Assembly: GCF_023333585.1 (NCBI RefSeq)
Contig: NZ_JAIQZN010000012.1
Location: forward strand, 1 to 64,000
Origin: Argonema antarcticum A004/B2
GTDB taxonomy: Bacteria > Cyanobacteriota > Cyanobacteriia > Cyanobacteriales > Aerosakkonemataceae
Direction of reading: 5' to 3'
Length of the DNA: 64,000 bases
Below the pieces are notes generated by a model. That model was not told where the DNA came from, did not search any database, and saw only the letters and a program-made list of their open reading frames with translations. How positions within the stretch are numbered: position 1 is the first letter of the stretch; each line of letters begins with the position of its first letter. The position numbers were made by a program, and so were the translations under genes. Below, one piece after another: positions 1 to 64,000 of the stretch.

Positions 1-77
1 CAAGGGGCAAGGGGCAAGGGGCAAGGGGCAAGGGGCAAGGGGCAAGGGGCAAGGGGCAAGGGGCAAGGGGCAAGGGG
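1..77. repeat. Heptamer tandem array, 11 copies of CAAGGGG
   Basis: Eleven perfect head-to-tail copies of a 7-base unit sit at the window edge, so the array may continue outside. Such short tandemly repeated heptamers are typical of intergenic DNA in filamentous cyanobacteria. There are no spacers between units, so this is not a CRISPR array. Confidence 0.95.
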
Positions 78-136
78 GCGAAAAGCGGAAGTTCTAAAGT
101 ATCTGCCTTCAGGCTATAATAATGAATAAGAACAAA

Positions 137-168
137 CCGCCGCCAAACATTTGTTTGGGGGTGGTTTT
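137..168 (+). terminator. Probable intrinsic terminator of an upstream gene
   Basis: A 12-pair stem with one mismatch (left arm 137-148, ATTT loop, right arm 153-164) is followed by TTTT. It lies between the heptamer array and the secE promoter region and would end transcription arriving from the left, where cyanobacteria often carry rplS. Confidence 0.5.
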
Positions 169-246
169 AGTTCTGAGTGCCCAAGTAAATCGAATAAAAC
201 TTAAGCATTCGATCGTTGCGTAAGTCTTATGGAAACCATTTGTGTG

Positions 247-252
247 TATAAT
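247..252 (+). promoter_or_regulatory. Possible -10 box upstream of secE
   Basis: A perfect TATAAT lies about 135 bases before the secE start, after the presumed terminator. I see no good TTGACA-like -35 at 16-18 bases, so the call is weak. A second TATAAT at 115-120 lies before the hairpin and is a poorer candidate. The rest of 78-385 shows no gene or tRNA. Confidence 0.3.
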
Positions 253-385
253 GGTATATTTGGGTGGTTAAAGAGCGATCGAAACTTGAAGTGGTGTCAC
301 AGAAAGTACCGTGATATTCCGCTTCGTGTCAATTTTATGTCGCAAAAGTCATAGATAGAAAGAAGAAAGGGGGGATTAAGGAGCA

Positions 386-610
386 GTGGCAAAAAAAGGC
401 GAAGCAGAGACTGAACAAACAACAGCTGGATTTAGCCTCGTAAACTTTTTACAGGGAACCAAAGAAGAGCTGGATAAAGTGGTCTGGCCCAGCCGACAGC
501 AGTTAATCAGCGAATCGGCTGCCGTCATTTTAATGGTGATTCTTTCTGCACTTCTGATCTATTTAGTAGATAACTTTTTTAGTTGGGCATCAACAAAGGT
601 GTTCGGATGA
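386..610 (+). CDS. secE: Preprotein translocase subunit SecE
   Basis: A 74-residue protein of the Sec61-gamma/SecE family, which clamps SecY in the plasma and thylakoid membrane translocon. It has a short charged N-terminus, the conserved amphipathic stretch with WPSRQQ near residue 35, and one C-terminal membrane helix (about residues 45-66). This is the usual short single-helix cyanobacterial form. The start is GTG, chosen because AAGGAG lies at 378-383. The stop overlaps the nusG start as ATGA, so the two are translationally coupled at the head of the ribosomal protein cluster. Confidence 0.95.
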   Translation: MAKKGEAETEQTTAGFSLVNFLQGTKEELDKVVWPSRQQLISESAAVILMVILSALLIYLVDNFFSWASTKVFG

Positions 611-1254
611 CTTTTGCAGCAGACGAACAACGCGATTGGAATCAGCGGGAAACATCGCTCTTGACAGAAAACTCGCAAGAAGAAGGGCAAGAAGGCTCCC
701 GTTGGTATGCCGTTCAGGTTGCTTCTGGCTGTGAAAAGCGAGTGAAGACCAACCTGGAGCAGCGGATTCAAACCCTGGATGTGGCCGATCGAATTTTACA
801 GGTAGAAATTCCTCAGACACCAGCTGTCAAGATTCGCAAAGATGGCAGCAGACACCAAAGCGACGAAAAAGTTTTCCCTGGCTACGTCCTTGTCCAGATG
901 ATTATGGACGATGAAAGTTGGCAGGTTGTCAAAAACACGCCAAATGTGATTAATTTTGTAGGGGCTGAACAAAAACGTCGCTACGGAAGAGGCCGAGGCC
1001 ACGTCAAACCAATGCCGTTGAGTAATGCAGAAGTAGAACGAATCTTTAAGCAAACTCGCGAGCAAGAGCCAGTCGTCAAAATCGATATGGCTGTGGGAGA
1101 CAGAATCCTGGTACTTTTAGGACCCTTCAAAGACTTTGAAGGAGAGGTGATTGAAGTAAGTCCCGAACGTAGCAAACTCAAGGCGTTGCTTTCCATCTTT
1201 GGGCGCGATACACCCGTAGAATTGGAGTTCAATCAGGTTCAAAAACAAAACTAA
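607..1254 (+). CDS. nusG: Transcription termination/antitermination protein NusG
   Basis: A 215-residue NusG/Spt5 protein that binds RNA polymerase and affects pausing, Rho action and coupling to ribosomes. An acidic, Gln-rich N-terminal extension of about 30 residues precedes the NGN domain (about 33-130, with FPGYVLVQM). A C-terminal KOW domain (about 160-195) contains GPFKDFEGEV. I chose the ATG at 607 that overlaps the secE stop. An upstream in-frame ATG at 583 would lie inside secE and is less likely. rplK follows after 7 bases. Confidence 0.93.
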   Translation: MTFAADEQRDWNQRETSLLTENSQEEGQEGSRWYAVQVASGCEKRVKTNLEQRIQTLDVADRILQVEIPQTPAVKIRKDGSRHQSDEKVFPGYVLVQMIMDDESWQVVKNTPNVINFVGAEQKRRYGRGRGHVKPMPLSNAEVERIFKQTREQEPVVKIDMAVGDRILVLLGPFKDFEGEVIEVSPERSKLKALLSIFGRDTPVELEFNQVQKQN

Positions 1255-1261
1255 AGAATAA

Positions 1262-1687
1262 ATGGCCAAAAAAGTTGTTGCGATTATTAAGTTGGCCTTG
1301 CCAGCAGGGAAGGCCAACCCAGCTCCTCCTGTCGGCCCAGCATTGGGTCAGCATGGGGTGAATATTATGGCGTTTGTCAAAGAGTACAACGCCAGAACGG
1401 CTGACCAAGTGGGAATGGTGGTTCCTGTAGAAATCTCTGTCTACGAGGATCGCAGTTTCACGTTTATTCTGAAAACCCCTCCTGCTTCGGTTCTAATCAC
1501 TAAAGCAGCTGGAGTTGAGAGAGGTTCAAACGAACCCAACCGCAAGAAAGCTGGTTCAATTTCGCGGGCGCAATTGAGAGAAATTGCCCAGACTAAAATG
1601 CCTGACCTCAATGCAAATGACATTGACGCAGCCATGAAGATTGTGGAAGGAACCGCCCGCAATATGGGTGTTGCAGTCACAGATTAG
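1262..1687 (+). CDS. rplK: Large ribosomal subunit protein uL11
   Basis: A 141-residue protein of the normal L11 length, part of the GTPase-associated stalk base on 23S rRNA. The N-terminal signature with [19 protein letters not shown] is intact, as is the C-terminal RNA-binding domain with its conserved EGTARNMG region. It sits between nusG and rplA, the universal bacterial order. A 135-base gap to rplA contains only AT-rich 'gattttag' repeats and a small hairpin around the rplA ribosome-binding site. Confidence 0.97.
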
Positions 1688-1822
1688 GGCATGAACAATT
1701 TTAGATTTTAGATTTTATTTAAATCTAGATCTGCAATTGAAAATTAGCCAAAAGGCAAGACTGTTGTTAACGCTATCGGGGGAGAAGCTAGGCTTCGCTA
1801 AGAACCCCAGGAGAGATAAAGA

Positions 1823-2536
1823 ATGAAAAAAGAATCGCGCAGAATGCAAGATCTGCGTAAGAAAGTAGAAGTTCGGGCTTATCAGCCGTTAGACGCGCTA
1901 AATTTGTTAAAGGAAACCGCCACAGCTAAGTTTCCCGAATCGGCAGAAGCGCACATCCGGCTGGGAATTGACCCAAAGTACGCGGATCAACAGCTGCGGA
2001 CGACGGTGGTACTGCCCAAGGGAACTGGTCAGACGGTGCGGGTGGCGGTAATCGCTCGCGGTGAAAAAGTAAACGAAGCTAGTAATGCAGGTGCAGATTT
2101 GGTTGGCTCGGAGGAGCTAATCGACGAAATTCTCAAAGGCAGGATGGATTTTGATAAGCTGATTGCTACGCCGGATGTGATGCCGATGGTGGCAAAGCTG
2201 GGTAAGCTGTTGGGGCCACGCGGTTTGATGCCCTCGCCGAAGGGCGGTACGGTAACTAGCGATGTGGCAGGGGCGATCGCAGAATTCAAAGCTGGTAAAC
2301 TAGAGTTTCGGGCAGACCGTACCGGGATTGTTCACATTCTGTTTGGCAAGGCATCCTTCTCGACCCAGGATCTGTTGGTGAACCTGAAGGCATTGCAAGA
2401 AACGATCGATCGCAACCGTCCTTCTGGAGCCAAAGGCCGCTACTGGCGCACTGTATACGTATCGGCGACGATGGGGCCATCGATTGAGGTTGATGTCAGC
2501 GGGCTGCGGGACTTGAAACTCAGCGAAGTGGCGTAA
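1823..2536 (+). CDS. rplA: Large ribosomal subunit protein uL1
   Basis: A 237-residue L1 protein that forms the mobile stalk on the E-site side of the 50S subunit. The motif [15 protein letters not shown] and the C-terminal GPSIEVDV segment are visible. ATG at 1823 follows a CAGGAGAG-type ribosome-binding site. In bacteria L1 often represses its own operon. I see no unambiguous L1 target here, although the small hairpin just before the start is a candidate. Confidence 0.97.
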
Positions 2537-2569
2537 AACTATGGGCTAGGGCTTGTTTTCAAACTAAAT

Positions 2570-2725
2570 AGGCAAAGCCAAAGAAAGCAGGAGCTAATAG
2601 CTTAATTTCCTGCCGAGGTTGACACCAAAGATAGCATTTTGGCCTGCGACCCATTTATGTGGGATTGGCAGGAAATCAAAAATGCGATCGCGTCACCCCC
2701 GCTCAAAAGCTGGGGTTTTTAATTT
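2570..2725 (+). promoter_or_regulatory. Ribosomal protein L10 leader
   Basis: The 330-base gap between rplA and rplJ holds the conserved features of the L10 leader: an AGCAGGAGCTAATAGC stretch, then CCTGCCGAGGTTG, then a stem with GGCAGGAAATC. In bacteria the L10-(L12)n complex binds this leader to repress rplJ-rplL. It is followed directly by a terminator-like hairpin, suggesting attenuation. The remaining 140 bases to rplJ show no reading frame I trust. Confidence 0.75.
2697..2720 (+). terminator. Attenuator-like terminator in the L10 leader
   Basis: CCCC-GCT pairs with AGC-GGGG around a CAAA loop, with one bulged T, followed by TTTTT. It lies downstream of the L10 leader core and upstream of rplJ, so it could terminate early transcripts when L10 is in excess. 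That mechanism is inferred. Confidence 0.5.
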
Positions 2726-2866
2726 GGTTTGGCCTGGAAAGAGGCGATGGCAAGAGGGGTCGAGAATTATAAATGCCCCTAGCCCCTGTTTTCTTTCGAC
2801 TTTTCTAGCCCTTAGCCCCGATCCAAGTTTTCGATTCTGCACCCACTTTAAGGAGGTGAAACACTT

Positions 2867-3424
2867 ATGGGTAGAACAAGAGAAGGCAAAAATGCGATTA
2901 TCACAGAGCTTAAGCAAAGCTTAAGCGAGTCTCAAATGGCAGTGGTGATCGACTACAAAGGACTGTCCGTTGCGGACATCACCAATTTGCGGCGGCGGCT
3001 GCGTCCTACCGGCACCGTTTGCAAAGTGACCAAAAACACCCTGATGGGAATTGCCGTTGACGGTGACGCCAACTGGCAGGCAATGGAAGAATTTCTCAAT
3101 GGTTCTTCAGCCTTCCTGCTAGTTAAGGAAGACATCAGCGGTGCTATCAAGGCTTACCAAGAGTTCCAAAAAGCTACCAAGAAGAGTGAACTTCGCGGTG
3201 CTGTAATGGAAGGTCGCGCCTTGTCTCAAAATGATGTAAAGGCCCTGGCAGACCTCCCATCCAAGGAACAGCTGATCGCTCAGATTGCTGGCGCTCTCAA
3301 TGCTGTGACTGCCAAAATTGCGATCGCCATCAACGAAGTTCCTGCTTCTCTGGCTCGTGGCCTTCAGGCTGTGGCCGATAAGGACAAGGAAAACACTGCC
3401 GCTACCGAAAGCGAAGCCGCTTAG
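2867..3424 (+). CDS. rplJ: Large ribosomal subunit protein uL10
   Basis: A 185-residue L10 protein that anchors L7/L12 dimers to the ribosome. The N-terminal globular domain is typical (AVVIDYKGLSVADITNLR, KNTLMGIA), and a C-terminal helix for L12 dimers is followed by an acidic Ala-rich tail. ATG at 2867 has an excellent AAGGAGGTG ribosome-binding site at 2849-2857. rplL follows after an 83-base gap. Confidence 0.97.
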   Translation: MGRTREGKNAIITELKQSLSESQMAVVIDYKGLSVADITNLRRRLRPTGTVCKVTKNTLMGIAVDGDANWQAMEEFLNGSSAFLLVKEDISGAIKAYQEFQKATKKSELRGAVMEGRALSQNDVKALADLPSKEQLIAQIAGALNAVTAKIAIAINEVPASLARGLQAVADKDKENTAATESEAA

Positions 3425-3507
3425 CTTGATTTTAGATTTTAGATTGCTCCTCAATTTAAAATCTCATTTCCCTCAATTAACTGTAAAAAATTCTCAGGAG
3501 TTTATCA

Positions 3508-3897
3508 ATGACTGCTACTACCGATCAAATTGTCGAACAACTGAAATCTTTGACATTGCTGGAAGCCGCCGAGCTTGTTAAGCAAATTGAAGAAACCTTT
3601 GGCGTCAGTGCTGCTGCGCCTGCTGGTGGCATGATGATGATGCCTGCTGCTGCTGCTGCTGCTGCGGAACCAGTAGAAGAACAAACAGAATTTACCGCTA
3701 TTCTGGAAGAAGTCCCTGCCGATAAGAAAATTGGCATTCTTAAGGTGGTACGGACTATCACTGGTCTGGGTCTCAAGGAAGCTAAAGATTTGGTGGAATC
3801 TACGCCTAAGCCGATTAAGGAAGGCGTTAAGAAGGAAGAAGCTGAGGACATCAAAAAGCAGATCGAAGAAGCAGGCGGTAAGGTTACTGTTAAGTAA
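3508..3897 (+). CDS. rplL: Large ribosomal subunit protein bL12 (L7/L12)
   Basis: A 129-residue L12 stalk protein that recruits translational GTPases. It has an N-terminal dimerisation domain, a flexible hinge rich in Gly, Met and Ala (about 34-55, a run of GCT codons), and a C-terminal factor-binding domain with [20 protein letters not shown]. It has a CAGGAG ribosome-binding site. It is the last gene of the cluster and is followed by a strong terminator. Confidence 0.97.
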
Positions 3898-3925
3898 TCG
3901 CTGGAGTTATTACCTTGTTTTTAAG

Positions 3926-3948
3926 GAGTCCCGCTGGGACTCTTTTTT
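3926..3948 (+). terminator. Intrinsic terminator after rplL
   Basis: A perfect 7-base-pair stem (GAGTCCC / GGGACTC) with a 3-base loop is followed by six T residues, 28 bases after the rplL stop. It closes the secE-rplL transcription unit. Confidence 0.92.
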
Positions 3949-3956
3949 ATTACTTG

Positions 3957-4004
3957 TCATTAGTCATTAGTCATTGATTTGGGGGTAATGGGTAATGGGT
4001 AATC
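3957..4004. repeat. Short heptamer arrays (CATTAGT and GGGTAAT types)
   Basis: About three copies of a CATTAGT unit are followed by about three copies of GGGTAAT. They flank an inverted-repeat element. A related AATGACC/AACTAATG stretch occurs at 4125-4155, just after the 3' end of the neighbouring gene. Confidence 0.8.
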
Positions 4005-4009
4005 AGAAA

Positions 4010-4111
4010 TACAGCGGCTTGCGAATGGGTGAGGTACAGACAAATTGTAGGGCGGGCTTCGCCCCTACTCACGAAATGGTAACGTACCTCACTCGGCTGC
4101 AAGCCGCTGTA
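4010..4111. repeat. MITE-like inverted-repeat element
   Basis: A 102-base element has perfect 13-base terminal inverted repeats (TACAGCGGCTTGC at 4010-4022, complement at 4099-4111). Next inside are matching GTGAGGTAC arms, and in the centre a GC-rich hairpin around GGGCGGGCTTCGCCC. It has no coding capacity. The flanks show no convincing target duplication. It resembles non-autonomous palindromic elements common in cyanobacteria. Confidence 0.7.
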
Positions 4112-4157
4112 AATTATCTACTTACCAATAACTAATGACCGCTGACCAATGACTAAT

Positions 4158-5369
4158 TTAGTGTAAATCTGCTTCCCAAATGCCTATGTAAATGCGATCG
4201 CGATTATTTCGCTCAATTACTCCTTTTAAAGAACCTGTCAGAAACGAGTATCTATTCGATTGCCTTTGATATACTCTTTCTAGCTGTAGTTTTATCTCCC
4301 GCGAAGCCGTACCGCCTAACATTTCATTGATAGTTTTGAAGATAGTTTCCGAGTCTATCGAAGGATCGAATGCTATTTCGGTTTGGCGCAAAAGTTGCGT
4401 ATCTCGGTCAAATAAATAACCTAAGCTAACTTCACCCGGTACATAATCTTCATAAAGTACAGCGCGGGTATTTTTCCAGACGCCTTTAGTAATTTTGGTT
4501 GGATTTCCCAATGTATTTCTAACAGTGTCTTCTGGCGTACCAATAGGAAATGCTGGTACGGTTCCACGGGTTAAAATCCTGGCAGATGAGCTTTTCCCGA
4601 TCGGTTCTTGAGTTGGTTCTCGCGAAGGGGTTGCTTCCGTGGGAGGGGGAGAAGAAGCGGCGGGTGTTAGCGGAGAAGAAGGAGATGATAAGGGAGTGCG
4701 AGAACTCAGAATAGGGGGCGAAGTATTTTTTTGTACTACGGGTTGTTGTGGGGTTGGTTGGCGGACTTTGGCGATCGCAATCCCAATGATAAACGCAGCG
4801 CCAACGATCCCGCCTGCAATTATCGCTGCTTTTTTCCACTCGCCGGAACGGATGGAGGAATTGGGAATTTGAACTGGTTGGGATGCGCCGCCTGGGGATA
4901 CCGCTACTGTTGCTTGCTGGGAAAGTGGAACGCCAGCAACGGGAGAAAGGTTACTGTGTAAGGCGTCGAGCATTTGGCGGGCGGTAGAATAGCGATCGCG
5001 TGGATGAGACTGAATCGCCTTATCTAAAACCGCCCCTAAGTTGGAGTTAATATTCGGGACATTTTGACGCCAGATAAACTCACCTGTCTGCCGGTTTATG
5101 TCTAATTCTTGGGGCAATTTTCCGGTAAGCAAATAGATGGCCGTTAGCCCTAAGCTGTACAAATCGGTAGAGTAGATAGGTCTACCTGATGACTGTTCCG
5201 AAGGCATAAAACCAGGAGTGCCAATCACCATTGAATTAGTAGGATTGCCTTGGGCATTTACCACCGTAGTCATCGTTTCTTTGACTGCGCCGAAGTCAAT
5301 TAAAACGGGTTTGCCATCTGCGATCGCTTGGACGAGTTGATAGCGATTGTTTAAGAGCTTTAGAGTCAT
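4158..5369 (-). CDS. Serine/threonine kinase-like membrane protein lacking the kinase N-lobe
   Basis: 403 residues. The first 15 or so residues (MTLKLLNNRYQ) match the usual start of cyanobacterial Ser/Thr kinases. The sequence then jumps directly to DGKPVLIDFGAVKE, the DFG segment (residues 25-27). Glycine loop, catalytic Lys, alpha-C Glu and HRD loop, roughly 150 residues, are missing. The TPGFMPSEQ activation segment and the C-lobe to about residue 140 remain. They are followed by one membrane helix (about 181-201), a Pro/Ser/Thr-rich linker and a C-terminal domain. It cannot be a normal kinase and could be a pseudokinase or a decaying gene. The HIP1 site at 5320-5327 lies exactly at the junction. 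It starts 5 bases after the upstream GIY-YIG gene. Confidence 0.8.
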   Translation of the reverse strand: MTLKLLNNRYQLVQAIADGKPVLIDFGAVKETMTTVVNAQGNPTNSMVIGTPGFMPSEQSSGRPIYSTDLYSLGLTAIYLLTGKLPQELDINRQTGEFIWRQNVPNINSNLGAVLDKAIQSHPRDRYSTARQMLDALHSNLSPVAGVPLSQQATVAVSPGGASQPVQIPNSSIRSGEWKKAAIIAGGIVGAAFIIGIAIAKVRQPTPQQPVVQKNTSPPILSSRTPLSSPSSPLTPAASSPPPTEATPSREPTQEPIGKSSSARILTRGTVPAFPIGTPEDTVRNTLGNPTKITKGVWKNTRAVLYEDYVPGEVSLGYLFDRDTQLLRQTEIAFDPSIDSETIFKTINEMLGGTASREIKLQLERVYQRQSNRYSFLTGSLKGVIERNNRDRIYIGIWEADLH

Positions 5370-5374
5370 GCCAA

Positions 5375-5920
5375 CTATTTTAGATCGAGTAAACCGCTGT
5401 CTTTGAGTTTCGGATTAAAGCGAATATCCTCTAGGCAACCACGGGATTTTACCTCAGCTAAAATTTCCGCTTCGACTCGTCGAGCGACATTTTTTAGCAC
5501 TTTTGCTTGCGCCACTTCATCCCACGATGTCTTCTCATAATTCGCCTTTTCCTCATCTGTCATCAGCGGTTTGACATCTATGGCTTCTGTCCATTTTTCC
5601 TTATCTTCGCCGTTCCCAGATGGGGTAGTACCATTTTCGGCAATCCAAGCATTTAGGGTATTTTCTAGGATTGTCCGGTTAGGCTTTTCAATTGTTTGGA
5701 CTTTCAGCCAGTGACAATTTTTGGGCTGACGAGCAATGTGTTGTTTCAAGCTGAGATAAACGTCGCGAGAATAGCCGACAAATTGCAGTATTTTCTCTTC
5801 GTTAAAAATCGCGTATACCCCAATCTTTGCCTGCAACATATCAGGTAATTTGCCAGCTTCATCCAAATAGGGAATATCTTCTAAGCTAGCGAGAGAGGTA
5901 ATATCTGTTTGAGTTGTCAT
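5375..5920 (-). CDS. GIY-YIG domain protein
   Basis: 181 residues with a GIY-YIG-like core: GVYAIF near residue 34 and ILQFVGYSRDVY about 10 residues later, giving the two motif strands and the following helix. Families of this type include DNA nucleases, and a small cyanobacterial group has this domain with a Glu/Lys-rich C-terminus like the one here. The substrate is unknown. The neighbouring truncated kinase gene begins 5 bases downstream on the same strand, so they are probably co-transcribed. The upstream flank carries TTTTAGA heptamer-like repeats. Confidence 0.7.
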   Translation of the reverse strand: MTTQTDITSLASLEDIPYLDEAGKLPDMLQAKIGVYAIFNEEKILQFVGYSRDVYLSLKQHIARQPKNCHWLKVQTIEKPNRTILENTLNAWIAENGTTPSGNGEDKEKWTEAIDVKPLMTDEEKANYEKTSWDEVAQAKVLKNVARRVEAEILAEVKSRGCLEDIRFNPKLKDSGLLDLK

Positions 5921-5923
5921 TCG

Positions 5924-5955
5924 ATTTTAGATTTTAGATTTGGGATTTTGGATTG
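5924..5955. repeat. GATTTTA / GGGATTTTGGATT short repeats
   Basis: A few copies of a 7-base AT-rich unit lie just before the start of the GIY-YIG gene. The same family of repeats recurs at 3428-3445 and before pecE. Confidence 0.6.
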
Positions 5956-6066
5956 ACCCGATAAATCCGGGTCGCTCAAATAAGGAAAAAATTTTCTGTG
6001 CGCGACTTAAGCCGGTGGTTTGTATCCGTATTGGGAGTCGAGCATTGTTTGAATTCAGCGATTTTA

Positions 6067-6390
6067 TTATCCGATTTTCCGATAAATTGCACAGAGTCGG
6101 CTGGGTTTGAAAATCTTGGCTTTGAACATGAAATTAGGTGGAACGTTGATGATAGCGTGTTCGGGAGATTCGTAATATGGCTCGAATTCCACTGGCATTC
6201 CTTTGGGGGTGGCGCTGCTGTAAGGTACGGGTTGAAATAGTAATTCTGTGAACTCAACCTGCTCGGATTTAACCTGTTCGGCGATTTGCTCTCGGAAGGC
6301 TTCAGCTTTTAGTAAATCAAATAAAGTTTCTTTAGCCTCTGGCTCAAGAGTGAAGTTGCCATCAAAATTTTCGATGATTTTGAGAGACAT
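6067..6390 (-). CDS. Hypothetical protein
   Basis: 107 residues, no family recognised. The first 90 or so residues look like real coding sequence: an acidic N-terminus, a charged helix (AEAFREQIAEQVKSEQ) and a Pro/Tyr-rich segment. After about residue 92 composition changes and a second minus-strand frame (to 5976) becomes as plausible, so a frameshift near 6110 is possible. No good ribosome-binding site is seen. Confidence 0.45.
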   Translation of the reverse strand: MSLKIIENFDGNFTLEPEAKETLFDLLKAEAFREQIAEQVKSEQVEFTELLFQPVPYSSATPKGMPVEFEPYYESPEHAIINVPPNFMFKAKIFKPSRLCAIYRKIG

Positions 6391-6574
6391 TTGACTGATA
6401 CCTAGTTGTTGACAAAGTGCGCTTGATATGTATTCGGTTAAAAATACCCACTTTTGTTGGTGGGTAGAACTGAGTTATGGAAAAATTGCCACTTTTATCA
6501 GCCTATTGGATTGTGTGACCTGTGTCAGCTAGCGGAGGAAGAGGGGAAAATAAAGAATTGTGAAGGTGATGGGG

Positions 6575-6761
6575 CTATTGTCTGTAGGAACCTCTGTCAC
6601 CTTTCGGTCTGCCAAAGACGACCATTGCATCAGGTGCTAGGCGAATGGTATTATTTCCTTGAACAGGATACCAAAGAAGATCTCCGGCGACAAAGACATC
6701 ATCGTTGTTGGCAAACAAAATTTCGAGATTTTCTTTAATCACAACAATCCAGCGAAATTGT
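6575..6761 (-). pseudogene. Uma2-family endonuclease fragment
   Basis: Reading 6761 to 6575 gives about 61 codons that match the middle of cyanobacterial Uma2 (DUF820) proteins: VFVAGDLLWYPV, then APDAMVVFGRPKGDRGSY. The frame ends in TAG, where the family normally continues with a further 90 or so residues. The N-terminal part is missing because the sequence runs straight into the left inverted repeat of an ISL3-type element. Uma2 proteins are PD-(D/E)XK-fold nucleases that are very abundant in cyanobacteria. This copy lacks the catalytic region's end and is dead. Confidence 0.75.
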
Positions 6762-7722
6762 GGTTCTTCCGTACTTAGTGTGCTAAATTAGGAGGATAAG
6801 GCCAGAAAAGTAAAGCCCGTATTTCAAAGTTATGGAAATTATTAAAGCCAAAACCACATCGGTTTAATAATTTTAATTTGTTATTAATGCCTTCTACTAT
6901 TCCATTGGTTGTTCGCTTTTCAAAGTAACCCACTACCTCGGGGAACCAACGCTTAATCGTTGTCCACTGTTACTTGTGCATTCTGACACATTTTTTGGAC
7001 TAATGATTTATAATTACCAGTCATATCCATACTTACTTCTTCTATCTGTGATAGGACTTTCCCCCCCCATTGTCGCATCACTTTTTCTATTTGTGATTGG
7101 GTTCGAGATGGCACTAATCCTAGTAGCTTATGGGATTCTAAGTCTACTAAAACTACGATTATTTTTCCTTGTCCTTTGACCAAACTAATTTCATCTATCC
7201 CTAATATCTTTAAATTCTCTACATTAATGGGTATGACTTTTTTGGCTACCGATATTACCATTGACCAGACTTCTTCTTCGGTTAATCCATTATTTTTAGC
7301 TACATTGCTGACGTCACTATGAATAACTTGCTCGGTCACAGATTGGGCGTATCTATAAGTAAAACTTTTTTTATTCCCTACAAAGTCTAAAGTCTCGCTA
7401 AAAGGCTTTTGGCAATTTTCACACTTGAATCGTCGCCGATTTACTTTTAGAATAACTTCTCTACCCCCTATGGGTAAATCTCTTACCAAATGACCTTTAT
7501 TTTGATGAAGACGATGGCTTATCCGACCACAGCGCGGGCAAGCCCCTGTTTTTTTCTCTACTCTTACAGATAATATTAATGTTTCGGCTGTTTCTTTGCT
7601 ATCTTCTACTATCACCCCAGGTAAATTTAATATTTTGGTCATTACCCTTTTCATAATTGCTCTTAATTACTCTAAATTGCCACTTTATCTTAATATTTTA
7701 GCACATCAAGTACGGAAGAACC
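6762..7722 (-). mobile_element. Defective ISL3-family insertion sequence
   Basis: 961 bases bounded by terminal inverted repeats of about 26 bases with two mismatches, beginning GGTTCTTCCGTACTT on both ends. It carries an ISL3-type transposase with an internal deletion. The 8 bases outside each end (6754-6761 and 7723-7730) do not match, so there is no target duplication. The left flank is a Uma2 fragment and the right flank an nSTAND fragment, both cut exactly at the element. It is therefore likely that the element took part in a deletion or recombination after insertion. Confidence 0.88.
6775..7654 (-). pseudogene. ISL3 transposase, internally deleted and frameshifted
   Basis: The first 230 or so codons (7654 to about 6956) form a normal ISL3 N-terminus: a zinc-ribbon with CPRCG and CENC, a helix-turn-helix, and the start of the DDE domain with GIDEISL and MDMTGNYKSLV. 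The frame then stops after VTVDND. The usual C-terminal end resumes in another frame (KRTTNGIVEGINNKLK to NLAH, stop at 6775). About 100 residues that normally join these parts are missing, so the enzyme is inactive and the element would need help in trans. Confidence 0.85.
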
Positions 7723-8134
7723 ATACTTATATCTATAAACCTTTTCCGCGTGACGGTTCAGCGCCCCAGTTACTCCCCCCAGCGCCCGATACTGTTCTAA
7801 AGTTAGCCGATGCTTTTGTTTGTCGCGTTCCCAAAGTTCCGTCAGCGCAAACTGCAACAAAGGTAAACAGTCTTTCTCCTTCCCCACATCATCCAAAATC
7901 GCTCCCAGCAAACCAGTTTCCAGATCATAACCTTGAAGATTAGCAGGTTTTGCTATTGCTTCCTCTAATTCTGCCCCCAACAAAGGCGGCATATATACGG
8001 CTTGATTTTGAATCAACTCAGTCAGCGACTCATAACTCAAACAATATTCCAGAAAATCCGCCCGCATTGTCGTCACAATTGCCAACCGCGAGTCGGGAAT
8101 TTCTGCTACTTTGGTCCTCAGCAAATAACCAAAG
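7723..8134 (-). pseudogene. nSTAND-type NTPase (AAA/WD40 protein) fragment
   Basis: About 137 codons match the C-terminal half of a STAND-like ATPase as found in cyanobacterial caspase- or EAD-linked WD40 proteins: IVTTMRADFLEYCL, PPLLGAELEEAI, CLPLLQFALTELWE and LGGVTGALNRHAEKVY. Walker A and B lie upstream and are absent. The winged-helix and WD40 parts are cut off by the ISL3 end at 7722. The start side breaks at about 8134, a few bases from the Trypco1-like gene on the other strand. A dead remnant. Confidence 0.75.
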
Positions 8135-8140
8135 TTACTT

Positions 8141-8509
8141 ATGTCAGAAGTAGAACGCCTACTCGTCAAAGATGAAGACGGTACGGAGTAAGAACTTTTC
8201 ATCGCACCGTCAGACACAGATTATGATGTCCCCGATGCAGAATATGATGGCCCAGGAACCCGCGCTGGCATACCCACCGTTAACATCAAGGACGTTCACA
8301 AAAAGATTCGCAGCTATACCAAATTTGTGATAGGTGCGTTCAAAGATTTTAGCGATGCCGAAGTAGAAGAAGTCACAATCAAATTTGGCATTAAACTGGG
8401 TGGCAAAACTGGCATTCCTTTTCTGACAGAGGGTTCAGCAGAGAGCAACTTTGAAATTGAGGTAAAGTGTAAGTTCCCAGATCCTCACAAAAGCCAAAAT
8501 ACTCCTTAA
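8141..8509 (+). pseudogene. Trypco1 / CU044_2847-like protein with an in-frame stop
   Basis: ATG at 8141 opens a frame of 122 codons ending in TAA at 8507-8509, with a single in-frame TAA at 8189-8191 after 16 codons. Without that stop the product is a small acidic protein of about 120 residues with EEVTIKFGIKLGGKTG and a C-terminal EGNF-like strand (SAESNFEIEVKCKF). This matches the trypsin-co-occurring domain family. These small proteins are adaptors or effectors in NTPase-centred conflict systems. Translation could restart downstream (for example GTG 8327), but the N-terminus would be lost. Confidence 0.6.
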
Positions 8510-8826
8510 GATAGATGTGCAGAAACTCTAAGTAAGATCTGAACTTAGCCAGGATCGTTAATTTCCTGACTGGTGGGAGATTGGTGCGAGATCTGGGTTT
8601 AATGGAGTCGATCGCCTTGCCAAGGGTGCTATCTTAAGTGTGGGATACAGAAACCTAATGAGTCAAACAAGACTCAACAGTACTCAGACTTTAAGCCGTT
8701 CCTTGTCCGAAATGGAAGCTATGAAGCCTATCGGTACTGAAGATACGCGATCGATCGGTTCCAAGGAGCGATCGGCAAATCTCGCCTCTAAGAGTAAAAA
8801 ATTGTTACTTGCCATTCATCGCACTT
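8510..8826. other. Intergenic stretch between decayed genes and polysaccharide island
   Basis: 317 bases with no gene I can support. A frame from GTG at 8640 exists but has Ser/Arg-rich, unconserved-looking sequence and overlaps the next gene. HIP1-like CGATCG sites occur. It marks the left boundary of the polysaccharide island. Confidence 0.5.
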
Positions 8827-9129
8827 ATGAATCAATCAGAATTAATCATTGAGGCGGGTCGCACCGAAAAGCAATACTGGAAAGACCTGTGGCGATACCG
8901 AGAGTTACTCTACTTCCTAGCTTGGCGGGATATTGTGGTACGGTATAAGCAGACTGCGATCGGCATTGCCTGGGCCTTAATTAGACCTTTTCTAACAATG
9001 GTTGTTTTCACGGTTGTCTTTGGCAAGCTGGCAGTTTTAACATATAAGACTCCCACCGTAAACTACCCGATTCTGGTTTTTGCCGCCATGCTACCCTGGC
9101 AATTCTTTGCTAATTGCCTAAAAAAATGA
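8827..9129 (+). pseudogene. Truncated ABC-2 polysaccharide export permease copy
   Basis: 100 codons that are almost identical to the N-terminal 95 residues of the full permease at 10291 (shared stretches include GRTEKQYWKDLWRYREL and VVRYKQTAIGIAWALIRPF). The match ends abruptly at LPWQFFAN, after which three unrelated codons lead to a stop. Only the cytoplasmic N-terminus and about two of six membrane helices are present, so it cannot form a channel. The intact copy begins 1.46 kb downstream with a methyltransferase between, suggesting a partial duplication. Confidence 0.85.
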
Positions 9130-9166
9130 TGAGAATACGTTTGTTTTAAACAGGATGTAATTAATT

Positions 9167-10090
9167 ATGGGTGAAAACGTTTTAGTTAAGCTATTAAAAG
9201 CTTATGCTGAAGAAGGCTACACAGTCCGGGTTGGTCTGAATCCTTGGCGGGAAAATCCGGGAGGCCCTTTTGCCTCTCTGATATTGTCTGATTCTTTGAA
9301 CCAATTGGAAAAGTTGCCAGACAGTCATTATGCCGCAAAATCACTGCCTCTGCCTTATATAAGTGAATACGAAGGTAGAGAGTTTGCCTTCTTGTTTAAA
9401 GCTATAAAAGCTGTTTTAAAGAAAAATCATTTTCTTCTAGAATTGTATAAAATAATAGCAATTAGAGATAGTAAAAAATCTAAAGGAGGGAGGGAAGAAG
9501 AGGTGCAATACCTTAGTACTGGTGGTGGAATAGCTATTGATGAAATTTATTTTTTTGAGAATGTTTTAAAACAATTACAGCCCAAGAAAGGGTTTTTGAT
9601 AGGTATAGCAGCTGGGTGGTCTACAATTGCATTGGGTTTAATTAATCCATCCATATCCTTATATGGAATTGATAATCTCACGGAAGGTGGACAGGCTAAA
9701 GAAGGGTTAGATTTAACCAGGAAAATTGCTAAAAAATTGAACATAGATCTAAAGATTCATATAGGTTCATCTCCCCAAGATGTACCGCAATTTTTAGGAG
9801 AGCTTGTTGAAAGAATAGATTTTTTATTCATAGATGGATTACACACCAACGAACAAGTTTTCCTGGATTTTGAAGTAAGCTTACCCTATTTATCTAAATC
9901 ATGTGTAGTCGCTTTTCATGATGTTTTAGACTGGAATATGCTAGAGGGTTGGCAAAAGATAGCAGAGCTTGGAGCAAAAAATGATTTCAAACACAGACTA
10001 CTCCGACGAACTTCAAGTGGTATGGGTGTACTTTATAGAAATGTAAATAAAGATGTTGAAGAAAGCATAGAAGCATTTTATCAAACTTGA
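9167..10090 (+). CDS. Class I SAM-dependent methyltransferase (Methyltransf_24-like)
   Basis: 307 residues. The C-terminal two thirds has the fold of small-molecule/sugar methyltransferases: FLIGIAAGWSTIALGL as a glycine-rich SAM loop variant near residue 143, an acidic strand end LYGIDNL, and IDFLFIDGLHTNEQVFLDFE typical of the Methyltransf_24 group. The first 100 residues are not recognised. It lies between the truncated and intact permease copies on the same strand. It probably methylates a sugar of the surface polysaccharide (inference). Confidence 0.7.
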   Translation: MGENVLVKLLKAYAEEGYTVRVGLNPWRENPGGPFASLILSDSLNQLEKLPDSHYAAKSLPLPYISEYEGREFAFLFKAIKAVLKKNHFLLELYKIIAIRDSKKSKGGREEEVQYLSTGGGIAIDEIYFFENVLKQLQPKKGFLIGIAAGWSTIALGLINPSISLYGIDNLTEGGQAKEGLDLTRKIAKKLNIDLKIHIGSSPQDVPQFLGELVERIDFLFIDGLHTNEQVFLDFEVSLPYLSKSCVVAFHDVLDWNMLEGWQKIAELGAKNDFKHRLLRRTSSGMGVLYRNVNKDVEESIEAFYQT

Positions 10091-10290
10091 CCATTTTGTT
10101 AAGGATGCTATCTTAATTAAGGATGGGTGAACTTCGAGAGCCGATCGCAGCTCAATAACACACGGATTTAGTTGATTGGCCAGCCAACAGGGGATCGAGC
10201 CTGATGATGTTAGTGAATTTAGATGTTTTTCCTTATGCCCTCTGCTTCTGCCTTTATTTGTCAAAATAATTACCTAACTTGCCTGCATTT

Positions 10291-11124
10291 ATGACTTATG
10301 AAGATAAAACTGAATTAATAATTGAGGCGGGTCGCACCGAAAAGCAATACTGGAAAGACCTGTGGCGCTACCGGGAGTTATTCTACTTCCTGGCTTGGCG
10401 GGATATTGTGGTACGCTACAAACAAACCGCGATCGGCATTGCCTGGGCCTTAATTAGACCTTTTCTAACAATGGTTGTTTTCACGGTGGTGTTTGGCAAG
10501 CTAGCCAAGTTACCCTCAGAAGGTGTCCCTTATCCAATCCTAGTTTTTGCAGCTATGCTACCCTGGCAATTCTTTGCCAATGCGCTTTCGGAATGCAGCA
10601 ACAGTCTAATCGGCAACGCCAATTTAATTTCTAAAGTCTACTTTCCTCGCTTAATTGTGCCTGGTTCCGCAGTGATTGTCAGTTTTGTAGATTTCCTGGT
10701 TTCTGGCATAATCTTGTTGGCGCTAATGGCCTGGTACAATTTTGTCCCCGATTGGCGTATCATAACTCTACCGCTGTTTATTTTGATTGCTTTTGGAGCA
10801 GCAATGGGTGCTGGTTTATGGTTGGCAGCGCTAAATGTAAAATACAGAGATTTTCGTTACATTGTACCCTTTATCGTCCAGTTTGGTCTGTATATATCTC
10901 CAGTCGGTTTTAGCAGTAGCATTGTGCCAGAACAATGGCGTATGATTTATTCATTGAATCCAATGGTGGGGGTGATTGACGGCTTTCGCTGGGCTATATT
11001 GGGTGGAAAGGTCGAACTTGACTGGCCGAAATTCATCTTGTCATTAGCATTGGTAGCCTTGTTATTTGCCAGTGGTGTTTGGTATTTCCGCAAGACGGAA
11101 CGCACTTTTGCTGATGTAATTTAG
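10291..11124 (+). CDS. ABC-2 type polysaccharide/O-antigen export permease (Wzm-like)
   Basis: 277 residues with a cytoplasmic N-terminus (WRYRELFYFLAWRDIVVRYKQT) and six predicted membrane helices, the usual length and layout of Wzm/TagG-type permeases that carry lipid-linked glycans across the plasma membrane. It pairs with the ATPase at 13613, 2.5 kb downstream, with a radical SAM gene and a glycosyltransferase in between. ATG at 10291 is preferred over TTG at 10279. Transcription is rightward with the island. Confidence 0.9.
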   Translation: MTYEDKTELIIEAGRTEKQYWKDLWRYRELFYFLAWRDIVVRYKQTAIGIAWALIRPFLTMVVFTVVFGKLAKLPSEGVPYPILVFAAMLPWQFFANALSECSNSLIGNANLISKVYFPRLIVPGSAVIVSFVDFLVSGIILLALMAWYNFVPDWRIITLPLFILIAFGAAMGAGLWLAALNVKYRDFRYIVPFIVQFGLYISPVGFSSSIVPEQWRMIYSLNPMVGVIDGFRWAILGGKVELDWPKFILSLALVALLFASGVWYFRKTERTFADVI

Positions 11125-11228
11125 CGAGGAAAAGTGGAAAAATGATAGATCTAAAAATTGAATTAATACTGGTTGAACGGAAACAAAAAAATCTATTTAT
11201 TTAAGATTAACAAAAGGAGAAGAATATC

Positions 11229-12572
11229 GTGAAAGTTTTATTTAGCAACCCACCTTGGTGGGAAAAAAAAGAAGGAAGGCTCTGGTTCTGGAAAAAATAC
11301 TGGCGTGTTGGGGTAAGAGCAGGTTCGCGATGGCCTTTTACCTACGTGAGTAACTGTAGCCCAGATAATTTTAAGTTTGGCGAATACCTACCTTACCCAT
11401 TTTTCATGGGATACGCCACAACTTATGCCAAAAAAGAGACGGGATATGATGTGCGTTTCCGTGACAGTATCGCTTTACGGGAATCGTACAACAGTTACTT
11501 TAGAAACTTAGAAGAGGAACGATACGATTACATATTCATTGAAATTACCACACCGAGTTGGGAACACGATCGCTTATTGATCGAGCAAATCCACAAACGT
11601 CTGCCAGAAACTAAAATTGTAGTAACAGGCCCGATTACAACTATTAAGTCTGAAGAAATCCTCACTAATTATCCCGTTCACGCCTGCATTAGAGGTGAAT
11701 ACGAAAAAGGCAGCGTGCGTGTCCTAAATGGAGAGTCTGGAATTATTGACTTTGACCTGCTAAGTTTAGCAGAAATGAACGCAGCGCCGTTTCCCTATTT
11801 TGATGAACTTCACGCCTACCGTTATTGGGACGGCAATCCAGTTGGGCAAGTAGCACCTCATGCCCAGATTTGGAGCAGTCGTGGGTGTCCATTCAAATGT
11901 ATTTTTTGTGTATGGCCTGCCGCTATGACTGGTAACGACCCAGACGGTACCAAAACACGCACAGTACGCCACTACTCACCGGAGTACATGGAGGCTTTCA
12001 TTCGAGAATTAATCGATCGCTTCCAATACAAGTGCATTTACTTCGATGACGACACATTCAACTTGGGCAACAGCCATGTGGTAAAAATGTGCGAAGTGAT
12101 GTCTCGAATTGGCATTCCTTGGTCAGCCATGTGTCGAGCTGATACCATCCAAATGGGAACGTGGAAATTGATGAAAGAAAGCGGTTGTTTTGGTGTCAAG
12201 TTAGGGTTTGAAAGTGGCAATCAACGGGTGGTAGACAAGATCGTCAATAAGCACCTAGATCTGGAGTATGCCGCGCAGATAGTTCGCGAGTTAAAGCAAA
12301 TCGGAATGACTGTTCACGGCACTTTCACTTATGGTTTACCGGGAGAAACGAAGGAGGAAATGCTGGACACAAAACGCTTCATAGCTTCCCTGCCCTTTGA
12401 TAGCTTCCAAGAATCAGGAACTGCTGAAATTGAGGGAACCCCACTCTATACTCTCCGAAAACAGGGCAAACTCGAAAAGTATGAGGGAGCGGAGATAGAT
12501 TCAAATTACAAACGAGAAGTAGACGGAAGCAAAAAAATGCAAGTTTTAGTGGAGGATCTCAGAAGAAATTAG
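11229..12572 (+). CDS. B12-binding-domain radical SAM protein
   Basis: 447 residues. An N-terminal cobalamin-binding-like domain (about 1-190; it opens MKVLFSNPPWW and contains a VVTGP strand) precedes a radical SAM domain with the Cx3Cx2C cluster motif GCPFKCIFC near residue 219. FDDDTFNLG and GFESGNQRVVDKI follow, as in the Elp3/MiaB-like superfamily. GTG at 11229 has AAAGGAGA upstream. Such enzymes do methylations, C-C bond formations or rearrangements. In this island it may modify a sugar or lipid of the glycan, but the reaction cannot be read from the sequence. Confidence 0.85.
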   Translation: MKVLFSNPPWWEKKEGRLWFWKKYWRVGVRAGSRWPFTYVSNCSPDNFKFGEYLPYPFFMGYATTYAKKETGYDVRFRDSIALRESYNSYFRNLEEERYDYIFIEITTPSWEHDRLLIEQIHKRLPETKIVVTGPITTIKSEEILTNYPVHACIRGEYEKGSVRVLNGESGIIDFDLLSLAEMNAAPFPYFDELHAYRYWDGNPVGQVAPHAQIWSSRGCPFKCIFCVWPAAMTGNDPDGTKTRTVRHYSPEYMEAFIRELIDRFQYKCIYFDDDTFNLGNSHVVKMCEVMSRIGIPWSAMCRADTIQMGTWKLMKESGCFGVKLGFESGNQRVVDKIVNKHLDLEYAAQIVRELKQIGMTVHGTFTYGLPGETKEEMLDTKRFIASLPFDSFQESGTAEIEGTPLYTLRKQGKLEKYEGAEIDSNYKREVDGSKKMQVLVEDLRRN

Positions 12573-12598
12573 TCTAAAGCAGGAGATAGTTTAGCCAA

Positions 12599-13489
12599 AT
12601 GAAAGATAAAATGCCAAAAATTTCACTATACATTCCCAGCTTCAATGTAGAAAACTATATTGCGCGTTGTATTGAGGGAATATTAAATCAGACCTATCCG
12701 GTAGATGAAATTTTGGTGATCGATGATGGTAGCCAGGATGGGACTGTGGAAATTGCTGAGCAATACCCGGTACGAATCATCAAACATGAGGTTAATAAAG
12801 GACTTTCCGCTGCCCGCAATACAGGCTTTCGGAATGCAAGCAATGAATGGGTGGCATCTTTAGATGCCGATTGTGTAGCTGATTCTCATTGGCTTGAGAA
12901 GTTAGTCGCCTCGTTAGAAGAAGACGAAAAAATTGCCGTCGCAGGTGGTAGGTTGGTGGAGGCTATACAGGAGTCATGGGCCGATCGATGGCGCAAAGTA
13001 CACATGACTCAAGATTGGGGAGATAATCGTTTGTATAACCCTCCGTTCATGTATGGCAACAACAGTCTTGTACGCAAATCTGTAGTTGAAGAAGTCGGAT
13101 GGTTTAACGAGAAGTTAAGAACAAATGGAGAGGATGTAGATATGTCAAAGCGAATTTACGAGAAAGGTTACCACGCTGTATATGAACCAGGTGCAATTGT
13201 TAACCATCTTCGCCATGACAGTATTCCTTCTATTTTGGATACGTACTGGAGATACTTAAGATTTAGCTATCCCACCTATAAAGATATTACATTCAAATGG
13301 TTTTTGCACAATGCTTACTTTGTGCATTTAAAAGGAGTTTTAATATCTCTGCTATATCGAGATTTAAAACAAAATAAAAATTACCACTTTATCTGGTTGG
13401 ATCTGTTAGTACCTTGGTATTTAACGTATCGCAATTTTAAGTTACTCCTAGAAACCAAAAATAAAGGAAGAGAAACTATGGAAGGATAA
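12599..13489 (+). CDS. Glycosyltransferase family 2
   Basis: 296 residues with a GT-A fold: SLYIPSFNVENYIARCI at the start, VIDDGSQDGT (nucleotide-sugar binding), and LDADCVAD as the DXD-type metal motif near residue 88. NGEDVDMSKRI provides the ED acceptor-site motif. It has no membrane helices apart from a hydrophobic C-terminal patch. ATG at 12599 follows AGGAGA. It is expected to add one sugar to the growing glycan at the cytoplasmic face. Confidence 0.9.
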   Translation: MKDKMPKISLYIPSFNVENYIARCIEGILNQTYPVDEILVIDDGSQDGTVEIAEQYPVRIIKHEVNKGLSAARNTGFRNASNEWVASLDADCVADSHWLEKLVASLEEDEKIAVAGGRLVEAIQESWADRWRKVHMTQDWGDNRLYNPPFMYGNNSLVRKSVVEEVGWFNEKLRTNGEDVDMSKRIYEKGYHAVYEPGAIVNHLRHDSIPSILDTYWRYLRFSYPTYKDITFKWFLHNAYFVHLKGVLISLLYRDLKQNKNYHFIWLDLLVPWYLTYRNFKLLLETKNKGRETMEG

Positions 13490-13612
13490 AAATATAGGGG
13501 TAAGACAAAAAGCAGCATAGTTAAAGCATTGCTTGGAAAGACTAAGCAAAAAGTTTAAAGTCTATCTAGACAAATTAGGTCGGCTAGTGTAATTTAGGTA
13601 GGAATTGAGGGC

Positions 13613-14890
13613 GTGTCTGATACAGTAATCCTTGTAGAGAATCTGGGTAAGAAATACGTTATTGGGCATCAGCAGCGCTTGCCTTACAACACTATGCGTG
13701 AGTCAATGGTAAGAGGAGCAAAGTCTTTTGGTCGAAATTTACTCAAACCTTTTGGCCAAAAAGTTCCCAACCCAGCTTATGAAGAATTTTGGGCTTTAAA
13801 GGATGTATCGTTTGAGATTAAGCAAGGCGATCGAGTTGGTATTATAGGTCGAAACGGTGCCGGAAAATCCACAGTCCTTAAAATTTTAAGCCGCATCACC
13901 GAACCTACTACCGGACGTATTTCTATCAAAGGACGAGTAGCAAGTCTCTTGGAGGTAGGAACCGGATTTCACCCAGAGTTAACAGGACGGGAGAATATTT
14001 ATCTTAATGGTGCTATCTTGGGGATGAGCCGAACCGAAATTAAAAAGAAATTTGATGAAATTGTCGCCTTTGCCGAAGTGGAAAAGTTTTTAGATACGCC
14101 AGTAAAGCGATATTCATCAGGAATGTATGTTAGGCTGGCCTTTGCAGTAGCAGCCCATTTAGAACCAGAAATTCTATTGGTGGATGAAGTTTTGGCGGTG
14201 GGGGATGTAGGATTTCAAAAAAAATGTATAGGGAAAATGGAGGATGTTGGCAGAGACGGACGAACTGTTTTGTTTGTTAGTCATAGCATGAACACTATGA
14301 CATCTTTGTGCAATCGGGGAATTTTGCTTGAGTCTGGAACTCTATGTTCAGACACTTCTGCGGAAGAAGCTAGTAGGATTTATCTAAACAAGGCTTTTAG
14401 CGTTGCACGAGGGACGCCGCTGTCTCAAAGGCGCGATCGCAGTGGTTCGGGAAAGGTAAGGGCGTATAGTTTTAGAATTTTGAACGAAGAAGGTAGAGAA
14501 GAAGTTTCTTTAGAATCAGGCAAAGATTATTACTTTGAAATAGGCTATCATAATCACACAGGAATTATTATTAAAGACGTTGTTGTCAGTCTGGATATTT
14601 ATGATGAAAGAGATATAATAGTTTTTCTATTAAGAACTAACTTTACAAACAGTAATCTTGAGCTTAAGGCTGATCGGGGACAAATCGTCTGTAGAATCAA
14701 AAATCTTCCCCTAACGAATGGTTTATACCGATTTTCTATTTTTATATCCGATGCAGATAGAGAAATACTCGATTACATCGAAGATGCTGCTTCTGTAAGT
14801 ATAGAAGCAGGAGATTTCTTTGGTACAGGCAGTCCCGGACTTCCAAGTCACTGCAAAATTTTAGCTAAGGCAGAGTGGTCTACTAGCTAA
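13613..14890 (+). CDS. Polysaccharide ABC transporter ATPase with C-terminal glycan-binding-type domain (Wzt-like)
   Basis: 425 residues. The ABC domain (about 1-260) has Walker A GRNGAGKST at residues 79-87, signature YSSGMYVRLAFAVA, Walker B ILLVDEVLAVGD, and the switch His in FVSHSMN. A C-terminal domain of about 160 beta-rich residues matches the position of the Wzt carbohydrate-recognition domain that gates export of finished chains. GTG start at 13613. It is the partner of the permease at 10291. Confidence 0.92.
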   Translation: MSDTVILVENLGKKYVIGHQQRLPYNTMRESMVRGAKSFGRNLLKPFGQKVPNPAYEEFWALKDVSFEIKQGDRVGIIGRNGAGKSTVLKILSRITEPTTGRISIKGRVASLLEVGTGFHPELTGRENIYLNGAILGMSRTEIKKKFDEIVAFAEVEKFLDTPVKRYSSGMYVRLAFAVAAHLEPEILLVDEVLAVGDVGFQKKCIGKMEDVGRDGRTVLFVSHSMNTMTSLCNRGILLESGTLCSDTSAEEASRIYLNKAFSVARGTPLSQRRDRSGSGKVRAYSFRILNEEGREEVSLESGKDYYFEIGYHNHTGIIIKDVVVSLDIYDERDIIVFLLRTNFTNSNLELKADRGQIVCRIKNLPLTNGLYRFSIFISDADREILDYIEDAASVSIEAGDFFGTGSPGLPSHCKILAKAEWSTS

Positions 14891-14935
14891 CTGCACAAAG
14901 CATTTGAGAAAATATTAACAAAATTGGAGCGCGTT

Positions 14936-15290
14936 ATGTCACTGACAAATAAATTAAAACCTGTTGCTTATAAAATTTTACCCGAAACTATTATAGACTT
15001 TATAAAATTAATTAAAGCTTATATTTACCAAAGAGAAAGAGAGAAAAGAATTTTGATAAGTAATATAAAAATCATAGACACTTTAATAAAAGGCAGTCAA
15101 CCAATTAATATTGAACTGGGTGAATCGCAAAAGCGGCTAGAGGGATGGATCGCAGTTGATTTGAACGAAGCTAGCGACATTTGCTTAAACTTGTCATCCT
15201 TTCCCTTACCTTTTCCCGAAAATTGTATTAATTCAGATTAATTCCTCTCATGTATTAGAGCCGATGATTCTGCCCAATAGCTGTCTATAA
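14936..15290 (+). pseudogene. Truncated and frameshifted SAM methyltransferase
   Basis: From ATG 14936 (GGAG at 14926) about 100 codons encode a helical N-terminus and then INIELGESQKRLEGWIAVDL followed by LSSFPLPFPENCIN, the start of the Methyltransf_11-like fold. The frame ends at TAA 15239. In a shifted frame NSSHVLEP continues the family's usual SSHVLEH motif, then stops at 15290. The rest of the catalytic domain is gone. It belongs to a methyltransferase family frequent in such islands, but this copy is dead. Confidence 0.75.
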
Positions 15291-15415
15291 AGACTATAGA
15301 ATGATGTTTAACAGAGATTCGATCGAACAAACTGTACTTTTACAAGTAAAATCAAACCAGTCGATCGCATATAAACATTTCTGGAGTCCCTTTCGTTACA
15401 CCGAGGAAGCTACTC

Positions 15416-16330
15416 ATGGTGGCTAAACAATCATCAAATATTGCCCTAGTGACTGGTGCTACTGGCTTTATAGGGTCACACTTAACACATCAGCTGGTAG
15501 AGTTAGGCTGGCGGGTACATATAGTTATCCGTCCAAGCTCTACACTGGGACATCTACAGCGTCTTCGAGATAGCATCGCTATCCATACTCATGATGGCAC
15601 GACAGAGGGATTGTTTGCCATTGTTGAAGCAGTCAGGCCCACGGTGGTATTTCATTTAGCATCGTTATGTCTGGCGCAACATACACCAGCCGATATTTTG
15701 CCTATGTTGGAGAGCAATATCAGCTTTGCCACTCATTTAGTTGAAGCAATGGTAGCGCATCAAATTTACTATTTGGTGAACACAGGTACGTCATGGCAGC
15801 ATTACGAAAACAAGGAATACAGTCCGGTTTGCTTATATGCTGCGACCAAAGAAGCTTTTGAGGCAATACTTCAGTTTTATATAGAAACGACACCATTACA
15901 AGTAATCACTCTTAAACTATTTGACACCTACGGGCCTAACGATCCCAGAGAAAACCTATTTACTCTGCTCGAAAAAACGGCAAAATACTCAAAACAATTG
16001 GCCATGTCTCCCGGCGAACAGTTGATAGAGCTGGTGTATGTTGACGATGTAGTTGATGCTTATATAGTCGCCGCGTCCCGTTTGCAAAGTAAAGAAGTGC
16101 AGGGGCATGAAAAATATGAAGTATCGACAGGTTCGCCGTTAAAATTAAAAGAAATTGTGGAAGTCTATGAGCAAGAAACTGGGAGAAAAGTGGCGATTAA
16201 ATGGGGCGGTAGACCGTATCGAAATCGAGAGGTGATGGTACCGTGGAACAAAGGAGCCCTATTACCGGGCTGGAAAGCTAAGGTAGGTATTAGGGAAGGG
16301 ATTAGAAGAATACAAAATAGTAGGCAATAA
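15416..16330 (+). CDS. NAD-dependent sugar epimerase/dehydratase (extended SDR)
   Basis: 304 residues. A Rossmann N-terminus with TGATGFIGSHL (residues 14-24) and a catalytic YAATK (YxxxK, about residue 142) preceded by NTGTSW place it in the extended short-chain dehydrogenase family of nucleotide-sugar modifiers. The C-terminus (LVYVDDVVDAYIVA, then GGRPYRNREVM) resembles CDP-abequose/paratose-type synthases, but the substrate is not certain. It would supply an activated deoxy or epimerised sugar for the glycan. ATG 15416. Confidence 0.85.
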   Translation: MVAKQSSNIALVTGATGFIGSHLTHQLVELGWRVHIVIRPSSTLGHLQRLRDSIAIHTHDGTTEGLFAIVEAVRPTVVFHLASLCLAQHTPADILPMLESNISFATHLVEAMVAHQIYYLVNTGTSWQHYENKEYSPVCLYAATKEAFEAILQFYIETTPLQVITLKLFDTYGPNDPRENLFTLLEKTAKYSKQLAMSPGEQLIELVYVDDVVDAYIVAASRLQSKEVQGHEKYEVSTGSPLKLKEIVEVYEQETGRKVAIKWGGRPYRNREVMVPWNKGALLPGWKAKVGIREGIRRIQNSRQ

Positions 16331-16426
16331 TTTGTGTTATTATATAGATTGGCGAACTGGGGTTCAGGGAAATGCACGAAAAATGTAATTTTGTGTAACA
16401 GAAAATATATAATAATGATATAAGCT

Positions 16427-17365
16427 ATGTCTATATCCACACCTATTGCCTTTTTCATATTCAATCGTCCTGCTCTGACGGAGATAGTTTTTGAGGCGAT
16501 CGCTAAAGCGAAACCTAAAAAGCTGTTAATCGTTGCAGATGGCCCACGCTTCCCCGAAGAAGACGAAAAGTGCCAGAAGGCTAGGGCAGCAGTTATCGAT
16601 AAGATAGATTGGGAATGCGAGGTATTAACTAATTTTTCAGAGAAAAACCGGGGATGCAAATATCGAGTGTCTAGTGGGCTAGATTGGGTTTTTTCAGAAG
16701 TAGAAGAAGCGATTATATTAGAGGATGACTGTTTACCAGACCCATCGTTTTTTGGTTTTTGCGAAACTATGCTAAATCGCTACCGTAATGATGAGCGGGT
16801 TATGATGATTAGCGGCGATAATTTTCAGTTAGGTAATAGCAGGACTGAGTATAGTTATTATTTTTCAAAATATACCCACATTTGGGGCTGGGCTTCTTGG
16901 AGAAGAGCTTGGCAGCACTATGATGTTGAAATGAAATCGTGGCCTGAATACAAAAAGCTAGATTTTATTTATTCAGTCTGCGAAGATCCCGTCGAACAAA
17001 AATACTGGACAGACATATTTGACCTTGTATTTGATGGTGGTATAGATACCTGGGATTATCAATGGCTTTATACTTGTTGGTGTCAAAATGGTCTAACAAT
17101 AATTCCTAACTGTAACCTGATTTCAAATATTGGCTTCGGCAATGACGGAACGCATACCTGTTATGATAGTCCTTGGGCGCAATTGCCAATAAATGATATC
17201 AGCGAAATAAAACACCCCCCATTTATATTTAGGCATAGAGAGGCTGACAGTTACACATTTGAATATCTATTTGGTGGAAAAAACATAAGAGAAAGCTACA
17301 CTTTAATTAACCAGGTGCGGCGGCGATTGTCATCAATCAAAGGAAAATTAATATCATGTTTTTAA
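16427..17365 (+). CDS. Glycosyltransferase, GT2-like (HlpA-like family)
   Basis: 312 residues. It starts PIAFFIFNRPALT, the usual beginning of a GT-A subfamily annotated as glycosyltransferase or HlpA-like. EEAIILEDDCLPDPSFF carries the metal-binding acidic motif (about residues 93-109). WGWASWRRAW is a strongly conserved family block. No membrane segment. The last 10 bases overlap the next gene, so the pair is probably translationally coupled. Confidence 0.85.
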   Translation: MSISTPIAFFIFNRPALTEIVFEAIAKAKPKKLLIVADGPRFPEEDEKCQKARAAVIDKIDWECEVLTNFSEKNRGCKYRVSSGLDWVFSEVEEAIILEDDCLPDPSFFGFCETMLNRYRNDERVMMISGDNFQLGNSRTEYSYYFSKYTHIWGWASWRRAWQHYDVEMKSWPEYKKLDFIYSVCEDPVEQKYWTDIFDLVFDGGIDTWDYQWLYTCWCQNGLTIIPNCNLISNIGFGNDGTHTCYDSPWAQLPINDISEIKHPPFIFRHREADSYTFEYLFGGKNIRESYTLINQVRRRLSSIKGKLISCF

Positions 17366-18153
17366 GGGATTTGAAGCATTTAGGTAAGTTGTTCCTGCGA
17401 CCTGATTACAGAAAATATCAGTTGGCTGTACAAAAATTGATAAAGACACCGCGTTATACACACACTTCAAGTGATATACTGGGAAAAGAGATAGAATTAG
17501 TAGATAGTGCTTCGTTTATTTTTATGTATAAAGAGATATTTGAGCAGCAGATTTACAGGTTTAAAACTAAAAAGTCAGATCCCTTTATTTTAGATTGTGG
17601 AGCTAATATAGGTTTAAGTGTTTTATACTTTAAACAAGTTTATCCCAAAAGTAACATTGTCGCCTTTGAACCAGATATAAAAGTTTTTAATGTGTTAAAA
17701 AGTAATGTACATAGGTTTGGCTTATCTGAGGTTGAACTAATTAATAAAGCAGTTTGGAAGTCAGAAACTACCCTTGAATTTATGTCTGAGGGTGCAGATG
17801 CAGGAAGAGTAATTCAACTTGAGGAAGACAAAGAAAAATACAAAGTTTCAACAGTTCGCCTGGGTGAGTACTTGAGTAAACCTGTGGATTTTCTAAAGCT
17901 AGATATTGAAGGTGCGGAAACGGAGGTAATAAAAGATTGTGAAGATTTATTAGTCAATGTAGAGAATTTGTTTGTTGAATATCATTCATTTGCAAATGAA
18001 CCTCAAACTCTGCACCTTATATTGAATATACTGACAAAAGCTGGTTTTAGGCTGCATATTCACCAGATGCGTCCCTCTCCTCAGCCTTGTTATCAACTTG
18101 ACATTTACTCAGGTATGGATATGATATTGAATATTTTTGGTTTTCGTGAATAA
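17356..18153 (+). CDS. FkbM-family methyltransferase
   Basis: 265 residues. The methyltransferase core has FILDCGANIGLSVLYFKQVYP as SAM motif I (about residue 75), VAFEPD after the second strand, and DFLKLDIEGAETEVIKDC, the FkbM hallmark, near residue 176. FkbM proteins O-methylate sugars or polyketides. Here sugar O-methylation is the reasonable reading. It overlaps the upstream glycosyltransferase by 10 bases and is followed after 12 bases by another FkbM gene. Confidence 0.88.
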   Translation: MFLRDLKHLGKLFLRPDYRKYQLAVQKLIKTPRYTHTSSDILGKEIELVDSASFIFMYKEIFEQQIYRFKTKKSDPFILDCGANIGLSVLYFKQVYPKSNIVAFEPDIKVFNVLKSNVHRFGLSEVELINKAVWKSETTLEFMSEGADAGRVIQLEEDKEKYKVSTVRLGEYLSKPVDFLKLDIEGAETEVIKDCEDLLVNVENLFVEYHSFANEPQTLHLILNILTKAGFRLHIHQMRPSPQPCYQLDIYSGMDMILNIFGFRE

Positions 18154-18165
18154 GGAAAATATTTA

Positions 18166-19104
18166 ATGCTTGGTACCATGAAAAATCCGTTTCAGCAAGT
18201 TGAATCAATTGATTTTGTAGATATAGGCTGTAGTGGGTCTCTAGAAGACAAGTGGGAGCAGCTATTTCCGCTGCTATCGTATACAGGATTTGACCCAAAT
18301 GCGGAAGAATGCGATCGCTTGAGCAGTCTACCTCACCCCTATAAGACAGCGAAATACCTTCCCTACGCTATTGGGGGCGAAGAGGGAACAAAAACAATCT
18401 ACTTGACCCAAAGAATTGGCTGTTCGTCGTTACTACGCCCAAATCACAACTGGTTAAACCGTTTCTCTTTTCACGATTTGTTCAAAGAAACGGGAACAGA
18501 TTCTGTACTCTGTACGACTTTAAACGCATTATCCAGCGAACAAGGTTTGAAGGCTGACATCATAAAAATTGACACTCAAGGGTTAGAATTGCCTATTCTA
18601 AAGTCTGGAGATTTACTTTTGAAAAATGCTTTTTGTGTGGAAACTGAAACGGGATTTGTAGAAAATTACATAGGAGAAACCACTTATGCCCAAATAGATG
18701 AATTACTGCGATCGAAAGGATTTTTGATGTTTGACACAAAAATTTACAAAGTTTGCCGTAAGAATTCTCTAGCTGAATATGGAAAGCACCAGCCGCTTTG
18801 GTGTGAAGCTTTGTGGCTATTCGATTATATCGGTCAGGACAAAAAACCTAGTTTGGAGGAAGCTCTTAAGTCTTTGCTAATTTGCAAAGGAATGAAATGT
18901 TTTGATTATGGATTGGAACTAGCTGGCTATTTTAAAGATTTAGAAATTATAGATGGAGATATGTTTGCTTATCTAGAAATGCCAAAAACCTGGATAAATA
19001 AACCAAAAACACCTTCGTCAACAGTAGGTAAAATTTTGAGATGGCTTCCAGAAGATATTAATAAGAGATTGATGTTTGGATTGAAACAAATTTTTGAGGA
19101 ATAA
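18166..19104 (+). CDS. FkbM-family methyltransferase
   Basis: 312 residues, a divergent FkbM protein. VDFVDIGCSGSLEDKWEQL stands in for the SAM motif I and is unusual in having CSGS rather than GANIG. TGFDPNAEEC follows, and IIKIDTQGLELPILKSGD is the family's DxxG(x)E block. The C-terminus has about 70 extra residues. Downstream gene after 12 bases. Likely role: O-methylation in the same glycan pathway (inference). Confidence 0.82.
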   Translation: MLGTMKNPFQQVESIDFVDIGCSGSLEDKWEQLFPLLSYTGFDPNAEECDRLSSLPHPYKTAKYLPYAIGGEEGTKTIYLTQRIGCSSLLRPNHNWLNRFSFHDLFKETGTDSVLCTTLNALSSEQGLKADIIKIDTQGLELPILKSGDLLLKNAFCVETETGFVENYIGETTYAQIDELLRSKGFLMFDTKIYKVCRKNSLAEYGKHQPLWCEALWLFDYIGQDKKPSLEEALKSLLICKGMKCFDYGLELAGYFKDLEIIDGDMFAYLEMPKTWINKPKTPSSTVGKILRWLPEDINKRLMFGLKQIFEE

Positions 19105-19116
19105 ATAAGCAAAGAG

Positions 19117-20337
19117 ATGAATGTCCTTCACATCAATCAGTCAGATACTGCTGGGGGAGCGGCGATCGCAGCCTACAGACTCCATCAAGGCTTGTTAGCT
19201 CAAGGGGTTGATTCGCGATTGCTAGTCGGAGAAGTCAAAACAAGCAGCGATCGCGTCGCTGTCGTAACCAGGAAGAAGCGTATTGAAGATCAAATTTATC
19301 GCTTTAGTTGGCGTCTTGGCTTTAACCATATCCACATGGTTAGCAGCTTCGATATTCCTAAACACGCCTTTTATCAAAAAACAGATATACTCAATTTTCA
19401 CAATCTTCATACCGGCTATTTTAACTACCTGGCGATTCCCTCATTGACAGCCAAAAAACCAGCAGTTTTTACCCTTCACGATATGTGGAGCTTTACAGGT
19501 CATTGTGCCTATAGTTATGACTGCGATCGCTGGAAAATAGGCTGTGGAAAGTGTCCTTACCCCGATACTTATCCCGGCATTAATGTAGATAATACCAAAA
19601 TAGAGTGGAAGCTAAAAGACTGGGTATACAGCCGCTCAAATCTAACAATTGTTACACCCAGTACCTGGCTGACCGCGCAAGTTAAGCAAAGTATGCTCAA
19701 TCGCTTTCCTATTCATAATATTCCCTACGGTATCGACACAGAAATCTACCAACCGCTCGATCCACAACAATGTCGCTCTATGCTCGGCATACCGACGAGG
19801 AAAAAGGTGATCGTGTTTTGTGCTGGCAGTCTCAAAGATCCGCGCAAAGGCGACGACCTGCTCTTGAAAGCGCTGGAAAGCCTACCTGCATCGTTAAAAG
19901 CCGAAACCGTACTTTTGATTCTCGGTGATGGCGGTGAAGCAATGGCTGAAGCTGCTGAGTTGCCTACTGTGAATCTTGGCTTTGCCAGCGGCGATCGGCT
20001 CAAAGCAATTGCCTATTCTGCTGCTGATTTGTTCGTTTTTCCCACCCGTGCCGATAATCTACCCCTGGTGCTGCAAGAAAGCATGGCTTGCGGTACACCG
20101 ATGGTTTCGTTTAAAATAGGTGGGGTGCCAGATCTGGTTCGTCCGGGTATCACGGGCTACTTAGCCCCACCGGAGGATACTGAAGACTTACGTAATGGGA
20201 TTGTCCAACTGTTGTCAGATGAAAATCTACGCGATCGCATGAGTCAGCAGTGTAGAGCGATCGCTATTCAGGAATACAGTCTCGAACTACAGGCTCACCG
20301 ATATATTGAATTGTATCGTCAATTATTGCAAAAATAG
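19117..20337 (+). CDS. Glycosyltransferase family 4 (GT-B)
   Basis: 406 residues with the two Rossmann domains of GT-B enzymes. The N-terminus MNVLHINQSDTAGGAAIAAY is typical of WcaC-like transferases. The C-terminal domain has AGSLKDPRKGDDLLLKAL and the donor-binding motif PLVLQESMACGTPMV, containing the E(x7)E region. An inserted segment with several Cys (GHCAYSYDCDRWKIGCGKCP) is characteristic of this subfamily and may bind a metal. It adds a hexose-type sugar with retention of configuration. Confidence 0.9.
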   Translation: MNVLHINQSDTAGGAAIAAYRLHQGLLAQGVDSRLLVGEVKTSSDRVAVVTRKKRIEDQIYRFSWRLGFNHIHMVSSFDIPKHAFYQKTDILNFHNLHTGYFNYLAIPSLTAKKPAVFTLHDMWSFTGHCAYSYDCDRWKIGCGKCPYPDTYPGINVDNTKIEWKLKDWVYSRSNLTIVTPSTWLTAQVKQSMLNRFPIHNIPYGIDTEIYQPLDPQQCRSMLGIPTRKKVIVFCAGSLKDPRKGDDLLLKALESLPASLKAETVLLILGDGGEAMAEAAELPTVNLGFASGDRLKAIAYSAADLFVFPTRADNLPLVLQESMACGTPMVSFKIGGVPDLVRPGITGYLAPPEDTEDLRNGIVQLLSDENLRDRMSQQCRAIAIQEYSLELQAHRYIELYRQLLQK

Positions 20338-20344
20338 GTCAAAT

Positions 20345-21340
20345 ATGCCGATGATTATTAATAGTTTAACTTTAAAGGATCTACCTCCTCCACCCCCAGA
20401 AAAAACCGGATGGCCTTGGACTGAAGAAAATCAGCCATTATCAGAACGAATGCCTGATGGTTCTGAGTGGCCTCGCATTAGTGTCGTGACTCCTAGTTAT
20501 AATTACGGTCGATTTATTGAAGAAACTATTCGATCCGTATTACTGCAAGGCTATCCAAATTTAGAGTATATCATTATTGATGGTGGCTCTAAAGATAACA
20601 CTGTTGAAATTATCAAAAAGTATGAAAAGTATCTTGATTATTGGATCAGCGAACCAGATGCTGGGCAAACAGATGCGATCAATAAGGGCTTTCAGCACTG
20701 TACAGGCGATCTTTTTGTATGGCTGAATGCTGATGATTCCTATGCAAATACAACTTGCTTGCAAACTGTGAGCAAGCTGTATTTAAGTGGATATGAATTT
20801 ATTGCTGGAAGTTGTCGTAACCTATTTCTTGATGGTCGGGAAGAAATTATTCATTCCCTTCCTGTTGATTTTTACCAGTACCTTAAGTTTTGGTTATTTT
20901 GGGGATTGCCGCAACCATCTGTGTTTGTGGCAAAAAAAATAGCTGATAAGTGTTTTCCTCTATATAAAGAACTTTATGGTTTGATGGACTATCAATTTTT
21001 TCTGAGAAGTATTTCTCAAAATCCAAAAACCATTTATATAAATCAAGTTTGGACGGAAGTAAAATATCACGGAAATAGCAAGACCGAACAAAATTATTCT
21101 GGTGCCTTGGCAGAATATTACAAAGTAGCATTATCTGAGTCAAAAAAACTTCCGTCTCTGGCCAGGCTTTGGTTTTTAAGAGAACTAGAAGATTATATGA
21201 CACTCCAACCTGCGATCTATAGTCAAGCATTGCAAGATCCTATTAAGATAATTGCTTTGTTAGCTTCTAGACCTACCCTTGTGTGCTGGCCGATTTTTTG
21301 GAAACTAATTATTCAAGCTGTTGTCAGGAGGAAAATATAG
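20345..21340 (+). CDS. Glycosyltransferase family 2
   Basis: 331 residues. A Pro-rich N-terminus is followed by ISVVTPSYNYGRFIEETI, IIIDGGSKDNTVEII, SEPDAGQTDAINKGF and the DXD-type VWLNADDSY, all typical of GT2. I chose ATG 20345, after the stop of the previous gene, rather than an upstream ATG at 20306 inside it. One more sugar-adding step in the island. Confidence 0.9.
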   Translation: MPMIINSLTLKDLPPPPPEKTGWPWTEENQPLSERMPDGSEWPRISVVTPSYNYGRFIEETIRSVLLQGYPNLEYIIIDGGSKDNTVEIIKKYEKYLDYWISEPDAGQTDAINKGFQHCTGDLFVWLNADDSYANTTCLQTVSKLYLSGYEFIAGSCRNLFLDGREEIIHSLPVDFYQYLKFWLFWGLPQPSVFVAKKIADKCFPLYKELYGLMDYQFFLRSISQNPKTIYINQVWTEVKYHGNSKTEQNYSGALAEYYKVALSESKKLPSLARLWFLRELEDYMTLQPAIYSQALQDPIKIIALLASRPTLVCWPIFWKLIIQAVVRRKI

Positions 21341-21401
21341 TGTAGGCTAAAAAAAACAAAAAAATCATTTTTACTACTATTTAGGCAAGCAAATTAAATT
21401 T

Positions 21402-22241
21402 ATGGTTAATATTGGCTATCGTGCAGCTAGAATGCAGGGACATCTTTTTCGTTCCCTTTATACTTCCTTCCTTCCCTGGATAGTAAAACTACCGATTCCA
21501 CAAACTTACAAAGTTCAAATAACAGTCTATTCATTTTCATGCGATCGCGATTTACCCGAACAGGTAGCTAGCATTCGCTCTTTTATCCGCTATGTTGGTA
21601 TTCCTGACGAGTTTATCGTAATTTCTGATGGCACTTATTCTCCAGCTAGTTGCCAGTTACTACGTCAAATTAGTCCTTGTGTAGACGTGGTAGATATGGA
21701 AAGTATTCTGAAAAAAGACTTACCTCAGTGCGTGTATGCTTATGCCGATAGCCATCCATTAGGTAAAAAACTGGCTGTTTTAATGTCAATCCCGATTAAT
21801 CAGGCGACTATCTATGCCGATTCAGATATTTTATTTTTTCCTGGAGCTAAAGGCTTAATTACCCTAACTCAGTCAGTCGAACGGCAACCTAGATGTTTGC
21901 TGGACTGCGCTTTGGCATTAGATCGGCGTTTTATTCATAATGAATTTGAAAAAATAAGTCCCGTGAATAGCGGATTTATGTTATTACAAGAACCTTTAAA
22001 TTGGGAAATACCAATTAAGCGTTTTGTCGAGTCTAAAGATGTTCCTAATTATTTCACCGAGCAGACTATGATACATTTGACCATGCACTACAACCAAGCG
22101 AAACCATTATGCGCTCGCCAATTTCTTGTACAACTTGACGATCAGTTTATTTATTCAGACAAGTATGCTGGCAACAAAATTGCTCTGAGGCATTATGTTA
22201 GCCCGGTTAGACACAAGTTTTGGTTAGCGGGGGTAATTTAA
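21402..22241 (+). CDS. Putative GT-A-type glycosyltransferase
   Basis: 279 residues. No close family is obvious, but the layout fits a nucleotide-diphospho-sugar transferase: YSFSCDRDLPEQVASIRSF, then IVISDGTYSPASCQ, then QATIYADSDILFF as a DXD motif near residue 140, then NSGFMLLQEP. These are found in GT8-like and related enzymes. It sits in series with other transferases on the same strand, preceded by a 61-base gap. The donor is unknown. Confidence 0.6.
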   Translation: MVNIGYRAARMQGHLFRSLYTSFLPWIVKLPIPQTYKVQITVYSFSCDRDLPEQVASIRSFIRYVGIPDEFIVISDGTYSPASCQLLRQISPCVDVVDMESILKKDLPQCVYAYADSHPLGKKLAVLMSIPINQATIYADSDILFFPGAKGLITLTQSVERQPRCLLDCALALDRRFIHNEFEKISPVNSGFMLLQEPLNWEIPIKRFVESKDVPNYFTEQTMIHLTMHYNQAKPLCARQFLVQLDDQFIYSDKYAGNKIALRHYVSPVRHKFWLAGVI

Positions 22242-22283
22242 ATCTTAGCAATTTTTAAATTTAATAATTTTAGATATTTTAGG

Positions 22284-23009
22284 ATGTTTATGATCAAAAC
22301 TTTAGCACAAAGATCGGTTAAATCAATTTGGCTCCAATACTTGAGACCCGGTTGGTTGGATGAAGCGAGAGTAATTATACAAACTCATACATTTAAAAAC
22401 CTTGTTACAGATAAAGAGTTAAAGGGAAAATGCCTAAATGCAGGATGTGGCGAAGGTCTGTATTCTGAATTTTTGGAGTCATTTAAAGAGATAGCTGAAA
22501 TAGTTAACTTGGATATAGATATGCCTTCTATTCCTCAACAAAGAGCAGATAAAAGACACAAAGCATATCAGGGTTCTCTAACTTCTGTTCCCTTTGAAGA
22601 TGCAACTTTTGATTCTTGTCTTTGCACGGAGGTCATCGAACATATAGAAGAAGATGGTCAAGCCATCTTCGAGTTAGCGCGAGTTCTCAAGCCAGGAGGA
22701 TTTTTATTGATAAGTGTACCAACTCCTCCGGCACCTAACGATCCAGCACACGTGCGTGAAGGTTATACTCTAGAAGAACTTTCCGAAATACTTATAAAGA
22801 GTAATTTTATAATCAAGCATTATGCTTATTGCTTCCATATTTTGATGAGAATTTTATCTTATCTGTGGCAATGGCAATTTTTTGTTATTGGTAGAGGCAA
22901 ACGTAGTTTTATGCCACTATTTCTGGTTCGTGGATTTGGGTATGCCGATAAGCATTTCAAATGGGGAAAGCCTTGGGATTTAGTAATTATTGCTCAAAAA
23001 GTTACTTAG
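22284..23009 (+). CDS. SAM-dependent methyltransferase (Methyltransf_11)
   Basis: 241 residues. Motif I KCLNAGCGEGLYSEFLE (about residue 51), the acidic end NLDID, LCTEVIEHIEEDG and RVLKPGGFLLISVP are all present. There are no extra domains. Two close ATG codons (22284, 22290) are possible starts. It is the fourth intact methyltransferase in the island; the target may be a sugar or a lipid carrier component. Confidence 0.85.
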   Translation: MFMIKTLAQRSVKSIWLQYLRPGWLDEARVIIQTHTFKNLVTDKELKGKCLNAGCGEGLYSEFLESFKEIAEIVNLDIDMPSIPQQRADKRHKAYQGSLTSVPFEDATFDSCLCTEVIEHIEEDGQAIFELARVLKPGGFLLISVPTPPAPNDPAHVREGYTLEELSEILIKSNFIIKHYAYCFHILMRILSYLWQWQFFVIGRGKRSFMPLFLVRGFGYADKHFKWGKPWDLVIIAQKVT

Positions 23010-23062
23010 ACTGGGCGATTGAAAAAATAGCAAGACATTTTTATTAAAACAGCCCTGAAATT

Positions 23063-24238
23063 ATGAAAGATGAACAAAAATTAAAAATTCTCATGGTGCT
23101 GCATATGCCTTGGGATCGCAATTTGGGTGGGTCGCGAGTTCAGCTAGAATTGGCAGACGAATTTCAGAAAATGGGGCATGAAGTAGAGAAATTTGACTAC
23201 TGCGATGCCTTTCCTCAAGCAGCCTCATCTCCTCTGCAAACATTAACTCGCCCCAGCTTTTCGACGAAGGCAAAAACTTTTGTGCAGGCAAATGCTCATC
23301 GCTTTGATATTATCGACGCGCATCAAGGCAATTTACCTTTTTCTAAGCAAGAACTGGGAATTAAAGGGTTACTCGTGGCCCGTTCCGTGGGATTGTATGC
23401 CTTTTATGAGGAATTTGCCAAGCTAGAAAAAACCAAATGGCCACCAAAAACAAAGAAAACTTTGCTTGGAAACTGGCTGCGTTCTTGGCTATCTAGGCGA
23501 GACACCCCTGACTGCTTCCGCAGTTTGCAAAAGAGCGACTTAATCAACGTACCTAACCACGACGAACAAGCCTACGTCCGCGATGTCCTGGGTATGGGCG
23601 ACAAGTGTTTTGTCTTTCCTTTCGGATTGTCCCTGCTGCGACAACAAGCATTGGCTCAAGCGCTTGGGCCTGCTACAGTGCGCTTAGCAAACAAGCAGGT
23701 AGTTTTCATCGGTACTTGGGGCTCGCGCAAGGGGGCTAGAGATTGGGCAGAAATTATGATGCGTACAAAGGCTGAAGTTCCAGGAGTGCGCTTTTTATTT
23801 TTAGGTACAGCTTTTAGCCCGGAAGCAGTTTTGGCCGATCTCAATTTGCCAGCTTATGATTGGATTGAGATCGTGCCGCGTTTCGAGGGTGAGGAACTGC
23901 CAAAACTTTTGAGCAAAGCAACGGTGGGAGCTTTCCCCAGCTACATTGAAGGATTTGGTTTTGCGGTACTGGAAAAATTAGCCTGCGGTCTTCCGACTGT
24001 GGCGTATAATGTTCCAGGCCCACGAGAAATGTTGCGTCATTTTGATAATGACTTTATGATTGTTCCCGGTGATGTCGAACAGTTTAGTAACCAAATAGTC
24101 AAACTGCTGACTATGGACGAAGTGAGTTATTCCCAGATCTCTAAACGCTGCATTGAAGTGGCACAAATTTTCTCTTGGAGCAGAATTGCTAAAGAGACTT
24201 TGGATGTTTATGCAAAGTTTTTGGATGTTCAAAAATAA
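23063..24238 (+). CDS. Glycosyltransferase family 4 (GT-B)
   Basis: 391 residues. The N-terminus ILMVLHMPWDRNLGGSRVQL is an acceptor domain of the GT4 type. The C-terminal donor domain has QVVFIGTWGSRKGARDW and AFPSYIEGFGFAVLEKLACG, with the E(x7)E acid pair, then PTVAYNVPGPREML. The central segment with several Trp/Arg (WPPKTKKTLLGNWLRSWLSR) is not recognised. It precedes a FkbM gene by 15 bases. Confidence 0.9.
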   Translation: MKDEQKLKILMVLHMPWDRNLGGSRVQLELADEFQKMGHEVEKFDYCDAFPQAASSPLQTLTRPSFSTKAKTFVQANAHRFDIIDAHQGNLPFSKQELGIKGLLVARSVGLYAFYEEFAKLEKTKWPPKTKKTLLGNWLRSWLSRRDTPDCFRSLQKSDLINVPNHDEQAYVRDVLGMGDKCFVFPFGLSLLRQQALAQALGPATVRLANKQVVFIGTWGSRKGARDWAEIMMRTKAEVPGVRFLFLGTAFSPEAVLADLNLPAYDWIEIVPRFEGEELPKLLSKATVGAFPSYIEGFGFAVLEKLACGLPTVAYNVPGPREMLRHFDNDFMIVPGDVEQFSNQIVKLLTMDEVSYSQISKRCIEVAQIFSWSRIAKETLDVYAKFLDVQK

Positions 24239-24253
24239 ATTACAGAGGGTTTT

Positions 24254-25099
24254 ATGAATTACAAACAAAAAGCAATTCAATTAATTTGGCAGTTATTAAA
24301 ATTATCCTTGGGAAAGGCTACGGCTTTAAATTTTATTAAGTCCTGGCTGCGTTTCGTACCTCCTAAATACGCATTCCCTTTAACATGGATGACTCTTTCG
24401 GAATTTCCAGTAAATTCTCAATTAGAGTTTGAATATACCTACGGAATACCTCGGCAATTCCCGGATAAAAAGGTAAAGGTTAATCCAAATTGTTTGCACG
24501 CACGGTTCTTTGTAGTCAGTGGGTATTATGAGGAATATCTGACAAAAGAAATTTTGTCGCCAGGAAGGAAAGGTCTCTTTGTTGATATTGGTGCAAATTT
24601 TGGTTATTACCCGTTTTTGTGGTTACAAAAGGAAAACACAAGGGCGATCGCAGTTGAACCAGTACAAGAATATGTTGAGCTTTTACATGAGAATTTAAAA
24701 AGTTATGAGCCGAGATATGCAGTTTTTGATGGATGTATCGGCGATCGCGATGGTGTAGCATTCTTGGACACTTTGGGAGACCCCACTATGCTGAGCAAAG
24801 TAGTAACAGATCCGGCTAATAACCCTAATACTCGTAAAGTTCCAATGCTGACTTTAAGGTCTTTGTTGAATAAATATAATGAAGAAAAAATCGACGTACT
24901 GAAGATTGATGCTGAAGGGTATGATATTAATATTCTAGAGAGTTGTAAACCGCTGTTTGAAGCGAAAGCCATCAAAACTGTGTTTTGGGAGACGGCTAAC
25001 TCTCCCGAAGAAAAAAATATTATTGACTTTTTGGAAAGATTAGGATACTCCAAAATATTGGATAAGGGAGCAACAGGCTACGAGTTAGTTTCTGGCTAG
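24254..25099 (+). CDS. FkbM-family methyltransferase
   Basis: 281 residues. GLFVDIGANFGYYPFLW is SAM motif I (about residue 112), IAVEPVQEYVELL follows, and IDVLKIDAEGYDINILESC is the FkbM block. A helical N-terminal region of about 90 residues comes first. It is the last gene of the rightward island; 12 bases beyond its stop the convergent pecF gene ends, with no obvious terminator between. Confidence 0.88.
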   Translation: MNYKQKAIQLIWQLLKLSLGKATALNFIKSWLRFVPPKYAFPLTWMTLSEFPVNSQLEFEYTYGIPRQFPDKKVKVNPNCLHARFFVVSGYYEEYLTKEILSPGRKGLFVDIGANFGYYPFLWLQKENTRAIAVEPVQEYVELLHENLKSYEPRYAVFDGCIGDRDGVAFLDTLGDPTMLSKVVTDPANNPNTRKVPMLTLRSLLNKYNEEKIDVLKIDAEGYDINILESCKPLFEAKAIKTVFWETANSPEEKNIIDFLERLGYSKILDKGATGYELVSG

Positions 25100-25111
25100 C
25101 AGTAATGAAGT

Positions 25112-25747
25112 TTATAATTCTGAAAGCGCTGTTTTGAGCCGTACCTGGACAACACTATCTTGTTCTTGGGCCAAAGCCGCCTGTAAAGTCGCGATCGCAT
25201 CAAGTGTAGCAATTTCTTGCAGGGAAACCACAGCTGCATAACGCAGGGCCCAATCCTCAGTTTTCTGCAACGTCCAAGTTAATTTTGCGATCGCACCCTT
25301 CACAACTTCCGGGTCATTAGCTGTACTGCCAATGCGTCCCAAACCCCTCGCCGCCACTCGCCGGACGTTACCCTGGCAGTGATTTGCTACTTCCACCCCT
25401 ACCACTTCCAGCAACAAATCCAGGGCTTTGGAGTCACCAATTTTAGCTAAAGCTTGAACAATGTAAGCTTGGAGTCCATGATCTACAGAAGCATGGTAGG
25501 CAGCGATTAATGGTTCTACAGAATCTAGCCCTAGTTGCACCAGTCCTTCCACCGCCGCCGCAGGTACAGAAGGATGATGATGGCTCAACATCTCAATCAA
25601 AACAGCAATAATTTCTTCGCCATCCCCTACTGTTGTTTTCTTAGTCGTTAAAGCCTGAATTAATTGCACCGCATCAACTGGAGTAGAAGCGCGGCGTAAC
25701 TGCTGAATCAACCAAGCAGTATCTAAATCGTTATTAAATGCGTTCAT
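25112..25747 (-). CDS. pecF: Phycoviolobilin lyase-isomerase subunit PecF
   Basis: 211 residues of HEAT-like/armadillo repeats, the usual PecF length. With PecE it attaches phycocyanobilin to Cys84 of PecA and isomerises it to phycoviolobilin. The motif NHCQGN, reported as needed for the isomerase activity, is intact within VANHCQGNVRR near residue 133. It is the last gene of pecBACEF, 44 bases after pecE. The presence of this motif argues for PecF rather than CpcF. Confidence 0.92.
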   Translation of the reverse strand: MNAFNNDLDTAWLIQQLRRASTPVDAVQLIQALTTKKTTVGDGEEIIAVLIEMLSHHHPSVPAAAVEGLVQLGLDSVEPLIAAYHASVDHGLQAYIVQALAKIGDSKALDLLLEVVGVEVANHCQGNVRRVAARGLGRIGSTANDPEVVKGAIAKLTWTLQKTEDWALRYAAVVSLQEIATLDAIATLQAALAQEQDSVVQVRLKTALSEL

Positions 25748-25791
25748 CCTTAAACTGCTATTTAAACAAAATTAACTAAATTGTGATTTTA

Positions 25792-26577
25792 TCAAAGCTG
25801 AATCAACAAATCATCAATTGCACTCAGCAATAAGCGAGTTGTTTTCTCGTTGTCTTGCTGATTAGAGCGATCGCTACCCAGCACCGCTTCTAAAATTCGC
25901 TTCAAATTCAACAGCTTCAAACTATTGCCAACTTTAGCATTAATTATCGCCTGTGCAGCTTCTAAATGTCCGATCGAGCCTAAATCAAATGCCGCCGACC
26001 AGCGCAAATACATATTTTCATGAGTCAGATTTTTAACAATTCGTTCAATGTACCGAGGCTCTTGACTGAAAAGATATAAATATCGAGCCGCCGCACATTG
26101 TACGCGCTCAGAACCATGCGCCAAAAAAACCTCGATTTGCTGATGAACTGACCAAACTTGCAAAGTTCCCAGCGCTTCAATCAGAGCTTCTAAAGGCTGC
26201 TCCTGCTGCGATTCTAAAAGTTCAAGCAAACCTTCAACCGCTCTTGAGTCGCCAATGGCTGCTAATGCTTGAATTGCAGCTTCCCGCAGACGCAAATCTT
26301 CTTTGCAGTTTAGCACTTGGAGCAATGCAGGCACAGCTTGAGTATTTTTGAGTTGACCGAGAGCCCTTGCCGCTTGACGCCGCAGAGGATATCCCCCTTG
26401 TTCCGTGCGATATAGCTCATCTTTTAGTGCCGAGCAAAGTACCTCGCAGGCTTCATGAACTTGATGCTTACCCAGCCACCAAGCAGCGTAATAGCGGAGT
26501 TGGTTATCGTCTCCCAGCAAGGCAGCTACAGCAGCTTTTGGGGAAAGGATCGACTCAGGAGGTGAAGTAGCAGTCAT
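25792..26577 (-). CDS. pecE: Phycoviolobilin lyase-isomerase subunit PecE
   Basis: 261 residues of HEAT-like repeats (LRYYAAWWLGKHQ, YPLRRQAARALGQL, LRLREAAIQALAAIGD), family CpcE/PecE. It acts as a heterodimer with PecF on apo-PecA. I chose ATG 26577 because the 15 further codons upstream (to 26622) are built from AT-rich repeat DNA (IIQNPIIQN) and do not look native. A long hairpin at 26693-26756 separates it from pecC. Confidence 0.92.
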   Translation of the reverse strand: MTATSPPESILSPKAAVAALLGDDNQLRYYAAWWLGKHQVHEACEVLCSALKDELYRTEQGGYPLRRQAARALGQLKNTQAVPALLQVLNCKEDLRLREAAIQALAAIGDSRAVEGLLELLESQQEQPLEALIEALGTLQVWSVHQQIEVFLAHGSERVQCAAARYLYLFSQEPRYIERIVKNLTHENMYLRWSAAFDLGSIGHLEAAQAIINAKVGNSLKLLNLKRILEAVLGSDRSNQQDNEKTTRLLLSAIDDLLIQL

Positions 26578-26692
26578 TCGATTTTGGATGATTGGATTTT
26601 GAATTATTAGGATCGATCCCACGGATTAATCCGGCAGGCTCCCAAACCAAATAATTTCAAAGGTAATAGAAAAGAATTTTCAACTGGATGTT

Positions 26693-26756
26693 GTTAGTAG
26701 TTAGTAATTAGTTGTTAGCGAGCAATCTCATTAACAACTAATTACTAACTACTAAC
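26693..26756. promoter_or_regulatory. Perfect 25-bp hairpin between pecC and pecE
   Basis: Left arm 26693-26717 and right arm 26732-26756 are perfectly complementary, with a 14-base loop. The arms consist of GTTAGTA/TTAGTTG heptamer-like units. There is no T-run, so it is more likely an RNA-processing or stability element, or a partial attenuator, that lowers lyase expression relative to pecBAC. The function is inferred. Confidence 0.7.
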
Positions 26757-26798
26757 AAAACAATAAATCAATTAAGCAAGCGGAAACGATCTCAGTTT

Positions 26799-27641
26799 CT
26801 AAGCTGGCTCAATTTTAACGATTTTACCGCCACGACGGTGAATTTCTTGGTATGTAGTTGAAAGTTGGTCATAAGACACGGTATAAACCCGCTTACTCTG
26901 ACGCACTGCTACTTTAGTGCCAACTCCACCCACGATCGCTTCGATTTTGTAGACCCTCGTATCTCCCCGAATCGCAGCACTGGTTAACGTTCCTCCTAGC
27001 GACCCAGAAGACTTTCCTGCAACCGACAAGGGTGCTTTAATCGAGTTAGCCATATTCATCGACACTTGCTGCCGCAGTCGGGAATTTTTACCCCCAAACT
27101 GAGCGTTGTCGCTGTTGGCACTGCCCCGAAAAAGCTCAAATATCCGGTTGAATCCAACCGTCTTCATTCCCGGCAAGGACTGAAAGCCACGGTAAGAAGG
27201 AACCACATCATTACCAAAGGCATTGGTGTATTCTGTGCTGTAGATATAAGAATCAATCTCAGCTTCGTAACCTTTAGAAGCGTAGAGGTCTACGTGGTAG
27301 GAAATCTCCGACTGGTCGTATGGAGCGCGTCCCAGCAAATGCTTGTAGTTCAATTCGATAAAACGAACTTGAGAGTTATTGTAGAAAAAGCGCTCTTTGT
27401 AAAGTTCGGATTGAGCCAAAATCTGAATAAATTGCCGCACGTTGATGTTGCCATTACGCAGCAAAGCTTCGGCACTGCTAAACAATTCGCTGGCATATAC
27501 GCCTTGGCGACCAAATACTTGATCGTAAGCCGCCCGGAACAACTGACGTAACTCATCCGGGCTCCAATTGCGGCGGAGTTCAACTTTTTTATCTGCAACT
27601 GAACTGTATCCCAGCCGCTCTTCGACGCCTAAACTACTCAT
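26799..27641 (-). CDS. pecC: Phycoerythrocyanin-associated rod linker polypeptide
   Basis: 280 residues. An N-terminal phycobilisome linker domain (about 20-155: [38 protein letters not shown]) is followed by a flexible segment and a C-terminal CpcD-like domain (about 225-278: [21 protein letters not shown]). This two-domain layout is that of PecC/CpcC rod linkers. Its place directly after pecBA supports PecC, the linker of the PEC hexamer at the rod's distal end. Confidence 0.92.
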
Positions 27642-27692
27642 TTTTTATCCTCTCTTCCAATTTTTCGCTTGACCATCTACCTTTTAATCAAA

Positions 27693-27756
27693 TTTGGGTC
27701 TGAGATATAGGCGATTGTTCATCTTCATCAACAATTGCCTATATCTCAGACCCAAA
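27693..27756. promoter_or_regulatory. 27-bp hairpin between pecA and pecC
   Basis: Left arm 27693-27719 and right arm 27730-27756 pair along 27 bases with a single mismatch that can form a G-U pair, leaving a 10-base loop. It begins 8 bases after the pecA stop. Similar hairpins after cpcBA-type gene pairs are known to stabilise or partly terminate the abundant subunit mRNA; this role here is inferred. Confidence 0.75.
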
Positions 27757-27763
27757 AGCTTTG

Positions 27764-28252
27764 TTAGCTCAAAGCGTTGATGGCATAGTTGAGGTAGATG
27801 TTGGCTTCGCCAGCCGCGTCACCGCTCAGACCGTGATTGTCGCGGACGAATTCCAGAGCTGCAACATACCAGCTGGGAGACAGACCCAAAGCGCTGTTGA
27901 GTTCGCTCAAGCCAGCTACAACATATTCGTCGAGAGGGCCAGTACCACCGACTACGCAGCAGTAGCTGATAGTACGCAGGTAGTGGTCGATGTCCCGCAC
28001 GCACTTATTTTTGCCTTCTTGGGTAGAAGCATATTGAGGCCCTTGCATTTGAGTGGTGTAAGGGAATTTTTGATAGACGTGATTGGCTGCTGCTTCAGAC
28101 CATTTTTTGCCATTGGCTGTGAAGGCTTGAGCGGCTTGCAGACCTGCTTGAGCGCGGTTGAAACGACCAAAAATAGCTTGGATTTCGGTGTTGCTCAAGT
28201 ACGCGCCACGAGAGTCAGCTGCTGCGATTGCTTCGGTGAGAGGCGTTTTCAT
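27764..28252 (-). CDS. pecA: Phycoerythrocyanin alpha subunit
   Basis: 162 residues of the phycobiliprotein globin fold. The chromophore-binding Cys84 lies in [14 protein letters not shown], a form typical of Pec[20 protein letters not shown] and [18 protein letters not shown] also fit PecA better than CpcA. Cys84 should carry phycoviolobilin, giving absorption near 570 nm. The gene is second in the operon. Confidence 0.95.
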
Positions 28253-28320
28253 GATGGTTTTAAACTCCTAAATTGAGAGAAAAGACTTTAAAAAAGCGGA
28301 TGGTTTATGCTAGAGAAATT

Positions 28321-28839
28321 TTACGCAACAGCGGCGGCAGCGCGATCGAAGTAGCCAGCTAATTCAGACATCAAAGAGCTGCAATCGCCTTTGGTGATCC
28401 CGTTAGAATTATTTGCGATCGCGATCGCGGCATCTTTCATTTTTTGGATGCCGGAAGCAACCACATTACCAGGAGTGCCCAGCGCTTGGTAGGTTTCGCG
28501 CAAACCGTTCAAGCAGCGATCGTCCATCACGCTGGTATCGCCTGCTAGCACTGAATAGGTGACATAGCGCAGAATAAAGCCCAAGTCGCGAATACAAGCA
28601 GCTTGGTTGCGATTGTGGAAGCAAGCACCGCCAGCATTAAAAATTTGGGGATTTTCGGCAACTACAGCCCGATAAGCATTGGCAACGATGGTGGAAGAGT
28701 TGCCGGTGAGTCGGTTGACTGTATCTAAACGCTTGTTGCTGTCCGCAACCATCGCTGAAAGACCGTTGATCTCATCGCTAGAAAGGTAAGCACCTTTTTT
28801 GTCAGCTTGTTCAACAACTCTGGAAAAAGCGTCAAGCAT
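28321..28839 (-). CDS. pecB: Phycoerythrocyanin beta subunit
   Basis: 172 residues. Two bilin-binding cysteines are visible, Cys82 in [16 protein letters not shown] and Cys153 (equivalent to beta-155) in [17 protein letters not shown]. Asn72-equivalent methylation cannot be judged. It pairs with PecA to make the (alpha-beta)3 trimers. First gene of the operon. An AGGAGAG ribosome-binding site lies 10 bases before the ATG. Confidence 0.95.
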
Positions 28840-29346
28840 TTTGTCAAGCTCTCCTAAGATTAATTAACTTTTATTCCTTTAGACAGTTAATTTACTGCCT
28901 TGATTTGAGACATTACAGCTTAAAAGTAAAAATAATGGGTAGGAAATCGAGTAGAAATCGAGAACTTTTGATAGTAAGTAATAATTACTAAGTATTTGTA
29001 CTTGCAGATATACCTAATCATACTTAGGAGCAATTTGTCAACAGCATTAAAAAGATGGGAGAGGGATTTGGCTGATACCAAATCTGGCTCTCCCGTACTT
29101 ACGTTAAATTTTACTCCTTTCCTGCTGGAAGAATTCCTATGGTGGAAGGGGCGAAGCATTCGGTGAGAAAGCTGATGTGTAAAGCGACAGATTATTGCCG
29201 GAATGCTTCGCCCCTACATAATCTTGTGGCGGGAAGGGAGTAATTTGTATATCAAATCCGTCTGCGTCGGAATTGTTTGTTTTTCCCCTCTGCCCCTCTG
29301 CCCCTCTGGAGCCCTGATGATTCAGACACAACCGGAAACGATATAA
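28840..29346. other. pec promoter region and repeat-bearing intergenic stretch
   Basis: 507 bases without a gene. The part next to pecB should hold its promoter and 5' leader, but I cannot pick a -10/-35 pair with confidence. The middle has the inverted-repeat element at 29148-29214. The far end has three copies of CCCCTCTG (29284-29308). Confidence 0.6.
29148..29214. repeat. Inverted-repeat element with GGGGCGAAGCATTC arms
   Basis: Perfect 14-base arms (29148-29161 and 29201-29214) enclose 39 bases. The GGGGCGAAGCATTC arm is a very common cyanobacterial dispersed repeat. No coding capacity. Confidence 0.75.
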
Positions 29347-30804
29347 TTACTCAGCCCTGCGTACCGCCAGCATAGTAATATCGTCAAACTGAGCTGTGTC
29401 GGCTATATGTTCGCGCAAGCTCATTTCAATGCTGCCCAGCAAGTCATTAGCACAAGAACAATGCTGCTCTACCAGATACAGCAATTTTGCCTCTGTGAAA
29501 AATTTGCCTTCAGGGTTACGAGCTTCAGGCACGCCGTCAGTATAAGTTATTAAAGTGTCACCGGGTTCAAGCTGAACCTGCTGAGTCTTGAACTTCATTT
29601 TAGGCATCATACCCACAGCCGGTCCCGTGGGTTGGAGACGCTTTTTGACTCCAGATAAGCCAATAATAATCGGAGGCTCATGGCCACCATTAACATAAGT
29701 CAACAACCCGGTGGCAGGATTGAGAACGCCAAAAAACATTGTGGCAAACATACCCATCTGCCAGTGAGTTTGGGCAATGTAATTATTAGTGAGTTCGACA
29801 GCTCTAAGGGCGTCGATTTCGGCTGAGTAGTTGGGGGAATGCAGTTTAACTACATATTCCGGTGCGCCAGACAGATATTCCGGCAAGTTGTCTGATTCCA
29901 GCAAACTGATTTGACCGGAAAAAAGTCGGATTAAGCTGCGGAAGAGAGCCATAAAAAGGGCGGCTCCCACCCCTTTGTCGCAGACATCAGCAATGACTAG
30001 CCCCACATAGCCGCCGGGAAGTTCAAAAGCATCGTAGAAATCGCCAGCCACTTCGCGAGCAGGATAGAAACAAGCTGCAATTTCCCACCCTGGTGGCTGT
30101 ACTAGGCTATCGGGCAGAAATTCTCGCTGAATTTGCTTACCTTTTTCTAATTCATTTTGAAGTGCTTCTTTAGTCTTGGTTAAAGCGCTGTGAGATTCAT
30201 CTAGTTTTGTGTAGAGTTCGGCATTTTCGAGTACTAGGGCTATCTGTTCGGCAGTAGCCTTCATCAGAAGGGCTTCTTTAGTGCCAAAATGCCCAGGTTG
30301 GGAGTGTAGCAGGGTGAGAATGCCCTGCAATACTTGGCCTCTGAGAATGGGAATAGTTAAGGCCGATCGCACCTCGTAAGGCTGATTGGGCAGTGTCAGC
30401 CAGCGATCGTCTTGTTCCGTGTCGGCGATCAAACCTACTTGGCGGTGGCGGCTAACCCACCCAGCCAGTCCTTTGTCAAGGACAATGCCGATTAGTTGAG
30501 AACTTTCTTCCGCCGTAGCATTCTTGCGCGTCAGGAGACTAGCAGCGATCGCACCATTGCTATCTAGTAAAAATAGACTGCCCCTTTCAGCTTCACTTAA
30601 CCTAGTGGCAACATCCAAGGTATTTTTTAAGGTTGCTTTTAGCAGCTGCCCTTCTGCTGAACTTCGTGCCATAGTCACCAAGTTTTCCAGCAGCTCGCTT
30701 TGAACGTTGAAAGCTGCTTCGACGGTTCTTAGCTCTGCAACCTCTAGGCGCAGGGATTCCAATTCCTCTAGCAGCTGTTCTTTGGATTTATCGCGATCGT
30801 TCAT
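29347..30804 (-). CDS. GAF-domain PP2C (SpoIIE/RsbU-type) serine phosphatase
   Basis: 485 residues. An N-terminal coiled coil (about 1-45), a GAF domain (about 55-200) and a second coiled coil lead into the SpoIIE-type PP2C domain (about 245-484). The latter has AREVAGDFYDAF, VIADVCDKGVGAALFMALFR, TLITYTDGVPEARN and FDDITMLAVRR, so the metal-binding Asp residues are in place. It should dephosphorylate STAS proteins of the partner-switching set next to it. It is soluble, unlike the gutted Cache-PP2C gene upstream. Confidence 0.92.
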   Translation of the reverse strand: MNDRDKSKEQLLEELESLRLEVAELRTVEAAFNVQSELLENLVTMARSSAEGQLLKATLKNTLDVATRLSEAERGSLFLLDSNGAIAASLLTRKNATAEESSQLIGIVLDKGLAGWVSRHRQVGLIADTEQDDRWLTLPNQPYEVRSALTIPILRGQVLQGILTLLHSQPGHFGTKEALLMKATAEQIALVLENAELYTKLDESHSALTKTKEALQNELEKGKQIQREFLPDSLVQPPGWEIAACFYPAREVAGDFYDAFELPGGYVGLVIADVCDKGVGAALFMALFRSLIRLFSGQISLLESDNLPEYLSGAPEYVVKLHSPNYSAEIDALRAVELTNNYIAQTHWQMGMFATMFFGVLNPATGLLTYVNGGHEPPIIIGLSGVKKRLQPTGPAVGMMPKMKFKTQQVQLEPGDTLITYTDGVPEARNPEGKFFTEAKLLYLVEQHCSCANDLLGSIEMSLREHIADTAQFDDITMLAVRRAE

Positions 30805-30823
30805 ACTTTTTATGCTAACTGTT

Positions 30824-31243
30824 TCAACTTGTGAATCGATTCACGATAAAAATGGTTCGATTCCGGTCTCCCGATCGCTCATAGAGGAACTTATCAACAC
30901 CTTTAATAGCTAGATACACCCCCAAACCGCCTATTTGCCGCTTTTCTAGGGGCAGATCCAAATCATCGGGGTCTGCTTTTTGGGTCGCATCGAAAAAGGT
31001 AGCTGTATCCTCAACGGTAAACTTTAGGACTCGATCGTCAATCTCGGCCTGCAAGACCAAATTGCCATCTCGCCCCGCTTCCTCATAACCATGAATAATG
31101 ACATTCGTGGCTATTTCATCTACCGCTAGACGGAGATTATAGGAAGCTTTTTTGTCTAAGCCAGCTGCGGCGGCGGCTGCCATCACATATTCTGCGATCG
31201 GTTTCAAAGAGTCTAGGGTTCCTGGTACAGTTAATGGTTCCAT
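30824..31243 (-). CDS. Anti-sigma factor serine kinase (RsbW-like ATPase)
   Basis: 139 residues of the HATPase_c anti-sigma family. The N-box LAVDEIATNVIIHGYEEAG and the Gly-rich lid GGLGVYLAIKGVD are present. Such kinases phosphorylate a STAS antagonist and bind a sigma factor or other partner. It begins MEPLTVPGTLDSLKP, nearly the same as the second copy at 32503. It lies 19 bases upstream of the GAF-PP2C gene on the same strand. Confidence 0.88.
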   Translation of the reverse strand: MEPLTVPGTLDSLKPIAEYVMAAAAAAGLDKKASYNLRLAVDEIATNVIIHGYEEAGRDGNLVLQAEIDDRVLKFTVEDTATFFDATQKADPDDLDLPLEKRQIGGLGVYLAIKGVDKFLYERSGDRNRTIFIVNRFTS

Positions 31244-31280
31244 TGTTAAGATTTCTTGGTGCGTAAATTAAGGAAATTTT

Positions 31281-31356
31281 CATTAGTCATTAGTCATTAG
31301 CCATTAGTCAGTTATTTTTTACCTATCACCCATCAACCATCACCTATCACCTATCT
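31281..31356. repeat. Heptamer arrays (CATTAGT, CACCTAT types)
   Basis: Several CATTAGT copies are followed by CAACCAT/CACCTAT copies. They fill the gap between the anti-sigma kinase gene and the Cache-PP2C remnant. Confidence 0.8.
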
Positions 31357-31357
31357 A

Positions 31358-32409
31358 CTAACTATCTTTTGCCCGCCTAACAGCTAACATCGTAATGTCG
31401 TCAAACTGATCTGCTACGCCAATATGCAGCTTTAAACTTGCCTGAAGCGTTTCCATCAAAGTAATTGCTGAAGCGATTGGCGAACCAGACTGCTGGCTAA
31501 CCACCAAGTTAAAGCGCCAACTCCTAAAACCGCGAGCGTTGCCATACCGATGGCTATCCGCTCAAACTGTATTGCCTCCTGTAAAACATCTTTTTCTTGC
31601 TGCTGAACCACCACACCCCAGCCATTTTTCAGCCGAGTAATATAAGACATCCATTGTACGCCGTCTTGCTCAGTGAAGGAAAAATAACCGCTCGAACCCG
31701 GTTTTTTCTTTAAGGTAACTTCTACTGGTGCATAATTACTGAAATTCTTAAGCTCTGTGATAAATTCTCGGTTCGGATGAGATATCACCTGACCTTTGTT
31801 ATCTACAAGCAAGGCATAACCCGTCTGACCCAAAGTAATTGAACCGACTGCGTTAGCAACTGTTGCCAGATCTTTACACAACACCATTACTCCAACGATT
31901 TGCGGTATTTTTTCAGCCCTAATTGGAGTAGATATACATAGGCGCGGTTTACGAGTCGTTTTACTAATTAGTGTCTGGCGAGTGAATAGCTGACCGCGTA
32001 TTGCTCTTTTAAACCATTCGCGATCGCTGTAATTTTGAGTATCTTTGATTCTATCGCTAGTAGCTACAGCAATACCATTTTTTCCAGTTGTAGTAATAGT
32101 GATATCTTTATAGACGCTGGCTGCTTTAGTCAGAATCAGTTTCTGCTTTTGGGCATCCATGCTAATAATATCAGGTTGTATACTTAGGTTACGCAAAGCC
32201 ATAGTATACAGATCGGCCCACTGGTTTACCAGGTTAGTCACAGCTTGACCCTTAGCTGCTAACAACTCCTTAGCATCTTGGCGCAAAATCTTTTCCGCAC
32301 GGTAACTGGTAAATAATATTCCTATCAGCATAGGAGGAATTACTGAAGCCAAAATCAAGACTGTCAGGCGGAAACCTAGAGAGCTTATAAATATTTTTTT
32401 TATGTTCAT
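31358..32409 (-). pseudogene. Cache-PP2C phosphatase gutted by internal deletion
   Basis: The first frame (32409-31456, 317 codons) has a membrane helix (about 14-32), a Cache sensor domain (about 40-275; YSDREWFKRAIRGQ, GVMVLCKDLA, GYALLVDNKGQVISH) and a second helix (about 282-304). It ends QQLL and a stop, just where a HAMP domain should begin. In the shifted frame directly beyond, about 30-40 codons read METLQASLKLHIGVADQFDD and then ITMLAVRRAKDS, the very end of a SpoIIE PP2C domain (stop 31358). HAMP and about 200 residues of phosphatase are missing. The first part could still be made as a sensor-only membrane protein. Confidence 0.82.
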
Positions 32410-32502
32410 TGGTGATAGCTAATTGTCATTAGTTATTAGTCAGTCGTTAGGGTTAGTTGTTAGTTCTTAGTTGTCCTTAGTGACCAAACGAACAATCAAC
32501 AA

Positions 32503-32925
32503 TCAATGATGACGATTGACTACAAAAGTATTGCGATTGCGAGCGCCGAATCTTTCGTAGAAGAACTTATCGACACCTTGAATAGCGAGATAAACTCCCA
32601 GTCCCCCCATAGGTTTTTCTGCCATTGGCAGATTTAGCTTTGATTCTTCTAAAGCTAATTTAGAGAAGGGGTCAAAGGCTCCTCCGCAATCCTCAATCGA
32701 TATGGTAAGACTATCATCGTCGAGATCTGCTCGCAAGTTTAAATCGCCTTGGATATTGGCCTCTTCATAACCATGAATTATGATATTAGTGGCGATTTCG
32801 TCTACCGCCAGACGCAGCCTATAGGATGCCTTTTTGTCCAATCCTGCTGTGGCTGCGGCTGTCATTATGTATTGCGCGATCGAACTCAAAGAGTCTAAAC
32901 TGCCCCGTAAAGTTAGAGGTTCCAT
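32503..32925 (-). CDS. Anti-sigma factor serine kinase (RsbW-like ATPase)
   Basis: 140 residues, a paralogue of the gene at 30824 with the same MEPLT start, N-box RLAVDEIATNIIIHGYEEAN and lid PMGGLGVYLAIQGVDKFFYE. Expected to phosphorylate one of the STAS proteins at 33031 or 35663. I chose ATG 32925, the start shared with the paralogue, over an in-frame TTG 27 bases upstream. It is followed by the Cache-PP2C remnant. Confidence 0.88.
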   Translation of the reverse strand: MEPLTLRGSLDSLSSIAQYIMTAAATAGLDKKASYRLRLAVDEIATNIIIHGYEEANIQGDLNLRADLDDDSLTISIEDCGGAFDPFSKLALEESKLNLPMAEKPMGGLGVYLAIQGVDKFFYERFGARNRNTFVVNRHH

Positions 32926-32939
32926 AGATGACAGAATAA

Positions 32940-33020
32940 AATCAGTGGTCAATTGTCAGTTGTCAATTGTCAGTTGTCAGTTGTCAATTTTTCTTTAATA
33001 CTGACTACTGACAACTGACT
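32940..33020. repeat. GTCAATT/GTCAGTT heptamer arrays, partly self-complementary
   Basis: About six units of GTCAATT or GTCAGTT are followed by complementary ACTGACA units, so the RNA can fold into a hairpin between the STAS gene and the kinase gene. A shorter version lies at 33391-33430. Confidence 0.75.
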
Positions 33021-33030
33021 GGGTTTGCTA

Positions 33031-33354
33031 TTAAAGCGGACTATACTCATCCTGGATAATTACACCCTGATTGAATCCAGTCTTATTAATGGTGTCCAGC
33101 ACCATCTCCTGAGCGCCAACAACATAGATGTCAGCACTAGCCCCCATCTTTTGCTTAGTAAATATCAGCACCCGCAGACCGGCACTAGCCATATACTCCA
33201 AGTCTTGCATCATCAGTACGAGGCGTTTCGCACCTTGAGTAGCTGCTTTTTCCACTTCTGCCTTGAATTGAGGTGCCGTACTCGCATCCAGTTCTCCAGA
33301 CAAAGTGATCGTAGCGGTGTCGTTGTTTGTTTCCAGTGTTGCGTTAAAAGCCAT
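33031..33354 (-). CDS. STAS-domain anti-sigma factor antagonist
   Basis: 107 residues, a single STAS domain: ITLSGELDASTAPQFKAEV and DLEYMASAGLRVLIF, where the Ser of SAGLR is the usual phosphorylation site. Partner-switching model: phosphorylated by the kinase, dephosphorylated by PP2C, and in the unphosphorylated state it sequesters the kinase. By position it corresponds to slr1859 of the Synechocystis icfG cluster (from memory). Confidence 0.9.
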   Translation of the reverse strand: MAFNATLETNNDTATITLSGELDASTAPQFKAEVEKAATQGAKRLVLMMQDLEYMASAGLRVLIFTKQKMGASADIYVVGAQEMVLDTINKTGFNQGVIIQDEYSPL

Positions 33355-33438
33355 AGTTAGAAAAGTTTTGAGTTGAAGATTTAGTTTTGAGTCAATTGTC
33401 AGTGGTCAGTTGTCAATTTTTCTTTACTACTGACCTGG

Positions 33439-35562
33439 TTATTTGCCGACTAGGATAACCACAGAGCGATCGCCCACCAACATCCCATGCTGATTTTCCA
33501 GCACAGGTTCCTGACCCGGTGACCAGATATCGTTCGGTGCAGTAGCTCCCGTATTCGCAAAAACGTGCCACTTCATCCCGTCTCGCAAACCTGGGATTTC
33601 AAACCAGAGACCTTCCCAGTGCATATTCATTGCCACGTAGACATAATTATCCTCCACCGTTCCCGCCTTGGCGTGTTTGCCGCAGAGCATCATCGCGATC
33701 GTGCGACAAGACGCCGACCAGTCAGCATTCCATGCCTTAGTGCCGTGCCAGGTAATATCAGCATAACCGCTGCCCATGTAATCGCTATTACTGAAATGAT
33801 ATTTACTTCTCAGTACTGGGTGAGCGTTACGGAAAGCAATGCAGTTCTTGAAAAACCGGAACAGGTCGGCGTTTTGTTCTAAAAGCGTCCAATCCAGCCA
33901 GTTTAGCTCGTTGTCGTGGCAGTAAGTATTGTTATTGCCATACTGAGTGCGCCCCACTTCATCTCCCATGAGAATCATCGGCACGCCTGTGGAAACCATC
34001 AGAATAGCCACAGCATTTTTGATCTGCCGCCGCCGCAGAGCGTTGATCCCGGCATCGTCAGTTGGCCCTTCCCAACCGCAATTCCAACTATCGTTATCGT
34101 TGCTGCCGTCGTTATTGTTTTCGCCGTTGGCTTCGTTGTGCTTCCCGTTATAAGAAACCAAATCCAGTAGGGTAAAACCGTCGTGGGCGGTGATGAAATT
34201 AATGGATGTCGCTGGCCCCCGACCCTCCCAAGCATAGAGATCCGGCGAACCTTGGAGGCGCTGGGCTATATCGCCCACCGTGCCATCTCCTTTGATGAAC
34301 TTGCGAATGCTATCCCGGTACTTGCCGTTCCACTCCGCCCAACGTCCGAAAGCTGGGAAGGAACCAACTTGGTAGAGTCCGCCAGCATCCCAAGCTTCGG
34401 CAATCAGTTTGCACTTAGCCAAGATGGGGTCAAAGGCGAGGGTTTCCAGCAATGGTGGATTAGCCAGGGGAGCGCCCGAAGGGTCGCGTCCCAAAATAGA
34501 GGCCAAGTCAAAGCGGAAGCCGTCGATGTGATATTCTGACGCCCAGTAGCGCAAACAATCCAGCACGATGTTACGCACGATCGGATTATTGCAGTTCAGG
34601 GTGTTGCCGCAGCCGCTGAAGTTAAAATAGTATCCTTCCGGCGTTAGCATATAGTACGTCTTGTTGTCAACACCCCGAAAAGAAATTGTCGGGCCGTACT
34701 CGTTGCCTTCTGCGGTGTGGTTGAACACGACATCGAGAATCACCTCAAGGCCGTTTTTGTGCAGTTCTTTGACCAGCGTTTTTAACTCGTCAACCTGCAT
34801 CCCGATTTTTCCGGTAGCGGCGTAGCCAGCTTTGGGGGCAAAAAAGCCTACCGTACTGTAGCCCCAGTAATTTACCAGCAACTCATCTGGATTTTGGGGA
34901 TTGGGGCGGGAATTTTCAAATTCATCGAATTCATAGACAGGCATCAATTCGATCGCATTGACACCCAACTCTTTAAGGTAGGGGATTTTGTCGCGGATGG
35001 CAGCAAACGTCCCCGGATGCTTCACCTGCGAGGAAGGATGACGGGTAAAGCTGCGGACGTGCATTTCGTAAACAACCATATCTTCTGGTGGAATTTCCAG
35101 AGGACGATCGTTTTCCCAATCGAAATCGTCTAAAACGATCCGAGCGCGATGGTGATAAATGTCATTCCAATCAGGAGTTACTCCCCAAACATCCCGACCG
35201 CCGATCACCTTGGCGTAGGGGTCCATCAGAATTTTACTGGAATCGAACCAATGGCCTTCTTTAGGGTTGAAAGGCCCTTCCATCCGGTAGCCGTATTCGA
35301 TATTTTCGTAATCCAGGTCGAATACGATCGTGCAAAAAACGTTGCCAATCCTGAACTCGTCTGGGAACGGAATTTCCGCCATCGGTTCTTTAGCGTGCTT
35401 TTTAAACAGCACTAACGTACAGGATTTAGCATGAGAGGAAAAAATCGAGAAATTTACGCCTCCCGGCACCAGGGTGGCTCCGAAAGGAAATGGACGCCCA
35501 CGACGCAGCTTGAAGTCTCCGTAAGTATGCGTGGGTTGAATATCTATTCGCGCAAATACCAT
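33439..35562 (-). CDS. glgX: Glycogen debranching enzyme (isoamylase type)
   Basis: 707 residues, GH13. An N-terminal CBM48-like domain (about 15-130: GRPFPFGATLVPGGVNFSIF) precedes the (beta/alpha)8 domain with DGFRFDLAS (nucleophile Asp), LIAEAWDAGG (acid/base Glu) and FITAHDGFTLLDLV (third carboxylate). It removes alpha-1,6 branches from glycogen. A glgX gene lies in the icfG cluster of Synechocystis too. Upstream flank 35581-35663 has STRR heptamers. Confidence 0.93.
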   Translation of the reverse strand: MVFARIDIQPTHTYGDFKLRRGRPFPFGATLVPGGVNFSIFSSHAKSCTLVLFKKHAKEPMAEIPFPDEFRIGNVFCTIVFDLDYENIEYGYRMEGPFNPKEGHWFDSSKILMDPYAKVIGGRDVWGVTPDWNDIYHHRARIVLDDFDWENDRPLEIPPEDMVVYEMHVRSFTRHPSSQVKHPGTFAAIRDKIPYLKELGVNAIELMPVYEFDEFENSRPNPQNPDELLVNYWGYSTVGFFAPKAGYAATGKIGMQVDELKTLVKELHKNGLEVILDVVFNHTAEGNEYGPTISFRGVDNKTYYMLTPEGYYFNFSGCGNTLNCNNPIVRNIVLDCLRYWASEYHIDGFRFDLASILGRDPSGAPLANPPLLETLAFDPILAKCKLIAEAWDAGGLYQVGSFPAFGRWAEWNGKYRDSIRKFIKGDGTVGDIAQRLQGSPDLYAWEGRGPATSINFITAHDGFTLLDLVSYNGKHNEANGENNNDGSNDNDSWNCGWEGPTDDAGINALRRRQIKNAVAILMVSTGVPMILMGDEVGRTQYGNNNTYCHDNELNWLDWTLLEQNADLFRFFKNCIAFRNAHPVLRSKYHFSNSDYMGSGYADITWHGTKAWNADWSASCRTIAMMLCGKHAKAGTVEDNYVYVAMNMHWEGLWFEIPGLRDGMKWHVFANTGATAPNDIWSPGQEPVLENQHGMLVGDRSVVILVGK

Positions 35563-35580
35563 TACCTACCCCTTGAGAAA

Positions 35581-35663
35581 GTCAAAAGTCAAAAGTCAAA
35601 AGTCAAAAGTAAGAGAAAGAAAAAGATGCTTTCTTTTACTTGATTGCCTTTTGCCTTTTGCCT
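35581..35663. repeat. GTCAAAA and TTTTGCC heptamer arrays
   Basis: Four copies of GTCAAAA (35581-35610) and about three of TTTTGCC (35644-35663), separated by an A/G-rich stretch. The second array runs right up to the stop codon of the STAS gene at 35663. Confidence 0.85.
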
Positions 35664-35998
35664 TACTTGAGTGCTTCTAACCCTAAATCCAGCGTGTCGC
35701 ATCTGGTAAAAAAGTCGATGAATCCGGTGATGGACATGGTGTCCTGAATTTGTTCAGAAACACCTACTAGCACCAACTTTCCATCGTTGCCAGTTACCTG
35801 CCGATACAGCGACAGCAAAAATCGCAAGCCAGCACTGGAAGTATACGGAACCTGGGTCATATCCAGGATAATTTTGCTCCCTGGTTGAGCCAGAGGTAAA
35901 ACTTTTTCTTGCACTGCTGATGCTGTACTGGCATCAATGTCACCAGCCATTTCAACCACAGTTACTTCTTCTGGAAGCGTTTTTATATTGATGTCCAT
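35663..35998 (-). CDS. STAS-domain anti-sigma factor antagonist
   Basis: 111 residues with GDIDASTASAVQEKVLP and VPYTSSAGLRFLLSLY. The phospho-acceptor is probably a Ser in TSSAGLR. The position between glgX and the AGE-family gene matches slr1856, a phosphorylated protein that is a substrate of IcfG in Synechocystis (from memory). Its C-terminal codons lie at the edge of a heptamer array. Confidence 0.9.
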   Translation of the reverse strand: MDINIKTLPEEVTVVEMAGDIDASTASAVQEKVLPLAQPGSKIILDMTQVPYTSSAGLRFLLSLYRQVTGNDGKLVLVGVSEQIQDTMSITGFIDFFTRCDTLDLGLEALK

Positions 35999-36061
35999 GT
36001 TGCTTTACTTTTTTCCCTGACCAGAACGATTGATTAGTCATTGGTCATTAGTCATCAGTCA

Positions 36062-36089
36062 CCCAATGCCCAATGCCCAATGCCCAATG
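36062..36089. repeat. Heptamer array, four copies of CCCAATG
   Basis: Four perfect copies follow a stretch of CATTAGT-like units (36036-36060). They lie between the STAS gene and the AGE-family gene, directly beside the stop of the latter. Confidence 0.9.
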
Positions 36090-36097
36090 ACTATGAC

Positions 36098-37921
36098 TTA
36101 TTTAGGAACGATTTGCACCTTAACCTTGACTTGTTCTTGGGTGTCTGGCAGCTTAACTGTCAGGGCGTCCGAATCAAAATCGGTATACTCTTCTTCGTTT
36201 ACCCAGACTTTGCCAATGCCTATACTGCCGGGGGGCAGTATATCTGGCGATACTCGCAGGATATTGTCCTTAAAAGCCCCAGGCTGCGGCTTGAAGTACA
36301 AGTCCATCGGCTGCTTGGTAATTAACAGGTTAGTGTAAGTCGCCGCCAGGTAGCACAGTTCCGTTGAGTGATAACCGCTCATTGAGTGGCTGCCTTTTAA
36401 ACGCTCGTTACCCATCAGGAAGGGCAGTCCGTTTGCCAGGACGTTGAAGTAGACGCCGCCGTCGTCATGATCCAGGAAGTGTGCGTTGTAGAAGGCTGCT
36501 CCCTCGCGAGCGTGACGCAAGTGTTCGGGTTGCTTGTTGATCCCGTGCAGGATCAGGTAGGCCAAAATCGCTTGTTCTTGCTGCCACCAAGCTTTGCGAT
36601 CGTGCCAAACAAAGCGGTGTTGTTCTTCGCCTTCGCCCAGAACCCTTTCTACCACATCGTACCAACCACCGCGCTGCTGGTCGCTACCCGCAGCGGGTGT
36701 GACAGCGGCAATTTTTTCTGCCAGAGCCACATAGTTATCTTTGGGTTTCAGGCTGTTCATCCGCATCAAGTTCCAGGCAATTTTCAGGTTATGCCCGACG
36801 ACGGCGCGATTTTGCTGCCAACCCCAGGTTTTGTCGTGGCTCCAGTCCTCATAGAATTTTTCTTGGACAAACGGGCTGTTTTCGTAGTCTGGGAAGTATT
36901 TTGCGATCGTGTCAAAAGTGTACTCCAGCATATCGGCGTATTTCTGTTCGCCGGTTGCCAGATACAGGTTGATCAGGTACGCTGGGGCGTGGTCGCCAAC
37001 TGAGTTCCAGTTTTTGCGGCCTTGGTTGCGACCCAAAGACTCAGCACGCGGGTCGAGGGTGATGGGGTCGATGTGGGAGAAATAGCCTTCTTTCTCTTTA
37101 TCCAAGTAGAATTTGTTAAACAAATCGATCGTCATCTCCGCATCTTTGATGATGCGCGGATCGCCAGTAATCCGGTAAGTTTGGATCGGGCCTGCTAGGG
37201 CATAGATTTGTTCGTAGGCTGGGATGCAGTCGTAGTCGTCGCTAAACTCGGAGACGAGCAGTTTTAGCTCCCGATTGCCTTGTACCTTAATGCCGTGATA
37301 CCAGTAAATCAAATCTTCTTCGGTATCATAAAATCGCATATGATCCCGCAGGTATTCTGTACCTTTTTCAGCGGCTTCCAGGAAGCGGTCTTCCCCCGTC
37401 ATCAGATAAGCTGAGGCAAAACCATAAACCAGTCGAGAAACGGTGTCAGTTTCTTGCAGATAATCGTCGCGCTTTTTACCGCCAGATAGGTTGAGGAAAG
37501 TGCGGTATTCCCGGTAATCGATCGGCTCACGAGGATAATCAAACTGCCACTTTAGGTAAGAGTCTGCGATCGATCGAATCTGGTTGAGCCACCAATCCGG
37601 TTCTTCATGGCGATATTTGTCAGGAGCTTCACCCGGAAATACAAATGACTTGACGTCAAACTTATGTCCGTCTGCCTGCGGGTAGAAAACACCATAGGCA
37701 AATACGTGCTGACCGGGGGTTAATAATTCGCCGAGCCGTTGGGTAGCATCAATGTAAGATTCTTCTAGATTTTGGGAAATCCGACCCCATGCAGTCGGGG
37801 TCAAGTACGCCGTGTATTCCCGTCCATCTGATGTTTTAATGCCGAAACATTTTTCTTGGCGATTAAAGTGGGTCACGTACCCACCGATCGTATCCGAAAA
37901 TGAAAAACTCATGCGATCCAT
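36098..37921 (-). CDS. AGE-family (N-acylglucosamine 2-epimerase-like) protein
   Basis: 607 residues. A beta-rich N-terminal domain of about 110 residues (SFSFSDTIGGYVTHFN) precedes an (alpha/alpha)6 barrel of the AGE superfamily, with WWLNQIRSIAD, GDHAPAYLINLYLATG, KTWGWQQNRAVVGHNLKIAW and HDRKAWWQQEQAIL carrying the conserved Trp, Arg and His residues. It is likely to bind or isomerise a sugar, but the substrate is not known. AGGAGG lies 8 bases before ATG 37921. It corresponds by order to slr1855 in the icfG cluster (from memory). Confidence 0.82.
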   Translation of the reverse strand: MDRMSFSFSDTIGGYVTHFNRQEKCFGIKTSDGREYTAYLTPTAWGRISQNLEESYIDATQRLGELLTPGQHVFAYGVFYPQADGHKFDVKSFVFPGEAPDKYRHEEPDWWLNQIRSIADSYLKWQFDYPREPIDYREYRTFLNLSGGKKRDDYLQETDTVSRLVYGFASAYLMTGEDRFLEAAEKGTEYLRDHMRFYDTEEDLIYWYHGIKVQGNRELKLLVSEFSDDYDCIPAYEQIYALAGPIQTYRITGDPRIIKDAEMTIDLFNKFYLDKEKEGYFSHIDPITLDPRAESLGRNQGRKNWNSVGDHAPAYLINLYLATGEQKYADMLEYTFDTIAKYFPDYENSPFVQEKFYEDWSHDKTWGWQQNRAVVGHNLKIAWNLMRMNSLKPKDNYVALAEKIAAVTPAAGSDQQRGGWYDVVERVLGEGEEQHRFVWHDRKAWWQQEQAILAYLILHGINKQPEHLRHAREGAAFYNAHFLDHDDGGVYFNVLANGLPFLMGNERLKGSHSMSGYHSTELCYLAATYTNLLITKQPMDLYFKPQPGAFKDNILRVSPDILPPGSIGIGKVWVNEEEYTDFDSDALTVKLPDTQEQVKVKVQIVPK

Positions 37922-38003
37922 TGGGGTTGCCTCCTGGATGTTTTAACAAAGCAGTTAACGGCTAATCAACACATCAAAATTTATCAGTTACCTACGCTAC
38001 TTA

Positions 38004-38603
38004 CTACTTTTCAATTTCGGCTACAAAAGCATCCATGAATTCATCTACAACGCCGGGATGCTTGCCAGTAATTAGGTTGCCATCTATAACCAGATCGGCA
38101 GTTATGTCACCATCATAGACAACATCGGCACCCGCATTTTCAACATCGCAAATAATGTTGTGGGCGCAAGTAACTTGGCGACCTTTGAGTAAATCGGAAT
38201 CGGCGCATAAAAGCCACAAGCTATGACAGATTGTGCCTATTTTCACATTTTCTGCACTCATAGCTTTTCTAATAAAAGCTACAGCCGGAGCTTGACTTTT
38301 CTCACCTTTTTTCACATTAACCTGATATCTCAACCGATCCATCGCATAGGCACCAATGCAAATAATGCCTTTATAATCAGCCGGGTCAATATCGTTAATT
38401 TCTGTGCTGACAGTCGCATGATATTCTACTTTGTCATTCTCTGGGTTGGAGCCAAAGGTTAATTCTTTATTGCCCCACAAATGAGAGATGTACTCGACTT
38501 CATATCCTTGTTGAGGAAAGTACTCATTGAAGCGGCGATATTCCGTGGGATCGAAGTGTTCTTCAATGATTACACCAATTTTTCCTTTGATCTCATCTGT
38601 CAT
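38004..38603 (-). CDS. DJ-1/PfpI-family protein
   Basis: 199 residues. The nucleophile-elbow Cys126 in IGTICHSLWLL is followed by His127, with the partner Glu near residue 14 (VIIEEHF). This family includes glyoxalase III-type, chaperone and protease-like members. The 26-residue insertion with GSNPENDKVEYHATV is typical of a cyanobacterial subgroup. AAGGAG precedes the ATG. It links the SnoaL/EthD genes upstream to the AGE and STAS genes downstream. Confidence 0.85.
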   Translation of the reverse strand: MTDEIKGKIGVIIEEHFDPTEYRRFNEYFPQQGYEVEYISHLWGNKELTFGSNPENDKVEYHATVSTEINDIDPADYKGIICIGAYAMDRLRYQVNVKKGEKSQAPAVAFIRKAMSAENVKIGTICHSLWLLCADSDLLKGRQVTCAHNIICDVENAGADVVYDGDITADLVIDGNLITGKHPGVVDEFMDAFVAEIEK

Positions 38604-38814
38604 GATATCCTAACTCCTTATATCAAGGGATTAAGTTACGCGCTTACCGAAAACCCTACAAATTTGGCATCGTAGGATTTCATATTAAAGCACTTAACTG
38701 GGAGGCTGTCACAATTGCACTCATTTTCTTAATCTGACTCGCCAGAAATTTGTTTCTCGATCGGTCTTTGCTGCGTCGCGACTCTTAGCTTTTTGTATTT
38801 ATCGCTACACCCCT

Positions 38815-39189
38815 TTATGGGGCGAATACCGGCGTAATATCCATGTAGATATTCAGTTGCCGAATTAAGTCGCCTTCCATACGGATGACATCGGTGCAGG
38901 GAAGCGTAAACACTTTACCGTCATGACGGGTGTAGGTGACATCCATTTCACAAATCGCTGTGTCTCCCGTCTCCCAGATCGATTTGATGTTGTGAGATAC
39001 GGCTTTCACTTTCTGGCGGAAAAGAACCGAAGAATCGCGAATGCCAGAACGTCCGATTGTAGGTTCAGTATTGCCAAACTGGTATACTGCGTCCTCAGTA
39101 AAAATAGATGCGAATTCATCCGCAGAGTTGCTTTCCTCCAGCCAACGCTTGATTATTTTTGCTATGTCTCCTGGAAGCTTTTTTGACAT
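38815..39189 (-). CDS. SnoaL-like (NTF2-fold) protein
   Basis: 124 residues, one NTF2-like alpha+beta cone: EFASIFTEDAVYQFGN, GRSGIRDSS, TAICEMDVTYTRHDGKVFTLP and YMDITPVF. It is a copy of the same SnoaL type found in three other genes here (39412, 40303 and 41274). The second Cys of LPCCD is Thr (LPCTD). The family includes cyclases and isomerases on polyketide- or steroid-like substrates. Start ATG 39189 instead of TTG 39204. Last of the block. Confidence 0.82.
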   Translation of the reverse strand: MSKKLPGDIAKIIKRWLEESNSADEFASIFTEDAVYQFGNTEPTIGRSGIRDSSVLFRQKVKAVSHNIKSIWETGDTAICEMDVTYTRHDGKVFTLPCTDVIRMEGDLIRQLNIYMDITPVFAP

Positions 39190-39346
39190 TTTTTGACCAA
39201 TCAACGCCGCTTATAGGTTGCTAATAACTGAGTATTATCCTTGTTTCTTCCCTCTTGCCTCTTCCCCTAGTCTCTAGCCTCTAGTGCAGCGCGGCAGAAA
39301 TAATCCACCAGTTCAGAAGTAGTTAAATGCCTTACACTCAAAGGAT

Positions 39347-39375
39347 TTTTGACTTTTGACTTTTGACTTTTGACT
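39347..39375. repeat. Heptamer array, four copies of TTTTGAC
   Basis: Four copies of TTTTGAC between two SnoaL-like genes. The neighbouring stretch has duplicated CTAGCCTCTAGT segments at 39275-39285 and 39388-39400. Confidence 0.85.
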
Positions 39376-39411
39376 TCCGCGTAGCGGCACTAGCCTCTAG
39401 TCCATCTTATA

Positions 39412-40215
39412 CTAGCGCCCCTTATAGGCTGCTAATAATTGAGCGTTATCGAGGAATTCGCGATAGCTCAACAATACGCCATTTTTGACGGTGAGGATAT
39501 GAACGTAGTCGGACTTAAAGTCTATGCTAGTAGCCTTCACCATACTGTGAACGTATCCCAGGACAATGATCGTATCCCCTTCGGCGATAAACTTGTGTTG
39601 TACGGAATTCTTAACTTCAAGTGTAGTAACCAGCGTTTGCAGGAAGTCTAGTATTTGCTTTTTGCCTTTACGCAAACCGCACAAGGGGATTTCTGTTGGG
39701 CCAATTAATTCCCAAGTACTCTCCTCTGTCATAGCGTCTAGCCAAGGCTGGATCTCGCCCCGTTTAAATGCCGCGTACAACCCTTTGATAAACTCCAAGT
39801 TGGACTGCGTATCAACTGGTTCTTCATCCTTGGCGAATAAAGGATTAAGGTCTAGGTAGGCTCGCAGTTCCCGAATTAAGTTGTTATCGTCGAATCGGAT
39901 GGTATCGCAGCAGGGAAGCTTAAAAACTTTGTCGTCTTGGCGGGTGTAACTAAGCACCATTTCGCATACTACTGTATCGCCTCCCAACTCCCACATGGCT
40001 TTGATCTCGTGGGAAACTTTCTTGAACATTTGCATGACAGGACCTGCTAAGTCCTTAATACCTTGGTGTCCGTAGACAGGATCGTTGTTGGCGACTTTAT
40101 AAAATGCGTCTTTACTGAAAAAGGAGACGGTTTTGTCTACGTCGTTGGTTTCGACGGCGACGAACATTTTTCTCACTATTTCTGACATTACGCCTGGAAA
40201 TCTCTCTATTGACAT
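39412..40215 (-). CDS. Tandem SnoaL-like protein (two NTF2-fold domains)
   Basis: 267 residues. The first domain (about 1-130) is of the local LPCCDTIRF type: VYGHQGIKDLAGP, TVVCEMVLSYTRQDDKVFKLP, ELRAYLDLNPLF. The second (about 140-267) is a different SnoaL/ketosteroid-isomerase branch: FIKGLYAAFKRGEIQPWLDA, STWELIGPTEIPLCG, YREFLDNAQLLAAYKGR. GGAGG lies before ATG 40215. Likely to bind a small hydrophobic ligand; chemistry unknown. Confidence 0.82.
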   Translation of the reverse strand: MSIERFPGVMSEIVRKMFVAVETNDVDKTVSFFSKDAFYKVANNDPVYGHQGIKDLAGPVMQMFKKVSHEIKAMWELGGDTVVCEMVLSYTRQDDKVFKLPCCDTIRFDDNNLIRELRAYLDLNPLFAKDEEPVDTQSNLEFIKGLYAAFKRGEIQPWLDAMTEESTWELIGPTEIPLCGLRKGKKQILDFLQTLVTTLEVKNSVQHKFIAEGDTIIVLGYVHSMVKATSIDFKSDYVHILTVKNGVLLSYREFLDNAQLLAAYKGR

Positions 40216-40302
40216 AAATCCTCCGTAGGTTTGTATAGTTTGTTTGGGAATCGTGCAGAGGTAAACTGGTATGAGGAATGCGATCGCAACTAACTAGAGT
40301 AA

Positions 40303-41190
40303 TTAGGCCGCGAAGACAGGAGAAATGTCCATATAAATCCGCAATTCCTGAATTTTGCCGCCCTTAATGAGGATGGTGTCGCAGCAGGGAAGCGTAAACA
40401 CCTTGCCATCAAAGCGGATGTAGGTAACCTCCATTTCGCAAACCACCGTATCTTCTCCAATTTCCCACATATTTTTGATGTGGTGGATTACTTTCTCAAC
40501 CGTTTTGATGAATTCACCTGAAGCTTCCCGGATGCCTTGGGGGCCATATACGATCGGAAAATTACTGAACTGGTACAACCCATCATTGGCGTAGAATTTG
40601 ACGAAGTTGTCTATATTCATCGACTCGCCAGCTTTGAACAGCTGTCTGACCAGATTTGACATTTCACCCGAACTTCCTGCTGTCGTGGTTGCTGGCGGTC
40701 TTAATGCAGATGGAACGGGTGCTTGATTGTTGGTATTTTCACCCTCTAGGATACTTTTGAGCTGCATAACAGCGCCTTGGATCTTTTTTGGTTTGGCAGC
40801 TTCAATAAACCACTTAGCATCCGGGTGTTGTTCTGCTGTGTTGCTGCTAGGCTTGAGGTCAATGGTGTAAGTGACTATCGGCACAGGCCCTGATTTGTGA
40901 ACTTCAGGGGAAGTTACTTTGTTAGCGATCGTGCCTGTAAAAATCGGGTGATCTACCAGATGGAATGTTACCGAACCTTCTTCTTTGTTCACATAGGTTC
41001 TTTCTTTCATGTGCATCTCCGAGGTTTTTATTTCTCGGAGAATGCCTCCATCCGGGTATTTTTCCCAGACCTTATAAAACTCAACTTCATATGGAATATA
41101 CTTGTGGGGATTTTCCATTTTATCCAACAAATGATTCCATATTGTTTCTAGCGAGGCATTAACAGGAGCGCTCCATGTGGCGTAAAGCAT
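40303..41190 (-). CDS. SRPBCC (AtaL-like) - SnoaL fusion
   Basis: 295 residues. The N-terminal part (about 1-150) is an SRPBCC-type helix-grip domain like AtaL/DUF1857: ATWSAPVNASLETIWNHLLDK, YIPYEVEFYKVWEKYPDGG, FHLVDHPIFTG. After a Pro/Ala/Thr linker (about 155-175) comes a SnoaL domain with YGPQGIREASGEF, LPCCDTILIKGG and LRIYMDISPVF. Both folds enclose hydrophobic ligands, so this is a two-pocket protein. It lies 84 bases after the end of the 834-residue fusion gene. Confidence 0.82.
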   Translation of the reverse strand: MLYATWSAPVNASLETIWNHLLDKMENPHKYIPYEVEFYKVWEKYPDGGILREIKTSEMHMKERTYVNKEEGSVTFHLVDHPIFTGTIANKVTSPEVHKSGPVPIVTYTIDLKPSSNTAEQHPDAKWFIEAAKPKKIQGAVMQLKSILEGENTNNQAPVPSALRPPATTTAGSSGEMSNLVRQLFKAGESMNIDNFVKFYANDGLYQFSNFPIVYGPQGIREASGEFIKTVEKVIHHIKNMWEIGEDTVVCEMEVTYIRFDGKVFTLPCCDTILIKGGKIQELRIYMDISPVFAA

Positions 41191-41273
41191 AGGTTTTAAA
41201 AGACTTCAGTGTAAATGTTGGTAGCACTTTACCAACTAAAGTTACAGAGTGGATTTGAAAGTTGTTGAAAAGT

Positions 41274-43778
41274 TTAAGACATGAAGACAGGAGAGATGTC
41301 CATATAGATCCGCAATTCGCTAACCTTGTCTCCTTTAAAGCGGATGGTGTCGCAGCAGGGAAGCGTAAACACTTTGCCATCAAAACGAATGTATGTAACT
41401 TCCATTTCGCAGATTACCGTGTCTGCTCCAACTTCCCAAATATGCTTGATTTTGTGATATAAAGCCTCAACTGTCTGAATGAAAGCTGTTGAAGCATCTT
41501 TGATTCCTTTAGGGCCGTATACAATTGGGAAGTTACTAAATTGGTAGAGGGCGTCGTCGGTGTAGAACTTGACGAAATTGTCAACATTCATGGATTCGCC
41601 TGCTTTGAACATTTCCTTGACTATCTGTGTCAGCTGTCCGGGAAATCTTTCGCTTGTCATAGCTTTTTCCTGCGTTGCGATCGTAGGTTCTTTTATGGTA
41701 TGAGATCCTAGCCAAGCGGAGGTGGGTTTTGTGATGGTATCTGAAGCCCAAGGGAAGCTTGTTCCGTGCGCTTCGTTATATTCCTTTTGCGCTCTGCGGA
41801 ACATTTGATTGGCTTTGCGAGTTACTTGGTTAAATTCCAGCTGTTCGCCGTTTGGCCCTTTACAATAAAACAGCGACCAACCGTGAAAGTCGCCAAATTC
41901 TGCATCCGAGTATCCTTCGATAAAATATTCAGGCTCGTTCCAGAATTTGTTGGCGTAGTATTTGAGCGCTACTTTTCTTCTTTCTTCTTCCGAATTAACG
42001 TGAATAATTCGGTTACAAATGACGCCTGTCATCCCTCGGCTTTGACATTCTTCTTCCAAGATTTTGGCGAACATATTGAGATCCACATCATCTTTTACGT
42101 GGAAAGAGATGTGGGGTACGTTCGCGAAACCTACGCAGGAAGGAACTTTTTGGTAAACGTTAGGTGCATTTACATTCAATTTAGCATCTCTGAAATGTAT
42201 CACCTCTATTACGGTGTTGCCAAAGGAAATGAACCTAACGTCCAAAGCTTCTTTCGTCCCATCTCTTAAGTCTGCTACGCCAAGTTCTCTGGGGTCGATA
42301 CCTCGTTGAATTGCCTCAATATCTTCCTTCTGGAAGAGAGTATTGTGTACCACTGGGCCAATAAATCCATCGCCGCTAATGGCGATTTTTCCCCCTAACA
42401 CTTCGGTGTAAAATTCTATGGCTTTTGCCATATTATCAACTGTGATACCGAAGTGTTGCACTCCTTGCAAGTAATGACCTAAGCTTTTCTTACTATTCTG
42501 GTTGCCGCTCATCATAGAAACTACGTCGTCCCTCAGTTGATTGGTTGCGCCTATGTTTAGGATCAGTTCTGCCACCCTGGAACTGCGTTGTCCCGCCAGA
42601 GTAATCTTGCTGTCGTAGACAAATGTGTGAGATGTTCGCTCTGGAAATGGAGAGATGTCTTTAACGTACTCTGCTTGGTCTTTTATGGCAGTAGCGTACT
42701 CTTTGGAGGCAAAAAACTTTTCCATTTCCAGGGGATTGGAGAAGGCAATTTCAAAGGCGGCTTGATATTGCTTCTGGGGCGGTTCGTGATGAACTACTCC
42801 CGCCGCTTCGGGACGCGAGTTGTCTACTTCATCAAATATATGCAGTCGGAATTTGAGAACTGATTCGTTTTGAACAACAGCTGGTGCAAAGCTGTTTTTC
42901 ATGTAAGACTGAAATTCTTCGACGGTGGCGCGATCGGCTTTTCTGACTAAAACGTGGAATTTGAGAACGCCTACTTCTCCGTTGGGATCGCCTGTGGGGA
43001 TGCCGTCAACGTAGGTTTTGGAGTTACCGGGACTGCTGTTGTAGCCGATCGCTTTGCTGAACAAGTTGTGTTCGTCGTCCATCAGTATGGCTGCTGCTTT
43101 AAACCATGTCTGACGGTCTTGTTCTGTTTCAAATGTTAGTTCGGCAATGCCATCGAATTGATCTTCTTCCGCAGTAATGTAATTTACGCTATTACTTTGC
43201 GGCCAAATACCACCTTGATTGTGTGCTAGGTGAAATTGCCAGTATTGGTGTTGTCCTGGTAGTCTGGCGCACACTGGGCCATGAACGTCTTTCCAATAGT
43301 TATCGAAAAGTTCTAAGGTGATGCCTTTTCGTTTCCACAAGAGGACGTAGAAGGCGACTTTTCCTTTTTCGTCGCGGCTGGCATAATCAACCTGCCTAAC
43401 TGGAGTTTTACTTTGGGGAACGCTCGTTTCCTCAAAAAATTCTTTAACTAGACCGGAGGCAGCTCCGACCTTGTTAAATCCAGTGTAAGCGCTCAAGAAA
43501 AAAAGCAGTTCTTCGATTTCGGCGCGGGTGGCTCCTTGCTTGAGAGCCATGTCTATATGCGATCGCAAAGGATTGACAGTACCTTTTTGATTTTGGTTGA
43601 CAATATCAACTGCGATCGTAATTAGAGCTTTGGCTTTTTGGCTAATGAATGGCTGCCCCCATGCTTCGCCTGCTACGCGAGTAACAAAGTCACCGAACTT
43701 CAGGTTGACACCTTTTAAACCCGCCTGAAGTTCTTGATCGTCGAGAACTGCATTTTGGTATTCTTTGTTCTCTGTCAT
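41274..43778 (-). CDS. CMD - EthD - EthD - VOC - SnoaL five-domain fusion
   Basis: 834 residues in five domains. Carboxymuconolactone-decarboxylase-like at about 5-115, without the CxxC of AhpD. Two dimeric alpha-beta-barrel EthD-like units at about 140-255 and 270-390 (DYWKDVHGPVCARLPG-like motif). A vicinal-oxygen-chelate (glyoxalase/dioxygenase) domain at about 438-655, with candidate metal ligands His442, His556 or His560 and Glu648. SnoaL at about 710-832 (LPCCDTIRF, YMDISPVF). Such domains usually occur as separate small enzymes. ATG 43778 is 1 base from the stop of the upstream gene, so translation is coupled. Confidence 0.85.
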   Translation of the reverse strand: MTENKEYQNAVLDDQELQAGLKGVNLKFGDFVTRVAGEAWGQPFISQKAKALITIAVDIVNQNQKGTVNPLRSHIDMALKQGATRAEIEELLFFLSAYTGFNKVGAASGLVKEFFEETSVPQSKTPVRQVDYASRDEKGKVAFYVLLWKRKGITLELFDNYWKDVHGPVCARLPGQHQYWQFHLAHNQGGIWPQSNSVNYITAEEDQFDGIAELTFETEQDRQTWFKAAAILMDDEHNLFSKAIGYNSSPGNSKTYVDGIPTGDPNGEVGVLKFHVLVRKADRATVEEFQSYMKNSFAPAVVQNESVLKFRLHIFDEVDNSRPEAAGVVHHEPPQKQYQAAFEIAFSNPLEMEKFFASKEYATAIKDQAEYVKDISPFPERTSHTFVYDSKITLAGQRSSRVAELILNIGATNQLRDDVVSMMSGNQNSKKSLGHYLQGVQHFGITVDNMAKAIEFYTEVLGGKIAISGDGFIGPVVHNTLFQKEDIEAIQRGIDPRELGVADLRDGTKEALDVRFISFGNTVIEVIHFRDAKLNVNAPNVYQKVPSCVGFANVPHISFHVKDDVDLNMFAKILEEECQSRGMTGVICNRIIHVNSEEERRKVALKYYANKFWNEPEYFIEGYSDAEFGDFHGWSLFYCKGPNGEQLEFNQVTRKANQMFRRAQKEYNEAHGTSFPWASDTITKPTSAWLGSHTIKEPTIATQEKAMTSERFPGQLTQIVKEMFKAGESMNVDNFVKFYTDDALYQFSNFPIVYGPKGIKDASTAFIQTVEALYHKIKHIWEVGADTVICEMEVTYIRFDGKVFTLPCCDTIRFKGDKVSELRIYMDISPVFMS

Positions 43779-43779
43779 C

Positions 43780-45330
43780 TCAACCTGTGGTGATCAACCT
43801 GATTAGTTCGTTAGGTGCAAAAACATCGCGGTAGAATGTTAGCTGCTCGGTTTTTAGGTGGCACCCGCCTCGGTGTCCGCGTCGAACCCAAGTTACATTT
43901 CCTTTGGCCAGTGTTTCGTTGGTAGCATCGTCTACGCACTTCCATTCAAAATACGTAACTTCACCGTGAAACATCACGATCGGCCAGCACATGGTTACTC
44001 CAGGCTGAGCAATCAACGCCCACCAATGTTTTTCGCGCTCTTTTTGTTGTTCCAATCCGAAATAAGGGCCATCCTGACAGAGATAAACGAGATCCTCGCG
44101 ATATTCGCCAGTTAAAATATCACCGCGTCCCTGTCTCAATGCTTCGCAATGAGTAGGCCACCAATCTTTGTTTTCTTGCTCGATTTGTTGGAGCGTATAA
44201 TAAGGGCCAAGTTCTGGCAATGTCCTTTCTTTCATTGCCACAAACCTTTCGGCATCTTCGATCAGTTTTTTAGCCACATAAGAACTAACAAGTCCAGGCC
44301 GAGAATAATCGGCTGACAAATCTTTGTAGAAATTAACTCGTTTGTTCAGTGGTTGTTTGCTGGTTTGATTTGCTTGCATAGTTTGTGTTGTGCTGCTAGT
44401 AGAACCGTTTGGTTGTGAAAGGATAAGTTTTTGGTCGAGCATCAGAGAAACTATGTCGTCTCTCAGTTGATTGGTTGCGCCTATACTTACGATTAAATCC
44501 GCAACAGTAGAACTGCGTTGACCGGCTAAAGTCATCTTGCTGTCGTAGACAAATGTGTAAGCTGTTCGCTCTGGAAATGGGAAGATATTTTTGACGTATT
44601 TTGTCTGGTCTTTTACGGCAGTAGCGTACTCTTTGGAGGCAAAGAATTTTTCCATTTCCAGGGGATTAGAGAAGGCAATTTCAAAGGCGGCTTGATATTG
44701 CTTCTGAGGCGGTTCGTAATGAACTACTCCCGCCGCGTCGGGACGCGAGTTGTCTACTTCATCAAATATATGGAGTCGGAATTTGAGGACTGACTCGTTT
44801 TGCACCACAGTTGGCGCAAAAGTGTCTTTCATGTAGGAGCGAAATTGTTCGACGCTGATGCCATCGGCTTTGGCGACTAGGACGTGGAACTTTAAGATCC
44901 CCAATACACCGTTGGGATCGCCTGTGGGGATGCCGTCAGCGTAGGTTTTGGAGTTACCGGGACTGCTGTTATAGCCGATCGCTTTGCTGAACAAGTTGTG
45001 TTCGTCGTCCATCAGTATAGCTGCTGCTTTAAACCATGTCTGACGGTCTTGTTCTGTTTCAAATGTTAGTTCGGCAATGCCATCAAATTGATCTTCTTCC
45101 GCAGTAATGTAATTTATGCCATTATTTTGCGGCCAAATACCACCTTGATTGTGTGCTAGGTGAAATTGCCAGTATTGGTACTGTCCTGGTAGTCTGGCGC
45201 AGACCGGGCCATGAACGTCTCTCCAGTAGTCATCGAAAAGTTGTAAGGTGATGCCTTTTCGTTTCCACAGGAGAACGTAGAAGGCGACTTTTCCTTTTTC
45301 ATCGCGAACGGCGTAATCTGCCTTTCTCAT
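43780..45330 (-). CDS. EthD - EthD - NTF2-like fusion protein
   Basis: 516 residues. The first 300 or so are two EthD-like units nearly identical to those of the neighbouring 834-residue protein (KGKVAFYVLLWKRKGITLQL, YWRDVHGPVCARLPGQYQYW). After a Gln/Thr-rich linker (about 305-330), the C-terminal 185 residues form a larger NTF2-like domain: WWPTHCEALRQGRGDILTGE, LVYLCQDGPYFGLEQQKE, GVTMCWPIVMFHGEVTYFEW. This is the type found alone in some cyanobacterial and fungal genes as a SnoaL-like hydrolase/cyclase. AAAGGA precedes the ATG. Confidence 0.82.
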   Translation of the reverse strand: MRKADYAVRDEKGKVAFYVLLWKRKGITLQLFDDYWRDVHGPVCARLPGQYQYWQFHLAHNQGGIWPQNNGINYITAEEDQFDGIAELTFETEQDRQTWFKAAAILMDDEHNLFSKAIGYNSSPGNSKTYADGIPTGDPNGVLGILKFHVLVAKADGISVEQFRSYMKDTFAPTVVQNESVLKFRLHIFDEVDNSRPDAAGVVHYEPPQKQYQAAFEIAFSNPLEMEKFFASKEYATAVKDQTKYVKNIFPFPERTAYTFVYDSKMTLAGQRSSTVADLIVSIGATNQLRDDIVSLMLDQKLILSQPNGSTSSTTQTMQANQTSKQPLNKRVNFYKDLSADYSRPGLVSSYVAKKLIEDAERFVAMKERTLPELGPYYTLQQIEQENKDWWPTHCEALRQGRGDILTGEYREDLVYLCQDGPYFGLEQQKEREKHWWALIAQPGVTMCWPIVMFHGEVTYFEWKCVDDATNETLAKGNVTWVRRGHRGGCHLKTEQLTFYRDVFAPNELIRLITTG

Positions 45331-45364
45331 TATCTTGTTTTCCTTTGTCCAATGCTAGTGCTTG

Positions 45365-46102
45365 TTAAATTCTCCTTTGTGCCAAATACTCGTTAAGCGA
45401 TCCGAAGGCGGCTGCGACTTTGTTGAATCCAGTATAAACGCACAAAAACAAAAGCAGTTCTTCGATTTCTTCACGAGTTACTCCATTTTGAAAAGCGATA
45501 TCTAAATGGAGTGAAAAAGGATTGTTTGGGCCGACATGATCTTGATTGGCAATATCAACTGCGAGGGCGATTAAAGCCTTGGTTTTAATGTCAATTAATG
45601 GTAGGCTCCAGGCTTCACCAACTACCCGAATACTGAAATCGCCCAATTGGGGGTTAACGCTTTTCAAATCTTTTTGCAGCGCTAGATTATCCAAAATCGG
45701 GTTGGCCGTTTTCACCATTGTTGCTGTCCTTGGTGGTGGATATTGTTGAAGATTTACGTTATCAAAAAACTCGTTGAGCGCACCGAAACAACTGGCGACT
45801 TTATTGAATCCAGTATAAACGCATAAGAACAAAAGCACGGCTTCGACTTCTTCGCGGGTGGCTCCTTGCTTGAGCGCCATATCTATATGGGCTCCAAAAG
45901 GATTGCCTGGGCCTTTTTGATCTTGATTGGCAACGTCAACTGCGATCGTTATTATAGCTTTGGTTTTTTGGTCAATCAAAGGTAGACCCCATACTTCGCC
46001 TGCTACGCGAGTAACAAAATCACCAAATTTGGGATTGAGGCTTTTTAAAGCGTTTTGCAGGTCTTTATCTTCTAAAACCGCGTTTTTGTAGTAGTATGCC
46101 AT
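45365..46102 (-). CDS. Tandem carboxymuconolactone-decarboxylase-like protein
   Basis: 245 residues formed of two CMD repeats (about 8-118 and 130-243) that share KFGDFVTRVAGEVWGLPLID and LLFLCVYTGFNKVA. Neither has the CxxC thiol pair of AhpD peroxidases, so a decarboxylase or ligand-binding role is more likely. It is first in the leftward block; slr1853 in the Synechocystis icfG region is also a CMD protein (from memory). The stop is 34 bases before the next gene. Confidence 0.85.
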   Translation of the reverse strand: MAYYYKNAVLEDKDLQNALKSLNPKFGDFVTRVAGEVWGLPLIDQKTKAIITIAVDVANQDQKGPGNPFGAHIDMALKQGATREEVEAVLLFLCVYTGFNKVASCFGALNEFFDNVNLQQYPPPRTATMVKTANPILDNLALQKDLKSVNPQLGDFSIRVVGEAWSLPLIDIKTKALIALAVDIANQDHVGPNNPFSLHLDIAFQNGVTREEIEELLLFLCVYTGFNKVAAAFGSLNEYLAQRRI

Positions 46103-46155
46103 TTTCTATCCTACAGTTACATTCTAATGTCATCGTTTACTTAATGCCTTGGCTC

Positions 46156-46189
46156 CTTGTAGAGACGTTTCATGAAACGTCTCTACAAG
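46156..46189. repeat. 34-base perfect palindrome
   Basis: 17-base arms meet with no loop; the core is GTAGAGACGTTTCA and its complement. This is a variant of a dispersed palindrome frequent in filamentous cyanobacteria. It lies 54 bases upstream of the CMD gene and in its RNA leader would form a hairpin. Confidence 0.85.
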
Positions 46190-46920
46190 ATTTTTTGGAG
46201 ATGTCCAATCAACAGCAGCCGCTTTTTTAGATTATGATGCCGAGAGTAACTTTATTAAATTACACCTTCTAGAAGACTTACAAAATCTTAACATTATTTA
46301 ATTTCTCCTCCTTTAATTAAACATTTTTTAACAAAATCTAAAGACTAACTCGACCATATCTACCTTGGATCGATTAAAAAATTTCCATCAGTGCCTTGCT
46401 TACTTTTGTCTAAATTGATCTTTCCATAAATAGGCTATTTTGGCAAAGCCAAACAAACTCCTGGGTATGTTCGCTTGCTAAAAAGTCCACCTGTATTATG
46501 GCATTGCTTCAGATTGGGACGGCTCAGTAAAGAGTAACTTTTTTAAGTGGCAATTTACACAGTTTTACCTAATCAAACATGGCTGCTTTGGACACGATGA
46601 GGTTCCTTATGTAGAAAATTTTAGGGCCAGGATTTAGTGTAAAGTGTCAAAGCTGTTCGCAGCTTGACAAAGATAAACGCTCATGTTAATTCAGCTTGAT
46701 ATTCAATCCTCTGGGTTTTATTTAGCTCCAAGCACAAGATAACTTATTGTCTGACCTCTAAATCATTAAAAGATTGTAATTTTTTCTTTTTTACTCCTTA
46801 CGGGAGATGACGGTATATAACTGAGTGTATTATATCGCCACAAAGAAATGAAGTGCCTCATTGGGAGAGATGTCTGGCAATGGTAGGGGCGACGATCGAG
46901 TATGGCGGGAGGCGATCGAT

Positions 46921-46985
46921 CTATATCACCTCAATCAGTTCTAACCAACGTTCGATCGCAGCGTCAAGGGTATATTGTAGGTTTT
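46921..46985 (-). pseudogene. C-terminal scar of a second ABC-F gene
   Basis: Reading leftwards, YTLDAAIERWLELIEVI then a TAG at 46921-46923 mirrors the end of the adjacent complete ABC-F protein (TLAIDAATERWLELAEMAS). Upstream the match fades within about 10 codons. It is the 3' remnant of a former tandem copy. Confidence 0.7.
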
Positions 46986-47030
46986 GGAACGGATGGCAAG
47001 ATTGTGTTAAAGTTAAGGTTTTACGTTTTG

Positions 47031-48944
47031 TCAAGATGCCATCTCAGCCAATTCCAACCAGCGTTCAGTCGCCGCATCAATAGCTAGAGTCAAAGCTTCC
47101 ACCTGCTGGTATAGTTCGCGCACCTTAGTGACCTCTCCTGGAGGAGCATTGTAAAGCGCTTTTTGGGCCTCTGATTTTTGGGCCTCCATCTGGGCAATCT
47201 TAGTTTCAAGCGTCTCAAATTCGCGCTTTTCTTTAGAGGAAAGCTTGCGGGGCTTGTTATTATTAGATTGCTGTTCGCTAACTTTGGAACGAGTTTCTTT
47301 AGGTTTTGTTTCTAGCTTGGGCGATGCGTCTTCTTCTGCCTTTTTGAAATCCAGATAAACGGAGTAGTTACCGGGATATTTGCGAATATTCCCTCCCGAC
47401 TCTAAAGCAAAGATAGTATCTACAGTGCGATCGAGAAAATAGCGATCGTGAGAAACTACAATTACGCAACCGTTGAAATCTTCCAAATATTCTTCCAACA
47501 CCGCCAACGTCTGTACATCCAAGTCATTGGTAGGTTCATCCAGAATCAGCACATTAGGCGCACTCATCAAAACTCGTAATAGAAACAGACGCCGTTTTTC
47601 ACCGCCAGAAAGCTTATTAATGGGTGCATATTGCTGATTGCCAGGAAACAGAAAACGCTCCAACATTTGCGAGGCGCTAATCTGAGTTCCATCGGCAATT
47701 TTGACAAATTCTCCTTCCTCTTTGATGTAGTCAATTACCCGCTGATTTTCGTTCATCGCCGCGAGCAATGCTTCAGAATGCTGGTCGAAATAGCCGATGA
47801 GAATTGTAGAACCAAGCTCAACACGACCTGAATCAGGTTGAACTAGACCTGTAATAATATCCATTAGAGTCGATTTCCCAGCACCGTTGCCACCAACAAT
47901 ACCGATGCGGTCTTCTGGATTAAAGTTGTAGGTGAAATTGTCGATCAAAGTGCGTCCGTCGTAGGCTTTAGAGATATTCACCATCTCGATAACTTTTTTG
48001 CCAATGCGACGTCCAGGGGTAGCTATATCAACTTTTCCTTGAACTTGTTTAAACTCAGTACCCTGCATATCGCGTATGCGTTCGATGCGGGCTTTTTGTT
48101 TCGTGCTGCGAGCTTTTGGCCCGCGCTTCAACCATTCCAATTCACGACGCAATACGCCTTGATGTTTGCGCTGACTGCTGACGGCAGATTCTTCAGAGAG
48201 GGCTTTCTTTTCCAGATAATAAGAATAGTTACCATCGTAGGTGTAGAGGTCGCCTCTGTCAATTTCGACGATGCGATTGGTGACGCGATCGAGAAAATAG
48301 CGATCGTGCGTAATTAGCAAAATCGCGCCCCGAAAACGATTCAGGTAACTTTGCAACCATTCGACAGATAGCGCATCCAAATGGTTTGTCGGCTCATCCA
48401 TCAACAGCACATCTGGCTCAGAAAGTAAAGCAGCTGCTAGTGCAATCCGCTTGCGGTATCCTCCCGATAAACTGCCAATCCGAGCGTCGAAATCTTCGAT
48501 CCCCAACTTGGTGAGGATAATTTTAGCATTAGTTTCTACTTCCCAAGCGCCAGTAGCATCCATGCGCTGCATGACCACAGATAGACGAGCCATGAGTTGG
48601 CTATCTTCTTGATGGTGCGCTAGTTTATCGGAAAGTTCCTCATACTCGCGGACTAAAGCCATTTGCTCGCCGCTATCAGTAAAAATCTGCTCTAAAACCG
48701 TGCGATTTTCATCTAACTCCGGTTGCTGAGGCAAATAGACAATGCGAGTGCCAGAATTTACTAAAATTTGACCGCTGTCAATCGATTCTAGACCGGCAAT
48801 CATCTTTAGGAGAGTGGATTTGCCAGAACCATTGGTGCCAATCAGTCCGACTTTATCAGTGGGATTGAGACTAAAGTAGGCGTCTTTGAGGATTTCCTTG
48901 ATACCAAAGTCTTTTTTGACCGATTGCAGTGTAAAGATACTCAT
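47031..48944 (-). CDS. ABC-F family ATPase (Uup-like)
   Basis: 637 residues with two ABC domains and no membrane segment. Walker A GTNGSGKST and GGNGAGKST, signatures LSGGYRKRIALAAALL and LSGGEKRRLFLLRVLM, Walker B LLMDEPTNHLD and LILDEPTNDLD. Between them is the Arg/Lys-rich linker with the P-site-tRNA-interaction motif region (REELEWLKRGPKARSTKQKAR-like). A C-terminal coiled coil (about 560-637) fits the Uup branch. ABC-F proteins act on stalled ribosomes or other nucleic-acid structures. Confidence 0.92.
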   Translation of the reverse strand: MSIFTLQSVKKDFGIKEILKDAYFSLNPTDKVGLIGTNGSGKSTLLKMIAGLESIDSGQILVNSGTRIVYLPQQPELDENRTVLEQIFTDSGEQMALVREYEELSDKLAHHQEDSQLMARLSVVMQRMDATGAWEVETNAKIILTKLGIEDFDARIGSLSGGYRKRIALAAALLSEPDVLLMDEPTNHLDALSVEWLQSYLNRFRGAILLITHDRYFLDRVTNRIVEIDRGDLYTYDGNYSYYLEKKALSEESAVSSQRKHQGVLRRELEWLKRGPKARSTKQKARIERIRDMQGTEFKQVQGKVDIATPGRRIGKKVIEMVNISKAYDGRTLIDNFTYNFNPEDRIGIVGGNGAGKSTLMDIITGLVQPDSGRVELGSTILIGYFDQHSEALLAAMNENQRVIDYIKEEGEFVKIADGTQISASQMLERFLFPGNQQYAPINKLSGGEKRRLFLLRVLMSAPNVLILDEPTNDLDVQTLAVLEEYLEDFNGCVIVVSHDRYFLDRTVDTIFALESGGNIRKYPGNYSVYLDFKKAEEDASPKLETKPKETRSKVSEQQSNNNKPRKLSSKEKREFETLETKIAQMEAQKSEAQKALYNAPPGEVTKVRELYQQVEALTLAIDAATERWLELAEMAS

Positions 48945-48956
48945 AATTCGATCGAC

Positions 48957-49114
48957 AGTAGGGAAAGAGGGGCTAGGGGAGGGGGCAAAGGGGCTAGGGG
49001 AAGAGGGGAAGAGGGGAAGAGAGAGAATTCTTACTCAGGACTCAGGACTCATCACTCATCACTCATCACTCAGGACTCCTCACTCAGCACTCCAGAAGCA
49101 CTCATCACTCAGCA
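48957..49114. repeat. G-rich and CACTCAGGA/CACTCAT heptamer arrays
   Basis: A G-rich block (48965-49020, GGGGCTA and GGGGAAGA units) is followed by CACTCAT/CTCAGGA heptamers (49031-49114). The same CACTCAG-family unit appears at the 3' end of the methyltransferase at 56857 and inside the TPR gene at 62588. Confidence 0.8.
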
Positions 49115-49119
49115 CTTTG

Positions 49120-50172
49120 CTATAAATCTTCTCGCACGACGCCCTCGATTTCTAGGATAAAGTCGGCTCCATAAACCTTTGATGGGGTCTGGAAACCCAC
49201 ATCCACCTGGAAAGCCAGGACATTTTGCGCGATCGCCAAAGCAGTCATAGCTGTTAGAGTATAACCTTCCGGGCCTTGTAGTCGAGAAACTAACTTTTTA
49301 CCAGCATTGTCTTCCACCTCTCCCCACAGCAGGCTTCTACCCTGTGTCCGTTGAGAGTCGTTTGGCCCAGGCGGTTGTTTCTGAATCAGGCGCTTCTGGA
49401 ATTCTTGCACGGGGGGTAAGGCTAGCAACCAACCAATATAGCGGCTCAGAACCATCGCCTTGCGCGTGGAAGCGGAAAATGCGGCATAGACCTCGATGTC
49501 GGGAATCCCGGTGCTGTAGTAAGCTGTGGACACATCGCCCCAAGGAATTGTCGTGGCTTCGATTGGGCCTTCTCCAAAGTCTATGATGCGAGTTTTCCAA
49601 GCTGTGGGAACGGGGGTGAGAACGCCGCCACGCCTCACCAAACCTCCTTTATTCTGAGCTTCTACCATTGTGGTGGCAGTTCCCCGCGAAACACCTCCCT
49701 GTGTTTGAAAAGCGAGGGAAAGGCGCTTGGCATCTGGGAGGCGTCTTTTGAGGTGTGCGGCTAGGCAATCTGAGGGTACGACATCGAAACCAACACCAGG
49801 GAGTAGCATTACTCCGGCGGTTTTGGCTTCGGGATCGCGAGATGCGATCGCCTCAAATACGCCGATTTCTCCAGTAATATCCAGATAGTGGGTTTTTGTC
49901 CGCAGACATCCATCCACCATTGGCTTAGAAGTCCGTGAAAATGGCCCAGCACAGTGGAGTACTGCTGGCACATCCGCCAAAGCTTCGTCTACAGCGGCTT
50001 CATCATCCAGAGAGAAGGCGCGATATTCCAAACTGAGTTCTGTTGCAAGCGGCGCAATCTTATCGGGATTTCGTGCCGCTAGGATGGGTCGAAGTCCGCG
50101 CTGTACTGCTAGTCTGGCAATCAGGGCACCAGTATAGCCGTTGGCACCGTATAACAAAAAGTTTGATGACAT
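49120..50172 (-). CDS. Saccharopine dehydrogenase-like NAD(P)-binding protein
   Basis: 350 residues. N-terminal Rossmann domain with FLLYGANGYTGALIARLA (about 5-22) and VLHCAGPFSRTSKPMVDGCL, then the mixed alpha/beta domain with LLPGVGFDVVPSDCLAAHLK. It belongs to the family that includes trans-acting enoyl reductases of lipid/polyketide synthesis and saccharopine reductases. The substrate here is unknown. No partner genes lie close by. Confidence 0.82.
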   Translation of the reverse strand: MSSNFLLYGANGYTGALIARLAVQRGLRPILAARNPDKIAPLATELSLEYRAFSLDDEAAVDEALADVPAVLHCAGPFSRTSKPMVDGCLRTKTHYLDITGEIGVFEAIASRDPEAKTAGVMLLPGVGFDVVPSDCLAAHLKRRLPDAKRLSLAFQTQGGVSRGTATTMVEAQNKGGLVRRGGVLTPVPTAWKTRIIDFGEGPIEATTIPWGDVSTAYYSTGIPDIEVYAAFSASTRKAMVLSRYIGWLLALPPVQEFQKRLIQKQPPGPNDSQRTQGRSLLWGEVEDNAGKKLVSRLQGPEGYTLTAMTALAIAQNVLAFQVDVGFQTPSKVYGADFILEIEGVVREDL

Positions 50173-50210
50173 CAGAATTACTGTAACTGCCTAACTTCTA
50201 TCTTAGTGGA

Positions 50211-51572
50211 GCAATTCATCTCCCGTTAAACTTCGTTGTAACGGGAGATGAATTGCGACCTACTAATAAATTGAGCGTAGCGAATCCGATGCGGATTGAC
50301 CTTGATTTTTCACATACAGTAAGCATATAATAGCATTAATTGAGCCTTGATTGACTGATGTTCAACGTTTTAAAGGTAAGACTTTATCCTAACAAAGAAC
50401 AGCAAGTAGCCTTAGCCAAAAACTTTGGTTGTTGCCGCTTTGTTTGGAATTACTACCTAAATAAAACTACCACTCAGTATCAGGAGACGGGGAAAAGGTT
50501 GAGTTACTGCGACATGGCGAAAAACTTAACCCAACTTAAGAAGCTTGATGAATACTCATGGCTACAAGAAGCTACCGCTGGCACATTACAGCAATCACTA
50601 AGAAATCTGGAGACGGCATTCAAGAACTTTTTTGACCATCGGGCTAGATTTCCTAAATTCAAAAGCAAACATAACAAGCAATCAATTCGTTACCCTGAAA
50701 GTTGTTCAATTAAAGGTAATGGTGTAAAGCTACCCAAATTAGGAATTGTTAAAGCTAAGTTAACCAAAACTATAAGTTGCCAAATCAAATCTGTAACTGT
50801 TTCAAAAACAAGTACAGATAAATATTTTGCCGCTATTTTGTTTGAGACTGAGGAGTTTAACAATGCCAAAACAGGTAAAATTTCAGGGATTGACCTGGGA
50901 TTAACCAGTTTTGTGACTGTGTTTGATGGAGAAAAGTACTACAAAGTCGATCCAATCAAACCGACAAGAAAATATGCCAAACGGTTAAGACGAAGGCAAC
51001 AATCTTTGTCTAGAAAAAATCTGGGCTCTAACAACCGTAAGAAACAAGTTAAGAGGGTGGCTAGAGTCCATGAAAAAATCACTAATACTAGACTTGACTT
51101 CCTGCACAAACTCTCACGAAAGTTCGTTGACGAAAACCAAGTCATTGTGGCTGAAAACCTTTGTATAAAAGGTTTAGCACGTACCAAATTAGCTAAGTCA
51201 ATATTGGACGCTGGTTTCGGGATGTTGCTAAATTTATTGAGCTACAAACTGGAAAGAGAGGGAGGGAAGTTAGTTGAGGTTGACAGATTCTTCCCTAGTA
51301 CAAAGCTTTGTAATTGCTGCAAGTTTAAAAACGATTCACTAAACTTAAGTGTTCGCGAATGGGTTTGTCCGAATTGCCAAAACCACCATGATAGAGATGA
51401 GAACGCAGCAAAGAATATCAGGGAAGAAGGTTTGAGGATACTGTCAACAAATACCGATGGACAATCGGTATTTCAAGCTTGTGGAGAGGGTGTAAGACTC
51501 GGTGGCGCAAGCGTCAAAAAGCAATCCTCTGTGAAGCAAGAATCTCCCGTCACAGCGTAGCTGTGACGGGAG
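50211..51572 (+). mobile_element. Solo-tnpB element of the IS200/IS605 superfamily
   Basis: A left hairpin (18-base perfect arms 50211-50228 and 50239-50256) and a right hairpin (51544-51572, 13-base arms with a 3-base loop) flank a tnpB gene. No tnpA is present, so mobility would need a helper. Both hairpins share a CTCCCGT core. Exact ends are uncertain, since these elements have no inverted repeats or target duplications. Confidence 0.75.
50358..51560 (+). CDS. tnpB: TnpB RNA-guided nuclease
   Basis: 400 residues, full-length. The RuvC-like catalytic residues are all present: Asp179 in GIDLGLT, Glu266 in VAENLCIKG and Asp347 in HDRDENAAKN. The zinc finger is C318-x2-C321 and C337-x2-C340. 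It should be an active nuclease guided by a right-end RNA. The guide RNA would come from the 3' end of the gene and the right hairpin; the stop lies inside that hairpin. Start ATG 50358. Confidence 0.92.
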   Translation: MFNVLKVRLYPNKEQQVALAKNFGCCRFVWNYYLNKTTTQYQETGKRLSYCDMAKNLTQLKKLDEYSWLQEATAGTLQQSLRNLETAFKNFFDHRARFPKFKSKHNKQSIRYPESCSIKGNGVKLPKLGIVKAKLTKTISCQIKSVTVSKTSTDKYFAAILFETEEFNNAKTGKISGIDLGLTSFVTVFDGEKYYKVDPIKPTRKYAKRLRRRQQSLSRKNLGSNNRKKQVKRVARVHEKITNTRLDFLHKLSRKFVDENQVIVAENLCIKGLARTKLAKSILDAGFGMLLNLLSYKLEREGGKLVEVDRFFPSTKLCNCCKFKNDSLNLSVREWVCPNCQNHHDRDENAAKNIREEGLRILSTNTDGQSVFQACGEGVRLGGASVKKQSSVKQESPVTA

Positions 51573-51652
51573 AGTGTCAAGATGCTGTTTCGACTGGGCT
51601 TTGATTTCAACTATCTACCACAATTATCGATTATATCGAGGAATTAACAAAT

Positions 51653-51919
51653 ATGAACATCACTTTAAAACCAGAACAAGCAGAGTTAATCCAACAAAAA
51701 CTCAACAGCGGTAAATATAACAATGCTGATGAAGTAATTAGTGCGGCTTTAGAATTATTAGAGCGACGAGATCGAGAGGATAGAACTTGGGTAGAAGAAA
51801 CACGGGAAAAAGTGGATGTAGCCATTGAGGAACTCAGACGAGGGGAAGGAATTGATGGGGAGGTAGTGGTAACTCAGTTGCAAGAAAAATTACGCCAAGC
51901 GCGTCAGTTAACACTTTAG
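51653..51919 (+). CDS. ParD-like antitoxin, toxin gene lost
   Basis: 88 residues. A ribbon-helix-helix N-terminus (MNITLKPEQAELIQQKLNSG, NADEVISAALELLE) and a charged C-terminal helix are typical of ParD/CopG antitoxins. A ParE toxin gene normally overlaps or follows. Here only the last 25 or so codons of one are found immediately downstream. The last two or three residues of this protein come from the toxin scar, so the antitoxin may be slightly changed at its end. Confidence 0.8.
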   Translation: MNITLKPEQAELIQQKLNSGKYNNADEVISAALELLERRDREDRTWVEETREKVDVAIEELRRGEGIDGEVVVTQLQEKLRQARQLTL

Positions 51920-51990
51920 AAATTCTCCGGGTAGTGCATGATTCGCGCAATCTAAAAGAATTGTTTGACTCAGAAGAGGAAGATATTTAA
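51915..51990 (+). pseudogene. C-terminal remnant of a ParE/RelE-type toxin
   Basis: The frame offset from the antitoxin reads LEILRVVHDSRNLKELF and ends DSEEEDI at TAA 51988-51990. ILRVVHDSRNL is the usual C-terminal strand of ParE toxins. About 70 codons with the catalytic part are missing, so this is a deletion scar. Confidence 0.75.
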
Positions 51991-52220
51991 ACAAGGAATA
52001 TGGGGTTGACAACACCCGTGCGATCGCTCCCTCACAACCCTTTCTTTCTCCCTTTTGAAGGGCGTATGATTGGATCGCAACATTGAGTCATAAACTGAGT
52101 CACTCCACAACTCCATCGATGGGAGCAACCAACAAGCGTGTGCGATCGCACTTTCCCTTTGCCCAAACGATCGCACATTTTTAGGAACGGTAATATAAAA
52201 GTAGGTTCAAATTAAATCTA

Positions 52221-54062
52221 GTGTCAATTCCGCTCAAGCTCAAACAATTTATCAAAGCTATCACTCCTGGCAAATCATCCTCTAGGGGGAAGCGCTCCAG
52301 TTCCGTGCATCCCCTCAAGCGGCTAATTGATTACGGGCAAGACTATCAAAAGCAAATTTGGCTGGCAACTGGCTGTTCCATCCTCAATAAAATCTTCGAC
52401 TTGGCACCACCCGCCTTAATTGGCATTGCCGTGGATGTCGTGGTGAACCAAAAGGATTCCATCATTGCTGGTTGGGGTGTCAAAGATACCTTTGGGCAAT
52501 TCTTAATTCTGTCCATCCTCACGGCCATCATTTGGATACTGGAATCGGTATTTGAGTACGCTTACGCTCGATTATGGCGGAATCTGGCTCAGAAAATACA
52601 GCACGAATTGCGCCTAGATGCCTATAACCATATCCAAGAACTGGAAATCGCCTATTTTGAAGAGCGCAGTACGGGCGGGTTGATGTCTATCCTCAGCGAT
52701 GATATCAACCAACTAGAACGTTTTTTGGATGTGGGAGCCAATGACCTAATCCAAGTTTCCGCAACGGTGATAATTATTGGCGGCGCTTACTTTATCCTGG
52801 CACCCAGCGTGGCGTGGATGGCAATGCTGCCCATGCCGTTGATAGTTTGGGGATCGGTATATTATCAGGGACTACTTGCCCCCCGCTATGCGGATGTACG
52901 CGAAAAGGTGGGTCTCCTCAACAGTCGGTTGGCGAATAATCTGTCGGGAATGATGACGATTAAAAGCTATACGGCAGAGGAATACGAAGCAAGGCGTCTT
53001 GGGATGGAAAGCGACGGTTATCGGCAAAGCAATCGCCGTGCGATCGCGCTTTCTGCTGCCTTTGTCCCCTTAATTCGGATGATCATTCTGGCAGGATTCA
53101 CGGCATTGCTGCTTTATGGCGGTATGGAAGCGGTTAACGGCAAAATGTCTGTGGGTACTTACAGCGTATTAGTTTTCCTAATTCAGCGCTTGCTCTGGCC
53201 TTTGACAAGATTGGGAGATACATTTGACCAGTATCAACGGGCAATGGCATCTACCAATAGGGTGATGAATCTTTTGGACACACCAATTGCTATTGATACT
53301 GGAGATAGACCCTTGCCAATCGCTCAGGTGCGGGGCGAGTTGATGCTGCGGGATGTGACTTTTGCCTACAATGGGCGCAAGCCAGTCATGGAGCATCTTT
53401 CCCTCCACATCCCCGCCGGGAAAACGATCGCGATCGTCGGTTCCACTGGATCTGGCAAGAGTACATTGGTAAAATTACTGTTGCGGCTCTACGAGGTTCA
53501 AGCGGGAACAATTACCCTGGATGGCATCGAATTGCGAGAGCTAAAGCTAAAAGATTTGCGATCGTGTATCGGATTAGTCAGCCAGGATGTATTCTTATTT
53601 CATGGCACTGTGGCAGAAAATATTGCTTATGGTAGTTTTGATGCTACTTTTGAAGAAATAAGAGCGGCAGCTAAAATTGCCGAAGCTCACGACTTTATCA
53701 TGCAACTGCCACAAGGTTATGACACCATTGTGGGTGAACGGGGGCAGAAGTTATCGGGCGGGCAAAGGCAGCGGGTTGCGATCGCACGGGCTGTTTTGAA
53801 AAATCCACCAATTCTGATACTCGATGAGGCTACGTCGGCAGTGGATAATGAGACAGAAGCGGCTATTCAGCGATCTCTGGAACGAATTACCCAAAATCGG
53901 ACTACGATCGCGATCGCCCATCGGCTCTCCACCGTCCGCAACGCCGATAGTATCTATGTGATGGAACATGGCAAATTAGTAGAATCGGGACGACATGAAG
54001 AACTGCTCCAGCAACAGGGGATTTATGCTAGCTTGTGGCGAGTGCAGTCGGGTTTGAAATGA
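52221..54062 (+). CDS. ABC exporter, fused permease-ATPase (half transporter)
   Basis: 613 residues. Transmembrane domain (about 60-350, six helices) followed by the ATPase (about 375-613) with Walker [10 protein letters not shown], signature [14 protein letters not shown], Walker [16 protein letters not shown] and the switch His in IAIAHRLST. It would act as a homodimer exporting lipid or a lipophilic compound. GTG start. The 230 bases upstream have no gene, but a TTGACA-like site occurs near 52013. Confidence 0.9.
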
Positions 54063-54087
54063 TATTGGCAACGACGGAAAGCAGACA

Positions 54088-54522
54088 ATGGTAATGTTTA
54101 GTACTACCCAGTCAGATCGGGGTGAAAATAGCTGGCGAAGCCAGTTAAACGAATTCGTCAAAGCAAATCAGCAAGAATTGGCTGCTTTAGCTTGGGGATT
54201 ATTTGTGCAACGAGGAGAGAGCGACAATAATACTCTGGGGATCGATCTCGAACCAAAGCCGCATTTTATCTATTGTGCCAGACCAGCTATTGAAGCACTC
54301 AATCACAAAGTTGATAACCAGCTTCAGGAGATCTTGGGAATTTTGGATGCTCATAATCCCAAACAAGAAGTTCTCCTTATCGGCATAGGAAACGCTCAAA
54401 TCAAGCTAGTTCAGTTTGAACCGGAACCCCCACCACCAGTTTGCTTTGAGCAAGCTGCCACGGATGTGAATACATTGTTAGAACGGTTAGAGCAGCGGAT
54501 GTGCGAACAGCTCAAGTGTTGA
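54088..54522 (+). CDS. Conserved hypothetical protein
   Basis: 144 residues with no membrane segment: an N-terminal helical part (SQLNEFVKANQQELAALAWGL) and a central stretch (LGIDLEPKPHFIYCARPAIEAL, VLLIGIGNAQIKLVQFEPEP) before an acidic C-terminal helix. It looks like a small cyanobacterial conserved protein of unknown function. It starts 26 bases after the ABC exporter gene and may be in its operon. Confidence 0.7.
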   Translation: MVMFSTTQSDRGENSWRSQLNEFVKANQQELAALAWGLFVQRGESDNNTLGIDLEPKPHFIYCARPAIEALNHKVDNQLQEILGILDAHNPKQEVLLIGIGNAQIKLVQFEPEPPPPVCFEQAATDVNTLLERLEQRMCEQLKC

Positions 54523-54627
54523 ACATTTAGGTGATTAATAATACTCATTTGCAAAGTCGAATATGAAACGGCGCTTAGCTCTAGGACATTGATGACAAGG
54601 GTTTAATAGAATACTGGAGCAGCAGAA

Positions 54628-55014
54628 ATGCTATTTACAAAAGTCAAGCGGCGTTACGTATTCGTCTTGTGGAATTGGGCTTTGTTTCTGTTCATCATAT
54701 TACTTCTGTACCCGATCGGCTATGGCATTTTTCGATTAGCAATTGTCATACTTGGTTTTTTCCTTTGGCTAGGAGCTATATTTTTATTCTGGAATCGAAA
54801 AGTTATTAGATTATGCTGCATTTGCCTAGCTTCGATCGTTAGCGGCATAACTATCTTGCCCGGTTACGAGGTCAAGGGAAGCACTCTGCGCGAAGCCTAC
54901 GTACAAGAACTCAATTACTACGAAGGAACTAAATATGTTTGGGGTGGCGAGAACAAATTCGGAATCGATTGTTCTGGTTTAGTTCGCAGGGGTTTAATTA
55001 ATGCTTCTTACTAG
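54628..55014 (+). pseudogene. Truncated NlpC/P60 cell-wall hydrolase with membrane anchor
   Basis: 128 codons. Two or three membrane helices (about 12-70) are followed by YEGTKYVWGGENKFGIDCSG, the beginning of an NlpC/P60 domain with the catalytic Cys. It stops at LVRRGLINASY 15 residues later. The catalytic His and third polar residue are absent, so it cannot be a working peptidase. The neighbouring convergent gene begins 5 bases further, so a deletion has fused them. Confidence 0.78.
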
Positions 55015-55018
55015 CAAC

Positions 55019-55744
55019 TTACTTAAAATCCCAATCGCGACACATTTCTTCAGGAGGGCCGAATGGATATAAGGCACAGTTTATCCCGTCCTTACCATAG
55101 TAATAGTGACAAACGTGACAAGGCTTAGTTTGGTCTAACTTTTGCAGCAAAATAGCCCAGTCCTTTTCAAGATTAGCCCGGTATTTAGTCGCATCCGAGT
55201 GATTTGCATTAATCTGCAATGCTTGCTCAAAAGCAGCAAGAGCATCTTCGTAAAACATGGTAATTTGTAAACCGTATTTTGTCCAGGCATCGGCACGGCA
55301 TTCGTATAGTTTAATCAAATTTAGGTTTAAAACACCGTATTCAGTCCAGGCATCCGCAGAGGCGCTGTCAGCCCAATTTTTAGCGCCCAGTAACACTCGT
55401 TTTACCGTGCCAATTAGTTCTCTCGGCTGCCAAGGTTTGCCAATGTATGCTTCTGCAAGTTTTATACCTCCGTAAAGAGCCAACTGTTGCACCTTTACTG
55501 TTAAAAATACTACAGGTATATTTCTGGTTTGGGGGTTGGCTTTGAGCAGACGGCAAACATTGTAGCCATCTATCCGGGGCATCACGACATCTAGTAAAAC
55601 TAGATCGGGACTGTTTTTCTGAATTTTCTTCAGTGCTTCGACACCATCAGACGCCTGGATAACGTCGAGTCCACTCCACGCTAGTTGGTGCGAGATGCAC
55701 TCCCGCTGGCTGCGAGAGTCTTCCACAACTAGAACTGTACTCAT
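55019..55744 (-). CDS. Response regulator with TPR-like segment and Cys-rich tail
   Basis: 241 residues. The receiver domain (1-118) has the acidic pair Glu8/Asp9, phospho-acceptor Asp52 (LVLLDVVMPRIDG), Thr82 and Lys103. A duplicated ADAWTEYG/ADAWTKYG segment and a TPR-like helix pair (about 125-185) follow. The end carries CHVCHYYYGKDGINCALYPF and a last Cys, a putative metal site. No DNA-binding domain, so output is probably by protein contact. It is convergent with the truncated NlpC/P60 gene. Confidence 0.85.
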   Translation of the reverse strand: MSTVLVVEDSRSQRECISHQLAWSGLDVIQASDGVEALKKIQKNSPDLVLLDVVMPRIDGYNVCRLLKANPQTRNIPVVFLTVKVQQLALYGGIKLAEAYIGKPWQPRELIGTVKRVLLGAKNWADSASADAWTEYGVLNLNLIKLYECRADAWTKYGLQITMFYEDALAAFEQALQINANHSDATKYRANLEKDWAILLQKLDQTKPCHVCHYYYGKDGINCALYPFGPPEEMCRDWDFK

Positions 55745-55889
55745 AATTCGCTACCTGGGTACTGGGGTGAAATTTTGAGGATTTTGGGTAATATACGCAG
55801 ATTCGACTTCCGGTTATTACATCAAAGTTACCCACTTTTCCTCAATTTCTTATCGTTTCCTCAGTAATTTCCCTGAAATGCCTGGTTAC

Positions 55890-56771
55890 CTATCTGAAGT
55901 CTAAAATGTGCTGGGCGGTGATTTGGGGCTTTTCCAGGTGAGGGACGTGCCCGCAATCTTCGATCCAGATTAATTTACTATTTGCGATCGCCTTCTCAAA
56001 CTTCCCCGCATCAGCAGTACCCAAAATGCGATCGCGTTCCCCCCACAAAATCAGGGTTGGCGGCACAATTTGTGCCAGTTTATCGCCAAAATATCCGTAA
56101 CCGCCACTTCTAGTAAAAGCAATCAAAGCTTCACTCCACAGGGGCATTTCTAAATGTAATGCCGCACACAGTTGAGCATCTAAAGAAGCCAATTTTTCAT
56201 CATGGTAAGCGTTTATACTAATTTTTTGACGGACTTTGGGGTTACGCAAAAAGGAGGTAGCCAGATAACCGAGAGGCGGTAACAGAAACTTCCCAATAGC
56301 AGGCGGCTTAGCAAAGCCAGCACTATCAATTAGTATCAACTTTTTGACTACTTGTGGGTAAGTAAGGGCGAAATCAATTGCAGCTGCGCCTCCCATCGAA
56401 GTCCCAACTAAAATAATCGGCTGCTCAATCAGCGTTTTCCAGAAATAGTATAGATGAGTCGCGATCGCACTTGGGCTAAACGGCAATCCAGCAACCCTTT
56501 CCGTAAACCCAAAACCCAGGAGATCGATCGCCCAAGTTTCGTTATTGGCGGCTAGAAGCGGCAGCAGGCGGCGAAACTCGAATATCGAACTATCGAAGCC
56601 GTGGAGTAACACGATCGGCCCTTCGCCGTCACCCTGACGAACGTAGGTGGTTGCGATCGATTCTTCGCTCAAAGGAGTTGCTACTGCCTGACGCTGGATG
56701 TTCTGAGCAAGAGCAATTGATGCGGGTTCTGTCAGTTGCTCGACTAAATACGGGAGAAAATTGGCAAACAT
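55890..56771 (-). CDS. Alpha/beta hydrolase
   Basis: 293 residues. The nucleophile elbow GTSMGG has Ser125, with an oxyanion region PIVLLHGFDSS, catalytic Asp in LILWGERDRILG and His in DCGHVPHLEKP. It fits the esterase/epoxide-hydrolase group, acting in the cytoplasm on small esters or amides. Substrate unknown. No operon partner nearby. Confidence 0.88.
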   Translation of the reverse strand: MFANFLPYLVEQLTEPASIALAQNIQRQAVATPLSEESIATTYVRQGDGEGPIVLLHGFDSSIFEFRRLLPLLAANNETWAIDLLGFGFTERVAGLPFSPSAIATHLYYFWKTLIEQPIILVGTSMGGAAAIDFALTYPQVVKKLILIDSAGFAKPPAIGKFLLPPLGYLATSFLRNPKVRQKISINAYHDEKLASLDAQLCAALHLEMPLWSEALIAFTRSGGYGYFGDKLAQIVPPTLILWGERDRILGTADAGKFEKAIANSKLIWIEDCGHVPHLEKPQITAQHILDFR

Positions 56772-56856
56772 GATTTTCAGTTTACCATAAAAGCGATCGC
56801 ATCTCTCTTACAAAACAGCACTTCTTCAGTGCTGAGTCAGAATCTTCACTCAGCAC

Positions 56857-57612
56857 TCAGCACTCAGCACTCAAAAAGCACTGTTTCACTGCTTTGCCGA
56901 TATACATCACTGAAGTATCATCATTAATTTTTACTTTTACTACTCCTGTGCTTTTGAATTCTTTATAGCTAGCCCAATTAAGCTTTAAAGCTTCACCAAA
57001 CATATCAAAACCTTTGATATCTATATCCGTAAAACCCCGTTCCTTCATTAAATCGGTAAGTTCCTCTGGTTTAATGAACTTTCTCCAATCGTGAACGCCT
57101 TGTTTAATTTCACGCAAGATATTTTCCATCAGCCAAATCATCACAAATTTTGATTTAAAATTTCTGTTTATTGTATCGAAGAAAAACAAACCATTGGGCT
57201 TCAAAATCCTGTGAATTTCCGAAATAACTTTGTTTAGGTCGGCAATATGCTCCAAAACATCAACACATACCACTACATCAAATGTGTTGTTTTCATAAGG
57301 CATCTCTTCTGCCAATCCATACTTGTAGTCAATTTTGATTCCCCGCTTAACCGCGTGTTCTTGTGCTTTTTCTATACATTTAGCCGAGCGATCGATCCCT
57401 GATACTTCTACACCCCTATCTGCCATAAATTCGCAGGAAAAACCCCCGCCACACCCGACATCTAACGCTTTCAAACCCTGCCAATTTGGCACATGGCGAT
57501 CGAAAAAATCAAACCGTGGTTTATTCAGATGATAAAGAGCATAAATTTTTGAGTCTTCTTCCCACCAATTATTCGCATTCAAGTCATAAAATTCCAAGTC
57601 GTTTTTCTTCAT
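56857..57612 (-). CDS. SAM-dependent methyltransferase, UbiG-like
   Basis: 251 residues. ALDVGCGGGFSCEFMADRGV (motif I, about 48-67), VSGIDRSAKCIEKA, VVVCVDVLEHIADL and ILKPNGLFFFDTI place it near UbiG-type O-methyltransferases. Cyanobacteria have no ubiquinone, so a plastoquinone/phenolic substrate or another small molecule is possible. The last codons (LSAEC and stop) are encoded by CACTCAG heptamers at 56845-56875. ATG 57612 rather than GTG 57621. Confidence 0.85.
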   Translation of the reverse strand: MKKNDLEFYDLNANNWWEEDSKIYALYHLNKPRFDFFDRHVPNWQGLKALDVGCGGGFSCEFMADRGVEVSGIDRSAKCIEKAQEHAVKRGIKIDYKYGLAEEMPYENNTFDVVVCVDVLEHIADLNKVISEIHRILKPNGLFFFDTINRNFKSKFVMIWLMENILREIKQGVHDWRKFIKPEELTDLMKERGFTDIDIKGFDMFGEALKLNWASYKEFKSTGVVKVKINDDTSVMYIGKAVKQCFLSAEC

Positions 57613-57621
57613 TTTTCTCAC

Positions 57622-57953
57622 TATTTTCTAGAAATCTAATTTGGGATTGCAGATTATCTTCCTAATATTCTACACTCTTTGTAATGACGAACTAACAGAA
57701 CAGGAAGCAAGATCCCCCAATCTGGGAGATCTTGCTTCCTGTTCCCTCCAGATTTGGGGGGCTAGTGGGGCGAAACAAATAAAAAATATCCAACAACTTC
57801 TTGTGGGATGGGCGTCTCGCCCGTCCTACCCAGTTACCGGCGAGGCACCTTTGCCCCCTGACCCACTCTCGACAAGAACGAATAGGGATAAGTTGATTTT
57901 TTGTCAATCCCTTAGTAGCAGTTGGCGAACAAATATGATGGAATCTAACTACC
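57622..57953. other. Intergenic region with inverted repeats
   Basis: 332 bases with no supported gene. The main feature is the hairpin at 57701-57741. The remaining part has GC-rich stretches such as GGGATGGGCGTCTCGCCCG that look like dispersed repeats. Confidence 0.6.
57701..57741. repeat. Inverted repeat, 14-base perfect arms
   Basis: CAGGAAGCAAGATC and its complement enclose a 13-base loop. It is followed by a second overlapping imperfect repeat (CCCCCAATCTGGG with CCAGATTTGGGGGG). It may help end the transcripts of neighbouring genes or be a dispersed palindrome. Confidence 0.7.
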
Positions 57954-58007
57954 ATGAAACCTAGACCGCAAATTTGTTACGTGGGAACAACTTATCAAGA
58001 ACTATGT

Positions 58008-58499
58008 ATGGTTAAAAAAAGAGCGAAAATAGGCAGCTTAATTTGCTTAGTTTTGTTATTAATTTTATTCGTTATTTTCTCCGTGAATAGCGAGCTAAAA
58101 CCTTTGCAAATCCTAATTTTTGGTTTTTTCTTACTTTCTCCGTGGTTGGGAGTATTTATATTTCAAATGCAGCGATGGGATTGCATTGAAATCAACGAAG
58201 CTGGGATTCGATATCAAGGAGTTTGGAAACCCCTGAAAGTATTTACTTGGAGAGAAGTGCTAAGTGTTGAGTTGGGATGGGAACCCAATCGCATAGGATT
58301 ACCCTCAGAGATTAGAGAAATTTGTATCTGGGTGTATTCCTCAGAATCTACAAAACAACAAAGGATAATATTTACAAGCAGACATCGTAACCATAGGCAG
58401 GGCGTGCAGTTGCTGCTGGAAAAGATGAAACAGTATGACATTAGAGTCAAGGCTAACCCCGATCTGCTAGTGTGGCAGCAATGGGCTGAAGTTACTTAA
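58008..58499 (+). CDS. Small two-helix membrane protein, unknown
   Basis: 163 residues. Two hydrophobic helices (about 8-30 and 37-57) are followed by a soluble beta-rich domain: WDCIEINEAGIRYQGVWKPL, TWREVLSVELGWEP, RIIFTSRHRN. This layout resembles small PH-like (DUF-type) membrane proteins. Function unknown. Start ATG 58008 is preferred, but an in-frame ATG at 57954 is possible. Confidence 0.6.
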   Translation: MVKKRAKIGSLICLVLLLILFVIFSVNSELKPLQILIFGFFLLSPWLGVFIFQMQRWDCIEINEAGIRYQGVWKPLKVFTWREVLSVELGWEPNRIGLPSEIREICIWVYSSESTKQQRIIFTSRHRNHRQGVQLLLEKMKQYDIRVKANPDLLVWQQWAEVT

Positions 58500-58604
58500 A
58501 CTTATTGGTTATTCGATGGTTTTATCTCTAGCGACTGTTTTAAGGTAGACTAAAACATCACACTACACTACGTAGACCGCGCCCACTTGAAGTTTGCGAC
58601 CGTC

Positions 58605-61600
58605 ATGGCTTTATCCACCAACCTTTCGGCAAGTCAAAAGTTAAAAAGCAAAGCTCAAAAGTTCTTTCTTTTGCCTTTTGCCTTTTTACTTGTTCCTGCT
58701 TCGACAGTGGCGCAAATTATACCAGATAGCAGCCTCCCAGTCAACTCCATCGTGAGTCCCGAAGGCAATACCAACGTCATCACGGGTGGAACTAGCGCCG
58801 GTGGCAATTTGTTCCACAGCTTTAGGGAGTTTTCCATACCCACCAACGGTACGGCCTTTTTCAACAACGGGTTGGATATCCAAAATATCATCACCAGGGT
58901 GACGGGTGGTTCAATTTCCAGAATAGATGGTTTGCTGCGAGCTAATGGCATCGCCAATTTCTTTTTGCTCAATCCGAATGGGATTATTTTTGGCCCTAAT
59001 GCGCGTCTGGATATTAATGGCTCGTTTCTGGCGAGTACGGCGCGTAGCCTGAAGTTTGCCGACGGCAGCGAACTAGGCACTAGCGCTACACAAACACCAC
59101 CGCTGCTGACGGTGAGCGTGCCTGTGGGCTTGCAATTCGGTCAGACGACGGGGAGTATTGTCGTAGAAGGGAAAGGTCAGTCGGGAGTGGGCCTGGTAAA
59201 AGCATTTGAAAGCGAGTTGAATCCCTTGGAAGTGAAACCGGGGAATACCTTGACGCTTGTGGGGGGAGAGGTAAGGTTGGATGGTGGGATTTTGCAGGCA
59301 CCGGGGGGTAGAGTTGAGTTGGGTGCGATCGCGCAAGGAACAGTCGAAATAAATTCCGATCGCAGTTTGACTTTCCCCTCCGAAACGGACCGCGGCGATG
59401 TCTTCTTCACCAATGGAGCCGCAATTAACGTTATCGGCTCAGGTGGCGGTAATATTACCATCAACGCTAGAAATTTGGATATTTCGGGAAATACCCTCCT
59501 TACCAATGGGATAGAGTCAAGTTTAGGCAATCTGGCGACCGAAGCGGGAGATATTACGCTGAATGCGACAGGATCGATCGCAATAGAGTCCAGCCGAATT
59601 GAAAATAACGTTAATTTTGATACCGCTGCTGATGGCGGCAACATTAATATAATTGCTCGTTCCCTTTCCCTTGACAATTTGGCACAAGTAGACGCTGGCA
59701 ACTTTGGACAGGGGAACGCCGGAAACATATTTGTACAGATTGATGACTTTATTTCCCTCGCCAATGGCAGCTCGATCGAGAGTAATGCTTACAACGACAA
59801 GCAAAAATCTGGGGGAATTGCCGGATTCGTTTCTATAAAAGCCGGTAACTCGATCGCCATTGATAATAATAGCTCGATCGCCGCCCAGAACTTTGGCGGC
59901 ATGGATACCTCTGGTAATACAGGTGCTATTGACATAAATGCCCCATCAATCTTGTTATCAAATGAGGCTAAACTGAGTACCAGTACTTTTGGCCCTGGTG
60001 CTGGTGGTGACATTAACATTCAGGGAAATTACCTTTCAGTAACAGGCGGCTCTACAGTAGAAGCCAATACGTTTGGAGACGGAAACGCAGGAAATATCGC
60101 TGTGAATGCGATCGATAGCATGAACATTGATGGCGCTAGCATAGAAAGCAGTAGCCTTGGTACGGGGAATGCTGGTTACGTATTTATTGAAGCTGGCGAT
60201 ACGATCGCTATTGCAAATAACAGTACCATCTCCAGCGATGCCTATAGGTTCAACAACGACACCGATACCGAGCCCAAAAACAATGGTTCTGTTTTTGGCG
60301 GCACAGCAGGATATATTTTTGTATCAGCTAAAAACATCGCGATCGACAAAAGCAAGCTCACAGCAGATACTTTTTCTGGGTTTGGTACTTCTGAAACTGC
60401 GAGAAATCAACCTGGTGCTATTTTTATGTTGGCCGATTACATCTCCCTATCAGATGAATCCCAACTGAGTACGAATACTTTTGGGATTGGCGTTGGTGGT
60501 GACATTATTATCAATTCGCGCTCTCTTTCGGTTACAGGTGGCTCTCGACTGGAAGCCACAACTTCTGGAGCCGGAAACGCAGGAAATATGATCGTGAATG
60601 CTACCGATAGCGTCACAATTTCTGGAACCAGTCCATTCCAAATAATTGAAGAAATCTTTGAAGATCTTACCGTTAAAAATCTTCAAGGCGGAAAATCTAG
60701 CGGATTGTTTACCGATACAAACAACGCAGACAGCGGTGAAGGCGGTTATATTGAAATCCAAACTGGCAACTTAACAATATCAGATGGAGGAGTTTTGAGT
60801 GCCCGTTCTAAAAGTAGTGCCAACGGAGGTGATATTAGAGTCGTTGCAGATCGCTCGGTGGCAATAACGGGTGGTGGACAAATCCTCACAACAACCTACA
60901 GCACTGGTAAAGCAGGTAGCATCTCCATCAGTGCCAACGACAGCGTTACCATTTCTGGCATAGACCCAAATTACGACGATCGATTGAGCCAACTGAAAGA
61001 TCTATTGCAGCAAGTGCAAAATGTATTGCCGGATGAAGAAGCTGCCAGCAGATTTGATACCAATGGCCCCAGCAGCAGCTTATCAGCAAGCACCAAAGGA
61101 GCCGGAACAGCTGGAAACGTCATAATTGAAGCAGGTAACACAGTCGCGCTCGCAGACAAAGCCTCCATCTCCAGCGCCACCTCTGAACAAGGAGAAGCTG
61201 GAAGCGTATTTGTAACAGCTGGTGACACGCTGTCGATCGCAAATAGCTCTATTTACACAGGCTCCGAACCAGAACTCGTAACAAAAGGAAACGGCAGCGG
61301 TAATGGCGGCGAAATTAACATCGAAGCCCGATCGGTTATATTAAGCGATAACACTCGGCTCGTAAGCAGCACCTTTGGAGATGGAAACGCTGGAAATGTA
61401 GAGATTAAAGCTGAATCTTTTGCCTTGACCGATGGTTCTAGATTAGATGTTGGCACCTTTGGCACAGGCGATGCAGGCAACATAAATATTGATGTTGATG
61501 GTTCTGTAGAAATAGCAGGCAATTCAACCACAATCTTGAGCGACACACAACAAGCTGATGGTAATGGCGGCATCATTAACATCAACGCTCGGTTATTCTC

Positions 61601-62501
61601 TTTAACTGACAGTGCGGCGCTGGAAACTAGCACCTCTGGATCGGGAAAAGCTGGTAACGCGATCATTAAAGTCCCCAGCGGTGATGTTTTTCTCAGTAAT
61701 AAAGGCTCGATCGAAAGCAATAGCTCTGGAACAGGCGCAGCAGGCGACATCCAAGTTACTGCTCGCAACCTCCAGTTTAATAACCAAGGATCGATCGCAG
61801 CCGAAACCGAACTATCCGGTAAAGGCGGTAATATTAACCTACAGGTACAAGACTTATTGCTTCTGCGTCGAGACAGCAACATTACCACATCCGCAGCCAC
61901 CGCAGCAGGCCCTGGAGATGGCGGCAATATTACAATTAACGCAAGCAATCTCGTCGGCTTAGCAAATGGCGACATCTTTGCCAACGCCAACAACGGCAGA
62001 GGCGGTTACATCCAAATCAATGCCACGGGAGTTTTTGGGATAGCGCGGCGGGAAATACGAAACGACACAACTAGCGACATCACTGCCACATCCGAATTAG
62101 ACCCATCCCTGAATGGGGAAGTAACAATCAATACCCCTGATGTCGATCCCAGCCAAGGATTGGTAGAGCTGTCAGTCCAAACTGTCGATACCGAAAATCA
62201 AGTTGCCAAAAGCTGTGCCCGCCGCAACAGCAACCAATTTACCGTCACAGGACGCTCCGGGCTGCCGCCAAGTCCCAATAATTACCTCAACAGTGAGGGA
62301 GTTTGGGTAGATTTGCGAACATCTCAGCCAACCCAAGAGAATTCCCCATCGCCAAGTCGGAATTCGCAGTTTAGTAGGCCCGATCGCATTGTCGAAGCCC
62401 AAGGATGGGTGAGAACTGCGGATGGCAAAATAGTACTAACCGCCCAAACGTCATCCGTCACGCCCAGCAGTCCGGCATTGACGCCACCGGGCTGTAACTA
62501 A
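58605..62501 (+). CDS. Haemagglutinin-activity-domain secreted beta-helix protein
   Basis: 1298 residues. A signal peptide with core FFLLPFAFLLVP (about 20-31) is followed by the haemagglutination-activity (TpsA secretion) domain at about 40-160 (VITGGTSAGGNLFHSF, FLLNPNGIIFGPNARLDING). A long right-handed beta-helix of GNAGNI-type repeats extends to about residue 1180, then a C-terminal block (FTVTGRSGLPPSPNNYL) typical of cyanobacterial members. It should be secreted by a TpsB-type outer-membrane partner, not seen here. ATG 58605. The signal peptide overlaps heptamer-like DNA. Confidence 0.88.
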   Translation: MALSTNLSASQKLKSKAQKFFLLPFAFLLVPASTVAQIIPDSSLPVNSIVSPEGNTNVITGGTSAGGNLFHSFREFSIPTNGTAFFNNGLDIQNIITRVTGGSISRIDGLLRANGIANFFLLNPNGIIFGPNARLDINGSFLASTARSLKFADGSELGTSATQTPPLLTVSVPVGLQFGQTTGSIVVEGKGQSGVGLVKAFESELNPLEVKPGNTLTLVGGEVRLDGGILQAPGGRVELGAIAQGTVEINSDRSLTFPSETDRGDVFFTNGAAINVIGSGGGNITINARNLDISGNTLLTNGIESSLGNLATEAGDITLNATGSIAIESSRIENNVNFDTAADGGNINIIARSLSLDNLAQVDAGNFGQGNAGNIFVQIDDFISLANGSSIESNAYNDKQKSGGIAGFVSIKAGNSIAIDNNSSIAAQNFGGMDTSGNTGAIDINAPSILLSNEAKLSTSTFGPGAGGDINIQGNYLSVTGGSTVEANTFGDGNAGNIAVNAIDSMNIDGASIESSSLGTGNAGYVFIEAGDTIAIANNSTISSDAYRFNNDTDTEPKNNGSVFGGTAGYIFVSAKNIAIDKSKLTADTFSGFGTSETARNQPGAIFMLADYISLSDESQLSTNTFGIGVGGDIIINSRSLSVTGGSRLEATTSGAGNAGNMIVNATDSVTISGTSPFQIIEEIFEDLTVKNLQGGKSSGLFTDTNNADSGEGGYIEIQTGNLTISDGGVLSARSKSSANGGDIRVVADRSVAITGGGQILTTTYSTGKAGSISISANDSVTISGIDPNYDDRLSQLKDLLQQVQNVLPDEEAASRFDTNGPSSSLSASTKGAGTAGNVIIEAGNTVALADKASISSATSEQGEAGSVFVTAGDTLSIANSSIYTGSEPELVTKGNGSGNGGEINIEARSVILSDNTRLVSSTFGDGNAGNVEIKAESFALTDGSRLDVGTFGTGDAGNINIDVDGSVEIAGNSTTILSDTQQADGNGGIININARLFSLTDSAALETSTSGSGKAGNAIIKVPSGDVFLSNKGSIESNSSGTGAAGDIQVTARNLQFNNQGSIAAETELSGKGGNINLQVQDLLLLRRDSNITTSAATAAGPGDGGNITINASNLVGLANGDIFANANNGRGGYIQINATGVFGIARREIRNDTTSDITATSELDPSLNGEVTINTPDVDPSQGLVELSVQTVDTENQVAKSCARRNSNQFTVTGRSGLPPSPNNYLNSEGVWVDLRTSQPTQENSPSPSRNSQFSRPDRIVEAQGWVRTADGKIVLTAQTSSVTPSSPALTPPGCN

Positions 62502-62587
62502 TTTTAACTTTGAGGTTTCAATAAACAATATTTAAATTAAAATTAAAACCTCAATAATTTAAACTCTACCCCAAAAATTATAAAATT

Positions 62588-64000
62588 ATGTTTATAATTC
62601 GCCGCTCCTACTTCCTCTCGCTCGCTTTATTTATCTTGGCTTTGTCTGCAACCATTAGCCTACCAGCTATCTCCACCGAAAATAATACCATTTTTAACGA
62701 TCGAGCCAAACAATCTCAGATTTTGGTTAAACCCGTCACCGAATTCAACACTCAGCATTCAGCACTCAGCACTTCCCACTCCCCACTCAGCACTCAGCAC
62801 TCAGCACTCAGCACTCAGCACTTCCCACTCAGCACTCCCCACTCAGCACTCAGCACTTCGCACTCCCCACTCCCCACTCAGCACTCAGCACTCAGCACTC
62901 AGCACTTCCCACTCAGCACTCCCCACTCAGCACTCAGCACTGCCCACTCCCCACTCCCCACTCAGCACTCAGCACTCAGCACTCAAGAAGATTTGCTGCA
63001 ACAAGGAAAAACATTTTACGAAGCAGGACAATTTAGTAAGGCGGCAAAAGTTTGGCAGGAAGCGGCATCAAAGTTTGCAGATAAAAAAGAGACACTCAAC
63101 CAGGCAAGAGCATCTACAATGCTGTCGTTAGCTCTTCAGCAACTCGGACAGTGGAACGAAGCAAGAGAAGCAATATCAAAAAGTTTAAATATCTTAAATT
63201 CCCAAGACTCAAACTCCGATCGCACAACGATTTTGGCTCAAGCATTAAACGCCAAAGGTAATTTGGAATTGGCGCAGGGAAATGCCGAAGAAGCTTTATC
63301 TATTTGGCAACAAGCTGCTGCCGCTTATGGCTCTTCAGGCGATCGGGCCGGAGTTATTGGTAGCCAGATTAACCAAGCCCAAGCAATGCAAGTCTTGGGG
63401 CTTTATCGTCGCGCCTCCACCACATTGGAGCAAATAGAACAAACCCTTCAAAAAGAACAAGACTCCCTCATTAAAGCAATCGGATTACGCAGCCTCGGTA
63501 ACACTCTCAGACAAGTTGGTAAATTAGATCGTTCCCGTCAAGTATTGCAGCAAAGTTTGGAGATAGGAAAACGATCGCAATCCACCTCAGATCTAGGAGA
63601 AACCCTGCTGAGTTTAGGCAACACATCCCGCAACCTACAGGATGCAGCTGCCGCCATAAAATATTATCAAGAAGCCGAAGAAGTATCCAATAACGACCTG
63701 ACGCGAATCCAATCTCAACTAAATCAACTCAGCCTTTTACTAGAACAAAAACATCTGGCTTTATCCAAAACCTTGCTCGCTCGAATCAAGCCCCAAATTA
63801 CTAACTTACCGCCCAGTCGTGCCGGTATATATGCCAAGATTAACTTAGCTCAAAGCCTGAAAAAAATATCGGAAATAAGCGATAATTTATCAATTGCCGA
63901 TCGAGAACAACTGAGACAGGACATGGCACAGTTATTAGCAACAGCAGCGCAACAGGGAGAAAGCCTCCAAGACCCACGCGCCAAAAGCTATGCTCTGGGC
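62588..64000 (+). CDS. TPR protein, probably TPR-CHAT, incomplete at window end
   Basis: 471 codons with no stop before the window edge. An N-terminal signal sequence (RRSYFLSLALFILALSATIS) is followed by a 78-residue segment coded by CACTCAG-type heptamers (62750-62985), then by TPR units from residue 135 on (LLQQGKTFYEAGQFSKAAKV, YGSSGDRAGVIGSQINQAQA, LRSLGNTLRQVGKLDRSRQV). In cyanobacteria such a gene directly after a haemagglutinin-like gene usually ends in a CHAT protease domain, which would lie beyond the window (inference). Confidence 0.85.
   Translation, partial: MFIIRRSYFLSLALFILALSATISLPAISTENNTIFNDRAKQSQILVKPVTEFNTQHSALSTSHSPLSTQHSALSTQHFPLSTPHSALSTSHSPLPTQHSALSTQHFPLSTPHSALSTAHSPLPTQHSALSTQEDLLQQGKTFYEAGQFSKAAKVWQEAASKFADKKETLNQARASTMLSLALQQLGQWNEAREAISKSLNILNSQDSNSDRTTILAQALNAKGNLELAQGNAEEALSIWQQAAAAYGSSGDRAGVIGSQINQAQAMQVLGLYRRASTTLEQIEQTLQKEQDSLIKAIGLRSLGNTLRQVGKLDRSRQVLQQSLEIGKRSQSTSDLGETLLSLGNTSRNLQDAAAAIKYYQEAEEVSNNDLTRIQSQLNQLSLLLEQKHLALSKTLLARIKPQITNLPPSRAGIYAKINLAQSLKKISEISDNLSIADREQLRQDMAQLLATAAQQGESLQDPRAKSYALG
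62750..62985. repeat. In-frame CACTCAG heptamer array within a gene
   Basis: About 34 units of CACTCAG and variants (CACTCCC, CACTTCC) occur without stops. The block TTCCCACTCAGCACTCCCC recurs after exactly 84 bases (62822 and 62906), an 84-base higher-order unit that keeps the reading frame (28 codons). Confidence 0.93.

Follow-up and report, generated by a model that had tools for sequence, protein, structure and literature searches.

In the cyanobacterium Argonema antarcticum A004/B2, a block of six genes encoding CMD, EthD, VOC, SRPBCC and SnoaL domains adjoins an icfG-type operon, and conserved synteny and fusions demonstrate that this linkage is real and beyond chance. With moderate confidence, we interpret the whole as a mobile, partner-switch-controlled alpha-glucan module, in which recruited block enzymes attached to the icfG-type core process a small, probably carbonyl-bearing product. 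This reading is based on synteny, fusions, co-occurrence, VOC and DJ-1 residues, the His motifs of AGE, plasmid records, a SnoaL array in Runella and neighboring sugar enzymes; from these data we infer that the proteins act as enzymes, as well as the order of steps and the class of product. The following block genes were detected in the window (the whole 64,000-nucleotide stretch analyzed):

45365..46102, minus strand: 245-aa protein with two CMD domains (Pfam PF02627, 1.5e-24, two stretches)
43780..45330, minus strand: 516-aa protein with two EthD domains (Pfam) followed by a C-terminal orphan domain
41274..43778, minus strand: 834-aa fusion CMD-EthD-EthD-VOC-SnoaL_2 (Pfam)
40303..41190, minus strand: 295-aa protein, SRPBCC (AtaL-like) and SnoaL_2 (Pfam, homologue fusions)
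39412..40215, minus strand: 267-aa protein with two SnoaL_2 domains (PF12680, 8.9e-22, two stretches)
38815..39204, minus strand: 129-aa SnoaL_2 protein with a TTG start (Pfam)

ORF coordinates agree with the original prediction of six leftward genes at 46102-38815. The gaps, in gene order from the 245-aa gene, are 34, 1, 83, 87 and 207 bp, and 211 bp separate the 129-aa gene from the DJ-1 gene. Pfam recovered the predicted three CMD domains, one VOC (Glyoxalase) domain and four EthD copies, the latter all over the cut-off and the only EthD domains in the genome (E<=0.001). Six NTF2/SnoaL domains had been proposed. Five were found (the C-termini of the 834- and 295-aa proteins, two in the 267-aa protein and the 129-aa protein), whereas the sixth, at the C-terminus of the 516-aa protein, has no family match. 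Similarly, the signature KVFTLPC-D ... YMDI-PVF, thought to be shared by four SnoaL copies, is exact in three (834, 295 and 129), but the N-terminal copy of the 267-aa protein carries the variant KVFKLPCCD ... YLDLNPLF. The SRPBCC assignment held: the AtaL match of the window protein scores less than Pfam requires (20.1 versus 27 bits), and two of three homologues scanned exceed this threshold (39.8 in L045 and 34.5 in L058; 25.9 in L044).

Downstream of the block, the predicted DJ-1, AGE, STAS and glgX genes are all in place (Pfam, ORFs), and the partner switch is fuller than had been described, with two STAS proteins, two RsbW-type ATPases, a dCache protein and a GAF-PP2C protein:

38004..38603, minus strand: DJ-1/PfpI family protein (Pfam)
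36098..37921, minus strand: AGE-family epimerase-like protein, 607 aa (PF07221; aligns to AGE/cellobiose 2-epimerases)
35663..35998, minus strand: STAS protein 1 (Pfam; STAS is fused to AGE in relatives)
33439..35562, minus strand: GlgX glycogen debranching enzyme (TIGR02100, 711.3 bits, over the cut-off of 640.9)
33031..33354, minus strand: STAS protein 2 (ORF; matches annotated anti-sigma factor antagonists)
32503..32952, minus strand: RsbW-type ATPase/kinase 2 (ORF; similar to a protein annotated as ATP-binding in L058)
31456..32409, minus strand: dCache sensor protein (PF02743)
30824..31243, minus strand: RsbW-type ATPase/kinase 1 (ORF; matches annotated anti-sigma regulatory factors)
29347..30804, minus strand: GAF-SpoIIE/PP2C phosphatase (domains; icfG-like by position and domains)

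We defined the icfG-type operon from the window as the AGE-STAS-glgX-STAS-RsbW-PP2C set in a single orientation, and the window contains this set; the same order was found in L047 and in L041, the latter having one more PP2C-type gene. No terminator-like sites were detected between genes on the coding strand from the block to the switch, which is weak evidence that the block may run into the icfG-type switch. Promoter-like sites were not enriched (25 versus 27.5 in shuffles). The proposed tie to the STAS/PP2C switch is supported in that the block leads into such a switch, but the connection with glgX and AGE is no weaker.

The pathway had also been called undescribed. However, part of this operon is already known in Synechocystis PCC 6803, where, according to three reports (PMC8670252, PMC12329169, PMC3564720), slr1852-slr1862 form one salt-repressed operon containing slr1853 (CMD), slr1855 (GlcNAc 2-epimerase), slr1856 and slr1859 (STAS-type), slr1857 (glgX/isoamylase), slr1860 (icfG, PP2C) and slr1861 (kinase). 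The reports also describe phosphorylation of the STAS protein by the kinase and its reversal by PP2C (Slr1861, Slr1856 and IcfG), and tie the operon to carbon and glucose regulation since the 1990s. The window therefore shares CMD, the epimerase, two STAS-type proteins, glgX, PP2C and the kinase with this cluster, as far as it is described there; EthD, VOC, SRPBCC or SnoaL are not named for it, in a gene list that is itself incomplete. In this cluster, slr1852 would presumably correspond to the orphan domain, and slr1854 is the putative DJ-1 gene. No paper treating the combined cluster was found, as judged by title, start of the abstract or terms.

Homologues of the fusion protein are not scattered. 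Block genes adjoin DJ-1/AGE in 15 of 21 named loci, and their gene and domain order is kept across families. CMD-EthD-EthD-VOC-SRPBCC-SnoaL is a single protein in 10 of these 21 loci; in other genomes, the 295-type protein (SRPBCC and SnoaL_2) and the 834-type protein are thus fused. The orphan domain (residues ~330-516 of the 516-aa protein, ~186 aa), which we named the WWPTHCEALRQ domain, is highly conserved: at 69 of its 186 positions, the same residue is present in 37 or more of the 38 alignment rows. Pfam, the PDB and profile-profile comparison gave no credible match for it, and its predicted model (pLDDT 41.5) was too poor for use; an NTF2 fold is therefore neither established nor excluded. 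Within the phylum, 25 of 386 genomes have the domain, and each of these carries AGE (36/386 in total; hypergeometric 4e-31, uncorrected for shared ancestry) and DJ-1 (39/386 in total, E<=1e-10). AGE lies within 15 kb of it in 21 of the 25. It should be noted, however, that 6 of the 21 named loci (flanks of up to 10 kb) and 4 of the 25 phylum genomes had no AGE/DJ-1 in the fetched stretch, which counts against our interpretation. Elsewhere, the domain was found in 1 of 247 genomes of the phylum of an Ignavibacteria genome, that genome being the one on which the search was centered. A tblastn search of plasmids with the 516-aa protein matched 6 of 72,556 records, one of them (Roseomonas) through EthD only.

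The core is not confined to cyanobacteria. It was detected on Streptomyces and Deinococcus plasmids (AGE 61-65% identical), in the gene order of the window on five plasmids of the former and one of the latter. Among 17 plasmid records with this AGE, the fetched stretch included an annotated DJ-1 gene in 15, a GlgX-like gene in 14 and an annotated EthD, NTF2/SnoaL, VOC or CMD gene in 14. Non-cyanobacterial cores are accompanied by other SnoaL, EthD, VOC, GMC or ThDP genes, and further neighbors encode enzymes of sugar metabolism (aldose 1-epimerase, glucose 1-dehydrogenase, GlgE, TreS, GlgB). This occurrence on plasmids of unrelated bacteria with differing add-on enzymes is new here and suggests a mobile pathway. 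The ThDP and GMC enzymes of these other phyla, on the other hand, would fit aryl or alpha-keto chemistry better than sugar chemistry and argue against the alpha-glucan reading. In the Argonema genome itself, the ThDP matches are only 29-30% identical (E<=1e-20), and no GMC match was obtained at 1e-10 in a search that had no positive control.

Because both block and core occur on plasmids, and some block or orphan-domain copies lie away from AGE (on two Nostoc plasmids the domain is found without the block, adjoining an AraC-type regulator ~17 and ~35 kb from AGE), the block might be a natural-product or catabolic cassette parked beside a mobile operon and functionally unlinked to it. We consider this improbable in view of the order conserved across families, the presence of AGE in every genome with the orphan domain, the occurrence of the block with both fused and unfused AGE, and Runella, in which a core without PP2C is adjoined by its own SnoaL array.

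With regard to chemistry, H8, E91, H122 and E214 in the VOC domain of the 834-aa protein are invariant in the 23 alignment rows kept. Such an H/E/H/E set provides the metal ligands of glyoxalase I-like VOC enzymes; the domain has this set and may bind metal. All named NCBIfam VOC families scored under their own cut-offs, and membership in any of them is therefore not claimed. DJ-1 retains Cys126-His127 and Glu14 in all 22 rows kept. Since the VOC tetrad and the DJ-1 Cys-His pair are preserved, the enzyme half of the predicted small-molecule processing or sensing pathway is favored, whereas sensing has no direct support. For the 834-aa protein, the AF2 model was usable in part only (mean pLDDT 51.3; second EthD mostly 76-90, SnoaL 55-78, VOC <50). 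Its top Foldseek matches were limonene-1,2-epoxide hydrolases (LEH), with no query range given by the search; the LEH sequence match falls in the C-terminal domain. LEH uses an Asp-Arg-Asp catalytic triad. The block shares SnoaL_2 family membership with SnoaL-type cyclases and LEH, and the top fold match with the latter, but in the one of five SnoaL copies aligned, that of the 834-aa protein, the triad is replaced by Ile, Glu and Glu, and this copy was rejected as an LEH.

The same conserved residues would also suit stress protection, in which DJ-1 (glyoxalase III/deglycase-like), VOC and CMD/AhpD-type domains detoxify reactive carbonyls or peroxides arising as glycogen is mobilized during drought, salt or carbon stress. 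A desert cyanobacterium and Deinococcus are among the hosts, and 13 of the 17 plasmid records have an additional gene annotated as an amidotransferase, of which the one examined with Pfam is ThiJ-like. The Synechocystis operon is reported to respond to salt, but by repression, not induction. Moreover, the CMD domains are nearer to PcaC (72.3 bits for the 245-aa and 35.5 for the 834-aa protein, both below its cut-off of 155.7) than to AhpD (12.4 bits for the 245-aa protein against a domain cut-off of 27.8), and AGE, GlgX, the repeated SnoaL and EthD domains and the ThDP/GMC enzymes are left unexplained. We regard this possibility as unlikely, though deserving some weight.

Small SnoaL, VOC and EthD folds can also serve as binding proteins, which counts against an enzymatic reading, as does the loss of the LEH residues from the SnoaL copy aligned. 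Proximity to STAS, RsbW, PP2C and dCache genes and the AGE-STAS fusions of relatives would be compatible with domains that act as metabolite receptors and inform the partner switch of carbon status. However, the domain labels show no fusion of a block domain to STAS, PP2C or a kinase in the 21 named loci, VOC and DJ-1 retain catalytic-type residues, and some Streptomyces plasmid cores have EthD as the sole gene of the block set; such ligand sensing thus appears quite unlikely. In the alpha-glucan module that we favor, GlgX would take sugar units from storage alpha-glucan, AGE would probably epimerize the released sugar or oligosaccharide, and the RsbW kinases, PP2C phosphatase and two STAS proteins may govern this core. 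The CMD, EthD, VOC, SRPBCC, SnoaL and orphan domains might form one multi-enzyme assembly converting a small, probably carbonyl-bearing product of the core pathway or of one joined to it, with DJ-1 possibly handling reactive carbonyls.

The fusions and plasmid copies in several phyla make it testable why glgX, AGE and CMD genes are grouped with a sigma-factor-type switch: one combination of enzymes and switch is found repeatedly, while the small-molecule enzymes that accompany it are exchanged. The window operon has the STAS, RsbW and PP2C set in common with Rsb/Spo partner switches; unlike them, it includes metabolic enzymes, and 8 of the 26 proteins inspected combine a STAS domain with AGE in one chain. 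It is tempting to speculate, although this is doubtful, that the icfG operon represents a mobile metabolic module shared across phyla, whose STAS protein docks on and switches AGE itself and not just a sigma factor. Partner switching would then directly gate a small-molecule pathway derived from alpha-glucan, which in several cyanobacteria would be carried out by one fused protein with six or seven small domains. If STAS does act on AGE, partner switching would directly control an enzyme, and the EthD/VOC/SnoaL fusion would be an unusual multi-enzyme built only of small folds. In four of the eight fusions, we checked the Ser just ahead of the A/E-G motif, presumably the phosphoserine position: it is kept in L037 and L057 and absent in L038 and L039, a pattern that does not favor simple phospho-switching when STAS is fused. 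The window AGE shares the family match with cellobiose 2-epimerase/AGE proteins and lines up with solved members across two His motifs (<=27 bits to any), but, unlike them, it has an extra N-terminal region as well as relatives fused to STAS.

The six leftward, tightly spaced genes at 46102-38815 of the window (encoding proteins of 245, 516, 834, 295, 267 and 129 aa) had been placed at the right coordinates by the original prediction and, as it described, they lead into genes for DJ-1, AGE, STAS and GlgX, followed by STAS, RsbW, dCache, RsbW and GAF-PP2C. This downstream layout is that of the icfG operon, and the block and its core (AGE-STAS-glgX-STAS-RsbW-PP2C) are a genuine and conserved elaboration of an operon that is known in part. 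One study describes slr1852-slr1862 as an operon that is repressed by salt and linked to primary carbon metabolism (PMC8670252), another lists slr1853 as CMD in an ethanol-response table (PMC3564720), and a third reports that Slr1856 is phosphorylated by Slr1861 and dephosphorylated by IcfG (PMC12329169). On the coding strand between 29000 and 47100, each of the 11 terminator-like sites is intragenic, a placement that weakly supports a single transcript.

Pfam confirmed three CMD, four EthD, one VOC and five SnoaL_2 domains in the block, and the four EthD copies are the only ones detected in the whole 7.7-Mb genome at E<=0.001. SRPBCC was under the Pfam cut-off in the window protein and over it in two of three homologues scanned. 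However, for the sixth NTF2 domain of the prediction, at the C-terminus (~330-516) of the 516-aa protein, neither Pfam nor PDB nor profile comparison gave a credible match, and we treat this region as an orphan domain. It ranks with the best-conserved parts of the block: in alignments filtered by identity and coverage, 69 of its 186 positions were identical in at least 37 of the 38 rows, which is comparable to CMD (50 of 125 positions, 39 rows). Immediately before the start of the first block gene, at 46156-46189, is a perfect 15-bp palindromic stem with a T-run on the + strand, which may be a repeated element, and an IS605-type TnpB/OrfB protein is encoded at 50358-51560, about 4 kb past the block.

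Relatives of the 834-aa protein (CMD-EthD-EthD-VOC-SnoaL_2) were encoded at 21 named loci, two of them from one genome (17 Nostocales, two Pleurocapsales, one Phormidium and one Ignavibacteria MAG). The proposed neighborhood check supported the link to the core: at 15 loci, the fetched stretch contained block genes as well as DJ-1 and AGE, including L055, where it covers just the AGE start, and L057, which has CMD, EthD and the orphan domain without VOC or SnoaL. DJ-1/AGE were not found with the block within flanks of up to 10 kb at L042, L045, L050, L053, L054 and L056. At 10 of the 21 loci (L043-L052), a single ORF of 1005-1178 aa joined CMD, EthD, EthD, VOC and SRPBCC with either one or two SnoaL domains; its window counterpart is two genes (834 and 295 aa). 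Domain fusions are a usual sign of a common pathway.

Among 386 genomes drawn from the phylum, the orphan domain was found in 25, AGE in 36 and DJ-1 in 39, and all 25 orphan domain-containing genomes had both AGE and DJ-1 (hypergeometric 4e-31 for co-occurrence with AGE, shared ancestry ignored). The domain was within 15 kb of AGE in 21 of these 25 (exceptions: genomes G145, G187, G278 and G382). The whole 834-aa protein had matches in 119 of the 386, but most of these were small genomes from outside the class that matched weakly in the CMD region. Two Nostoc plasmids carry the orphan domain without the block, about 17 and 35 kb from an AGE gene, which counts against the block-core link.

The window has a STAS gene directly after AGE, and in 8 of 26 AGE proteins a STAS domain follows AGE in the same chain (three cyanobacterial loci, i.e., two Nostoc and one Fischerella, three cyanobacterial plasmids, Gemmobacter and Ignavibacteria). 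The fusion suggests that the adjacent or fused STAS protein works together with AGE. Three of the eight fusions were checked with Pfam: the fused STAS was far over the cut-off in L037 and L039 and marginal in L057 (23.0 vs 22.6 bits, with a second STAS model under its cut-off). For L039, the AGE family was missing from the Pfam matches at 0.01, yet its AGE part shares 64% identity with the window AGE. Of four fused STAS domains that were aligned, two lack the likely phosphoserine, which speaks against a plain phospho-switch. At locus L077 (16501-18159), the gene after the AGE-STAS fusion encodes a response-regulator/thioredoxin-reductase-like fusion; in L078 and L079, FAD-dependent oxidoreductases of equal length occupy this place.

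Seventeen plasmid records matched the AGE protein (8 Streptomyces, 4 Nostoc and one each of Runella, Gemmobacter, Deinococcus, Gloeothece and Gloeocapsopsis), 13 with 60% or more identity (minimum 36%). We read all 17 neighborhoods, with flanks of 8-14 kb. An annotated DJ-1 gene was present in 15 (none in the Nostoc C052 and N. edaphicum stretches), STAS, separate or fused, in 15, and EthD, NTF2/SnoaL, VOC or CMD in 14; 13 had a ThDP enzyme along with a gene annotated as amidotransferase. A GlgX-like gene occurred in 14; it was not seen in two Streptomyces, and the Nostoc ATCC 53789 plasmid had just a cut, 37% identical amylase-family gene. Five Streptomyces plasmids and a Deinococcus plasmid kept the core order, as did Runella as far as RsbW, with identities to the window of 61-65% (AGE), 62-70% (GlgX) and 46-47% (PP2C). 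A midpoint-rooted AGE tree of 26 rows placed Runella in a well-supported group (99/97) with the window, Phormidium and Nostoc; this group adjoined Streptomyces and Deinococcus (98/95), with other cyanobacteria outside. The pattern is compatible with horizontal transfer, within the limits of rooting and long branches, including that of Runella.

In Runella, eight of nine consecutive genes before DJ-1, VOC and AGE had a SnoaL-type match (one under the cut-off). These had no tblastn match to the window SnoaL copies at 1e-4; judging from this weak similarity, recruitment of such an array may have happened twice. The Streptomyces and Gemmobacter EthD proteins, confirmed by Pfam, likewise had no tblastn match to the window EthD. 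The Gloeothece verrucosa locus (L059) has EthD and the orphan domain on separate genes, and its EthD gene is flanked by CDGSH iron-sulfur genes (14782-16400). In the cluster on the Nostoc ATCC 53789 plasmid (L085), two genes annotated as encoding Nif11-type leader peptides (18164-18824) sit between EthD and GMC genes.

With regard to chemistry, VOC H8, E91, H122 and E214 were invariant in all 23 rows kept, in the ligand order of glyoxalase I, and DJ-1 Glu14 and Cys126-His127 in all 22. Two AGE histidine motifs, presumably catalytic, aligned with solved AGE/cellobiose epimerases (the second with 5zig only). The best fold matches of the predicted 834-aa structure were limonene epoxide hydrolases, whose catalytic residues, however, are absent in the SnoaL copy aligned, and this activity was rejected for that copy. 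In other phyla, the add-on ThDP enzyme was nearest to benzoylformate decarboxylase and the GMC enzymes to choline dehydrogenase and alcohol oxidases, all under curated cut-offs. Add-ons at other Nostoc loci were annotated as aldose 1-epimerase, DUF4432, glucose 1-dehydrogenase, NHL and gluconolactonase-type proteins and sugar-type transport genes. A sugar or aryl/keto-acid substrate is possible. An undescribed small-molecule pathway under the switch, as originally predicted, is the best reading for the enzyme part; a sensing role had no direct support. Searches of an open-access library gave no publication on either the extended block or the cross-phylum module.

In Nostoc sp. WHI (L050), 6-phospho-3-hexuloisomerase (HxlB) and 3-hexulose-6-phosphate synthase (HxlA), both over the curated cut-off, are encoded at 8260-9558, directly upstream of an EthD-orphan domain gene, and a 280-aa HbpS-like and glyoxalase domain fusion is nearby (6496-7338). 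Unannotated ORFs of the size of this HxlB/HxlA pair are present in Amazonocrinis (L053). At L043 (16761-19461), and similarly at L051, the gene for a 737-aa cupin-CHRD-RTX protein lies between block and DJ-1, and in L043 a 106-aa ABM-type protein comes next; L044, L046, L048 and L049 have like-sized ORFs at these positions.
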